A stretch of 41,826 nucleotides of DNA, from positions 1-41,826 of the IMG/VR virus record IMGVR_UViG_3300037460_000163; one strand, written 5' to 3'. Origin of the DNA: a virus. This document shows, piece by piece, positions 1 through 41,826 of this stretch. The first letter of the stretch is position 1, and every line of letters begins with the position of its first letter. Position numbers and translations under genes: made by a program. The notes beneath the pieces were generated by a model, which saw only the letters and a list, made by a program, of their open reading frames with translations, was not told where the DNA came from and did not search any database.

Positions 1-6
1 ATGTAC

Positions 7-36
7 AGGGGGGGTACCAATCGCGAGACCCCCCCT
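7..36 (-). terminator. GC-rich hairpin after the last gene
   Basis: A perfect 9-bp inverted repeat (arms 7-15 and 28-36, each with a run of seven G or C) around a 12-nt loop lies just after the stop of the 112-aa gene on the minus strand. It looks like a transcription terminator for the leftmost operon. No U-tract can be seen because the window ends 6 bases later. The loop contains TCTCGC, the same hexamer that opens the promoter elements elsewhere in the window. Confidence 0.5.
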
Positions 37-41
37 ACCCT

Positions 42-380
42 TTACGCATTCTCTACGATAGGGAAGGAGGTAGTCTTTGAGCGATCGGCAAAAGTTTTTC
101 TTTTAACTCCAACATAAATTCCTAAAACATTTAGTTTTAAGATCTCATGTATTGCTAGATTAATAGCGAGGGCTTCCTCAATTTCACTTAACTCACGAGA
201 ACTTAAAACGATTCTTGCTAAGTAAGCACAAGTGTTGTAACCTTGACGGACGTCAAAAGCAAACCATTGTTCCCATTGTATAAAAGGATTAAAAGGATTG
301 TCAAGAGTTGTTAACATTAATTCATCTTCAACAATCTCTTTAAGTTCCTTTGGTCTATTAGTATTGTCATTAGTATCCAT
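42..380 (-). CDS. Conserved phage protein of unknown function (112 aa)
   Basis: Last gene of the leftmost operon, 6 nt after the RNA-polymerase-like gene. The N-terminal third holds the segment DNPFNPFIQWEQWFAFD, followed by a Gly-Tyr-x-Thr-Cys-x-x-Leu-Ala-Arg run and a predicted helix (about residues 62-85). I recognise the DNPxNPFxQWxxW...YLARI pattern from small proteins of other Gram-positive-type siphoviruses but know no function for it. There is no signal peptide or membrane segment. Its tight linkage to the polymerase-like gene suggests a shared role or shared timing. The gene end is followed by a GC hairpin. Coding status is well supported by operon spacing and composition; function is unknown. 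Confidence 0.8.
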   Translation of the reverse strand: MDTNDNTNRPKELKEIVEDELMLTTLDNPFNPFIQWEQWFAFDVRQGYNTCAYLARIVLSSRELSEIEEALAINLAIHEILKLNVLGIYVGVKRKTFADRSKTTSFPIVENA

Positions 381-386
381 AACTTT

Positions 387-3068
387 TTATCCTTCACTTT
401 CAAGGGCACTGGTTATTGTACTGACAGCTACTCCTAGGGCATCAGCTATCTCTGATGGCGTATAGCCTGATGCTTTCATGGTGCGTGCTCTTGTCATCTT
501 GGTGGGGGTCATAACTGTTGCTGTGCGGGGCATTGCCCGGGTCTTAAGCTTAGTGGTATCCGTGTTGAGTAGTACCTGCCGTAGCTTAGAGGGGGAGATG
601 GCGCCGGCCTGAATTGCTAACCACTCCCGGTCTGTTATCGGAATGTCCTGCTTCTTGGCTCCGTATCTAGTACGGGCTTCTTCTATAGCTTGGGTCTTAA
701 CTTTTTTTAACTCCGCCTCCTCCATATGGGGGTTGTCTTTCTTCTTGGCGGTGATCCAATTGTTCGCCATAAGCTGAGCCTTTCTTTCCAAGGGTTTGTT
801 TCTAAAAGCTAGGGCTAACTTGTTCGTAAGACTATGATACTCTGGATCAAAGGTGTCTCTTGCTGATCGTGAATAGGGAATGTCTCCTGTTCTTTCTATA
901 GCACGTCTAGCCTTATTAGCCTGGGCCTTTAGTTTGTTTGCATGAGCTGCATAGAGAGCTTCCATAGGAGTACCTGAAGATAGCTCATAGGCATCATCGG
1001 TTACTTTCATGCGCTTCGTTTTGGTCTTAAGCTTAATCACCTTTCCCTTCTCAGTGACATACGTTGCGCCCGTTTCTCTATACAATTTCTCTCCTGTATC
1101 AGGATCAACATAGAAGCGTTTCTTTCTACCAGTCTTAGGGTCTACTCTGTAAACTCCTTGTTTTCTTTCATCTATCCGTGCTTCAGCACCGGCCCTAGAA
1201 ATTAGAGTAGCTGCGCCTGCTGTTGTCTTGCCTTGATACTTTTCTTTTAGCTTACCTATGCCGTTATCTATGGCCGATTGTTTGTAATTCAATCCTTTTT
1301 CTGCATCGATAACAACCATTGAGTGACGAACAGCACGGGCTATCTCAGTAGGAGAAGCCCCTTTAATCGTCATGTCAGTAATAAGATTTGATACTTTACC
1401 CATCTCCATTTGCTTTACTTTGGGGGTAATAGTTTTCATACCCTCATACCCTGGATAAGAAGATTCAGGATCAAAGTCTTTTAATCCAGCCAGAGGTTTA
1501 GAGGTTTTAATTACACGTTGTTTATTAGATATGACAATGACTGTATCTCCATCAAAGTCAGCACCTGACATTAGATTAGCTACTTTAGGATTAATCCCAA
1601 CAGCATCTTTAGCCACACCAATTAAACCCTTAGCTTCTGCATTTCGATTATTCACAATAAGCGTGGGGACCTCAAATGTACCCCCATGGGGGTGTCTAAT
1701 AAGAACTACTGGTTCTCCATTTCTAAAATTAGGAGCATAAACTTCTGTCTCTTTAATAGAATTAAATGGCAATAACACTTGAGATTCTTGTCTTGGTAAA
1801 GCAGCAGCTTTAAGATGCACAGAGGCAGCATCTGCTCCATCAGCATAAGCTTGCAATAAAGCTTTCTTTACAGTAGGGTTTGTTAGAGACATAATCTCAT
1901 TAAACTCTTCTTCACTGAGCTTTATTGCCATATTTAATTGCTGCTTGGCAAGCGCTGACGTTTGTTTCGATAAGATTTGAGAAGACAAAGTCTTAGTCCA
2001 CTTACTCCATGATCCTTCTTCACCAGCACCAGGTACAGAACCCACAATGTTTAATGCTGATAATTGTTTTTTACCATTAGCATCTATATAATGTTTCTGC
2101 CGTAACGTAGTGCCAAACGGATTATCTGGATCATCCTTCATAAGTTTATAAATTTCTGTAGTAGGTGTTCCTTTTGGTTTATTTGTGTTATAAACAACAT
2201 CATAACCAACAGGCATCTCTTTGGAATACATAGCCATGCCTTTCATGTAGTATTTACCATCAACACCAACACGAACTTGGGCATAACTTGCAGTTCCTAA
2301 ATCAAGCTCTTCAACACCTTGACGAAGCTGAAGTACACCATCTTTATTTGAGCCGCCTTCATCACCATAACGAATCATTATTCTATCGCCGCTTATACTG
2401 CGAACAGGCTCAAGGCCTAAGAAAGATCGGCCCAAATCTTCAGAATAATCATCAACCATAGAGATCTGATCTCGATTCTGTTTGACCTCTGCCCAAGTAG
2501 CTTCCGGATGGGCTAGCACTTTCAAAGTCGTATAGTTTCCGGTTGTAACTTGTTTTTCTTGTAACCCAAATAGTTTATAGCCCTTTTCTTTCAACATGGC
2601 TATTGCCGTTCTTAACTTTGTTGGTGCTATACCTAAATGCTGTTCTACACCAATTCCAACATCAATGTATTTTTTATTGTCAACGGCGTCTTTTAGTACT
2701 GCGGCTATGGTCGCTGCAGTTGCAGCCTTTTCTTTCAAAGCAGGGTCTAATAGAGAACGAATAGAAGACTCATTGCGCCCCATTCGTTCTCCAATAGCCA
2801 CATTAGAATAACCTTTCTCTTTAAGACGATAGGCCATAGCGTAATCTGCCGCCCGTTTTTCTGCCTTCGCAATGGAGCGCATATCACGTAGTTCTCTACT
2901 GTTTATTCCCATACCAACAGCAATTTCCATATCTGATAGGCCTTCAGTCTTTAAACTGGTATAATCACCTAGAAAATCGCCAGTTCTTTGATATGCATCT
3001 CCCCCAGAGCCCCAAGGATATCTTCCGGAGTGACGTTTCGTACCATAATGCCTGATTACTTTTGCCAT
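387..3068 (-). CDS. RNA-polymerase-like double-psi beta-barrel protein with HTH segments
   Basis: An 893-aa protein. Residues 502-508 read GADFDGD, the Mg-binding DxDxD signature of the large beta-prime-type barrel of cellular RNA polymerases and of single-chain phage enzymes such as SPbeta YonO. Upstream, the stretch with IRHPHGG (about 457-463) and AVGINPKVANLM (489-500) fits the run-up to that loop. Two helix-turn-helix-like segments lie near the N-terminus (about 42-66 and 84-107) and one at the C-terminus (about 862-888). The first 20 residues (HYGTKRHSGRYPWGSG) resemble the HYGxKGMKWGVR motif of two small head-region proteins at 37227-37884. It likely transcribes phage genes, or acts as a primase or RNA-templated enzyme of that fold; virion packaging is conceivable. 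It overlaps the upstream nuclease gene by 13 nt. The motif assignment is direct; the exact activity is inference. Confidence 0.72.
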   Translation of the reverse strand: MAKVIRHYGTKRHSGRYPWGSGGDAYQRTGDFLGDYTSLKTEGLSDMEIAVGMGINSRELRDMRSIAKAEKRAADYAMAYRLKEKGYSNVAIGERMGRNESSIRSLLDPALKEKAATAATIAAVLKDAVDNKKYIDVGIGVEQHLGIAPTKLRTAIAMLKEKGYKLFGLQEKQVTTGNYTTLKVLAHPEATWAEVKQNRDQISMVDDYSEDLGRSFLGLEPVRSISGDRIMIRYGDEGGSNKDGVLQLRQGVEELDLGTASYAQVRVGVDGKYYMKGMAMYSKEMPVGYDVVYNTNKPKGTPTTEIYKLMKDDPDNPFGTTLRQKHYIDANGKKQLSALNIVGSVPGAGEEGSWSKWTKTLSSQILSKQTSALAKQQLNMAIKLSEEEFNEIMSLTNPTVKKALLQAYADGADAASVHLKAAALPRQESQVLLPFNSIKETEVYAPNFRNGEPVVLIRHPHGGTFEVPTLIVNNRNAEAKGLIGVAKDAVGINPKVANLMSGADFDGDTVIVISNKQRVIKTSKPLAGLKDFDPESSYPGYEGMKTITPKVKQMEMGKVSNLITDMTIKGASPTEIARAVRHSMVVIDAEKGLNYKQSAIDNGIGKLKEKYQGKTTAGAATLISRAGAEARIDERKQGVYRVDPKTGRKKRFYVDPDTGEKLYRETGATYVTEKGKVIKLKTKTKRMKVTDDAYELSSGTPMEALYAAHANKLKAQANKARRAIERTGDIPYSRSARDTFDPEYHSLTNKLALAFRNKPLERKAQLMANNWITAKKKDNPHMEEAELKKVKTQAIEEARTRYGAKKQDIPITDREWLAIQAGAISPSKLRQVLLNTDTTKLKTRAMPRTATVMTPTKMTRARTMKASGYTPSEIADALGVAVSTITSALESEG

Positions 3069-3628
3069 GGATTATGCTCCTCCGATTTGAATTCCTCGAT
3101 CTTCTTGTCGAAGTATATGATTTTTTCCATAATGCGCCGAATGTCGACATGCGCCGGTTCGTGCAATATGATCTTAGTGGATTGATAGATTCGCAATTCA
3201 ATATCTATGTTCTTTGGTAATTGATCGTATTCTAAACAAAATAAGGCTGAGTAAACTTCGAGCTGTTCCATTGATACACGGGACAACCCTGTTTTTAAAT
3301 CATGAACTCTTAGCAAATTACTTCTAAAACTAATTGCATCACAAGTTCCGAACGCATTATATGAATAAAATAGTATTTGTTCTGGCGCCATTCGATAACC
3401 AATAGCATCATTAACAAACTGATTTACCGGACTTTTAGTTTTTGGAAGCTTGATTCCTAATAAAATTGCTTGACTAGCAAAATCATGAAGGGCTGTTCCA
3501 CGATATTGAGCTTGCGATTTCGCATAAGCGTCCCGAAGCTTTTCCTCATCATAGTTTAACCAATGATAGTTGGAGGCCGATAGAAACGCATGCCGATCAG
3601 TTAGCTCGTAATGCGGATTAAATTTCAT
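3056..3628 (-). CDS. PD-(D/E)XK nuclease, RecB/Cas4-like
   Basis: A 190-aa protein with the ordered motifs of the RecB/Cas4-like PD-(D/E)XK fold: a His in GTALHDF (H48), GTCDAI (D97), VHDLKTG (D110, K112), and QLEVYSALF (Q122, Y126). These supply the metal-binding acidic residues, the catalytic lysine and the QxxxY motif. No cysteine cluster is visible, so an iron-sulfur Cas4 form is unlikely. It probably degrades or processes DNA during replication or recombination. The gene overlaps the VRR-NUC gene upstream by 4 nt and the polymerase-like gene downstream by 13 nt, so all are likely translated from one transcript starting near 3975. Confidence 0.8.
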   Translation of the reverse strand: MKFNPHYELTDRHAFLSASNYHWLNYDEEKLRDAYAKSQAQYRGTALHDFASQAILLGIKLPKTKSPVNQFVNDAIGYRMAPEQILFYSYNAFGTCDAISFRSNLLRVHDLKTGLSRVSMEQLEVYSALFCLEYDQLPKNIDIELRIYQSTKIILHEPAHVDIRRIMEKIIYFDKKIEEFKSEEHNPWQK

Positions 3629-3933
3629 CTACGCACCGCACTCCGCCTTGCAGCAGCATCCAATTCATCAAGAATCCTGTCTGTATTTGACGGATATATA
3701 AACCTTGAAAAGGAAAGCTCATCCAGCGTATCAACCCAGAATTCTTGGTTCGGTCGATAAGCTGAAAATTGAGTCCGTTTAACTTCCAAAGCGGCCCAGA
3801 AATTATTTTGCAAAAATAATAAATCGGGAAAACCTTGAATGTATGACGAATCGGTCTTTAACACGACTGCTCCGGGAAACTGCTCTTCAAGTTCCCTAAT
3901 TATAGAAGCTTGTGTTGTGCTTTCTGAAGCCAT
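3625..3933 (-). CDS. VRR-NUC family nuclease
   Basis: A 102-aa protein with the compact VRR-NUC layout: an N-terminal helix with E/Q residues, then PGAVVLKTDSS, QGFPDLLF (D37) and ALEVKR (E50, K52), followed by RPNQ. D37, E50 and K52 match the D...ExK catalytic core. Stand-alone VRR-NUC proteins of phages are thought to act on branched DNA as resolvases or on replication intermediates. It is the first gene after the promoter-like element at 3984-4010 and leads the nuclease-polymerase operon. The ATG has AAGGAG 8 nt upstream. Confidence 0.82.
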   Translation of the reverse strand: MASESTTQASIIRELEEQFPGAVVLKTDSSYIQGFPDLLFLQNNFWAALEVKRTQFSAYRPNQEFWVDTLDELSFSRFIYPSNTDRILDELDAAARRSAVRR

Positions 3934-3950
3934 GTGAACTCCTTACGGAC

Positions 3951-3983
3951 AAAAAAGAAGAGTACTTTTCTCACTCTCCTTCT
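3951..3983 (-). terminator. Intrinsic terminator or attenuator in leader of nuclease operon
   Basis: On the minus strand an 11-bp stem (two G-U pairs; arms 3973-3983 and 3953-3963) with a 9-nt loop is followed by a run of six T. It lies directly downstream of the promoter-like -10 at 3984-3989 and upstream of the VRR-NUC ribosome binding site. If that promoter is used, the hairpin would be the first thing transcribed and would act as an attenuator. Otherwise it terminates transcription from the 69-aa gene. Confidence 0.6.
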
Positions 3984-4010
3984 ATAATAGTCTTTGTTTT
4001 TAACGCGAGA
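3984..4010 (-). promoter_or_regulatory. Promoter-like element TCTCGC-N15-TATTAT
   Basis: Minus-strand TCTCGC (4005-4010) followed by exactly 15 nt and TATTAT (3984-3989). Three other sites (15156-15186, 17136-17166, 17498-17528) have the same spacing with TATAAT. This copy has a weaker -10 and lacks the TACA...TGTA dyad of the others. It would drive the VRR-NUC, RecB-like nuclease, RNA-polymerase-like and 112-aa genes. Confidence 0.5.
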
Positions 4011-4023
4011 AAAAGAAATACCT

Positions 4024-4233
4024 CTATGTTACTAGAGGCAGTTCAATTGTGTGAGCTTCAATAATCTCCTTGATGATTTCGTCATTGGTTAAAGTTCTTT
4101 GCATAACATAGTCTATTACTGTCTGCATCGTAGGACCATCATTCTTTACATTGAAATTTCTTTCTTTGTGCAGTCTTTTGATTACTACGGTGGAGCGATA
4201 TAACGTACCTATCATGTGTATGGACTTAAACAT
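4024..4233 (-). CDS. Hypothetical protein (69 aa)
   Basis: A short protein with an N-terminal basic half (HMIGTLYRSTVVIKRLHKER) and an acidic helical C-terminal half with EIIKEIIEAH. The start was placed at the ATG at 4233, with AAAGGA 9 nt upstream, rather than at the TTG at 4251 that is part of the Shine-Dalgarno. No known domain recognised. It sits between the SF2 helicase gene and the promoter/attenuator of the nuclease operon, so it may end the replication operon. Confidence 0.6.
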   Translation of the reverse strand: MFKSIHMIGTLYRSTVVIKRLHKERNFNVKNDGPTMQTVIDYVMQRTLTNDEIIKEIIEAHTIELPLVT

Positions 4234-4281
4234 TGTGTTCAATCCTTTCAAGATTTTAGTTTATTGGCTTCTCATAATAGG

Positions 4282-5490
4282 CTATGTAACTCTCGCGAAT
4301 TTCATGTCCGATTCGTTAAAATTTTTCTTGTGCATGATTGCTTTTCTTATTGCTTGATCTATCCATGACGGAGACGCAATTCTGTAGTAATACAGATTCG
4401 CAAAGGGCGTATTCATTCTATCTATACGACCCGCTGCTTGTGTCATTATTCTATATGAATAGTTTAGCGAATAGAAGACGATGACGTTTGTCTCAATGCA
4501 ATTCCAACCTTCACTTCCAGATAAGTATTGAACTAGGTAAGCCCAGTTCTCTCCTTCCGGTAAAGGCTCATGTTTGTGACCATTCCACTCTGCCACCTCT
4601 ACACCTGAAATTTCTTTAAGCGTACGCAAAATCTCTAACTCATAGTTAAAGTTATAAAAGATTATTATTTTTCTGTGTTTTTCTAATAACTCTTTTATAA
4701 TGTTAAGTCGTGTCGGATCACTGTTAACAACCTTGCGTACTGCAACGAATAACTCACTGATTTGTTTTATTGGTTTGTCTGTGAACGGGTTCCATCTTTT
4801 TTGTGTAACAAGTTTTAACTTGTCTTTATCATAGTTGGCCCATAAAGTTTTATAGATACTCTTTGTTTTTTTTTCATACTTCATCATCACGATAACTTCT
4901 TGCTTAAGTCTATTCAAACGACTCTCTTCAAGAAATCTCTCAACTTTAGGAAACCTAACAAACGAATTATATACAACATGACGTCGTATAAACTGAGTTC
5001 TGTTTTTATAAAAGTTATTAGCCACGAATACGGGAATATAATCCATCCACGTATCACCTGGCGTAGCACTCAACAAAATCCAATTGTTTTTCTTTGTAAC
5101 TTTGATAAACGATTTAACCCATGCTCCAGAACCTACAACTCGCTGCTCGTCAAATATAAAGAATGCGTTGTCAACATCGACATACTTCTTGATATTGTTC
5201 CAAGAGTCAACTTTGACCTGGACGCCATTTATACTTGAATCTCTATCGGTAGCTAATGCAAACTTAGCACACTCGCGTTCCCAGTCAAGAGTGTCTCGTT
5301 TTTTTGCAGTAGTGATGATATATAGATCTTTTAACGGATTACCATGGCACTCTACAACATAGTAATAGTATACCGAAGTGATAGACTTACCAGAACCGAC
5401 CCCACCACAAAGGATGGAGCCGGTTTTTAGCTGGTTTACAGCGTCAAGCTGATATGGGAATAGCTTACTCTTCCCAAGTGTCCGATTCAT
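4282..5490 (-). CDS. SF2 DNA helicase (Snf2/RecG-like phage helicase)
   Basis: A 402-aa protein with superfamily 2 motifs in order: YQLDAV (about 13-18), Walker A GGVGSGKS (29-36), a DExx-box variant FDEQR (113-117), SATPGDTW (141-148, motif III), and QAAGRIDRMNTP (motif VI, near 360). Motif V is probably within SEGWNC. It is likely a replication or repair translocase working with the SSB and polymerase encoded upstream. The start was placed at the ATG at 5490, which overlaps the SSB gene end by 26 nt and suggests translational coupling. The longer reading from 5550 would overlap SSB by 86 nt and is less likely. Middle residues 150-260 carry a basic helical insert. Confidence 0.82.
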   Translation of the reverse strand: MNRTLGKSKLFPYQLDAVNQLKTGSILCGGVGSGKSITSVYYYYVVECHGNPLKDLYIITTAKKRDTLDWERECAKFALATDRDSSINGVQVKVDSWNNIKKYVDVDNAFFIFDEQRVVGSGAWVKSFIKVTKKNNWILLSATPGDTWMDYIPVFVANNFYKNRTQFIRRHVVYNSFVRFPKVERFLEESRLNRLKQEVIVMMKYEKKTKSIYKTLWANYDKDKLKLVTQKRWNPFTDKPIKQISELFVAVRKVVNSDPTRLNIIKELLEKHRKIIIFYNFNYELEILRTLKEISGVEVAEWNGHKHEPLPEGENWAYLVQYLSGSEGWNCIETNVIVFYSLNYSYRIMTQAAGRIDRMNTPFANLYYYRIASPSWIDQAIRKAIMHKKNFNESDMKFARVT

Positions 5491-5989
5491 CACCGTCTTG
5501 CCCACTAACAGGAACGTCTCGGTATTTCTTAGCGAGTTCATCCTCCACAATGGTTACATACATGGTTTTAAGATAGGCTTTTACACCTGTCTTATTATTC
5601 AGCTCCCAGTTGTAAGGACGGATAATTAAGTCCACTGTTTCGAACTCCGCCCAATCGAGAATGTTGACCGTGTCTTCGTCCAGGAACTGTCGACCAGTTC
5701 CAGTAATGAGAGTGATCTTTGGGGGGTAACGTAAGTACTTCACCTCTACAGGCAAATATGCTTGGCGCTCTTCGTCCGGATCGCGAGGTTCCAAAAACTT
5801 CACATTCCACCCATCATCAACCAAAGTTTTTGCTAATTCTGCTTCCAGAAATATACAGAAATTTCGGCTGCCAGCTCGGTTAAACTGGCTTTCTTTGCCT
5901 GTGAAATTGCGAAATCCAATTCGCGCATTCTCCACCGTTATGTTACTATTTACTTCGGGTGGTGCTTCTTCTTTTTTTTTACGTACCAT
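5465..5989 (-). CDS. Single-stranded DNA-binding protein
   Basis: A 174-aa protein with an N-terminal GFRNFTGKESQFNRAGSRNF segment, DGWNVKFLEPRD, a YPPKITLITG strand pair, DWAEFETVDLIIRPYNW and TGVKAYLKTMYVTI. This pattern matches an OB-fold SSB family that I know from actinobacteriophages and other Gram-positive-type phages. The C-terminus is short and acidic with an aromatic (DESDTWEE), as expected for a partner-binding tail. It lies between the polymerase fusion and the SF2 helicase, consistent with a replication operon. It has AAAGGAG upstream of the ATG. Confidence 0.82.
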   Translation of the reverse strand: MVRKKKEEAPPEVNSNITVENARIGFRNFTGKESQFNRAGSRNFCIFLEAELAKTLVDDGWNVKFLEPRDPDEERQAYLPVEVKYLRYPPKITLITGTGRQFLDEDTVNILDWAEFETVDLIIRPYNWELNNKTGVKAYLKTMYVTIVEDELAKKYRDVPVSGQDGDESDTWEE

Positions 5990-6001
5990 TTGAAACTCCT
6001 T

Positions 6002-9000
6002 TCAATTGACTAACTCGTCGAATTCACAGAATTCGGATAAATGAGCGACCGCTTTATCAACTAGGTATCGGAAATAATCTAAATTGATATCATCTTCTTT
6101 ACCTGTTTCTTGAACGGCCTGTGCTTCCAACCAACGCCAACCTTTTGTTCCTGTGGCGGCATAGTACTTCCCTTCTTTTTCTCGCATAAGGGACCCGCCG
6201 CCAAAGCCTGGTTTGATCGGTACAAAGCTACCAGCTTTACCAACAAACTGATAGTTGTGTTCATCTTCTTCTAGTTCTTCGTTCATGTCTAAATATAAAG
6301 CTGTGGTGACTGCTTTTGCTTCACACATGTCCCAAAAGTCTATAGGTTCGTGACTGAACAAAGTTTTGAAAATATACGGATGCTGAAACTCTGCACCCGT
6401 AGCGGCCCAATGACCATCTTCAGCATCACGCGCAACATACACCGCGTCATTAACTAAGCAGAAAGTATCATACGTCGCCTCATGCTCAAACGTATAGCCG
6501 TATTCTTTACCAAAATTCTTAACGAAATTAATCGCTTTCTTTGTAGCTTTTGGCAGTTTTACGCTATCGGTTTTAATATGAGCGACCGTAATACCCTCTT
6601 CTTTTAGTGCATGCTTTAAATCTATCATAAAAAGACTACCTCGTTTCGCAACAATGTTATCTTTATTTCTCAAATCTTTGAACTTATTCGCAAACTTTGC
6701 CGAAGTTAATCCATAGACGATGTTGATAATGATCTTTAATGCATATGCCAAAGCGTCGGCATCATCTGTAGAACCAAGATGTTTATCAAGAGTACCGCCC
6801 AATAAGCCCCTAGCTTTCTTATAATCTTTGTGTTTGATTGCCAAACGCGCAGATATAATCTCGCTATAGTTCTTTGTATAAGGACCGAATAGGTCGAGAA
6901 GCTCGATACTAGTAGGATGCATGGACGCAATGTCCAATAACGCCACATCCCGATAGAATCCTGGTTCCGCATAAACATAGCCGCCTTCTTTCGGGTCTTC
7001 ATCTCGATATAAACTCTTTCCAGCATCAAATGTATACCCGGGAAACATTTCACTAAGGTCAGTATAAATGAAACTATTCTGTGGCCTTGGGTCGTTACCA
7101 AATATAATCTTTGATGTTTGCGACAACGTACTGTCATTAACAGATAAACCACTTAGATCTGCAAGGATTTGTCTAGCGACAAAGTCCTGTGCTCGAGAAT
7201 TAAACACTTTCTCTGTGGCTTTAACATCGTTATCACAATACTCAATCGCTTGGGGCCAATGCTCTTCTGCCAGCGGTTCATCCCACGGAAATGGGAGTTC
7301 TTGGTGATGGATTCCAAGTTCTATCTGAAACTTTTTTAAGCTTTGTTTCTTAGAACTGAAATCATACACGTCGGCATAAGAAATGTTATAAGCCTCACCA
7401 AACAAGTCTCGTCTTCCACCTCCGATTATTTTCTTGCTAAGTTCATAGATCTGCTGATTATCATACCCGATGTATCTTGCATACAGTATATGATTATCAT
7501 ACCGGCGATTATTAAACCCGACAAGCCTGAGCTTCATCAAGTCTTCAATTTCTTGACCGGTGGGATTAATCATGTGAATACATTCGTTTTCTTCACTCTC
7601 TGTATCTTGATACTTCCAGTTCACAAGAAAGAGGTTCGGATATACTTCAACATCGAAGAACGCTAACCGTTCATCTTCATAGGTTGTAACACTCGAGCTC
7701 GCCTCTTCCGAAGCAAACTGCATGGTACTAACCAATTTAACTGCATATTGGGATTGATTTGTACTGTTAACCGCAAAGGCAAGAATTGCAGGGCGCATAT
7801 CACGAACGTCGTACGGTGTGTCCGATTCGTATGCATCTTGAAGTATCTTATAGATGAAGTCGATGCTTGGCTTAGTGCCAGGATGAATCTCCTTCTTAAG
7901 ATTTCTTGTTATCAAATCACGAAGACCCTTCTCACTTTTAACTGTTTCAAAGTTTATCATTTTTTTCTTCTTTAGCGGTATACCAGTGGATATATGTGCA
8001 ACTGGATTGCTATTACATTTACTTACCTTTCGGCGTAAAGCCGAATCTCCGACAAATACTTTTACTTCTATCCCTTCGTCGTATACACGACTTAACCTGG
8101 CAGGATCTTCACCGGTGTAAATATAGTGGAGATGTATGCCTTGTTGGGACTTACTAAACTCTGCATAAGTCGGGGGCCATTTCGTCGCAGCTTCTAGATT
8201 TAATTCAGGCGACTTGTTTCCATCATCGTCACGAATATCAAAGTCTATTACTATATGATTCAGCGGAAGCTGAACATAATGTAACTTGTTTGTCTTTAGA
8301 CTTGATACTTTTGTTTTCACTTTATCCCACTTCTTCTGTGGGGTTTCATAAGTAGCAGATGCATATTGCGCTGGACAAGCAGCAATAACCTCGTCAAGCA
8401 AAGACGTAGTTTCTTCAAGAGCTAACCATCCCGGAGGAGGCGTTTTAAACTCTTGTCTTTTATCTTTAAACTTTCCCTGAATTAATTCAGAGTAATAGTT
8501 ACGACGCTGCTTACCATCTACCCACGCTCTATCTTCAAAGTTTTCAAAATAGTTTTTTAATTCGTCACGAAATTTGTACTTTGGTATTTTGTAATCAATT
8601 AAGGACTCTTCACAGAACTCTTTATACATTGTCCATGCTTGAGCTAGAGTTACTCCGCCTTCTTGGACAAAATCATAATAATGTGTTTCAACAAAGTTGA
8701 AAAAGACGTCCGTTTCAAATATCATTCCTAATGGACGATAGGTAGAATAGTAATTCTTTCCTAGTTTTCTGTACACATCTAAACACTGTTGCGCTATTGC
8801 GCCAAGTTCAAAGTCCATCCTTGATACTAAGCTGTAGTACTGATTAACAGGCACCGTATCGCCGCTCGGTTGTACATCAATCAATCTGCGAATGATGCCT
8901 GACTTTGCGTCGGTAATCTTGACGGGCTTGTTGGTGGCCATAAACAGAAAAGCATTTGCACGAGCCATATAGCTCGGTTTATACTTTTCGTTCATGGTCA

Positions 9001-9757
9001 TTTCATCGTGAGAAATAAGAGTGTTCAACTTCGTATTATCTTTGATGTTGGATAGATCACCATCATGCTGTAATGCTACTAATGGGTTATTTCGAAACAC
9101 TTCAGTGGAAAAGGCGTTCGACGTGGACACTAGGGCTTTCGCTTCGAATGTCGTATAATATCCAGGAAAGAGTTTTTGTACTAGATTTAAGAACGTAGAC
9201 TTACCCGTACCGCCCTCTCCATAAAGTACAATAAACTTCTGAATATCTTTTGCTTCACCCGCAACGATCGCGCCTAGTGCCCATTCCAACTTTTCCTGCT
9301 CGTCGGCATCAAACAACGTGTCCATCAACTTGGTGTAAGCGTCAGTCTTTCCTTTTTCCAGGGTATAGGGAAGTCGTCTACTGACATAGTCCCGTTTTTT
9401 AACTTTGGTGTTTTGGAAAGTTAGATGCTTGTCAAGTTGTTTTGCGTTGTCAGATATGTTATTCATGTATGTCCTAAAGTTCTTCCACGCATTTGTGGAG
9501 AAGTCGGACATAAACTTTACCCGTATTATTCGTTCACCTTTTCCTGCTAGTTTGTTTCTGTGTTCTAACAGATCATTATCGATAAGTCGTTGTACATCGT
9601 ATTCATCTGTAGACCACAAACCTTTCTCCGCATCCCATATGGAGTAGAAACCTTTTCCACGAACCATAAGGTCGTTGGATCTCATGACTTTAAAATCTGG
9701 AAATAATTCGATAACGCCATCTCTAGTAGTGCGCTCTTTTATTTGATAAAAATCCAT
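6002..9757 (-). CDS. SF3 helicase / prim-pol / family B DNA polymerase fusion
   Basis: A 1251-aa replication protein with three enzymatic regions in one chain. Residues about 120-430: D5/SF3-type helicase, with Walker A GEGGTGKST (180-188), LQHDGD (229-234), sensor ATNKPV (274-279) and arginines IIRRL (288-292). Residues about 440-600: prim-pol-like, with IDFDIRD (504-510) and GIHLHY (540-545). Residues about 695-1250: family B polymerase, with exonuclease motifs FDVE (701-704), GFNNRRYD (747-754) and YCDNDVKAT (840-848), motif A DIASMHPTS (942-950), motif B KIIINIVYG (1008-1016) and motif C KTDSV (1062-1066). Motif C has Lys where many family B enzymes have the first Asp of DTD, but the second Asp is kept. 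The start is ATG 9757, not the TTG at 9772. The open frame is uninterrupted, so the fusion is genuine as read. Confidence 0.88.
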   Translation of the reverse strand: MDFYQIKERTTRDGVIELFPDFKVMRSNDLMVRGKGFYSIWDAEKGLWSTDEYDVQRLIDNDLLEHRNKLAGKGERIIRVKFMSDFSTNAWKNFRTYMNNISDNAKQLDKHLTFQNTKVKKRDYVSRRLPYTLEKGKTDAYTKLMDTLFDADEQEKLEWALGAIVAGEAKDIQKFIVLYGEGGTGKSTFLNLVQKLFPGYYTTFEAKALVSTSNAFSTEVFRNNPLVALQHDGDLSNIKDNTKLNTLISHDEMTMNEKYKPSYMARANAFLFMATNKPVKITDAKSGIIRRLIDVQPSGDTVPVNQYYSLVSRMDFELGAIAQQCLDVYRKLGKNYYSTYRPLGMIFETDVFFNFVETHYYDFVQEGGVTLAQAWTMYKEFCEESLIDYKIPKYKFRDELKNYFENFEDRAWVDGKQRRNYYSELIQGKFKDKRQEFKTPPPGWLALEETTSLLDEVIAACPAQYASATYETPQKKWDKVKTKVSSLKTNKLHYVQLPLNHIVIDFDIRDDDGNKSPELNLEAATKWPPTYAEFSKSQQGIHLHYIYTGEDPARLSRVYDEGIEVKVFVGDSALRRKVSKCNSNPVAHISTGIPLKKKKMINFETVKSEKGLRDLITRNLKKEIHPGTKPSIDFIYKILQDAYESDTPYDVRDMRPAILAFAVNSTNQSQYAVKLVSTMQFASEEASSSVTTYEDERLAFFDVEVYPNLFLVNWKYQDTESEENECIHMINPTGQEIEDLMKLRLVGFNNRRYDNHILYARYIGYDNQQIYELSKKIIGGGRRDLFGEAYNISYADVYDFSSKKQSLKKFQIELGIHHQELPFPWDEPLAEEHWPQAIEYCDNDVKATEKVFNSRAQDFVARQILADLSGLSVNDSTLSQTSKIIFGNDPRPQNSFIYTDLSEMFPGYTFDAGKSLYRDEDPKEGGYVYAEPGFYRDVALLDIASMHPTSIELLDLFGPYTKNYSEIISARLAIKHKDYKKARGLLGGTLDKHLGSTDDADALAYALKIIINIVYGLTSAKFANKFKDLRNKDNIVAKRGSLFMIDLKHALKEEGITVAHIKTDSVKLPKATKKAINFVKNFGKEYGYTFEHEATYDTFCLVNDAVYVARDAEDGHWAATGAEFQHPYIFKTLFSHEPIDFWDMCEAKAVTTALYLDMNEELEEDEHNYQFVGKAGSFVPIKPGFGGGSLMREKEGKYYAATGTKGWRWLEAQAVQETGKEDDINLDYFRYLVDKAVAHLSEFCEFDELVN

Positions 9758-9827
9758 TAAAACTCCTTTCAAATCGCGATTCTTGCTAACAGACGTTTTG
9801 ACGGTCTTTCTTGCATTTTCCCAAACT

Positions 9828-9985
9828 CTCTATTATTTATACTTTTTTAAAAGTTTATAGGAAGAAATGTGTCACAACCGTCACAAAACACCCTTTAATC
9901 GCTCTAAGCGCCCTTCTCGTGCCAGCAAACCACAGACACCTTTTTGTCAAGAGTGACAAAATGTGACACTTTACTGACACAACGT
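9828..9985. other. Candidate replication origin: AT-rich stretch plus GTCACA repeats
   Basis: The 227-nt intergenic gap before the polymerase fusion holds an AT-rich tract (about 9829-9860, almost only A/T) next to repeated GTCACA/TGTGAC units: GTCACA at 9871-9876 and 9880-9885, a perfect TTGTCA-AGAG-TGACAA dyad at 9944-9959, TGTGAC at 9962-9967 and GACACA at 9976-9981. An unwinding element beside iterons upstream of the replisome gene fits an origin. It could also be an operator cluster controlling that gene. No strong sigma-70 promoter was recognised. Confidence 0.4.
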
Positions 9986-10227
9986 TAGTGTTTCCACCCT
10001 TTTACGCGTATTCGATTGATTTGGTTCGATTTTGCCGCCATTCGTGCACGAACTTTGTTACGTTTTTTGTTATGATTTTTAGACCCCGCATGTCTTGATT
10101 TTCGGGGTTCTTCTACGCGTTTGAACGCATTACCCAGGCCCGTTATTGCGGTCCTGGCTCGATCGAGATGCTTTCGCAATCCGGCAATATCTTTAAGCAG
10201 TGGTTGTTTTTTTTGGTCGCTACTCAT
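9985..10227 (-). CDS. Small basic protein (80 aa)
   Basis: Rich in Lys and Arg, especially residues 42-80 (RKSRHAGSKNHNKKRNKVRA), so nucleic-acid binding is plausible. No known fold recognised. Its ATG overlaps the stop of the zinc-finger gene upstream (ATGA), which suggests coupling. It is the last gene before the candidate origin and the replisome gene. Confidence 0.65.
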   Translation of the reverse strand: MSSDQKKQPLLKDIAGLRKHLDRARTAITGLGNAFKRVEEPRKSRHAGSKNHNKKRNKVRARMAAKSNQINRIRVKGWKH

Positions 10228-10469
10228 CGAGTAACTCCCAGCCTGCGCTGTACGTGCAACAGATTGCGCCGTAGGTAATTAGGAAAGTTGTAGCGAACAC
10301 GATAAGAAAATCTAATATGTTCATATGCTTCTTCCTGTCGTTCATCATCCCCATTGATAAAGCACTCGGTGCAATACCATTCTTTTCCCACGAGATGAAC
10401 TCCCGGGAGACCGCAGCTACACGTCGGCTTTTGGGGAAGCAGCGGATTCGTCAACGAAAGATTCACCAT
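10224..10469 (-). CDS. Small zinc-finger protein (81 aa)
   Basis: Contains CSCG and, 13 residues on, CTEC, a four-cysteine zinc-ribbon arrangement near residues 17-38, then a helical basic C-terminus (YRVRYNFPNYLRRNLLHVQR). It is probably a small DNA/RNA-binding or adaptor protein. The ATG at 10469 was chosen because GAGGAGG sits a suitable distance upstream. It overlaps the acidic-protein gene by about 50 nt; the upstream start at 10514 would overlap more and has no ribosome binding site. Confidence 0.65.
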   Translation of the reverse strand: MVNLSLTNPLLPQKPTCSCGLPGVHLVGKEWYCTECFINGDDERQEEAYEHIRFSYRVRYNFPNYLRRNLLHVQRRLGVTR

Positions 10470-10806
10470 CGTCATCCTCCTCGGATTCGTCATCCCCTTC
10501 ATCAACCACTTCAATTAAATCTTCGTAAATCTTTTTCAGCCCTTCATCTACGGGCTCTTCGCCAACAAAGTCTAAGCTGTCGCCAAAGCCAACATGCTCT
10601 GACTTTGCAGGCTCTTTTTCCACTGGTTCGATGTCAACGATTAGGTGGCCTTCGGGAACATACTTTTGATACCAAAGTTCGACAGTTGCCGGATTGTTAA
10701 TCAAAGCTGCTGGAAGAGTAACGAGCTCTACTTTCTGCTCTGCGTCTTCCGTCATCATAATTACTCGATATTGTCGGGAAGGGGACACACCACGTGTTTC
10801 GGTCAT
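10417..10806 (-). CDS. Acidic hypothetical protein (129 aa)
   Basis: The N-terminal half looks folded (YRVIMMTEDAEQKVELV, NPATVELWYQKYVPEGHL). The C-terminal half is very acidic, with a run of Asp/Glu around residues 100-115, and is probably disordered. The start at 10806 is placed 6 nt after AGGAG; an ATG at 10812 directly abuts it. Function unknown. It may be a DNA-mimic or partner-binding protein, but nothing in the sequence proves that. Confidence 0.65.
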   Translation of the reverse strand: MTETRGVSPSRQYRVIMMTEDAEQKVELVTLPAALINNPATVELWYQKYVPEGHLIVDIEPVEKEPAKSEHVGFGDSLDFVGEEPVDEGLKKIYEDLIEVVDEGDDESEEDDDGESFVDESAASPKADV

Positions 10807-10815
10807 CTTCATCTC

Positions 10816-11343
10816 CTAGTAGTTTTCCATTAGATACGCCATCATCTGATACCAAATTTCGACGGCTCTTTGATCTTCCTTATTGTTTTCTAGCGGGAAC
10901 ATACCACCCAATCCGTCTTCATTATATGCACGACGCATTAATCGGTCAGTGATGCGTGCGTTGGATTGATTTGGTTTTAAATCTAAGTTCTCAGCAATTT
11001 CCCAGAAGCACCCCGGAACATCCGGGTCTCGTTCCTTCATGGGATTGAATATTTGAAACGCCATTCGTTCTGACAATGCGATAAGCATCTCCAAAACACT
11101 ACAAGGCCTAAGATAAAAATGTCGCACAATCTCAAACCCTGTTTCATCTAAGTATCTGTCACGAAGACCCATACCTTCAGAAGCTCGATTATCATCATTT
11201 GGAACAAAATGGTGGAAAGTCTCATCAAATAAGCTTCGTATCATTGCTTCACTATTACGTATTTGAGAGTCCTTCCCCCTTCCACCATCTGCAATTAAAC
11301 CGCAAAGCCACGACAAATAACGTTCATCAACGTTAGTCGACAT
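10816..11343 (-). CDS. Conserved phage protein of unknown function (175 aa)
   Basis: Shows WLCGLI near the start, FVPNDDNRASEGMGLRDRYLDE in the middle, then CSVLEMLIALSERM and WEIAENLDLKP. I recognise this NDxNR...CSVLEMLIAL pattern from many siphovirus genomes, where it lacks an assigned role. It is predicted soluble and helical. It overlaps the 221-aa membrane protein gene by 11 nt, so the two are probably co-translated. Confidence 0.75.
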   Translation of the reverse strand: MSTNVDERYLSWLCGLIADGGRGKDSQIRNSEAMIRSLFDETFHHFVPNDDNRASEGMGLRDRYLDETGFEIVRHFYLRPCSVLEMLIALSERMAFQIFNPMKERDPDVPGCFWEIAENLDLKPNQSNARITDRLMRRAYNEDGLGGMFPLENNKEDQRAVEIWYQMMAYLMENY

Positions 11344-11998
11344 CGCCTAATTCTTCAGCCTCCTTTTTTTTTCGCTCTTTCTGTGACCCAGGTTGGTTGG
11401 CGGGCTTCTTCGGAGTAACCTTTTCTTTTGGGGATTCTACAGGTACCTCCCCAAGTACGTCAACTTGGTATGAAGCTCTCATACGAAAAATCTCATATAT
11501 CTCGCTGCGTCCAGGATTACTCACATACACAACATCTGGATCATCACTTCCTTCCCCAAAATGTAAATGAGCATTAGGTACGAACAAATTTTCCGGATCA
11601 TCGACCAGCTCTTCCTCATCAGTACAATAAACACTATCCATTTCATAGTACAGGACAGTTTTGCGTTCGAACGCCTGATTCGGGGGATCTTCCCATTCTT
11701 CAGCAGACAGAATATATGGCGCCGTTTCCTCCTGGTAAGGTCTAGCTAATTCCTCCAGGGTCTTTTTTTCTTCCATTACAACGATTCCGCCATAATCGGT
11801 TTTACGAGGATCTGCATTTTCATCAAACTCATAGAGTTCTTTGTCCATGCCACCAACTAAATCTTCTGCCACTTCCGCATCAGCAAGTCGAGTAAATCTT
11901 TTTTCATCCATCTGGTATGCCAGGTAATCGGCAATTAACCAACCAAGGATTCCTCCTACAACGCCGCCAGCTACCAAATATGGAACTTTATTATTCAT
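11333..11998 (-). CDS. N-terminally anchored phage membrane protein (221 aa)
   Basis: A glycine-rich membrane segment (VPYLVAGGVVGGILGWLIA, residues 4-22) is followed by a long acidic cytoplasmic-type domain with PYILSAEEW, a YYEMDSVY/DEEE segment, HLHFGEGSDD and a Lys/Pro-rich tail. The middle part resembles a family common in Gram-positive-type phages with no known function. The start is ATG 11998, with GAAAGGAG upstream; the open frame extends to 12103 but without a ribosome binding site. It is the most downstream member of the membrane-protein island. Confidence 0.75.
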   Translation of the reverse strand: MNNKVPYLVAGGVVGGILGWLIADYLAYQMDEKRFTRLADAEVAEDLVGGMDKELYEFDENADPRKTDYGGIVVMEEKKTLEELARPYQEETAPYILSAEEWEDPPNQAFERKTVLYYEMDSVYCTDEEELVDDPENLFVPNAHLHFGEGSDDPDVVYVSNPGRSEIYEIFRMRASYQVDVLGEVPVESPKEKVTPKKPANQPGSQKERKKKEAEELGDVD

Positions 11999-12119
11999 AA
12001 TAGTATTCTCCTTTCGAGAGTATTGGATTCTTGTACTTGAAATTATCGTGCGTATACGTATCTGGATCTTGGTACATATGATGAATATCATCCAGCCGAT
12101 CAAAGATCAGGTGGTCCAG
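11991..12119 (-). CDS. Possible 42-codon ORF or readthrough extension after TGA
   Basis: Directly after the TGA of the 310-aa gene, and in the same frame, 42 sense codons continue to a TAA that overlaps the start of the 221-aa gene. The peptide is Asp/Tyr/His-rich (DRLDDIHHMYQDPD...KGEYYYE) and looks protein-like. No good start codon with a ribosome binding site is visible: the first codon is CTG and the only ATG is internal. It could be a readthrough extension, a remnant, or chance. Confidence 0.3.
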   Translation of the reverse strand: MDHLIFDRLDDIHHMYQDPDTYTHDNFKYKNPILSKGEYYYE

Positions 12120-13052
12120 TCAAATGATGTCAAATATAACACCATCGACATTAAAGTCGAGCAGCATAGATTTATTATCTGATGGACCCGGTTCGATTGC
12201 ACCATGAGGAGCGTTATACGGATTGTAAATTTCAAAGTCCACGAAGTTATCTCCGTGATCTTTCACCCAACCAACGACGGCACCTTCTTTCGTTCGCTCA
12301 ATACCAAGCGCGTCATATACCTCGTTCAAGAACACATGACCTCGTGCTTGGAGCGATTGATTTGTAAAAGTCTGCTGAGCCTTTAGAAAGAACTCGTTAT
12401 GAAACATATCAGTTCGCCATTGTGGGGAGTCACCATCAAAGAATATAGCATACTGCGAAGGCATACCCATTCGGGCATCTTGATCTCCAAGTTCACCAGG
12501 CAACTCTATGAGATCTTCTTCTTCGAATTTAATCGGCTTCTTCTTGGCATCCAGAACTTGCATCCCACCTTCTCGTTTCTTCTGGTGACGGAAATAAAAG
12601 TCGACCTCATCTCCAAGTTCATCACGAACTCTACCACGATATCGCTTAAACGCTTCGTCAACGGCTTTGTATGCACCAACCAACGCCAAATTTCTCTGGT
12701 TGAGAATGCGGTTCGAACCAACCAACATACCGATTGATACACCCAATATGATTACGGGTACCGCATATAAACGACTGAGTTCGATCCCAGACTGCGCAGT
12801 TATCCATAATTTGGCCTTCTTAACTTCTCGAACTGTATGCACACCTTCTTCCGCTTCTACGATATCATCGAGAGCATCCATCATACCCCGTGCTTCGTCG
12901 AGAATCGCAGGAGCTTTCAACGTAGCTCGACAGGCAAGAATCGTACCAGTCACCACGCCAAATATGCCGCCAGCTAACAGCAACTCTGGTGAATGTTTGT
13001 GCATCAACACTTGGGCACGAGCTGTTTTGATTAATAGTTGTTCCTTATTCAT
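12120..13052 (-). CDS. Phage membrane protein, paralog A (310 aa)
   Basis: KHSPELLLAGGIFGVVTGTILACRAT (residues 19-44) is a first membrane segment, followed by an acidic helix and a second segment LYAVPVIILGVSIGMLVGSN (about 95-114). Then come RNLALVGAYKAVDEAFKRYRGRV and a soluble C-terminal domain ending near YDALGIERT...VVGWV. This resembles a family I believe is catalogued as DUF6353 (unverified). The protein at 15959-16717 has the same layout and is a paralog. The hairpin-like two-segment anchor with a large cytoplasmic domain suggests a membrane-associated scaffold or host-modifying role; function is unknown. Confidence 0.78.
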   Translation of the reverse strand: MNKEQLLIKTARAQVLMHKHSPELLLAGGIFGVVTGTILACRATLKAPAILDEARGMMDALDDIVEAEEGVHTVREVKKAKLWITAQSGIELSRLYAVPVIILGVSIGMLVGSNRILNQRNLALVGAYKAVDEAFKRYRGRVRDELGDEVDFYFRHQKKREGGMQVLDAKKKPIKFEEEDLIELPGELGDQDARMGMPSQYAIFFDGDSPQWRTDMFHNEFFLKAQQTFTNQSLQARGHVFLNEVYDALGIERTKEGAVVGWVKDHGDNFVDFEIYNPYNAPHGAIEPGPSDNKSMLLDFNVDGVIFDII

Positions 13053-13305
13053 CTTTTAGATCTCCTTTCAGATCATACATTTCTGGCGTTCGTTCAAGTT
13101 CAGACGTGTCTGCTCCAGTTTTAAGAGCCTCTTCAAGCCATCTTGGACGCTCTGACAAAATATAGGGAGGTGGTTCATCAATCTCCGCTTCGCGGAGACC
13201 TTGCATTGCTTCTCGTAGGAGAGGTTCTTCGTCATCAATGTCCGTAATTTTCAGTCCCCACAACAAGAAGGTAACCCAAAGTTTTTTCAGTAGTCGTCTG
13301 ATCAT
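13045..13305 (-). CDS. Small N-terminally anchored protein (86 aa)
   Basis: Begins with a basic-hydrophobic segment (RRLLKKLWVTFLLWGLK) that could be a membrane anchor or amphipathic helix. The rest is acidic and Pro-containing (EPPPYILSERPRWLEEA). The 'PYIL' element also occurs in the 221-aa membrane protein. It overlaps the 310-aa paralog gene by 8 nt and has AGGAGG before its ATG. No known domain. Confidence 0.65.
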   Translation of the reverse strand: MIRRLLKKLWVTFLLWGLKITDIDDEEPLLREAMQGLREAEIDEPPPYILSERPRWLEEALKTGADTSELERTPEMYDLKGDLKDE

Positions 13306-13314
13306 TGTTTCCTC

Positions 13315-13950
13315 CTATTCAAGAGGTTCGGGTTTGGGTAGTACTAGGCCGTACCCCCATCGATCACGCTTCACATAAGCTGAGGAAAGGTTATACCATC
13401 CCCATTTATGATCTGTGAAATCGGTGGGTAGTCCCACTGCTTCATATAGATCAGCGACCGTACAAGAGTCGTACATCTCTACGGCTTCAACCAGAACGGT
13501 TAAAACTTCTTCAGCTTCTGGTTTAGATTCGATAATTATGTCATCGAACTGATGGCGTGACGGTCGTCCTCTTCCACCACGTGTTTCTTGTTGTCGTGAT
13601 TTTCGTGAAGGTCTATCGTACATGCTGTTATAGCCTACGTAAGTTCGATCACGGTCTCGTTTAAGTCGTCCTCTACGTTTCGAAGATGTTCCGGGTTCAC
13701 CATACATCAACATCTCAATACCGTTATTAATTATGTCGCTAACGGTACTTTTAGCGGCGGGAATTAGCACATCCCACAGAATATACGTTCCTACCTGCTG
13801 CATATGACCTCCAAACAGGCGGGCAAGCAGAGGTACATTCTTTTCTACAACAACTGCCTTTGTTACGGTCCTAATAGCCTCCTTTTCTTTTTTTTCTGTA
13901 GTTTTGCGGTTACTAGGAAATTCTTCTTTTTTTAATTCTTTCTCAGCCAT
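13315..13950 (-). CDS. Conserved phage protein of unknown function (211 aa)
   Basis: Has a charged N-terminus; a conserved block LLARLFGGHMQQVGTYILWDVLIPAAKSTVSDIINNGIEM (about 40-79) that could contact membrane; an Arg-rich linker (90-135); and a C-terminal block with TDHKWGWYNLSSAYVKR and GYGLVLPKP. I recognise this two-block arrangement from other siphovirus genomes, without a known function. It is preceded by GAGGAGG and lies in the membrane island between two small genes. Confidence 0.72.
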   Translation of the reverse strand: MAEKELKKEEFPSNRKTTEKKEKEAIRTVTKAVVVEKNVPLLARLFGGHMQQVGTYILWDVLIPAAKSTVSDIINNGIEMLMYGEPGTSSKRRGRLKRDRDRTYVGYNSMYDRPSRKSRQQETRGGRGRPSRHQFDDIIIESKPEAEEVLTVLVEAVEMYDSCTVADLYEAVGLPTDFTDHKWGWYNLSSAYVKRDRWGYGLVLPKPEPLE

Positions 13951-13985
13951 ACCAAGGCCTCCTCTGTTTCATAACGTTTCTCCTT

Positions 13986-14258
13986 TCAAGAGATTATCAT
14001 CATTCCGTTGGGCTTAAAGCCTTGAACGGGTTGAATATCTTTGATCCAAATGACACCGTTCTTACTTTTCAAGATCCATATGCGATCCCAAGCCCCGACA
14101 ATCGCTTCCCAGCCATTGTAATCATCTAAGATCCAAATGTCAGTGGCAATGGAAATATCGCGAGATTTAAACCACTTTTGTACTTCATGTCGTGGCCCCC
14201 TGTAGTATTGTAGCTGATTTGCTCTCGCGTTGCTTATAAGATCTTGGATTTTCCGCAT
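13986..14258 (-). CDS. Hypothetical protein (90 aa)
   Basis: Trp/Tyr/Ile-rich and predicted mainly beta (WILDDYNGWEAIVGAWDRIWILKSKNGVIWI), so probably a small globular or SH3-like fold. No signal or membrane segment. Start has GGAGG upstream and nearly abuts the zinc-ribbon gene. Function not recognised. Confidence 0.65.
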   Translation of the reverse strand: MRKIQDLISNARANQLQYYRGPRHEVQKWFKSRDISIATDIWILDDYNGWEAIVGAWDRIWILKSKNGVIWIKDIQPVQGFKPNGMMIIS

Positions 14259-14260
14259 GT

Positions 14261-14452
14261 TTATTCCTCCGGATTATCCTCCAAATATGATTCGGCAACG
14301 GTTCTTACGGCTTTTCTAATCTGAGTTAAGTAATTGTTCACTTTGCCACATACTTCGCAACGCCAAGTTTTGGTTTCGCTATCATAAATATGATTCTCAC
14401 GAACATAGCAATCAGTACAATAGGTCCAATTATCAATACTAATCATTGGCAT
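14261..14452 (-). CDS. Zinc-ribbon protein (63 aa)
   Basis: CTDC and CEVC motifs, 18 residues apart, make a classic four-cysteine zinc ribbon, followed by a helical tail (TQIRKAVRTVAESYLED). It is likely a small nucleic-acid-binding or protein-interaction module. It begins inside the end of the 32-aa ORF upstream (ATGCCAATGATTAG), so translation is probably coupled. The second ATG (14446) is an equally possible start. Confidence 0.65.
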   Translation of the reverse strand: MPMISIDNWTYCTDCYVRENHIYDSETKTWRCEVCGKVNNYLTQIRKAVRTVAESYLEDNPEE

Positions 14453-14537
14453 CGGAATCCGCCATGTCGCCGTAATAAGTATCTTGCTCGTCTTGCACTA
14501 TCTCTTCTGCTGCATCGTGTCCGGGATCATCATTCAT
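14439..14537 (-). CDS. Tiny acidic ORF (32 aa)
   Basis: ATG at 14537 has AAGGAG 7 nt upstream, supplied by the end of the secreted-protein gene (overlap of 8 nt). The frame ends with TAG inside the start of the zinc-ribbon gene. The product is highly acidic (MNDDPGHDAAEEIVQDEQD...). Overlaps on both sides and a good ribosome binding site support translation. No function can be assigned. Confidence 0.55.
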   Translation of the reverse strand: MNDDPGHDAAEEIVQDEQDTYYGDMADSDAND

Positions 14538-14778
14538 TTTGGTCTCCTTGAGCTACAAAAGGTAAGTAGAATGTGTGCGAATATGGGATAGGCCAGGCTG
14601 GAGGCGTGCTTGGTGGTGGATATATAATGTCGTCCCATGGGTCCATCGTAGGTGCAGGCGTTGGAAGCGGCGGATATGATTGCGCGTCGGCAGCAGCAAC
14701 AGCGAGTACGCCAAACCAACAACACACTAGTAGTAAAATAAGTAACACCACAATTGCCGTTGACATTTCGATCTTCAT
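14530..14778 (-). CDS. Secreted/anchored Pro-rich protein with Chloroflexota-type tail
   Basis: An 82-aa protein with a strong N-terminal hydrophobic segment (TAIVVLLILLLVCCWFGVLAVAAADA, about 6-31) that serves as a signal peptide or anchor. A Pro/Thr-rich spacer (PPLPTPAPTMDP, YPPPSTPPAWP) follows, with the C-terminal HTFYLPFVAQ. Exported proteins of Anaerolineae and relatives very often have a PTPTP spacer and a C-terminal YLPLV segment, so this suggests a Chloroflexota host and host-type surface targeting. A tandem Cys pair in the hydrophobic segment could allow lipidation, but no clean lipobox is seen. Start ATG 14778 with AAAGGAG upstream. Confidence 0.65.
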   Translation of the reverse strand: MKIEMSTAIVVLLILLLVCCWFGVLAVAAADAQSYPPLPTPAPTMDPWDDIIYPPPSTPPAWPIPYSHTFYLPFVAQGDQNE

Positions 14779-14843
14779 TTCAGCTCCTTTCAAGAGTTAG
14801 CAAAAAGAAAATATCAAGAGATTGCTCTCCTGATACTTCTCCT

Positions 14844-15128
14844 TTAAATTTCGGGGTTGGTCACCTCAATGTCATTCCAGATCACTTGTTCTGTGGCTGT
14901 CCTGGCTACGTTTGCGGCGGCTCCTGCTATCAGGGCAATTCCTACCGACACACCGATCAGTTTTGCGGCTTGAATAGCTTTCTCTTTACGAGTCCACTCT
15001 CCATTCCACAATCCTAAATCTGGGGCTACGGTCATAAGTGCCTTGTTTAGCACGGTTCCGACTGCAAAGACGGTTCCAAGCTCAACTGTGGTTAATACAA
15101 CTGGTCTAATGAAACTTTGGGGGTTCAT
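14844..15128 (-). CDS. Two-segment membrane protein (94 aa)
   Basis: Predicted membrane segments around residues 9-27 (PVVLTTVELGTVFAVGTVLN) and 58-76 (LIGVSVGIALIAGAAANVA), with a charged loop (NGEWTRKEKAIQAAK) between. Size and topology fit a small holin-like or unknown membrane protein. The start is ATG 15128, with GAAGGAG upstream. It is the first gene after the promoter-like element at 15156-15186, giving a leader of about 25 nt. Confidence 0.65.
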   Translation of the reverse strand: MNPQSFIRPVVLTTVELGTVFAVGTVLNKALMTVAPDLGLWNGEWTRKEKAIQAAKLIGVSVGIALIAGAAANVARTATEQVIWNDIEVTNPEI

Positions 15129-15155
15129 TTTATCTCCTTCAAGATTAAAGTTTGG

Positions 15156-15186
15156 TTTCATTATACACCGTGTATTTGTTGCGATT
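15156..15186 (-). promoter_or_regulatory. Conserved promoter/operator element, copy A
   Basis: Minus strand: AATCGC (15181-15186), 15 nt, TATAAT (15160-15165), then GAAA. The spacer ends in a near-perfect dyad ATACAC-G-GTGTAT overlapping the -10. It shares spacing and core with the elements at 17136-17166 and 17498-17528. The -10 overlaps the stop codon of the 53-aa gene, so it is embedded in coding sequence. It would drive the secreted, zinc-ribbon and downstream genes. Confidence 0.6.
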
Positions 15187-15322
15187 TAGGGTCAAAAACG
15201 ACGTAATGTACCTCTTTTTGCGGTTGATATGCCATTACAATCACTACAGCAACCAACATGACTACCACAGTTAAGGGAACTTCAGTGTCTCCCATAGCTT
15301 TTAATTTATCAAATATGTTCAT
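15161..15322 (-). CDS. Single-pass membrane protein (53 aa)
   Basis: ATG at 15322 lies 4 nt after the stop of the 82-aa gene, with GCGAGG as ribosome binding site. The product has a short helical start (MNIFDKLKAMGDTEVP), one membrane segment (LTVVVMLVAVVIVMAY) and a hydrophilic tail (QPQKEVHYVVFDPKSQQ). No known family. It is one of several tiny membrane proteins in this island. Confidence 0.6.
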   Translation of the reverse strand: MNIFDKLKAMGDTEVPLTVVVMLVAVVIVMAYQPQKEVHYVVFDPKSQQIHGV

Positions 15323-15326
15323 TGGC

Positions 15327-15575
15327 TTACCTCGCTACCAAACTGAGTCGAGTAAAGACCCCAAAGTCCTCAACATGGATCCATTCAGCCTTGCCACCAT
15401 CAAACATCTTGATCCAGGTGCCAGATTCGGAAACTTCCAATACTCGACCTTCTTTCATCTTTGCGTCTTCCTCGTCGCGAACGTACAAATATCGAAATCC
15501 AATCTTTGGGTCATTCAACTCAAGAAAAGGTTCTTCGAAGTTGAGTCGTACAATTTTAACGATTTTACCTTCCAT
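15327..15575 (-). CDS. Small beta-rich hypothetical protein (82 aa)
   Basis: Predicted mostly beta, with strands KIVKIVRL, GFRYLYVRD, GRVLEVSESGTWIKMF and AEWIHVEDF. This suggests an SH3-like barrel. No membrane segment. Two adjacent ATG codons follow GAAAGGAG; the second (15575) gives the better 6-nt spacing. Function not recognised. Confidence 0.65.
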   Translation of the reverse strand: MEGKIVKIVRLNFEEPFLELNDPKIGFRYLYVRDEEDAKMKEGRVLEVSESGTWIKMFDGGKAEWIHVEDFGVFTRLSLVAR

Positions 15576-15620
15576 CATAAACTCCTTTCAAGAGTTAAGG
15601 AATGGACGCCATTGCCTGCG

Positions 15621-15705
15621 CTAATACCACATGTGAGGGTTCACTTTAGCAATGACGCCCATGTCTTCCGCCCGTGCAATAGATTTACCTATTGCCTTAC
15701 TTCAT
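15621..15705 (-). pseudogene. Possible frameshifted mini-gene (about 27 aa)
   Basis: AGGAGG precedes ATG AAG TAA at 15697-15705. Shifting one base right after the start opens a frame reading KAIGKSIARAEDMGVIAKVN...HMWY to TAG at 15621. The excellent ribosome binding site followed by an immediate stop suggests a one-base indel in a tiny gene, a leader peptide of two residues, or a sequencing error. Confidence 0.3.
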
Positions 15706-15746
15706 GGGGCACCTCCTACTTATTCAAGTTTTCCAGGGGGTGTTTT

Positions 15747-15923
15747 TTAATCAATTTCGTCTGCGGGGGCTTCGTCAATTTCAGCAAATTCTTCGTCATC
15801 TTCTAAAGCGGATGCGACGAGGAATACCAGGGCTGTAACAATAGCTGAGCCCACAACTGACCCGACAACTTTTATCGGGAGATGCCCGTTCTGAGCATCA
15901 AAAGTCTGTACTTTTTGTAACAT
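15747..15923 (-). CDS. Single-pass membrane protein with acidic tail (58 aa)
   Basis: ATG 15923 follows GAAAGGAG. A polar start (MLQKVQTFDAQNGHLPIK) leads into one membrane segment (VVGSVVGSAIVTALVFLVASAL) and a strongly acidic tail (EDDEEFAEIDEAPADEID). The size and layout recall small spanin-like or regulatory membrane peptides, but no family is recognised. Confidence 0.6.
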   Translation of the reverse strand: MLQKVQTFDAQNGHLPIKVVGSVVGSAIVTALVFLVASALEDDEEFAEIDEAPADEID

Positions 15924-15958
15924 TTTATTCTCCTTTCAAATATGATTTGGTTAATCTC

Positions 15959-16717
15959 TTATAGAGGCTTCGGTTCAACGGTATAGCTCAGAACAATGCA
16001 GGGCTCACCATCTGTGGCAATTTTAGCACTAAATCGGATCTCTAACTTTCCGTTTTGTACGTCCCAACCAACGCTCCGGCCCAACTCGGTGACCTCAAGT
16101 CCGAGCATGTCGTATAGATCATTGAGAGGCAGATACATATCGTTAAAAAGCAACTCATTGAAATCATTCTGTGTTCTCCTTACAGTCTCCATGTCGGATC
16201 GGAAATACCGACCGGACAAAGTATCATAGAACAAATAGGCACCTTTACCCGTGATAATAACTTCTTGCCCATCTACAGGATTGGCATCTAGCTTATCTTG
16301 AGCGATGTCATCGTGAATCTTTCCTGCTTTTCTTTCGCCGATCATCTCGGTAACTTTATCTTGATACTCCTTTAACCCCTGCTCTGCTATAGAATATAAA
16401 CTAAGCAAAGCGGCGTTTCGACGCATACTTATGTGATTAGATCCAATAATCGCAGCAATCGTGAGGGCAGAAGAAGCAGCGGTCGGAATATAAAGTTTCC
16501 ACACCAGCTCTAGTTTTTCGCGTTGTGTAAGAGGTAAATACTGTTCTTGTCCACGCAAGTTCTCTTCTTCAAATATCATGTATACTGCACTGAAAGTGCC
16601 TTTTATCGCCAAAGCAACAGTTGAAATAACACCGGCGACACCAACTCCGGTTAAAATCGCAGGGGAATTCGCGTCAATTGTGTTCCCCAACGATCTTACT
16701 ACTCGTTTAATTTTCAC
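15959..16717 (-). CDS. Phage membrane protein, paralog B (252 aa)
   Basis: Same layout as the 310-aa protein at 12120-13052: a first membrane segment (SPAILTGVGVAGVISTVALAIKG), a charged helix, a second segment (LYIPTAASSALTIAAIIGSN), then RRNAALLSLYSIAEQGLKEYQDKV and a C-terminal domain with LNDLYDMLGLEVTELGRSVGW. The shared GSN...RNxAL...Y...Y and DxLG...VGW elements show paralogy. The start is taken as GTG 16717, with GAGGAG upstream, overlapping the 55-aa gene by 11 nt; a TTG at 16735 is inside the ribosome binding site. Function unknown. Confidence 0.75.
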   Translation of the reverse strand: MKIKRVVRSLGNTIDANSPAILTGVGVAGVISTVALAIKGTFSAVYMIFEEENLRGQEQYLPLTQREKLELVWKLYIPTAASSALTIAAIIGSNHISMRRNAALLSLYSIAEQGLKEYQDKVTEMIGERKAGKIHDDIAQDKLDANPVDGQEVIITGKGAYLFYDTLSGRYFRSDMETVRRTQNDFNELLFNDMYLPLNDLYDMLGLEVTELGRSVGWDVQNGKLEIRFSAKIATDGEPCIVLSYTVEPKPL

Positions 16718-16874
16718 GTTTCTTTTTCTCCTCAATGGTCACATCTCGATCGCCATACCTGATATAATCGACAATGAGGGCAATGATCATCAAGAAGATA
16801 GCAATCATCATAAGCGCGACACCCGTCAAATATAACAAGCCGATACTTTGTAGTATCAAAAGCCAATCGTCCAT
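16707..16874 (-). CDS. Small membrane protein (55 aa)
   Basis: ATG 16874 is preceded by GAGGAGG. Product: MDDWLLILQSIGLLYLTGV, then LMMIAIFLMIIALIVDYI, then a charged tail (GDRDVTIEEKKKREN). One long or two short membrane helices. It overlaps the start of paralog B and is therefore probably co-translated with it. No known family; holin or antiholin is possible on size alone. Confidence 0.62.
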   Translation of the reverse strand: MDDWLLILQSIGLLYLTGVALMMIAIFLMIIALIVDYIRYGDRDVTIEEKKKREN

Positions 16875-16877
16875 GTG

Positions 16878-17030
16878 CTATTCCTCCTCGTGCACGACCA
16901 GTTCATCCATAATAGAACGAAGGATGATGCGGATAGCAATTGTGAGCAACATGATCGCCCAGCAAAATATAAACGTCACCTTAGCTATTACAACTAAAGC
17001 TTCATACAGTGGTAAAGTCAACAAGTCCAT
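16878..17030 (-). CDS. Single-pass membrane protein (50 aa)
   Basis: ATG 17030 has GAAAGGAG 6 nt upstream; the longer open frame to 17141 lies in the leader and has no ribosome binding site. Product: MDLLTLPLYEALVVIAKVTF then IFCWAIMLLTIAIRIIL, ending IMDELVVHEEE. Acts presumably in the inner membrane; function unknown. First gene behind promoter-like copy B. Confidence 0.62.
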   Translation of the reverse strand: MDLLTLPLYEALVVIAKVTFIFCWAIMLLTIAIRIILRSIMDELVVHEEE

Positions 17031-17052
17031 AAAGTCTCCTTTCAAGGATTGT

Positions 17053-17088
17053 TTTCTCAAAATTCTACCCCGGGAAATTTTTGAGAAA
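17053..17088 (-). promoter_or_regulatory. Leader hairpin before the 50-aa gene
   Basis: Inverted repeat with arms TTTCTCAAAATT (17053-17064) and its complement with one bulged A (17076-17088), loop about 11 nt, in the 5' leader between promoter copy B and the ribosome binding site. No T-run follows on the minus strand, so it is not a typical terminator. A second dyad (TCGATTA...TAATCGA) is at 17106-17124. They may stabilise the mRNA or control translation. Confidence 0.45.
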
Positions 17089-17135
17089 CGAAAAAATAGA
17101 AAGGCTCGATTATTGATTAATCGACTTACATTACC

Positions 17136-17166
17136 TTTCATTATACAACGTGTAATTTTCGCGAGA
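17136..17166 (-). promoter_or_regulatory. Conserved promoter/operator element, copy B
   Basis: Minus strand: TCTCGC (17161-17166), 15 nt, TATAAT (17140-17145), then GAAAGG. The dyad TTACA-CGT-TGTAT lies across the spacer end and -10. It is located in a true intergenic gap and would give a leader of about 100 nt for the 50-aa membrane gene and those after it. Confidence 0.65.
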
Positions 17167-17219
17167 AAAGTAAAAAGAGAGGCTGTGTATTTCTACACAA
17201 CTCCTCTTTCTTTGGTTAC

Positions 17220-17486
17220 TTACTTGGGACGAATAAAAGTCATCGCCTTCGTGGTTACAACGTTGAATTGTTCATGACGCAAGATCAATATGATTCCGAG
17301 AAGGTTCACACCGGCGGCGATCAGCGCATCAGGCTCTATTAGAAATCCGGGTTTTTTGGACCGGGCTTCACATAAAGTCTTTAAGTTCTGAACACCTTTA
17401 GTGTAATCCTCTTCAGAAGGATCGATGTCACTCAAGAATTCTACAACCCTGTCAACCTCAACAGAAATGTTGTTCTTAGGTTCCAT
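17220..17486 (-). CDS. Conserved small phage membrane-associated protein (88 aa)
   Basis: An acidic N-terminal half (EVDRVVEFLSDIDPSEEDYTKGVQNLKTLCEAR) is followed by EPDALIAAGVNLLGIILILRHEQ, a conserved membrane-like segment, and a short tail VVTTKAMTFI. I recognise the PDxLI..G.NLLGI..IL..E......SKA pattern from other phages, with no assigned function. ATG 17486 with GAAAGGAG upstream. The ribosome binding site directly follows the TATAAT of copy C, so any transcript from there would be nearly leaderless. Confidence 0.7.
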   Translation of the reverse strand: MEPKNNISVEVDRVVEFLSDIDPSEEDYTKGVQNLKTLCEARSKKPGFLIEPDALIAAGVNLLGIILILRHEQFNVVTTKAMTFIRPK

Positions 17487-17497
17487 GGTAAGTCTCC

Positions 17498-17528
17498 TTT
17501 CATTATACAACATGTATATAATGCGAGA
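17498..17528 (-). promoter_or_regulatory. Conserved promoter/operator element, copy C
   Basis: Minus strand: TCTCGC (17523-17528), 15 nt, TATAAT (17502-17507), then GAAAGGAG. Dyad ATACA-TGT-TGTAT overlaps the -10. It fills the 21-nt gap between the holin gene and the 88-aa gene. The GAAAGGAG is also the Shine-Dalgarno, so initiation 6-8 nt downstream would cut into it; the site may instead be chiefly an operator. Confidence 0.58.
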
Positions 17529-17534
17529 AGAAAA

Positions 17535-18002
17535 TTACGCTTGTGCCTCTCGGTTGTAACGGGTTTTACTAATACCGAGCAGAAGACCCATAAAGGCAGT
17601 AAGCGCTACAATGGTTCCCACAATCTGTTCACCAAAGGGGAATCCCCAAAGGATAGACAAGGTGAAATATAACGCGCCAGAAGCGGGTAAGAAAGCCATT
17701 GTAACCCATTTCAATACGTTATAAGAAGAAGCAGTTATCCCAAAAGGTGTTTGAGGAAACTCTATCATCTCATCTTCGCCATTTGCATATTTCAGACTGT
17801 TAATTTTATTACTTTGCCACTGGGAATTGCTGACAGCCAATAGGGCTGAGAGCCACACATTTACCGCAACAAGAGTTCCTACAATCTCTTTCTGATATGG
17901 CCAACCCCAAAGGGCCGAAAGAGCAAAGTAGAATGTTGCCAGGCCAGGAAGGACGAGCATAGCTATCCATTTCAAAATATCGAACAGTTTATCACCTAAC
18001 AT
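17535..18002 (-). CDS. Holin, Dp-1-like, internally duplicated
   Basis: A 155-aa membrane protein made of two similar halves. Half 1 has FDILKWIAMLVLPGLATFYF...ALWGWPYQKEIVGT. Half 2 has YNVLKWVTMAFLPASGALYF...ILWGFPFGEQIVGT and ends LLLGISKTRY. Each half alone matches a Dp-1-type phage holin (about 70 aa, two membrane segments), so this has four segments and looks like a tandem fusion. It would form inner-membrane lesions that release the lysin. It overlaps the upstream 120-aa gene by 11 nt, with GAAGGAG before its ATG. Confidence 0.75.
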   Translation of the reverse strand: MLGDKLFDILKWIAMLVLPGLATFYFALSALWGWPYQKEIVGTLVAVNVWLSALLAVSNSQWQSNKINSLKYANGEDEMIEFPQTPFGITASSYNVLKWVTMAFLPASGALYFTLSILWGFPFGEQIVGTIVALTAFMGLLLGISKTRYNREAQA

Positions 18003-18354
18003 CGTTATCTATCTCCTTCAAGATTTTCTCTAATGGTATGGATCTGATGGGTAATTGATTTATCTCATCCATCAGGCGATGAACAGAGCCGTTCCCGCCC
18101 ATTAGATTATACGGGTTATATAGAAACACACAAAGATTCTCGTGTTCTTCTTGCGTTATCCAACCACGATGAATATACTCTAAGCTCAGAGTAACAATTC
18201 GATCATGCGCAAGGCCAATTAATAATTGTCTGGTTAGAGAGCCTGTATTTCGTTTCCGATTAATAAAGGCCCAGAAACCAGACGAAGCCGCTATCGCAGT
18301 GATTGCGGTAACTAATACCTGTAGTAGGGTGAGCGACAATTGGGCATCTTCCAT
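17992..18354 (-). CDS. Phage holin-associated protein (120 aa)
   Basis: One N-terminal membrane segment (LLQVLVTAITAIAASSGFWAF) is followed by LLIGLAHDRIVTLSLEYIHRGWIT, a FLYNPYNLMGGNGSVHRLM block and LPIRSI. The LAHDRI...RGWIT...PY..LGGNG pattern is familiar from Firmicutes phages, where it is found next to lysis genes and sometimes called holin. It probably modulates lysis or anchors another factor. It overlaps the duplicated holin gene. Confidence 0.72.
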   Translation of the reverse strand: MEDAQLSLTLLQVLVTAITAIAASSGFWAFINRKRNTGSLTRQLLIGLAHDRIVTLSLEYIHRGWITQEEHENLCVFLYNPYNLMGGNGSVHRLMDEINQLPIRSIPLEKILKEIDNDVR

Positions 18355-18356
18355 GA

Positions 18357-19676
18357 TTATTCAGGACCAATAGCCATCCAATAGAAAGTAACCGACGTTA
18401 GATTAGATCCATCGTGCGTTTCCCAAAAGATTTGAAGACCTGTGGTAAATGGAGGAACCGCATTTGATGTGACAGTTGTAACCACAATAGGATCTGTTAG
18501 TGAATATGCCTGTACAAAATGTATAGGCGGATCTCCAAACTCAATCGGGAAAGTAACAAGTTTAGTGCCGCTAGGTGCAGAACTACCAGTCCAACCAATA
18601 GTCCCACACTGAATTCTTACAGGGCCAGGACTAAATGCTGTAGTTCCTGCGGCCTGCCAACTACCAGCAAGACCACCCTGTCTCCTATAAACTTGCGCAA
18701 CTCTATCTCCAACTTTCGTATCATCTACGATGTCGTTAGCCAAAATAGCAGCTGTATCTACGGCACCATCAGCAATTTTTCCAGCAATTACAGCATTAGC
18801 AGCTAACTTTCCAGACGTAACGTTTAAGTTTTTAATTTTAGATGTTTCAACCACGTTACTAGCTAATTGCGCAGCAGCATTTATAGCACCAGTTGCTATA
18901 TTGCCAGCTTGTACAGCTAAAGCTGATAGTTTTCCAGGAATTATGGCGCCGCTCGCAATGCCGCCTGATGGAATTTGTGGATGTGTCCCTGCATGATCAT
19001 GCGCGGCCAATGTGACCATATCGTCCGCATATGGCGGAGCGCCAGATCCAACCCCAGCAAGATCCCAGATTTGGGCTTGTAGATTTGTTTCTGCTTCTGT
19101 TGATAGCTGATCTTTAATAGAATCAAACCAAGTTTCCCATTGAGCCTCCCATTGAATAAGTATTTCATTGGTTGTTACATAATCGATAATTCCCGCCACA
19201 AATGGGGTATCAACACTACCGACTTTATTAGTGATGTCATCTTGAACAATCTCAGTAACCGCCGCAGCAACATAAATCTCTGCAAGTGGATATTGATGTA
19301 TTGTTCCCGTATCCGTTAATGTTGGAGCAACAGGCGTACTTGCGGGTGTACCCGTAGCAACAGCTATTGAATTTGCACGTGTACCAACCTCTTCATTAAC
19401 TTCCAAATATACAACGTCGATACGATTTAACAAGGCATCGGCGGTTGCTATGGCTTTAGTAAGCTCGGCGTCGTTTAAAGTCCAGGTGTGATTTAACCAC
19501 GCTCGACCTGTGCCTACTGTTACGTCCATAAGCGTATCTTCTATAACCATGAGCTTATCACCTAAGCCCGCGTAAACTCCATCCTGTATGATACCATCAA
19601 ATATGCTACCCATTTGCAAGGCATCATATAGACGGTCAGAAGCGATAGAATCATAAAAGCCGAACGTGACTGTCAT
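18357..19676 (-). CDS. Baseplate/tail fibre protein (439 aa)
   Basis: The N-terminus (GFYDSIASDRLYDALQMGSIFDGIIQDGVY...WLNHTW) and HQYPLAEIYVAAAVTEIVQDDIT (about 125-150) match the base-attachment part of siphovirus upper baseplate/fibre proteins. Residues about 235-330 form a low-complexity run of short repeats (SGKLAANAVIAGKIADGAVD and similar) expected for a trimeric beta-helical stalk. The C-terminal 100 residues probably form the tip domain that binds the host surface. Lies right after the gp37-like gene, as expected for a receptor-binding module. Confidence 0.75.
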   Translation of the reverse strand: MTVTFGFYDSIASDRLYDALQMGSIFDGIIQDGVYAGLGDKLMVIEDTLMDVTVGTGRAWLNHTWTLNDAELTKAIATADALLNRIDVVYLEVNEEVGTRANSIAVATGTPASTPVAPTLTDTGTIHQYPLAEIYVAAAVTEIVQDDITNKVGSVDTPFVAGIIDYVTTNEILIQWEAQWETWFDSIKDQLSTEAETNLQAQIWDLAGVGSGAPPYADDMVTLAAHDHAGTHPQIPSGGIASGAIIPGKLSALAVQAGNIATGAINAAAQLASNVVETSKIKNLNVTSGKLAANAVIAGKIADGAVDTAAILANDIVDDTKVGDRVAQVYRRQGGLAGSWQAAGTTAFSPGPVRIQCGTIGWTGSSAPSGTKLVTFPIEFGDPPIHFVQAYSLTDPIVVTTVTSNAVPPFTTGLQIFWETHDGSNLTSVTFYWMAIGPE

Positions 19677-19696
19677 TTTAATTTCTCCTTCCGATT

Positions 19697-20773
19697 TTAT
19701 TCCACGGTTTCAAACGTAGGATACATTGCGATCGCACTTTCATCTTGAGAATATATCACTTCTGTTACCCGTGATTTTGTTCCATGGCCATAGTCATCTG
19801 CGATTTGCAGAATATCGCCCATGTTGAATTCATCCCCATAGTTATACATTGTGGGATCGACCTCGCCATCAAAAGCCTTTACATAAATATACTTTGCCAA
19901 TTCTTCTTCGCCTCGACCTTCTAACTGTAGAAGATAGTCAGCTTCCGATAGTTCCCCATCGGGGGTATTTCTGGATACACTTGCTTCGAAATATAACTCA
20001 CGTCTAACAAGATCCGCTGCAAACATTTTCCCGGTAGCGTATACCGTCTTAGTCGTTTTTATGTTTCCAACCCCCGCAGAACCTGCCACAAGACACACAG
20101 TCTTTTCCGATCTACTACTTTCTATGTAGTCTGAGTTTATCAGGTTGTCTAACGCTGTTGTAAAGGCTACAGTTTCATTTGTTGATTGATCATACGATCG
20201 ATCGACACCAGCATACAGTTCGAAGTTAAACTTATCTGTTACCAGATCTCGTAAAATCCTAAAGCCTATGCCATTAGTTTGACACAGGTCTTTCATTATT
20301 TTATAGATGCTTTCTCCATTAAACTGGGTATCAATCGTTAACGCAGTTATTATTGGATCAGTGGATGTGTTGAAGACTAATTCTGTTATTTCTCTCAATG
20401 GATTCTCGGGTGGATCTATGATGTTGTCATCAAAAAGTCTTTCTACTTCACTTTGAAAATTACCACTCATAGCAATAGCTCTCCATGCTATTCGTCGATC
20501 TAGTATAGACTCTAACGAACGCCCAGTGAGGACTAACTCATTGCCCTCCTCAATTTCTGAGTGAATGTTAGAGTCTTCTAGAATCATATGATGTGGGGAT
20601 TCTGCTAGTTTCAAATATGATGTATCTAAAAGCTTAGCCAAAATGTCTGCTGTTGGTGTAGTAACAATCTCAAAGTCTCCACACTTCCAATAACGATCCG
20701 TCCATATAAGAGAAGTAAATGCATCAAGAACATAAAGCTCTGTAAAACTATCATCTAAGAGAATTATCTCCAT
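19697..20773 (-). CDS. Baseplate protein, siphovirus gp37-like
   Basis: A 358-aa protein with the start LLDDSFTELYVLDAFTSLIWTDRYWKCGDFEIV, then a block ELVLTGRSLESILDRRI (about 79-95) and the C-terminal block YNYGDEFNMGDILQIADDYG. These fit the ReqiPepy6 gp37-like family (tail hub/Tal-like N-terminal part). It probably forms the tail hub ring below Dit. No lytic domain is attached. Position after the Dit-like gene and before the fibre fits. Confidence 0.8.
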   Translation of the reverse strand: MEIILLDDSFTELYVLDAFTSLIWTDRYWKCGDFEIVTTPTADILAKLLDTSYLKLAESPHHMILEDSNIHSEIEEGNELVLTGRSLESILDRRIAWRAIAMSGNFQSEVERLFDDNIIDPPENPLREITELVFNTSTDPIITALTIDTQFNGESIYKIMKDLCQTNGIGFRILRDLVTDKFNFELYAGVDRSYDQSTNETVAFTTALDNLINSDYIESSRSEKTVCLVAGSAGVGNIKTTKTVYATGKMFAADLVRRELYFEASVSRNTPDGELSEADYLLQLEGRGEEELAKYIYVKAFDGEVDPTMYNYGDEFNMGDILQIADDYGHGTKSRVTEVIYSQDESAIAMYPTFETVE

Positions 20774-20775
20774 GA

Positions 20776-21681
20776 TTAAACTCCTTCAAAGGCGGTGTCG
20801 TGATGGATTACAAACGTTAAGTTACCAAGACCAGAGTCCGCATCGTAAGCATATACATTGTCGCCCTTCTCTAGTTGAAACCAAGGTGGGCTCGTACCTA
20901 AAGCACTCAAGATGTTCCATGTGGTACTACCTCGAATAAGTACGGCATACTTATTACCTATAACAGTAGACACCCAAATATCATCTCCTGCTATAATGTC
21001 TGAACCGGTTATGCTTACAAGTTTTGCACTGTCTATCGCTAAGGCTTCTAGTGTGTCAGTATCAGTTAAAACAAAGTCATTTGCGGAACCATTAGCATGA
21101 ATATGCAACAGCATACCGATAGAGACATCTCCTACATATACTATAGTCTTTGTAGTTTCCAGATCAAGTATACTCATCTCCAGTAATGGCGAGACAGTTG
21201 ATTCGTTTGACCACGGAAACTCAAACACTGGGTCTATAGAAGAGAACACTGTAAGGGTTGTAATGGTATCATACAAATATGAATCAGGAAACATCATCGT
21301 AATGACACACCCTGCTTCCTTACTAAACACATCTGGCTCGTTTACTTCCACATAAGCTATCGCTTTGACAGTTCTATGCGAAGCTTGAATCTCAATTTCA
21401 ATTGGACGATTCAACGGGAAGTATTTGTATGTTTTCTGTCTGAGAGCCTCAATATCCTGTCCAGGATAAAACCGTAAAGCCATCACAATGTTTCTTGGTG
21501 TAGCTCGTCCAGAGTTATACAATGACCCATCAACCGCCGCTCGTTCAGTAAGCGATATTTCAGCTTTGGGCGGACCAAGGCCATCTATCCGAAGAACTAT
21601 GAACCCCGATTCCTCGGGGCTCATTAGCTCTAATATTAAGGATTCACCTCGGTGGTTCGTAGTTTTGATAGCTGTTATCAT
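20776..21681 (-). CDS. Distal tail (Dit-like) protein
   Basis: A 301-aa protein: SPEESGFIVLRIDGLGPPKAEI, then GSLYNSGRATPRNIVMALRFY, then FPLNRPIEIEI, typical of siphovirus Dit/tail-component N-terminal domains. A beta-rich C-terminal domain with WFQLEKGDNVYAYDADSG (about 267-284) ends the protein. It overlaps the tape-measure stop (ATGA), so translation is coupled. It likely forms the hexameric ring joining tube and baseplate. Confidence 0.8.
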   Translation of the reverse strand: MITAIKTTNHRGESLILELMSPEESGFIVLRIDGLGPPKAEISLTERAAVDGSLYNSGRATPRNIVMALRFYPGQDIEALRQKTYKYFPLNRPIEIEIQASHRTVKAIAYVEVNEPDVFSKEAGCVITMMFPDSYLYDTITTLTVFSSIDPVFEFPWSNESTVSPLLEMSILDLETTKTIVYVGDVSIGMLLHIHANGSANDFVLTDTDTLEALAIDSAKLVSITGSDIIAGDDIWVSTVIGNKYAVLIRGSTTWNILSALGTSPPWFQLEKGDNVYAYDADSGLGNLTFVIHHDTAFEGV

Positions 21682-24600
21682 GAGCTTAACAATCCTTTTG
21701 CACCACGTAGTTGATTTTGCGTCTGCCTGTAAATTTCTACACGTGACAGCGCTTTCGGTGAATAGTTATACTGAGTATATGCGATACTTGTTCCGCTGAT
21801 AGGATTTCCATCCTTATCAACCGTAACAGCATCAGGACTACTCTTCGTTCCAGCAACGGTGCTAGCTAATCCCAGGGAACGATCTCCAAGCATATCATCA
21901 AGTAAGGTTGCAACTTTCTCTACATCAGTCATGTCAACGACCGGACGAATTGTAGGATCTATGTCCATCTCCCCTTCAATTCCTTCCGTCACCGCTGTAA
22001 CAGCTTTCGACATGGCACTTACAGTATCTTTAGCTACTTTCTTAATTGCTATTGGTGCCTTGTGCTCTAACATTCTAATTCCTTTGACTAAGCCAAGGAC
22101 GATCATTTCACCAATATAGATAAACTTCTTAGCTGGCGAGTCAACACCAAGCCATGCTAAAGCAGCATTCCATGCGTCTATCGCTAACTGCACTAACGCA
22201 CTGATAACAGATCCAGCACCATCAGCGATTCCTCGTAACAAACCATCAATGATGGCAGCCGCAAGATTTCCGATAGCAGCTAGTAGTTCTTCTAAGTTAT
22301 CTTCAACACCAGCTGTTAAACCATTGATAAAGTTAAGCATCAAGTCCCAACCAGATTGTATAATATCGGGTAGACTTTCGCCGACAGCATCAAGGAACTC
22401 CGTTACGATTTCAACTACAACCACAACGACGCTCGCAATGTTATCACGAATACCCTCTAAGAATGCAATCAGAATATCCCAACCTGCTTGAAGGAAGTCG
22501 GGAAGGTTTAGTGCAATCTCTTCCAATAAACTAACCAGTAGCAAGATTATAATCCGAAGAAATTCTGGAATATGATCTTCTATTAATTGTTCGAGTGCAG
22601 TTAACAATTTATCAAGAGCTTCATACAGCTTCGGTGTCATGTCAATGATGATTTGCAAGAACGCAAGAAGCAATCCGGTAATGGCTTCGGCCACAACTGG
22701 GGTCGCCCGGATAATTCCCTCAGCAAATATGATCAATGTGTTGATCAATGTGTCGATGATTATCGGAAGCAAGCTCAATATGGTCGTAATCATTGCAACA
22801 ATTGCTACGGCTGCAGCAGCTCCGCTAGCAGCAACTAGTGCTAAACCAGTAGCGAAGAGAAATAGACCTAAGCCTATTAAAGCTGCTCCCGCACCGATCA
22901 TTAGCATGGATGCGCCCAAACCTAATAGCGATGGGACAACCGCTGTTAGTGCTAAACCTGCAAGACCTAAAACGATAAATATAGCAGCTAAAGCGCCCAA
23001 GGCTAAACCAATTTCATATAGAGACATGTTGCCCAACGTCTTTAGAACATTTACCAATATGAACAATGCACCAGCAGCAATTATAAGAGCCGCACTACCA
23101 GCAAGAGTTCCGGACATGGCGTACAAAGCAACTGTGATTATTAATAAGGATCCAGCCAAAGCTAATAATCCCTTGCCAAGTTCAAGCCAATCCATCTCTC
23201 CCAACTTTGCTAGTACGTCTGCTAATATGCTAAGTGCACCAGCCACAGCAACAAGTGCTATACTTTGTAAGAGCATGTTTGCTGGTAACGCCCGTACAGC
23301 TGCGGCGATAATCAGCAAAGCACCACCCATACCAACCAACCCTTTGGCAATTTCTTCCCAAGATAGTTTGCCAATTTTCGTCATGATGTCAACCAGAATA
23401 TACATGGCTGCGGAGATGATTGTCATACCGATTGCAGTGGCAATAAGTCGTTTGCCATCCCCGACAAGTCGGGTAAAAGCGGCAATCTCGGCAAATACAA
23501 CACCAAGAGTAATAAGACCTTGCTGTAGAACAGCAGTATCCATCTTACCAAATTTCTCCACTGAAACGGCCATTAACATTATAGCTGCTGCCATGCCAAT
23601 CATGGCTAGACCTGCGGTCATACTTGTCTTTCCATCACCAAGTAAACGCATAAATATAGCAATCTCTGCTAGCAGAGCACCAACGCTAATCAAGCCCTGT
23701 GTGAGGGTTTCTTGATCTAGTGCGCCTAACGTTTTTACAGATTGCGCCAATAACAATAGAGCAACCGCATAGATTGATAAACTTAATGCGCCTTTGACAA
23801 TGTTCGACGTACTGATACCACTCATCAGTTTGCTAAATATGATCATTGTAGCAGTCAACGCATAGATGGCACCTAAGCCACGCTGCATTGCAGCTGGATC
23901 AATGTCAGCTAACCGACTCATAGCGGCAACTAGTATAAGTATAGAAACAGACAAAGCAACAAGACCTAATCCTTGCGCAAGGCCTCCACCACCAAGCTTA
24001 CCAAATGCAGCCATAGCCGCGATAAGATCTACGAACAAAGCTGTAGTGATAGCTAAAGCAACTGTAAGTTTTGCTGAATCGATCGAAGATAACAGCATAA
24101 GGGAGACGGCTAATACACCAACCGCCACCGCAATTAACAGTAAGGCCTTTGCTTTGAGATGCATTTGCCAAGCTTGTAGCGATCCGCGAACACCATCAAG
24201 TACATCTTCGATGCCCTCGAACATTCCGCCTACTCCATCTAAAGCATCTGCGCCTTTACTCATAAATCGTTGAATTGCAAACAACAAACCACCCAGTAGT
24301 GCAGTATTGATTATGTCAAATATCTTGATGAAATCGACGTTAGTCATTGCATCATAGACTCGTGACGTTAACTCCCGCACAAAACCTGCGATGGCGCCAG
24401 CCAGTTTAAAGATAATTGGTAAAGCCTTAGACGCCGCCAATAACATTAAACCGATTATGCCCGTCGTAGCTTTTGCTAGGGCAGTAAATGGTTCGAACCG
24501 GAATTCAACTTTATCAAAAAATTCTGTAGCTGGTCCAAAGTCAATCTTCTCAAACATGCCTTCAAACCACGTGCGAATTTCTTGGATTATTACTTTAACT

Positions 24601-26180
24601 CGCTCTAAGGCATAGTAGATTTCAACACCAAATTCGTTGATCTTGTCTATAGCCAAATATAATGCATTTGTGACAGACTCGGCGATGTTTCCAGTCTTTT
24701 GGAACTCGACTATCTGATCTCCAAGGTTTGCTAGGAAATCGAGCATTCCACCACCGTCTACAGATATACCTTTAGTGAGTTCTAACAACGGAGTCACCAG
24801 GCCTAAAATAACATCTCTACCTATCGCGAAGATTGCAAACACACCGCTAAATATACGTTTAACTTTCTCTGCTGTTTTTTCGCTTATGGTTAGAGTTTGT
24901 GTGAATTTTTCAATCGCTATAGTGATGTTAGCTAACTTTAAGCCCAAATCTCCCGCGGGGAAAATATCACTCATTGCCTCCTTAATCGGTGCCGTAATAG
25001 CTTGTAACGCACTGAAAGAGTTCCACAAAATATCAATTGCTGCGGCTCTTCCACCTGCATCCTTCCAGTTTTGAAGGATCTCATTTCGTGCATCTGAGGA
25101 ATTTTGTATTATAGCGCCCATAACATCGCTGATTTCAGTGAAGAGCGATTTAGCTTCTTCAAAGTCACCAAATATGATCTGCCAGCTTTTAGTCCAACCA
25201 GAGGCCATCGCCTCATCTAATGTGTCCTTTAACTGGGTAAATGTCTTTACTTTAGTTGCGGCATCATTGGCCATTTCACCAAGTCTCAGAATAGCTACGA
25301 TTTGTTCTTCGTTATAGCCCAGGGATTCAAGCTGTGCACTTGTTAAATCGCCCGTGAATTTACTGAGCGTATCTAATAGAACTTCACTTGTCAACCAACC
25401 GGCGGCTAGTGTATTTCTGAAACTACCTTCACTCTCAATCATTTGATCGATTGAAACCCCGTGAAGCCTGGCGGTTTCTACAAGAGCGTCCTGGAATACT
25501 TGACCACCCATACCCGCATTAACTACCGAGTTCCAGTCCATAAGTTTTACGGTACCGGAGGATAATGCTTGAGATAATTGATACATCGCAGTAGCTGCTT
25601 GTTGAGAATTTGAACCAGAAACTGCGGCTAAGTTTGCAATACCTTTAATCGCAGAGACTGACGTATCCAAATCCACACCGGCAGCGGTAAACGTACCAAT
25701 ATTCTTCGTCATTTCGGTAAAGTTATAAATAGTTTTATCGGCATAGGTATTTAGTTCATCCAAAGCCTCGCCTACATCGCGAAGCGTTGTTCCCTTTGAT
25801 TCAGTGTTTGCAAGTACAGTTTGAATTGCGTTCATCTGGGTTTCGTACTCTGCAAAACCTTCTTTCAAAGGCTGAACCATTCCTTGAACTATTTTCTTAC
25901 CGTACTCAACCGCAGAATTTGCAAGATTCATTAAAACTGTCATACCGATAATACCTAACGCGGAAAATCTACTCGATACTGACTTTACACCATCAGCAAT
26001 GTTGCCTAATTTCACGTTCTTGCCAGCAGCATTCAGCGCGTTTATACCTTTCGCTGACTCGGTTAGATCTAAACTTTTCTTAAGGCCTTCAAGTGATTCC
26101 GTACTTGTCTTTACGCCCTTTTCAAACTGTTGGTTATTGAAGCCCATTTCAACGACTCGATTATCAACAGTGGAGCTCAT
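21678..26180 (-). CDS. Tape measure protein
   Basis: A 1500-aa protein, the longest in the window. The N-terminus (MGFNNQQFEKGVKTSTESLEGLKKSL) and the SALGIIGMTVLMNLANSAVEYGKKIV block, then GEALDELNTYADKTIYNFTEMTKNIGTFTAAGVDLD, are typical of siphovirus tape measures. Residues about 640-1180 contain many hydrophobic helices (Ala/Leu/Ile-rich) that may enter the host membrane. No muramidase or peptidase motif was noticed. By the usual 1.5 angstrom per residue rule the tail would be roughly 200-225 nm (inference). ATGA overlaps at both ends. Confidence 0.92.
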   Translation of the reverse strand: MSSTVDNRVVEMGFNNQQFEKGVKTSTESLEGLKKSLDLTESAKGINALNAAGKNVKLGNIADGVKSVSSRFSALGIIGMTVLMNLANSAVEYGKKIVQGMVQPLKEGFAEYETQMNAIQTVLANTESKGTTLRDVGEALDELNTYADKTIYNFTEMTKNIGTFTAAGVDLDTSVSAIKGIANLAAVSGSNSQQAATAMYQLSQALSSGTVKLMDWNSVVNAGMGGQVFQDALVETARLHGVSIDQMIESEGSFRNTLAAGWLTSEVLLDTLSKFTGDLTSAQLESLGYNEEQIVAILRLGEMANDAATKVKTFTQLKDTLDEAMASGWTKSWQIIFGDFEEAKSLFTEISDVMGAIIQNSSDARNEILQNWKDAGGRAAAIDILWNSFSALQAITAPIKEAMSDIFPAGDLGLKLANITIAIEKFTQTLTISEKTAEKVKRIFSGVFAIFAIGRDVILGLVTPLLELTKGISVDGGGMLDFLANLGDQIVEFQKTGNIAESVTNALYLAIDKINEFGVEIYYALERVKVIIQEIRTWFEGMFEKIDFGPATEFFDKVEFRFEPFTALAKATTGIIGLMLLAASKALPIIFKLAGAIAGFVRELTSRVYDAMTNVDFIKIFDIINTALLGGLLFAIQRFMSKGADALDGVGGMFEGIEDVLDGVRGSLQAWQMHLKAKALLLIAVAVGVLAVSLMLLSSIDSAKLTVALAITTALFVDLIAAMAAFGKLGGGGLAQGLGLVALSVSILILVAAMSRLADIDPAAMQRGLGAIYALTATMIIFSKLMSGISTSNIVKGALSLSIYAVALLLLAQSVKTLGALDQETLTQGLISVGALLAEIAIFMRLLGDGKTSMTAGLAMIGMAAAIMLMAVSVEKFGKMDTAVLQQGLITLGVVFAEIAAFTRLVGDGKRLIATAIGMTIISAAMYILVDIMTKIGKLSWEEIAKGLVGMGGALLIIAAAVRALPANMLLQSIALVAVAGALSILADVLAKLGEMDWLELGKGLLALAGSLLIITVALYAMSGTLAGSAALIIAAGALFILVNVLKTLGNMSLYEIGLALGALAAIFIVLGLAGLALTAVVPSLLGLGASMLMIGAGAALIGLGLFLFATGLALVAASGAAAAVAIVAMITTILSLLPIIIDTLINTLIIFAEGIIRATPVVAEAITGLLLAFLQIIIDMTPKLYEALDKLLTALEQLIEDHIPEFLRIIILLLVSLLEEIALNLPDFLQAGWDILIAFLEGIRDNIASVVVVVVEIVTEFLDAVGESLPDIIQSGWDLMLNFINGLTAGVEDNLEELLAAIGNLAAAIIDGLLRGIADGAGSVISALVQLAIDAWNAALAWLGVDSPAKKFIYIGEMIVLGLVKGIRMLEHKAPIAIKKVAKDTVSAMSKAVTAVTEGIEGEMDIDPTIRPVVDMTDVEKVATLLDDMLGDRSLGLASTVAGTKSSPDAVTVDKDGNPISGTSIAYTQYNYSPKALSRVEIYRQTQNQLRGAKGLLSS

Positions 26181-26554
26181 AAACTAGATACCTCCTTCCA
26201 GATTTCTTCTGCTATTCTATCAAATATAGGTTTCATGGCGGGGTTTACATAATCTATCGGCGGTACATATCCACCAGTACCCGTACCATGTCCGTACTGT
26301 ATAAGAATCGCAATGTGTGCACCTTGATTCTCATGTGAATTACTCCAAGTTATGGTGTATCCCCAATGAGATTTGGTTATGTTGTAGTCCCAAGAATTGG
26401 CCGTTAAACCACTTGCAACTGGTGTACCAGCGGCTAACGCAGCAACTCCTTCTGCCCCATATCGTTTCAGAAGTGAGTCTACCTTTAACTTTTGGGCTCG
26501 CGAAAGAAATCTCTCAGTTTTTTTAAAATCACCTTTGTGTTTAAATGTTATCAT
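26177..26554 (-). CDS. HK97 gp10-like tail/neck protein
   Basis: A 125-aa protein with the start MITFKHKGDFKKTERFL, then YGAEGVAALAAGTPVASGLTANSW and IAILIQYGHGTGTGGYVPPIDYVNPA, the signature of gp10-like proteins. These normally act at the neck or in tail completion. Here the gene sits between the chaperone-like genes and the tape measure instead of before the major tail protein. ATG 26554 was chosen; a start at 26596 would overlap the upstream gene by 38 nt. Confidence 0.72.
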   Translation of the reverse strand: MITFKHKGDFKKTERFLSRAQKLKVDSLLKRYGAEGVAALAAGTPVASGLTANSWDYNITKSHWGYTITWSNSHENQGAHIAILIQYGHGTGTGGYVPPIDYVNPAMKPIFDRIAEEIWKEVSSL

Positions 26555-26558
26555 AAGA

Positions 26559-27104
26559 TCATCCCGCGCTATTAAAGCGCTCTCGTCGTGCAGCATTAAG
26601 GGCTCTATTTCGTGAATGAACCTGACCCCTCGACATCTTTTTCTTGGGTTGATTCTTTATGTTACATACATTGATTAAAGTTAATAATCGGTTAAGATGC
26701 CACTTCTGGCATTCCATCGGTACTTGCAAAGCTACCATCCAGTAATAGATGATCTCTGCAGTGATTACCTCTCGATTAATCGTACTTTTTTCTTCTTGTT
26801 CGGTAAATGAAGTAGCCGTCATAGGGTTTTCTATGTACGCGCTTACTTCGTTGATAACTGCGTTGGAAATTGACTTGTAAAAGTCATCATCAACATGCTG
26901 GGTTATCGTCATACATTTAATGTACTCAATAGTTTCCGGCCGCGTCTTATCTTCTTTCGTTAGGAAAGGTTTATGAAACTTACTTTCCCACTTCGATAAG
27001 GAAACCAAGGAATGTTCTAGACGAAGCTCCCGGCCTTTTACGTTGACAAACTCTTCAGTAGCTTCGTTGTACAACTCTTGATCGGGAATCGTAATTGTCA
27101 ACAT
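26559..27104 (-). CDS. Tail assembly chaperone-like protein, downstream partner (181 aa)
   Basis: Contains LEHSLVSLSKWESKFHKPFL, a Met-Thr pair before a helical stretch (IKCMTITQHVDDDFYKSI), YIENPMTATSF, ITAEIIYYWMVAL and WHLNRLLTLINVCNIKN. I recognise this pattern from siphoviruses, where it lies between the major tail gene and the tape measure in the position of gpT. It reads in the same frame as the preceding 122-aa gene, separated by an amber codon and 27 nt, but has its own GGAAGGAG. Confidence 0.75.
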   Translation of the reverse strand: MLTITIPDQELYNEATEEFVNVKGRELRLEHSLVSLSKWESKFHKPFLTKEDKTRPETIEYIKCMTITQHVDDDFYKSISNAVINEVSAYIENPMTATSFTEQEEKSTINREVITAEIIYYWMVALQVPMECQKWHLNRLLTLINVCNIKNQPKKKMSRGQVHSRNRALNAARRERFNSAG

Positions 27105-27131
27105 TCCTGGTCTCCTTCCATTTTGAAGTTT

Positions 27132-27500
27132 CTATTCCACTTCCATTGTTGGAACAATACCGTTAAAGAAAACAGCTGCAGCATCAGCATCAGTGGCAAG
27201 CTCCATAAACAGTTCTTCAAAAGCTCTTGTCTCAGAGAATGCTTTGCTGAGTTCTTCACTTTTAATAAACCTCCGACCATCAGGGGATTTCTCACCATAG
27301 GCCTTGAGGACGACCTCTTTAAAGATAGAGATCAATTCAGGCTCACTCTGAGCCTCTACAACTTTCTCGACCCAGTTAACCCATCCACCAGAAACAGACA
27401 TCTCCATCTCAGCAACCTCTACTTTAGAGAGATTGAAATAGAAAGTCTCTTCTCGTTCGGCATCATTGTAATCGACGTACTTAATAACTTTTTTTAACAT
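27132..27500 (-). CDS. Tail assembly chaperone-like protein, upstream partner (122 aa)
   Basis: The segment FYFNLSKVEVAEMEMSVSGG, then AYGEKSPDGRRFIKSEELSKAFSET and FEELFMELATDADAAAVFFN, matches the gpG-position protein of many siphoviruses. It likely coats the tape measure before tube assembly. It ends with TAG and is followed in frame by the 181-aa gene. No clear slippery heptamer was found at its end. Confidence 0.75.
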   Translation of the reverse strand: MLKKVIKYVDYNDAEREETFYFNLSKVEVAEMEMSVSGGWVNWVEKVVEAQSEPELISIFKEVVLKAYGEKSPDGRRFIKSEELSKAFSETRAFEELFMELATDADAAAVFFNGIVPTMEVE

Positions 27501-27532
27501 AGGGGACTCCTTTCAAGGTTTTTAATTAAATA

Positions 27533-27603
27533 GGGCCCCGGGGATTGCTTACCCAGAGATTGCTTAGGATTGCTTGCCCGGGGATTGCTTGCCCGGGGGC
27601 CCA
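27533..27603 (-). repeat. GC-rich hairpin with four GATTGCTT repeats; likely terminator
   Basis: The gap after the major tail gene contains GC-rich arms (GGGCCCCGGGG at 27533-27543 and its near complement at 27592-27602) enclosing four copies of GATTGCTT (27543-27550, 27558-27565, 27568-27575, 27583-27590), mostly spaced by CCCGGG-type linkers. On the minus strand the stem is followed by an A/T-rich stretch (TATTTAATT), so it could terminate or dampen transcription after the highly expressed major tail gene. The repeated, GC-rich composition stands out from the phage DNA around it. Confidence 0.6.
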
Positions 27604-27634
27604 TGAGGAGGTAGAAACGCCTAGTAGTTAATTG

Positions 27635-28291
27635 TTAGGGCGTCATTGCCGCGATTACTGCATCGGGCAGGGGCAGATTGGGGTCTCCGGCATCTCCAAA
27701 CAGGAGCAGCTCGAGAGCGGTCAATTCTGTCCCACCGGCGGTCCGGCTGTCGATGATAATCTGGGCAGTAGGTGTATACCCGGTTACAATTGGAGGAGTT
27801 GTGGAGATCTCCCAACTGAAAGTAATTGCTTCGGGTGAATCGTTAACTGATTGGAATGCCTTCTCAGAAGGTGAAGCCAAACAGCCATAAATCAAGTGCA
27901 ATTTGTAGCCATGCTCTTGACCATCCACATCATTGCCGACTTTCGTCTTGAACGCAAGTCCGAAGGCTGTTCGAGCCTGTTGTCCAAGATAAGTTCCAAC
28001 TGCGGCACCAGCTTCAACTGAACCATCGCAAAGACCGAACTCGTCGGGATAAGTGTAAGCTTCGATCGTGCAACCAAACTCTTCAGCTGAAATCAGAGTA
28101 AGGTACTTAATGTTATCGGCATACAGAGCAGTTGGCTCTGCACCCGAAGGACTTTCGGTAACGCTTACCAAACCGTTCCAGGCAACACCCAAAGGGTATG
28201 CGCCTGCGCCATCGATAGGATAAAGAACGCCCATCTCGATACCAGTTTCGTAGAAACGTTTACCAGCATCGTCCCATACTAAAGCAGTCAT
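27635..28291 (-). CDS. Major tail protein
   Basis: A 218-aa protein: GVLYPIDGAGAYPLGVAWNG, GAEPTALYADNIKYLTLISAEEFG, EAYTYPDEFGLCDGS, GQQARTAFGLAFKT, GND and HLIYGCLASPSEKAF...NDSPEAITFSWE. These blocks match the major tail tube family of many Gram-positive-type siphoviruses. It forms the tail tube hexamer stack. No Ig-like extension is attached. It is followed by a GC-rich terminator-like repeat, in keeping with high expression. Confidence 0.88.
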   Translation of the reverse strand: MTALVWDDAGKRFYETGIEMGVLYPIDGAGAYPLGVAWNGLVSVTESPSGAEPTALYADNIKYLTLISAEEFGCTIEAYTYPDEFGLCDGSVEAGAAVGTYLGQQARTAFGLAFKTKVGNDVDGQEHGYKLHLIYGCLASPSEKAFQSVNDSPEAITFSWEISTTPPIVTGYTPTAQIIIDSRTAGGTELTALELLLFGDAGDPNLPLPDAVIAAMTP

Positions 28292-28307
28292 GATTTATTT
28301 CTCCTTG

Positions 28308-28607
28308 TTAGAAGTTAATTGAAAAAGCGTAGTGATTTAGATTGTCTGCCGTGTAAAATCGATCAAACGCCACACCAGGCAATACTGCCAATTGATCAGG
28401 AATAGAAGTCTCAGGATCGGGATCGATAACTGTGATCTTGTATTCCTTATTTAAACTATAAGGAGCATTGTTGGCAAAGCGTGTGTCGATATCATCAAGC
28501 TGATAGACAATACAAGGATACGTCATATCAACGGTAGGAGGAGGTTGAAAATAGGCGACAACACCCAAACCCGTTAACAATGTGTGAAGTTCAAGTCTGC
28601 TACCCAT
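28308..28607 (-). CDS. Tail completion/terminator protein
   Basis: A 99-aa protein with the start LELHTLLTGLGVVAYFQPPPTVDMTYPCIVYQ and KEYKITVIDPDPETSIPDQL. This is typical of small tail terminator (gpU/gp11-like) proteins, in which YPCIVY and a TVIDxDP strand are conserved. It lies between the head-closure and major tail genes, the expected place. It overlaps the upstream gene by 8 nt. Confidence 0.75.
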   Translation of the reverse strand: MGSRLELHTLLTGLGVVAYFQPPPTVDMTYPCIVYQLDDIDTRFANNAPYSLNKEYKITVIDPDPETSIPDQLAVLPGVAFDRFYTADNLNHYAFSINF

Positions 28608-28914
28608 TATACTCCCCCTTAACCGTTAAGATAAGACGTGGCCTTTTGATTTCCACACCAGTAACTTTCCAAGCAACATTCATCCAACGGATAAAGCGTA
28701 TTGTAGAATAATTCTCATACGCGTATGCGTCTGATACGATGCTAAATCGGTTATTGATAGTGAAATCATCATTGAGATGTTCGCTGTCTTGCCATGCCTG
28801 GGTGTTCCGGAGAATATCACCTTTGTAGGGTCTCTCCAGAACACTCGGGACATGAACACCTGGCGAAGTTTCAATGACGTCTATAAAACCGACTGTTCCT
28901 GAAAACTTTGCCAT
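28600..28914 (-). CDS. Head-closure (stopper) protein
   Basis: A 104-aa beta-rich protein: FSGTVGFIDVIETSPGVHVPSVLERPYKGDIL, NDDFTINNRFSIVSDAYAYENYSTIRFIRW, VAWKVTGVEIKRPRLILTVKG. This fits the small head-closure/connector proteins found between capsid and tail completion genes. It likely plugs the connector and docks the tail. Start has AGGGAG upstream. Confidence 0.72.
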   Translation of the reverse strand: MAKFSGTVGFIDVIETSPGVHVPSVLERPYKGDILRNTQAWQDSEHLNDDFTINNRFSIVSDAYAYENYSTIRFIRWMNVAWKVTGVEIKRPRLILTVKGEYNG

Positions 28915-28930
28915 ATCGTTAACTCCCTAA

Positions 28931-30691
28931 TTAGGAGGTGAGTTGCTCAAGGATGCAAGCACTCTTCGGAACTGTTAAGCAACCGGAGATGCGAGTCTCG
29001 ATGAGATACTTCTGCTGGTTGTAGTCGATGTCGAAGTCGTCGAACATGTTGATTTCTCCGCCCTTGTCTGCACCAATGGTGTAGTCGGACAGGTTGACAA
29101 CGATCGCGCGCAACGCGTACTCGGTTGCGTCAGGAGTGTGGACTAAACCTTCCATTGCTGGAACTTCCACAATTGAAGAAACGCGCAACTCAGAGGCCAA
29201 TTCAGCTTCTGAACGGTACAAACGACGGCCATCAAGATCCCTTATCAGGAGCATGGCGGTCAGCAAGCTGGGTGCCATGAAGCAGGTGGGTGAACCAGAA
29301 CCACGATACTCAACGCGCATTTCAATCATGTCGTCGATCAGATCGGTGGTGCCATCAGCAAACGCTGCGACTTCCTGGTGGGTGTAGATAACCGTGTCTT
29401 CTGTCCAAATTGGACGAACGTTGGTTTCATTGATTTTGTCGTCGGAGGCGCCTGAGCGACCATCGCCAACAAGAACTGCACGAGCAATTTCCTCGTCCAG
29501 CATAACACGCATTTCGCGCTTCAGCCAAGCAACCACGTTGAAATCGGTAATGTCGATAATGTCATCACGATCCAACTTCTGTTTCTTGTAAATGGTCGTT
29601 GGGGTTGTGGTCCGGCGAAGAATCGGGAATACTTCCTCGATCTTCAAGTTACCGGTTGTATAGCCCAGGGCACGTGCTTCGTCTGCAGTAATATCAGCAT
29701 GCATTGATTTGATGCGGGAGAATGGTGAATGGCGAGTGCCCTTCAACACCGTTGTTACCCATCCCATCTGACGTGCGATCCAAGTGGGTTCTTTCGTCAC
29801 GTTGCGAGCATCGGGAAACAAATAATCGATATTGTCGATGCCGTAGGTCCCAGCATGCACCAGTTCCTGGACTTCTTCATCCAAAGTGGCGATATGGGCA
29901 TCAAAGCCTTCACGCAGGGAACCGAGACGTTGCCCTTCACTCAGAATCGCTTTGAAATCGGCGTGAGTCAGAACTGGAGCCTCACCACCTTCGTTGCGTC
30001 CATCAAACACGTTTTTTTTCATTAGGTTTTTTGAATCTCCTTCATTCGGATTGTTTTCTCCGGCGGTGTGTTCAATCTCGCCGCTTTCTAAAAGTTGGCC
30101 GATGATAGCATAGACAGCGTTCGTCTGTTTAGCATCGAGGGTTTTGAAGACGTCGCCGATTGTTTCTTCATCTTCATCAGCGTGTTCAAATTCTTCTTCG
30201 GCTGGTTCTTCTTCCAATGAACCGTGAATGAGCTCTAAACCTGTATAGATGATTGCCTCATCAAGAAGGTCTTCGAGATCCCCATCAGCATGCTGTATCG
30301 CTACAAAATCAATTTTTGCACCGGGGTTAGCGCCAGATAAAACTAGGCTAACTTCGCGGATTGTGCCATGAAGCACGTTCTTGGCCTTCTCGACTAATTG
30401 ATTTGCAAATATAGATAAGGACTTAATGTCCTTATGCATGATGAGTTCTTTGGCTTTTACTGCTTCTTCGGAATCATTCAAATATGCATAAACGTAAACG
30501 CCTTCTTCACGATTTTCCAGTTCGGTGTGACCGAGTACATTGGCGGGCTCGCTATGCAGATGCTGCCACACCAAAGGGACAGTCATACCGTCCTGATGTT
30601 TAAATGCATCGCGTTGGATTATACGTCCATCCGAGCATTTAAGATCGTTCTTAGTGGCCCAGCCACTAAAGTTGTAATTGGGACTTGGCAT
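28931..30691 (-). CDS. Fused prohead protease and HK97-type major capsid protein
   Basis: A 586-aa fusion. Residues 1-140 are an S78-type prohead protease: VPLVWQHLHSEPANVLGHTEL carries the catalytic His, and IKSLSIFANQ supplies the Ser. About 140-225 is an acidic helical region resembling a delta/scaffold domain. From about residue 225 the major capsid protein begins (MKKNVFDGR...), with TWIARQMGWVT, FSRIKSMHADITADEARALGY, DITDFNVVAWLKREMRVMLDEEIARAVLVGDGR and a C-terminal TRISGCLTVPKSACIL. Self-cleavage between parts during head maturation is expected. An in-frame ATG at 30022 with AAGGAG 14 nt upstream could also produce the capsid part alone. Confidence 0.9.
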   Translation of the reverse strand: MPSPNYNFSGWATKNDLKCSDGRIIQRDAFKHQDGMTVPLVWQHLHSEPANVLGHTELENREEGVYVYAYLNDSEEAVKAKELIMHKDIKSLSIFANQLVEKAKNVLHGTIREVSLVLSGANPGAKIDFVAIQHADGDLEDLLDEAIIYTGLELIHGSLEEEPAEEEFEHADEDEETIGDVFKTLDAKQTNAVYAIIGQLLESGEIEHTAGENNPNEGDSKNLMKKNVFDGRNEGGEAPVLTHADFKAILSEGQRLGSLREGFDAHIATLDEEVQELVHAGTYGIDNIDYLFPDARNVTKEPTWIARQMGWVTTVLKGTRHSPFSRIKSMHADITADEARALGYTTGNLKIEEVFPILRRTTTPTTIYKKQKLDRDDIIDITDFNVVAWLKREMRVMLDEEIARAVLVGDGRSGASDDKINETNVRPIWTEDTVIYTHQEVAAFADGTTDLIDDMIEMRVEYRGSGSPTCFMAPSLLTAMLLIRDLDGRRLYRSEAELASELRVSSIVEVPAMEGLVHTPDATEYALRAIVVNLSDYTIGADKGGEINMFDDFDIDYNQQKYLIETRISGCLTVPKSACILEQLTS

Positions 30692-31926
30692 TATTCAGTA
30701 CTCCCTTCGTCATTAGGTTTGGTTGTATCTTCCTCTTCTTCCGCTGCTACGTTCAAATTCTTATTCCGTAACTCGTCTGCCGCAGGATCTTCACTGGGCT
30801 TCATACCGAGTACAGCACGAAATTCATTACTGGAAACGATTTCATTTCTAGTAAACTTATCAGCCATCTCGGCTAATATAGAAGCGGGTACAAGTTTGAA
30901 CGGATCTCGAAGAGCCATGATTTTCTGCCCTTGAGTCCGCGCAGTTTTCGTAAGGAACACACGTGACATAGCATCAGTAATAGCTCCGAGAAACGGCTCG
31001 ATAGTCCTATTCCAATAGTTTATCATAGCTGCTTCATCCGCCGTACCATCGAAAATTTCCTTCGTCAACCCTAACTGGCTCCAAAGCATACTCGTTAGAT
31101 ATTCGATTTGGCTCATTAAATTATTCTCGGCAGGTCTGTTTAGTTGTGTAATCTTTTCAGTTGCATCAACATAACCAATACCATACTGAGAATCCTTTAA
31201 TTGCTCTTCGATCATTTGGCGGCGATTTTCGGCCTGCTGCATTCGTTTTTCTGTCTTGAGAACATAGGGCAACTGGATAAGTAAATCTAACTTACCAGAA
31301 CCACTTTGTTTATCAATAACGTCGATTAGATTAATCTTTTCAATTAAACGACGCAATGTCGAATTTGGTTCATTCATCACGGAATATAACGGATTCTCCA
31401 CAATAGCGACCATAGTTTTTGACAAAGTTAATTGCTCATATAACCCGGTTACTTGATTGTACAGATCTACCCGAATATGTTCCGGATACCATTGAAGAAT
31501 TCTCGCGGTTCTCATTGTAACTACATCATAAGAACTAGAGACGGCGGGGTCGACAGTAGTGTCGACAGGCACAATAGCTACCACTCCTTCATCACACATT
31601 GACATCACTACGTCTTGAATAAAAGCACGTCCGCTTTGATCTATGTTAGCTTCAACAGTTAAACACTCGTTTAAACTCGAGGATATAACGTCGAGGTATT
31701 TGCCATTCTCATCGGTTCGGACGTGCTGTAGACCGACTGCGGCCGTATCAATTCCAATTCTGTTATAAACCGATGCTATTGTTGAACGTTCCGTGTTAGA
31801 GAACATTGCTAGCCTATCAGGTCTATATCCAGAACCAGAACCGATATCGAAAGGATCATAGGGTTGATCCCCGAACCTGAAAATATTCCAGGCCCGTCTG
31901 ATTCTAGTAAGAATTGTGTCAGGCAC
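30691..31926 (-). CDS. Portal protein
   Basis: A 411-aa protein with N-terminal FRFGDQPYDPFDIGSGSGYRPDRLAMFSNTERSTIASVYNRIGIDTA, EVVxVP-type strands (VVAIVPVDTT), ENPLYSVMNEPNSTLRRL in the clip/stem area and SQIEYLTSMLWSQLGLTKEIFDGTADEAAMINYWNRTI near 270-310. This is the siphovirus portal family. It forms the dodecameric entry ring. The start is GTG at 31926, following AAGGAGG. The C-terminus is acidic. Directly precedes the protease-capsid fusion. Confidence 0.88.
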   Translation of the reverse strand: MPDTILTRIRRAWNIFRFGDQPYDPFDIGSGSGYRPDRLAMFSNTERSTIASVYNRIGIDTAAVGLQHVRTDENGKYLDVISSSLNECLTVEANIDQSGRAFIQDVVMSMCDEGVVAIVPVDTTVDPAVSSSYDVVTMRTARILQWYPEHIRVDLYNQVTGLYEQLTLSKTMVAIVENPLYSVMNEPNSTLRRLIEKINLIDVIDKQSGSGKLDLLIQLPYVLKTEKRMQQAENRRQMIEEQLKDSQYGIGYVDATEKITQLNRPAENNLMSQIEYLTSMLWSQLGLTKEIFDGTADEAAMINYWNRTIEPFLGAITDAMSRVFLTKTARTQGQKIMALRDPFKLVPASILAEMADKFTRNEIVSSNEFRAVLGMKPSEDPAADELRNKNLNVAAEEEEDTTKPNDEGSTE

Positions 31927-31958
31927 TAATCATACCTCCTTTTTCGATAGATTCGATG

Positions 31959-32918
31959 TTAGAAGCTAGCGATAGAGGCTTGTACCCAATTCGCATCGGC
32001 TACAGTGTTATCGGCCAACGCAATATAAAGATAGCTGGAATCTATTCGCATAGTTCCTGCTACTCCAACGGTTCCATCTACTCCACCAGCTAGTTCAGTT
32101 GCAGCAGCGGTAAACGCTCCGTTAGCACAAGTCTCGGCGAGGGTGATATCATTACCGGCAACGCCGCCCTCATCTGCGGTTAACTCAACCACATCGCCAG
32201 TTCCATCAACAGCGCCTACACCCTCAGTATCTGAGGCGGTAACCGCAGCGACAACAGCTGTGACTGCATCGGCCTGTACACAATCGGCGCCAGATGCAAA
32301 AGTTACTCCGCTAAACTGGTTGGTGCCTGTGGTGAATGAAGACGTGGATACATGGGCATCGCCCGCTACTCCACCAATAAACACGGTTATAACCGCGTCA
32401 TTCGCACCGAAAGCTGCACAACTTACCAGCGGGTGAGCAGTGTTATGACCATCGGTACCATTAATAGCTGCCACAATTGCAGCTTGACCAGAGGATAAAT
32501 CTGTTCCAATAGAAACTTCACCCTCAGCGTTATCTGTTCCATCTGGAACGAAGGTGTATGTAACACCCTCTATGATCATCGTGTCACCACTTGTAACTTG
32601 AGTATCAATAGTGAGAGTCACTACTGACCCAGTCACATAGCTCGTAATATCAACCGCCAAATTACCTGGGGCAGTTAATGACTGAACAGCATCTGCCAAG
32701 AATTCATAAATATCCGCGCCGATGGACACAGTTTCTCCATCAATGGCGACACCATCAAATGTGAGATCCATAGCCGCAGCCACGGAATTTACCGGAGTGC
32801 CTGGTGCGCCTTGAAGAGCGATAAGGTTTTGAACTGCGTCCCCCAAAAACACATCACCGTTCACAACACGCGTTACTTCATTAATGACTCTTTGCTCGGT
32901 AGTCGTTAAACTATCCAT
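31959..32918 (-). CDS. Virion decoration/head fibre-like protein (319 aa)
   Basis: Low-complexity, Ala/Gly/Thr/Val-rich beta protein with repeated domains: IDGETVSIGADIYEF and MIIEGVTYTFVPDGTDNAEG are similar units; GGVAGDAHV and GGVAGNDITL recur. The C-terminus GTMRIDSSYLYIALADNT...NWVQASIASF is the strand-loop ending often seen in phage head fibre or decoration proteins. It is more GC-rich than its neighbours, in line with its composition. The N-terminal 40 residues are helical and may be the capsid-binding anchor. Function inferred from position before portal. Confidence 0.62.
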   Translation of the reverse strand: MDSLTTTEQRVINEVTRVVNGDVFLGDAVQNLIALQGAPGTPVNSVAAAMDLTFDGVAIDGETVSIGADIYEFLADAVQSLTAPGNLAVDITSYVTGSVVTLTIDTQVTSGDTMIIEGVTYTFVPDGTDNAEGEVSIGTDLSSGQAAIVAAINGTDGHNTAHPLVSCAAFGANDAVITVFIGGVAGDAHVSTSSFTTGTNQFSGVTFASGADCVQADAVTAVVAAVTASDTEGVGAVDGTGDVVELTADEGGVAGNDITLAETCANGAFTAAATELAGGVDGTVGVAGTMRIDSSYLYIALADNTVADANWVQASIASF

Positions 32919-32940
32919 GTTTAAACTCCTTTAAAATTAG

Positions 32941-33294
32941 TTATGCTTCTCTTACAGGAACAACCATAGTTTTAGACAATGTTCTACTATCACTGGTTGT
33001 AATAACGCAAAGTAGAGAATACTCTTTGTCAACTGCACCAGCCGATAACCAAATAGTAGCAACCGTATCTTGCTCGTAGTCTATACCAGCAATCGTTACA
33101 GCTGCTTGACTTGAGGTATCTTTGACTAGTTCGTCAGGAGGATCTATAGTCCATTCCACAGTTACAATTGTTGCCCCTTGCAACTCGCCATGATCTTCTC
33201 TGCTTCCATCATTAAGTCCAGTCGATTTATCACACCATACCATAAAATATGGTTCTTTGTCGTCTGGATCTTTGCTAGGCATTCGCTTTGTCAT
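32941..33294 (-). CDS. Small virion-associated beta protein (117 aa)
   Basis: Starts SKDPDDKEPYFMVWCDKSTG, then ATIVTVEWTIDPPDELVK, DTVATIWLSAGAVDKEYSLLCVITTSDSRTLSKTMVVPV. Strands of Ig-like spacing and the WLSxG...Y...TSDxR...V pattern are familiar from small structural proteins in siphovirus head/fibre blocks. It is likely a virion accessory protein. AGGAGG precedes the start. Confidence 0.62.
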   Translation of the reverse strand: MTKRMPSKDPDDKEPYFMVWCDKSTGLNDGSREDHGELQGATIVTVEWTIDPPDELVKDTSSQAAVTIAGIDYEQDTVATIWLSAGAVDKEYSLLCVITTSDSRTLSKTMVVPVREA

Positions 33295-33307
33295 AATCCT
33301 CCTTCTT

Positions 33308-34891
33308 TTATGCTCGCTTATCTCTGAATACTACTCGAAGACGCTTATCACGGTATACTATACCAAAAGCATTGTCACCTTTAGCAAAAATGTATAACAC
33401 TGGTCCTTCAGCTAGAATAGCATTTACTTTTAGCAAACTAATGTTATTAAACAACATCGCGTTATCTACTAGAGATACACTATTTGTTCTTGCAAATGTG
33501 ACTAACTCAGAAGCTTCAAACAACTCAGCTATACTTAATCCGTAAAAGGAACTAAATATAACTGCTTCGTCACTGATCCTTTGAGCAGCTGCACCTAAAC
33601 CATAGAAGGAACTAAGACTAGTTACTTCGTTGCTAAACACTTGAGAATATGACGTAATACCTAGTAACCTTGCAAGTATTATACTCTCATTGACCTGTCC
33701 TTGAGTTTCTTCTAAAATAGTTAGCGCATCCGTGTGTCCTAAATTAATTAAATCGTACACTATACCTAAACTAGCAGCAGGAATAGCACTAATTCGATTT
33801 AAATTAATTGTCTCTCCACCAATTACTTGAGAATATAACGTCGAACCCAGGAATCGAGCAAGACTTATACTCTCATTGATTGGTATTATAAGGTCTTCAA
33901 GGACGCTTAATCCGAACAATCTTGCAAGGGTTGCGCTATCATTAGTTAATGCTTGAGAATATGACATCAAACTCGCTAAGCGAGTAAGACTTATACTCTC
34001 GTTACTTTGTTCTTGAGAGGCCGAAATCATACTTATTACGTAAGCAAGACCTACATTCTCGTTAATCTGTGGCTGAGAATATGAAATCATACCCGCTAAA
34101 CGAGCAAGACTTACATTCTCCTCGATTGGTGCCACAAATATAGCTTCAAGAACGCTTAACCCACGTGTATGTCCTAAATTAATTAGATCATACTCTGTGG
34201 TAAGACTGGTAACAGGAATAAAGTTAATTCGATTTAAACTGACTACTTCTACTCCATTAACCAGAGTTGATGGTGAAATATCACTGGTTTTAGCTAGTGT
34301 GGCAGTCTCTTGAAGATTTCCTAACTCTGCTGCACTTTGGCCAGCACTTCTTCCAATACTAAAATTGTCAGGTATGCTAGCATACACACTTGCTGCTTGA
34401 CCTTTATAAACGGCCAAACTAACATCTTCATCTACTGGTACACTGGCAGCATCTGGTATCGATAACTCGGCCCAACTACAGTCAATAGTTTCTGTACCAC
34501 CCTGACTCGAAACCATACGAATTCTAAGATCCGTATAATCCACGATGTTTGCAGCATTACTTTCCAGTATAGTTCCCGTGTGTAAATTAAACGAATTTCG
34601 AGTAATGTTGACTCCAGTCATGAACTCTTCAATCAGCGTTGTTCCTTCATACAGACCCGCCGTTATCTTTTCTTTACCACCACTTCCGGTTGCTTGAAAT
34701 CTTAAACTCCAAATATGATTAGTGTTGTCGGCGGGATCGGTAACTGTTGAGAGTAATACCTCGGCAGTTACGTTTCCCGTTCCAGTAATCCAATCTGCAT
34801 CGAGCGGGGTTACTTCATCGATCTTCGACCACAAAGGAGTAGTAGCCCAACCAGTCGTTATGTCTGATGCAGGTCTAGCGAATTGGGCCAT
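33308..34891 (-). CDS. Repeat-containing fibre protein (527 aa)
   Basis: N-terminal 150 residues form a beta domain (RPASDITTGW...PLWSKIDEV...WAELSIPDA) common in phage structural proteins. Residues about 170-495 hold roughly a dozen tandem units of about 20 residues with the pattern NESISLARLxGxxxYSQ, sometimes with a longer insert (YDLINLGHT). Such repeats suggest an elongated shaft. The short C-terminal tail (FGIVYRDKRLRVVFRDKRA) is basic. It may be a head or tail fibre; repeat number may vary between relatives. Confidence 0.65.
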   Translation of the reverse strand: MAQFARPASDITTGWATTPLWSKIDEVTPLDADWITGTGNVTAEVLLSTVTDPADNTNHIWSLRFQATGSGGKEKITAGLYEGTTLIEEFMTGVNITRNSFNLHTGTILESNAANIVDYTDLRIRMVSSQGGTETIDCSWAELSIPDAASVPVDEDVSLAVYKGQAASVYASIPDNFSIGRSAGQSAAELGNLQETATLAKTSDISPSTLVNGVEVVSLNRINFIPVTSLTTEYDLINLGHTRGLSVLEAIFVAPIEENVSLARLAGMISYSQPQINENVGLAYVISMISASQEQSNESISLTRLASLMSYSQALTNDSATLARLFGLSVLEDLIIPINESISLARFLGSTLYSQVIGGETINLNRISAIPAASLGIVYDLINLGHTDALTILEETQGQVNESIILARLLGITSYSQVFSNEVTSLSSFYGLGAAAQRISDEAVIFSSFYGLSIAELFEASELVTFARTNSVSLVDNAMLFNNISLLKVNAILAEGPVLYIFAKGDNAFGIVYRDKRLRVVFRDKRA

Positions 34892-34904
34892 GACTTACCT
34901 CCGA

Positions 34905-35465
34905 TTAAGATGCAGCCGCTGTGCAGGTGACTGTCACATTCAATACGTCGTTATCGATAAGAGCTCGATCCTGACTGAATACTCCACCACCATACAGAAT
35001 TCCTGTTACACCTCCGGGGGTATCTTCGTCAACAACAAAAGCACCACCAAAGGTTGCTGTGGCATCAATTGTAAAGACCGCTTTTGCCAAACTGTTATCG
35101 ACACTTTTTGCTGCTACAACACCAAGAGTTAAATCCGGACGGACAACTTCATCGTAATCTGTCAGTTCTGACCAACCAGCATGAGCGCCATCCATAGTGT
35201 CCGCAGGATCAAATGTGGGAGCTGCGTCCGTTAGCCCAACGTACCAGGCTGCAGTATATGCAGCACCCTTCAAATGCTTATCCAAAGAATCGTTCAATCC
35301 TGCGTCTACGACGAGATTGTCAAATTCTTCAGTCCATAACAGCTTTCCATCACGAAAGGCCTCAACCTTGTAATGAGTTTTTAAAGCTTTCACCCCGATT
35401 GGAATGCCGGATTGCGCAATAAGACGGGCATCAACGTCGAGATTGTTTACACGTTTTTGTTTCAT
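34905..35465 (-). CDS. Virion structural protein (186 aa)
   Basis: VKALKTHYKVEAFRDGKLLWTEEFDNLVVDAGLNDSLDKHLKG, then AWYVGLTDAAPTFDPADTMDGAHAGWSEL and VVRPDLTLG, FTIDATATFGGAFVVDE. This follows the pattern NLVvxxGLN...YVGLT...DTM..H.GW.E familiar from phage structural accessory proteins. Start ATG 35465 with AGGAG 13 nt upstream; the open frame to 35522 overlaps the terminase gene and lacks a site. Exact location in the virion is unknown. Confidence 0.68.
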   Translation of the reverse strand: MKQKRVNNLDVDARLIAQSGIPIGVKALKTHYKVEAFRDGKLLWTEEFDNLVVDAGLNDSLDKHLKGAAYTAAWYVGLTDAAPTFDPADTMDGAHAGWSELTDYDEVVRPDLTLGVVAAKSVDNSLAKAVFTIDATATFGGAFVVDEDTPGGVTGILYGGGVFSQDRALIDNDVLNVTVTCTAAAS

Positions 35466-35478
35466 TTCTAAATATCTC

Positions 35479-37224
35479 CTATTCGAAAGAATCCTTGTTT
35501 GCTTTGTATGCCACATAAGCATCCATCATAGCAGCAACTGGGTCGATCTTTTGCTCATAACGCTTCTTTAACAGCTTTCGATTACCGTTAGTGTCTTCGA
35601 GCGTGATCGCATTACCCATAGCGAACGTCATTAACTCTTGATCAAATAATAACATGCGCTCCTCGGCTAGTGTTTTCAACTCTCCGAGTGGAACACTTTC
35701 GGTCTTAGCTCCCTGTATTACTTTTTCTATACCGAAAGGCCCATTCTCCGTTTCCCAACGCGCAACAAACTCTTTAGCGTTGTACGGATCGAACCCCAAA
35801 CAATTTACATCATAACCTAAATCTAAAATAAAGGCATCTAGATCATCATAGACCTCCATCATGTCGATGACAGTCCCTTCTAGAACTTGGAGACTGGTCT
35901 CTTCTAAGAATTGATCGTATTTAGCACGCATTGCGAGTGGTAGTTTCTTTAGTGTTAACGATGAAATATAACATCTAGTCTTGACACCGAAATTACCATT
36001 AGACAACGGAAACAAGAATGTAAACGCACAGAAGTCGTCTCCCTGTGAAAGATCTGCACCGAGCGCGCATGGAAGCTCCCAAAAATCGCGTTTACGATGA
36101 GGAAGAGTTTCTTCATAAGTGAAGAAATATGTATAGCCTTCCATAGGAATTCCAAACCTTTTAGCAAGAATATCATTCCTTGCCGCTGGTACTTTCTCGG
36201 CTCTTTCTACGTCACGTTGATACGTTTCATAGGTAACAGTCTTTCCTAAATTTGGATTAGCTTTCGGCCACATTGTAGGATCGCCGACTTCTTCTATTTC
36301 ATCAAGACGGTAATAGAAAATGGATACATGCGGGTTTATGTACTCACCCTTGAGAATATCCAGTAATTCCATCTTAATAGTATCACCACTGCTATTACGT
36401 ATTGTTCCTTCAGAGCTCATCGCAACTATTAGATAGTCGTCTAATTTAGAAGCTCCTTGTTCGATTGCTCCGACTACATCTTCCCGAATATCACCGGAAA
36501 GCCATTCATCAATTGTAGAAACAAATGGACGCAATCCTTGGAGTTTATCGATAGACATTGGGCGTATTTCAACTATTGAACCAGTAAGAAAGTTCTCAAT
36601 TCCTTTCTTGGTAGATGCAAGTTTCTGTCGCAACGCTCTGGGACCAGTAGTGTTTTGGATAGAACCTTCTGTTAGAAACTTAAACAACGGACCTCTAGCT
36701 CGCACAATTGAAGTGCGCATTGGAGACATTACTTCTTCGGCCTGCTTCATTGTCGGAGCAGTCGTTACTTGGTGTGTTGTAGTGGTATTAACGTTTAGAA
36801 AATAGTTTTGTATTAATGAGCCGTACATTGATTTGGCTGCACCTCGTGCAACTATCAAATACTGCTTATTGATCAATCTTTTCTTTAATCTTTTTCTAAC
36901 GTATTTACCTCCTCGATTGTTAGCCGTAGGAACAAACACTGATCTTTCTACAAAGTAGTACCAACCGAAGATTTGTTCCGCCCATAGCTTAAAGCTTGGC
37001 AACAATGATAAATCACTGCCATCGGTTAATGTCAATTCTGCTTCGCAAAATTTAATAAAACCGTATATAGCTTCGCTATCGTAATAGATACCCGGATTGT
37101 CAATCAGTTTGTCTATTCGATTCATCTCTAATGAGATTTGTTTACAAACTGGTATGTTACCATCAAGTACCTGATCGCGAAATTCTCCATAATACTTTGG
37201 AACTGCTTTGTTGGAAAAGACCAT
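35479..37224 (-). CDS. terL: Terminase large subunit
   Basis: A 581-aa packaging ATPase-nuclease. Walker A variant ARGAAKS (126-132), coupling block TTAPTMKQAEEV (154-165), Walker B STIDEW (236-241) and a nuclease Asp in LGADLSQGDD (391) followed by further acidic sites (DPVAAMMDAY near the end). This fits HK97/lambdoid-type siphovirus TerL. It cuts and translocates DNA into the prohead with the small subunit encoded upstream. The HNH gene next to it suggests cos-type cutting. Confidence 0.92.
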   Translation of the reverse strand: MVFSNKAVPKYYGEFRDQVLDGNIPVCKQISLEMNRIDKLIDNPGIYYDSEAIYGFIKFCEAELTLTDGSDLSLLPSFKLWAEQIFGWYYFVERSVFVPTANNRGGKYVRKRLKKRLINKQYLIVARGAAKSMYGSLIQNYFLNVNTTTTHQVTTAPTMKQAEEVMSPMRTSIVRARGPLFKFLTEGSIQNTTGPRALRQKLASTKKGIENFLTGSIVEIRPMSIDKLQGLRPFVSTIDEWLSGDIREDVVGAIEQGASKLDDYLIVAMSSEGTIRNSSGDTIKMELLDILKGEYINPHVSIFYYRLDEIEEVGDPTMWPKANPNLGKTVTYETYQRDVERAEKVPAARNDILAKRFGIPMEGYTYFFTYEETLPHRKRDFWELPCALGADLSQGDDFCAFTFLFPLSNGNFGVKTRCYISSLTLKKLPLAMRAKYDQFLEETSLQVLEGTVIDMMEVYDDLDAFILDLGYDVNCLGFDPYNAKEFVARWETENGPFGIEKVIQGAKTESVPLGELKTLAEERMLLFDQELMTFAMGNAITLEDTNGNRKLLKKRYEQKIDPVAAMMDAYVAYKANKDSFE

Positions 37225-37226
37225 AG

Positions 37227-37538
37227 TTAGTTGTCCTTGCTTAATTTCTGTTTGCCCGCTGACACTAGTTTCTTCGCATTTTGGTGATTATAGATCGTCG
37301 CCTTAAATACCTTGTTCTTTAAAAGCTTAGAAACAGCCTTTTTACCTGAAGCAATATCCGCGGCTACGTTTTTCTTAAAGCCTTTTCTACCTCGTGCAGT
37401 TGACAAACTATGACTTTCACTACCAACCATACCTTTTCTAACAATCGCGCCCGCCTTGCTGGCTTTGGATCCATACTTTCGCACACCCCATTTCATGCCT
37501 TTAACGCCATAATGAGTAATTACTCTATTACCAGTCAT
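37227..37538 (-). CDS. Small basic protein with HYGVKGMKWGVR motif (103 aa)
   Basis: The N-terminus MTGNRVITHYGVKGMKWGVRK carries the phage motif HxGxKGMKWGxR. The rest is Lys-rich and helical. The neighbouring gene at 37540-37884 and the RNA-polymerase-like protein (HYGTKRHSGRYPWGSG) carry related starts. Its basic nature and position between adaptor and terminase genes suggest a virion-associated DNA-binding or targeting role. The function of the motif is, to my knowledge, not established. Confidence 0.72.
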   Translation of the reverse strand: MTGNRVITHYGVKGMKWGVRKYGSKASKAGAIVRKGMVGSESHSLSTARGRKGFKKNVAADIASGKKAVSKLLKNKVFKATIYNHQNAKKLVSAGKQKLSKDN

Positions 37539-37539
37539 G

Positions 37540-37884
37540 TTATGCGCCTCCTTCTATTATTTTTTTAGCATACGTTGTAGCTCGTGTTGCAACAGCAGCT
37601 ACAGCAGTTACTGCGGCCAAAGTTCCGGCCAAAGCAACAACTGCCTTTTGAGCTTTTTTCGTGGATGACGGATTAAGGTCGGAATATGATTTCTCCAGAC
37701 TCAGTCTCGCATTGACTGTCTTTAACTCGTCATTCGTTAGTTGAAATCCTTTCTTTTTACGTAAAGTCGAAGCTTCTGACGATTCAGAACTGCGAGAACG
37801 CTTCTTTCGCACACCCCATTTCATACCTTTAGTGCCGTAATGCACTACGGCACCTCCAGCTATGTCGAAAATATCATTTGTCAT
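37540..37884 (-). CDS. Small protein with HYGTKGMKWGVR motif and membrane segment (114 aa)
   Basis: Residues 14-26 (VHYGTKGMKWGVR) match the motif of the neighbouring gene; a basic, Ser-rich stretch follows (KKRSRSSESS). Then come a helical part and a C-terminal hydrophobic segment (AVVALAGTLAAVTAVAAVATR, about 85-105) that could insert in a membrane. Tandem placement with the 103-aa gene suggests duplication and divergence. If packaged, the hydrophobic end might help entry; that is inference only. Confidence 0.72.
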   Translation of the reverse strand: MTNDIFDIAGGAVVHYGTKGMKWGVRKKRSRSSESSEASTLRKKKGFQLTNDELKTVNARLSLEKSYSDLNPSSTKKAQKAVVALAGTLAAVTAVAAVATRATTYAKKIIEGGA

Positions 37885-37889
37885 AGCGA

Positions 37890-38249
37890 TTACTCCGCTG
37901 GTACATAATCGGGATCTACCTCGATCATTAAACGGTAAGCTAATTCGGTTAACTGATTGTTAAAGGATGCCTGCAAGAACGATGTTCCCGGAGGATCAAA
38001 CTCCAACTTAACCTTCAAGAAAATATAGCTTTTTACTCCTTCGATGTTACTAACTCCGTCAAATAAATCATCCCAATCAAGTGTGTCGTCCGTAACAGTG
38101 AGCCCACCTTCAGGCCCAATACCTAATTGGCTTACAGCCAGCAACGCGCTGTTAATTGCAACGAGCAGTTCCGGATCGAAGTCCGTGAAATCTGGTAGAA
38201 TACCCAAGGATGTACGAATAGTTTTTAAAATACTCGTTTCTTGTGCCAT
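37890..38249 (-). CDS. Head-tail connector (adaptor) protein
   Basis: A 119-aa protein: ILKTIRTSLGILPDFTDFDPELLVAINSALLAVSQLGIGPEGGL, then TLDWDDLFDGVSNIEGVKSYIFLKVKLEFDPPGTSF. This matches the gp6/gp15-like adaptor family of siphoviruses, which binds below the portal. It is unusually placed upstream of the terminase, away from the portal, though such order is seen in other phages of this type. Confidence 0.78.
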   Translation of the reverse strand: MAQETSILKTIRTSLGILPDFTDFDPELLVAINSALLAVSQLGIGPEGGLTVTDDTLDWDDLFDGVSNIEGVKSYIFLKVKLEFDPPGTSFLQASFNNQLTELAYRLMIEVDPDYVPAE

Positions 38250-38261
38250 AATAACTCCTTG

Positions 38262-38672
38262 TTAGCGCCAAGGCACGGTATCGCCTGGACGTCGTACAAC
38301 CATCGGTTTTGGTAACAATCTTTCATCTCCATAATGGATCGCCATGTGTGTTTTATGACTTGTACAGATTAAAAAGTCCGGATCAAACATTATGTCATCT
38401 ACATGCTCTATCTGCTCTTCAGTGATCGGATTTATGTGATGAACAATGATCTTATCGGTAATGTCATAACCCGGAATACCTAGATCACAACCACTATCTC
38501 GTATAATTACTTCATCCCTAACGCTCTTCCATAAAGAAGACTGATAAAGAATCTGATTGAGATAGCGGTCGTAACCAAAAGTATCTTGACCCACTGTTCC
38601 ATGGAGTCTGAGATAATTGTATCTGGATCTGAAAGTTTTTCTTTTACACAACTCCCTGTGAGTTCTAATCAT
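38262..38672 (-). CDS. HNH endonuclease
   Basis: A 136-aa protein with VIIRDSGCDLGIPGYDI (start of the zinc/metal fold), IIVHHINPIT (the HH of HNH), and FLICTSHKTHMAIHYG (terminal His). HNH proteins next to terminase genes assist cos cleavage in HK97-like phages. Its ATG overlaps the stop of the small terminase gene (ATGATTAG). A GTG 12 nt upstream is an alternative start. Confidence 0.85.
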   Translation of the reverse strand: MIRTHRELCKRKTFRSRYNYLRLHGTVGQDTFGYDRYLNQILYQSSLWKSVRDEVIIRDSGCDLGIPGYDITDKIIVHHINPITEEQIEHVDDIMFDPDFLICTSHKTHMAIHYGDERLLPKPMVVRRPGDTVPWR

Positions 38673-39009
38673 CGATTTCACCACCTTCAGTCTCGTTACC
38701 TTGATACGAGCGCATGGCTTCTAAAGCTTCTTTGTATAGTTCTTCGATTCTTTGTGCAGAAGCAAGCGCTTCCGTCTTAGCCTCTAGAAGTTTATTCTCT
38801 TGTTGTAGTTTTTCCATCTCGAGTTTAGCTCGCATGGTTCCAATTTTCAGAAAGTGGGTCATTACCTGTGAAGAAGCAGTCCCAGCAGAGAGTTGATCTG
38901 CGGCCAAGTCGATAGCCATCCCTATTAATTGGGATTCGCGAGCTTCGACAGTTTTCGCGGGGGCACCCCGTTTAGTTGGCCTCTCTCGTTTCTTTTTGGG
39001 TGCTTCCAT
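38665..39009 (-). CDS. Terminase small subunit
   Basis: A 114-aa protein: basic start (KKKRERPTKRGAPAKTVEARESQLIG), helical block AADQLSAGTASSQVMTHFLKIGTMR, a coiled coil (LEMEKLQQENKLLEAKTEALASAQ) and YKEALEAMRSYQG. This matches the siphovirus TerS-like family with GTASSQV. It recognises the packaging site and recruits TerL. The C-terminus is acidic. Followed by the HNH gene with an 8-nt overlap. Confidence 0.75.
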   Translation of the reverse strand: MEAPKKKRERPTKRGAPAKTVEARESQLIGMAIDLAADQLSAGTASSQVMTHFLKIGTMRAKLEMEKLQQENKLLEAKTEALASAQRIEELYKEALEAMRSYQGNETEGGEIDD

Positions 39010-39030
39010 TTTGAATTGTTAGCTCCTTTA

Positions 39031-39924
39031 CTAGTTTAACTCTGGAAACAATTCTGGATGAGCTTTAACAAGCCGATCCAACATCTCTTCCGGAGAAAGT
39101 TTGATAGGATCAACAGCATCAAATGTTTCAGTTCTCTGCAAAGCTGCCAACCATGTTGGTTTCTTTACAGCTTTATCAGTAACCCACCAAGAGATACCTG
39201 GAATGTCAGCCTCACCATTACTCAAAGACATAACTTCATTTGCAAAGGCTGTAATTCCTGGTGCATCGGCATAACCGCCGTCACCGTTGTATGCCCTGCC
39301 AATTGGCACTATCGGTTTATTCCAAAACTTAGAGTAAATGTCTAAACTGCGGTGCAGGTATGATTTTGCGGCGACTGCCCCTTTACCCTGCCAGTACATC
39401 ATTGGCATTGCTAGGTCTACTGTTTCCTGAAATGCGTTCGCTACCTTGATAGGATGCCATTCGGCGCCCTTGGGGCTTAGTGGTAATGCCCACCAGCATA
39501 GTGCTTGTTCGATCTGGGGAAAGAACTTCTTAAACCCACGAGTAAGGTATCGAGCAGTACCTACTGCATTTACCTTTTCATCAAATCTAGACTCAGCATC
39601 CCAAATGTAGCCATCTGGTTCAAATCTAGACGTTTGACTTAATGCAACGTTCAATTCTCCTGCGGGATCTTGACCGAAAAGAAAGTGCCAAAGATACAAC
39701 TTTAATCCAGCACCCTTTATGGCTTCAATCATGTCCATCCGTATGTTTTCTCCCCATCTTGGCCAAGGACTCCATCTACTAATTGTCTGCACTCTTGGAC
39801 CATTTGCAGCTTTTAGACAAACACCTTCAAAATTGTTTTCTAATAGAAACTTGACGAACGCTTCTGGATCACCTCCACCAACTGCAGGAATGTTCCAACT
39901 AAAAATTGACTTACCGTTGATCAT
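39031..39924 (-). CDS. TIM-barrel glycoside-hydrolase-like protein, candidate lysin
   Basis: A 297-aa protein: SIFSWNIPAVGGGDPEAFVKFL, EGVCLKAANG, KLYLWHFLFGQDPAGEL, DGYIWDAESRF (candidate catalytic Asp/Glu), AMPMMYWQGK, PIVPIGRAYN and GISWWVTD. The order of strands fits a (beta/alpha)8 barrel of the GH25-like kind. No signal peptide or cell-wall-binding repeat is seen. No other lysin candidate exists in the window, so this may cut host cell wall or surface polysaccharide. The start was set at ATG 39924, with GGAAAGGAG upstream. It lies before the terminase genes rather than by the holin. Confidence 0.65.
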   Translation of the reverse strand: MINGKSIFSWNIPAVGGGDPEAFVKFLLENNFEGVCLKAANGPRVQTISRWSPWPRWGENIRMDMIEAIKGAGLKLYLWHFLFGQDPAGELNVALSQTSRFEPDGYIWDAESRFDEKVNAVGTARYLTRGFKKFFPQIEQALCWWALPLSPKGAEWHPIKVANAFQETVDLAMPMMYWQGKGAVAAKSYLHRSLDIYSKFWNKPIVPIGRAYNGDGGYADAPGITAFANEVMSLSNGEADIPGISWWVTDKAVKKPTWLAALQRTETFDAVDPIKLSPEEMLDRLVKAHPELFPELN

Positions 39925-39936
39925 GGTGTACTCTCC

Positions 39937-39957
39937 TTTCCTTATACAATAGTTATC
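39937..39957 (-). promoter_or_regulatory. Partial promoter-like core with Shine-Dalgarno
   Basis: The minus strand reads TTGTATAAGGAAAGGAG here, 20 of 24 positions like the core of copy C (including ribosome binding site), but without TCTCGC at the 15-nt position. It may be a degenerate promoter for the lysin-like gene, sited at the edge of the 117-bp inverted-repeat element. Confidence 0.35.
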
Positions 39958-40072
39958 GAGCACTTTGTAGAAGAGTCATCGGACTTTTCTAAACCAATAA
40001 AGGGTCTCTTGAAAGGAGAAACGGCACGAAACCGTAATTTTAAGTTCAATGACCCTTCTATAAAGTGCTCGA
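39956..40072. repeat. 117-bp element with 31-bp terminal inverted repeats
   Basis: Arms 39956-39986 and 40042-40072 match at 27 of 31 positions (24 nt at the tips match at 22). The interior can fold into further small hairpins on the plus strand (around 39982-40008, 40006-40020, 40020-40034). This could be a MITE-like insertion (no target-site duplication seen), a host-derived palindromic repeat, or a structured RNA. It fills the gap between the 93-aa gene and the lysin-like gene. Confidence 0.6.
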
Positions 40073-40081
40073 GCTTTACAA

Positions 40082-40363
40082 TTATTTACTTGGATCCTTA
40101 TCTTCTCCAACTTGTTCTTGCTGCTGAACTGCCTCACTCAATTCTTCTTGACGAATAATTTTGCTAGTACGTTCTAGCATATGGTGTATAGTATCAAATA
40201 CTACATCCCCACCAAAGATACTCAATGTGACTTGATCAGTAAGACCATTGAATCGGATCAATAAACTAATTTCAGGAGTCGCTGCTATTTTCAGCAGTTC
40301 CTCTATTTTTTCTTCTTGTTTCTTTTTATTATCTGTTCCTAGTAATTCTTTAAACGTACTCAT
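40082..40363 (-). CDS. Hypothetical protein (93 aa)
   Basis: Lys/Glu-rich helical start (KELLGTDNKKKQEEKIEELLKIA), a short beta part (EISLLIRFNGLTDQVTLSIFGG) and a polar Gln/Glu-rich end (EAVQQQEQVGEDKDPSK). Mostly helical and soluble; no known family. It follows the fibre gene, so could be a fibre chaperone, but nothing in the sequence proves it. AAGGAG precedes the ATG. Confidence 0.6.
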   Translation of the reverse strand: MSTFKELLGTDNKKKQEEKIEELLKIAATPEISLLIRFNGLTDQVTLSIFGGDVVFDTIHHMLERTSKIIRQEELSEAVQQQEQVGEDKDPSK

Positions 40364-40383
40364 ACTCCTTGCTCCTTACCTGT

Positions 40384-41712
40384 TTATATGTAATAACCTA
40401 CAACCCCTAAGAAAACATCCATAGTGTTTGTTCCGCTTGCAACCCATTTAATATAAACTGTGTTGCTAGTTACGGTAACTATTCCCAGCCCAGATGCCCA
40501 CACATCAGATCCCATTGGATGCAACGTATAATGGTCGTTTTGATCTGCTGCGTTTGCTGGTCCCATTTGGAAATATAAACCAGTTTGTGGATGCAAGGCA
40601 CTGTCTCTAGTATGCATCCTAACTACTATTGCTTTAGTATTTGCCGGAATTCCTGACCATTCTGAAGATACTGTTCTGTATTCACCCCCACCGCCTGACT
40701 TTGTATGACCCCAATAGTTTGCACCATGGATCATAGCTGTTACTGGATGATAACCAGATACTGAATACTGAGTAGAGTTCTTATACGAAATAAGACTACC
40801 AGTATATAGAATACCGCCATCAGCGGGTTGAATACTAGAAGAACCAACAGTAAGATGTCCACCAATATATAAATCGTTTGGTATCCAAATCTTCTTGGCT
40901 GTACTTTCATTTATTCGGAGCCACGTAGTGCCTGTAGCCTTTATGTCTCCAACAAGTGTTGCGCCACTATAAATGTTTAGTCGGGTGGCCGCAAGTACAC
41001 CATCCCCCGCATCAGTAACACTTGCAGTAACTGATAGACCACCATCTACTCTCATGTATCTTGGTGTATAGATAGGTTTGTTGGTCACATGATTTAACTT
41101 CAACCAAGCAGTATTATCACCACCAACTTCGCCAATTCTTGTGCTTCCCTGATAGAAAACTACGCAGTCATCATCGACTGTGCCCCCAGAGTTTCCAATA
41201 ACAACACCACCAGCAAGCTTCATGTTTCCATTCAGGTCCAACTGCATCTTGTTTACATGTGTTGCCACGGCTCCGGCCGCACGGGAAGTTAAATCAGTAC
41301 GAAACCTTAACCCGCTAACGTTATCAATATAAAACGTAGAAGATAAACCAATCTTTATAGTTCTCCAGTCTGTACCATCATAGAAAGTGTTAGAACTTAT
41401 AAACATCGGACCTTCTGCCGATTGAAATCCGTAGTCAGCTGAAGTATTATCGTGCAAAAATAAAGTTCCGTCAGGTATTGTAAACGGTGGAGCTATACCA
41501 GTAGATAAACCACCCTTTACTGTGAGATCATCATCTACGACGAGATCGTCTTCTATCCTTAAATCGCCTTCGACATTTCTACTACCATCAACTAACAAAT
41601 ATTGTCCCGAATCAACCGCCATTGAATCAATCAGATCGATGTATTTGTTCTCGTCTGGCTCTTTGCCATCTTCGAAATATGTTTTTAGCACAGCTTTTGT
41701 GACAACAGCCAT
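40384..41712 (-). CDS. Appendage/tail fibre protein (442 aa)
   Basis: The N-terminus VLKTYFEDGKEPDENKYIDLIDSM resembles the attachment segment (LKxYFExGxxPTxxxFxDLIDS) of fibre-like proteins. The next part has short beta repeats (GDLRIEDDLVVDDDLTVKGGLS), then repeats of the type TRIGEVGGDNTAWLKLN, TLVGDIKATGTTWLRIN and YMRVDGGLSV / LYIGGHLTV, as in trimeric shafts. The C-terminal 150 residues have an Asn/Ser/Thr-rich beta domain that could be the receptor tip. First complete gene at the right edge. Confidence 0.7.
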   Translation of the reverse strand: MAVVTKAVLKTYFEDGKEPDENKYIDLIDSMAVDSGQYLLVDGSRNVEGDLRIEDDLVVDDDLTVKGGLSTGIAPPFTIPDGTLFLHDNTSADYGFQSAEGPMFISSNTFYDGTDWRTIKIGLSSTFYIDNVSGLRFRTDLTSRAAGAVATHVNKMQLDLNGNMKLAGGVVIGNSGGTVDDDCVVFYQGSTRIGEVGGDNTAWLKLNHVTNKPIYTPRYMRVDGGLSVTASVTDAGDGVLAATRLNIYSGATLVGDIKATGTTWLRINESTAKKIWIPNDLYIGGHLTVGSSSIQPADGGILYTGSLISYKNSTQYSVSGYHPVTAMIHGANYWGHTKSGGGGEYRTVSSEWSGIPANTKAIVVRMHTRDSALHPQTGLYFQMGPANAADQNDHYTLHPMGSDVWASGLGIVTVTSNTVYIKWVASGTNTMDVFLGVVGYYI

Positions 41713-41739
41713 AAGAACCTCCTTAATAAAGTTAGTTTA

Positions 41740-41776
41740 GGGCGCAGAAGACGATTCGGCGTCGCCGCCTACGCCC
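41740..41776 (-). terminator. Hairpin upstream of the fibre gene
   Basis: A 15-bp stem (11 Watson-Crick, three wobble and one mismatch on the minus strand; arms 41740-41754 and 41762-41776) with a 7-nt loop. It lies between the right edge and the fibre ribosome binding site. No T-run follows, so it may be an mRNA processing or stability element as readily as a terminator. A short open frame entering from the edge may end within it (TAG at 41769-41771). Confidence 0.4.
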
Positions 41777-41826
41777 TCAAACTCAGCGTTGTTTCAGGCA
41801 AATATCCCCCCGGGGCAATTTTTACG

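Follow-up and report, generated by a model that had tools for sequence, protein, structure and literature searches.

A protein encoded in a viral sequence of 41,826 nucleotides (IMG/VR record IMGVR_UViG_3300037460_000163, positions 1 to 41,826; this whole stretch is referred to as the window) was, by its predicted fold, a double-psi-barrel (DPBB) RNA polymerase (RNAP), RNA synthesis itself being predicted, and its N-terminus appeared to be a variant of the DUF7211 tag. Since this tag was common to the RNAP and to many unrelated proteins encoded among head genes, packing of the RNAP into the particle is suggested. We consider it probable that the enzyme is a virion-packaged RNAP that a modular cargo tag directs to the head and that reads phage-specific early promoters. 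The features concerned are listed in Table 1.

Table 1. Positions of the features in the window, with the evidence for each
Feature	Position	Strand	Evidence or remark
p112, 112-aa protein (phrog_4303)	42..380	-	Downstream of RNAP gene
Single-chain two-barrel RNA polymerase (predicted), 893 aa, ATG start	387..3068	-	phrog_4291, AF2 model, Foldseek
C-terminal HTH, about aa 855-890	399..506	-	Pfam HTH_23, model helices
Catalytic loop GADFDGD, aa 502-508	1545..1565	-	Invariant, 32 sequences
HTH segment 2, aa 75-108, sigma-70 region-4-like	2745..2846	-	Pfam HTH_38, Sigma70_r4_2
HTH-like segment 1, about aa 32-70	2859..2975	-	Model helices 32-41, 46-52, 57-84
N-terminal tag AKVIRHYGTKRHSGRYPWGSG, aa 2-22, putative DUF7211 variant	3003..3065	-	Reciprocal HMM searches, DUF7211 matches in relatives
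Exonuclease (phrog_3953), same operon	3056..3628	-	Overlaps RNAP start
Nuclease (phrog_93), first gene of RNAP operon	3625..3933	-	Same order in Hungatella prophage
Promoter-like element before RNAP operon, CTCGCGTTAAAAACAAAGACTATTATAGAAGGAG	3976..4009	-	Comparative search; one of five sites in the window
Early-type promoter-like element	4266..4299	-	
Early-type promoter-like element	15152..15185	-	
Early-type promoter-like element	17132..17165	-	
Early-type promoter-like element	17494..17527	-	
Prohead protease-major capsid fusion (phrog_3270)	28931..30691	-	Peptidase_S78 + Phage_capsid; phrog_3270, 703 bits
Portal protein	30691..31926	-	
Terminase large subunit (terL)	35479..37224	-	Adjoins tagged genes
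DUF7211-tagged small protein THYGVKGMKWGVRK, reads VITHYGVKGMKWGVRK	37227..37538	-	PF23847, 39 bits (cut-off 27)
DUF7211-tagged small protein VHYGTKGMKWGVRK, reads AVVHYGTKGMKWGVRK	37540..37884	-	PF23847, 30 bits (cut-off 27)

The PHROG family phrog_4291 ("RNA-dependent RNA polymerase") matched the protein over its full length (1164 bits). Phage proteins of this family, annotated as RdRP or HTH protein (1706 gp75, Mudcat gp94, Scap1, and others), are of the same family as the window RNAP over its full length, and the literature searched yielded no virion role, tag, or promoter for them. In a Foldseek search with the AlphaFold2 model (pLDDT 79.9, pTM 0.64), the matches included QDE-1 (E 1.6e-8), the Thermus phage RNAPs P74-26 gp62 (4e-6) and P23-45 gp64 (5e-6), and Arabidopsis RDR2, all at E≤1.1e-4, and every one of the 12 PDB matches at E≤0.001 was a double-psi-barrel polymerase. 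Structure prediction thus bore out the double-psi barrels foreseen in the initial annotation; TM-scores against the PDB matches were low (~0.3), so that the global domain arrangement of the model is tentative. The loop previously read as the signature of beta-prime-type barrels, GADFDGD, contains the DxDGD motif of two-barrel RNAPs and was unchanged in 32 relatives. Among the three HTH segments that had been proposed, the second and the C-terminal one were backed by Pfam/PHROG family matches over residues 75-108 and 857-888, respectively: HTH_38 (8.8e-6) and Sigma70_r4_2 (5.8e-5) for the former, both slightly below the curated Pfam cut-off, and HTH_23 (2.9e-6, over the cut-off; model helices 855-866, 871-878, and 882-890) for the latter. 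Only predicted helices marked the first, for which no Pfam match of its own was identified. Separately, small proteins (G016:C1:50484-50846, G053:C1:296152-296436, and Psst2 13305-13631, the last annotated as "RdRP") resembled the segment of approximately residues 520-630 alone.

Two groups of known phage RNAPs are comparable. YonO from SPbeta (phrog_8308) is likewise a single-chain two-barrel RNAP, and a weak profile match was found over the catalytic barrel (E 9e-5). We rejected YonO as a direct homologue, as hhalign found no similarity and the phrog_8308 match was at the level of the barrel, not of the full length. YonO differed further in having no HYG tag and, as previously claimed for its HTH content, no HTH detectable by Pfam. 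P23-45 gp96 (virion) and gp64 (non-virion) are two-barrel phage RNAPs like that of the window, gp64 being among the top structural matches, and lineage-specific early promoter motifs, promoter-like elements in the case of the window, would be a further likeness. In P23-45, a two-barrel virion RNAP is fused to the tape measure protein and has its own motif (PMC10770324); delivery is by this fusion, whereas that of the window RNAP, as proposed, would depend on a short tag common to other cargo.

The RNAP gene lies in an operon with a nuclease and an exonuclease. A p112 homologue was present at 105 of 112 RNAP loci; p112 (phrog_4303) gave no Pfam match and could be a partner of the RNAP. In a Hungatella prophage, the order was nuclease-exonuclease-RNAP-p112, HNH, connector, tagged gene, terminase, tagged gene, portal, and capsid fusion. 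Elsewhere in the window, a large primase-polymerase with a DUF5906 domain (6002-9772, minus strand) is probably a relative of 1706 GP55, a "four-in-one" replicase (PMC12205980). The intergenic stretch 5' of it (9773-9984) contained repeated GTGTCA/TGACAC words and is possibly an origin or operator, and another, between tail genes (27501-27634), contained repeated GGGCAAGCAATCC words.

The RNAP N-terminus reads MAKVIRHYGTKRHSGRYPWGSG. The consensus of RNAP N-termini was [DE]x[YFL]LxHYGxxRxSGRYPWGSG, and that of cargo tags [DE]xFLxHYGVKGMKWGVR. When an HMM of RNAP N-termini was run against ~12,500 other ORFs, five missed RNAPs and then exclusively tagged ORFs (E 5e-4 upward) were found among the best 25 rows; the reverse HMM, built from 15 tag residues without GMKWG, matched RNAPs and degenerate tags. 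As background, [LI]xH[YF]G occurred within the first 60 residues 12 times among 1,730 untagged ORFs, and 11 of the 12 were visibly degenerate tags. The HYG start, noted earlier as shared by the polymerase and head-region proteins, is therefore beyond chance according to the reciprocal searches and this count. The strict motif was present in 108 of the 116 RNAPs whose N-terminal region lay inside the ORF; the other eight were HxG or insertion variants, were cut by the contig end, or had an intact tag outside the stretch searched. The Pfam model of DUF7211 matched the RNAP N-terminus in 5 of 36 RNAP records (E 1.7e-4 to 0.007), under its cut-off. Since only the HYG half is shared and these relatives scored under the cut-off, we file the RNAP N-terminus, as judged from its residues, as a variant of DUF7211 and not as a member. 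The RNAP form (R.SGRYPWGSG replacing GMKWG) was found on RNAPs only, which, together with its score, means that the RNAP tag may have another role. Residues 7-22 ranked 15th in conservation among 878 windows along the protein, and residues 1-29 were predicted to be disordered (pLDDT below 50 in the AF2 model); a tag that is conserved yet disordered fits the expectation for a linear motif.

DUF7211 (PF23847) is a Pfam family of 25 positions without an assigned function. The two small head-region proteins highlighted in the initial annotation were members, their HYGxKGMKWG core scoring above the Pfam cut-off. The shared tag and the adjoining terL gene were confirmed, but the two proteins are no special pair, belonging to a large family. 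In relatives, as many as nine ORFs of a genome bore the tag, most of them close to the terminase and portal genes; Arthrobacter phage Qui had nine such ORFs, and Rhodococcus phage ReqiPepy6 gave nine DUF7211 matches. Clustering of 294 tagged ORFs after masking of the tag gave 109 clusters, including a large one of 140 members. The T4 capsid targeting sequence is a short N-terminal tag common to several internal cargo proteins. DUF7211 would resemble it if the unrelated proteins that share this short tag (the 109 clusters) are internal head proteins; no sequence relation is claimed, and T4 cargo is not known to include a polymerase. Domains recognized in DUF7211 cargo were 2'-5' RNA ligase/LigT-type 2H phosphoesterase, papain-fold glutamine deamidase, GNAT acetyltransferase, and ADP-ribosyltransferase (ART). 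ART and GNAT domains have been reported in phage-injected proteins (PMC7824862), and the enzyme types of the tagged cargo would fit injected effectors. The "structural protein" labels on the DUF7211 proteins 1706 gp07 and ReqiPepy6 gp19 are annotation, and it is on annotation that a virion location of DUF7211 proteins rests. Some ORFs (L060:1606-4755, L032:9066-10100, L024:11621-13210, and others) resembled tagged polyproteins in that their domains were separated by two or three DUF7211 tags. A literature search on the motif returned one unrelated paper, and one on DUF7211 returned genome announcements, reached through capsid-fusion terms, and no other account.

In one locus (L211), the RNAP ORF (1043 aa) consisted of a 2H phosphoesterase domain, confirmed by Pfam, then the tag, and then the polymerase. 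The closest relatives of this phosphoesterase domain were mostly the same domain in tagged cargo. The fusion gene, known from one contig, occupied the usual site, with the exonuclease on one side and p112 on the other; because the operon overlaps were normal, an assembly error is unlikely. Such a domain swap, together with the reciprocal HMM searches, the DUF7211 matches on RNAPs, and the conservation of the segment, speaks against the N-terminal similarity being a coincidence or functionless phylogenetic baggage. That reading, to which joint inheritance of the RNAP, tag, and capsid fusion would lend some weight, is already disfavoured and in our judgment barely credible.

The polymerase and the tag were found together across phages, as the initial annotation had anticipated. 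Among 50,697 phage records, the RNAP was counted in 250, the tag peptide in 243, and the protease-capsid fusion in 245, these figures being tallies per feature and not record-by-record overlap; the three counts were identical for Arthrobacter (95), Gordonia (55), Streptomyces (54), Curtobacterium (7), and Microbacterium (4), as well as for the main hosts. Among the matches listed, IMG/VR records retrieved by the tag contained the capsid fusion in 30 of 30 cases and, when at least 40 kb long, the RNAP in 13 of 16. Conversely, 33 of 36 records retrieved by the RNAP carried the tag on another protein, and the remaining three were fragments, or contigs ending inside the head module or without structural genes. 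Fifteen bacterial genomes fetched by the tag gave RNAP profile matches in 13 (one weakly) and the capsid fusion in 14. The tag is tied more tightly to the head module than to the RNAP, and the protease-capsid fusion is a candidate for its partner or receptor. In one tag-bearing contig of 57 kb (G021), the replicase was present and the RNAP was not detectable. Several other apparent exceptions were set aside: G013 and G016 (tag, no RNAP) also lacked the replicase, helicase, and exonuclease and so look like fragments, G033 (RNAP, no tag) was a fragment with no structural genes recognized, and a match in a Streptococcus MAG (G057) was a spurious frame of 22 aa. Co-occurrence largely reflects vertical inheritance in one lineage, which leaves the same tag on unrelated proteins unexplained. 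The strict linkage of the tag to the protease-capsid fusion and its basic core (KGMKWGVRK) would also agree with a prohead-protease cleavage or assembly site or a DNA-binding element, the RNAP copy being a vestige of an ancestral head-cargo fusion; however, the RNAP copy is one of the best-conserved stretches of its protein, and this speaks against a vestige; we regard this explanation as quite improbable.

Of 102 loci, 86 shared the element CTCGC[AG]..AAAAACAtggg.TATAATAGAAGG upstream of the operon of nuclease, exonuclease, and RNAP; position -17 was G in 84 of the 86, and position -7 was C in every one. An iterated matrix recovered a sister form,.TCGCA.aAattACA.g.c.TATAATGAgA (TATAATGA sites), in many copies per genome. 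Using a leave-one-genome-out model with the best of 20 shuffles as the threshold, 201 sites were found in 17 genomes or contigs, all 201 on the coding strand; every genome of the lineage that was scanned had some, and the same scan gave no site in the control phages phiC31 and SPbeta (50 kb), the latter differing from the lineage in this respect. In the reference genomes, sites started beyond the tail genes, in the early region (CricKo: first site at 24,939, end of tape measure at 20,549; 1706: first site at 24,025, end of tail gene at 20,459), and none was seen in the late region of those checked. The last site preceded the RNAP operon; its recovery is by design, that position having supplied the seed of the matrix. 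Sites were also present in tag-bearing contigs in which no RNAP was detected (G021, 11; G016, 8; G013, 2), and the element therefore marks the lineage. In the Lactococcus phages P078 and 1706, ACA..TATA.T was kept and TCGC mostly lost. The element TCGC..ACA..TATAAT is not known to have been described before. Within the window, TTTTCTCGCG taken by itself as a simple repeat did not exceed chance and was rejected; the element emerged solely when upstream regions of the operon were compared. In three ORFs of the window (17220-17513, 16878-17141, and 14844-15161, minus strand), the first ATG overlapped or abutted a promoter-like element, and the actual start codons probably lie further downstream.

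We infer that the element is read by the tagged RNAP. The main rival is a YonO-like, non-virion enzyme: the early TATAAT promoters would be read by the host RNAP and later genes by the phage RNAP, made in the cell after infection, and the tag would recruit the latter to a phage or host factor instead of the capsid. YonO transcribes the late genes of SPbeta (PMC5467207), the elements include a consensus -10 (TATAAT, also the sequence read by the host RNAP), and the RNAP gene is grouped with nuclease genes on the early/replication side. However, the elements had no match to a -35 box and shared TCGC and ACA boxes across phages of Actinobacteria and Firmicutes, and the late regions of the reference genomes showed none of them. 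Moreover, the tag is common to head-module cargo, and one RNAP bears a phosphoesterase domain of such cargo. We therefore judge the YonO-like alternative unlikely.

The claim of the initial annotation that the tag is a packaging or capsid-targeting signal is partly supported, by the barrel fold, the co-occurrence, the tag on unrelated head-region cargo, the L211 fusion, and the phage-specific early promoter-like elements. In the proposed mechanism, the 893-residue protein would serve as the virion RNAP in a siphovirus-like phage lineage that has a protease-capsid fusion. Its disordered N-terminal tag (the DUF7211 variant) would recruit it into the procapsid beside other, DUF7211-tagged enzymes of effector type, the head, perhaps the protease-capsid fusion, acting as the receptor, and the RNAP would be ejected with the DNA into the bacterium. 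There it would initiate at the lineage-specific early promoters, its own HTH segments probably standing in for the host sigma factor, and the nuclease-exonuclease-polymerase-p112 operon would use the variant promoter-like element (TATAATAGAAGG). In the circularized genome, the RNAP operon would lead into the head genes, so that new RNAP would be made late, as we infer, and repackaged.

In a broader form, to which we incline by a small margin, DUF7211 may be a general address for head cargo, loading a private RNAP and a changing set of effectors, with the RNAP running an early programme independent of sigma, from promoters of its own. This would apply to a phage lineage of more than 240 sequenced isolates plus prophages. 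The cargo enzymes (phosphoesterases, deamidases, and ADP-ribosyl- and acetyltransferases) are possible counter-defence effectors. If true, a family in approximately 250 sequenced phages, now labelled "HTH protein" or "RdRP", would turn into a virion RNA polymerase class whose hosts are easy to grow, and a Pfam family without function would become a cargo address, the tag predicting injected phage proteins from sequence alone. With the promoter-like element, early transcription can be put to the test in phages of this lineage.
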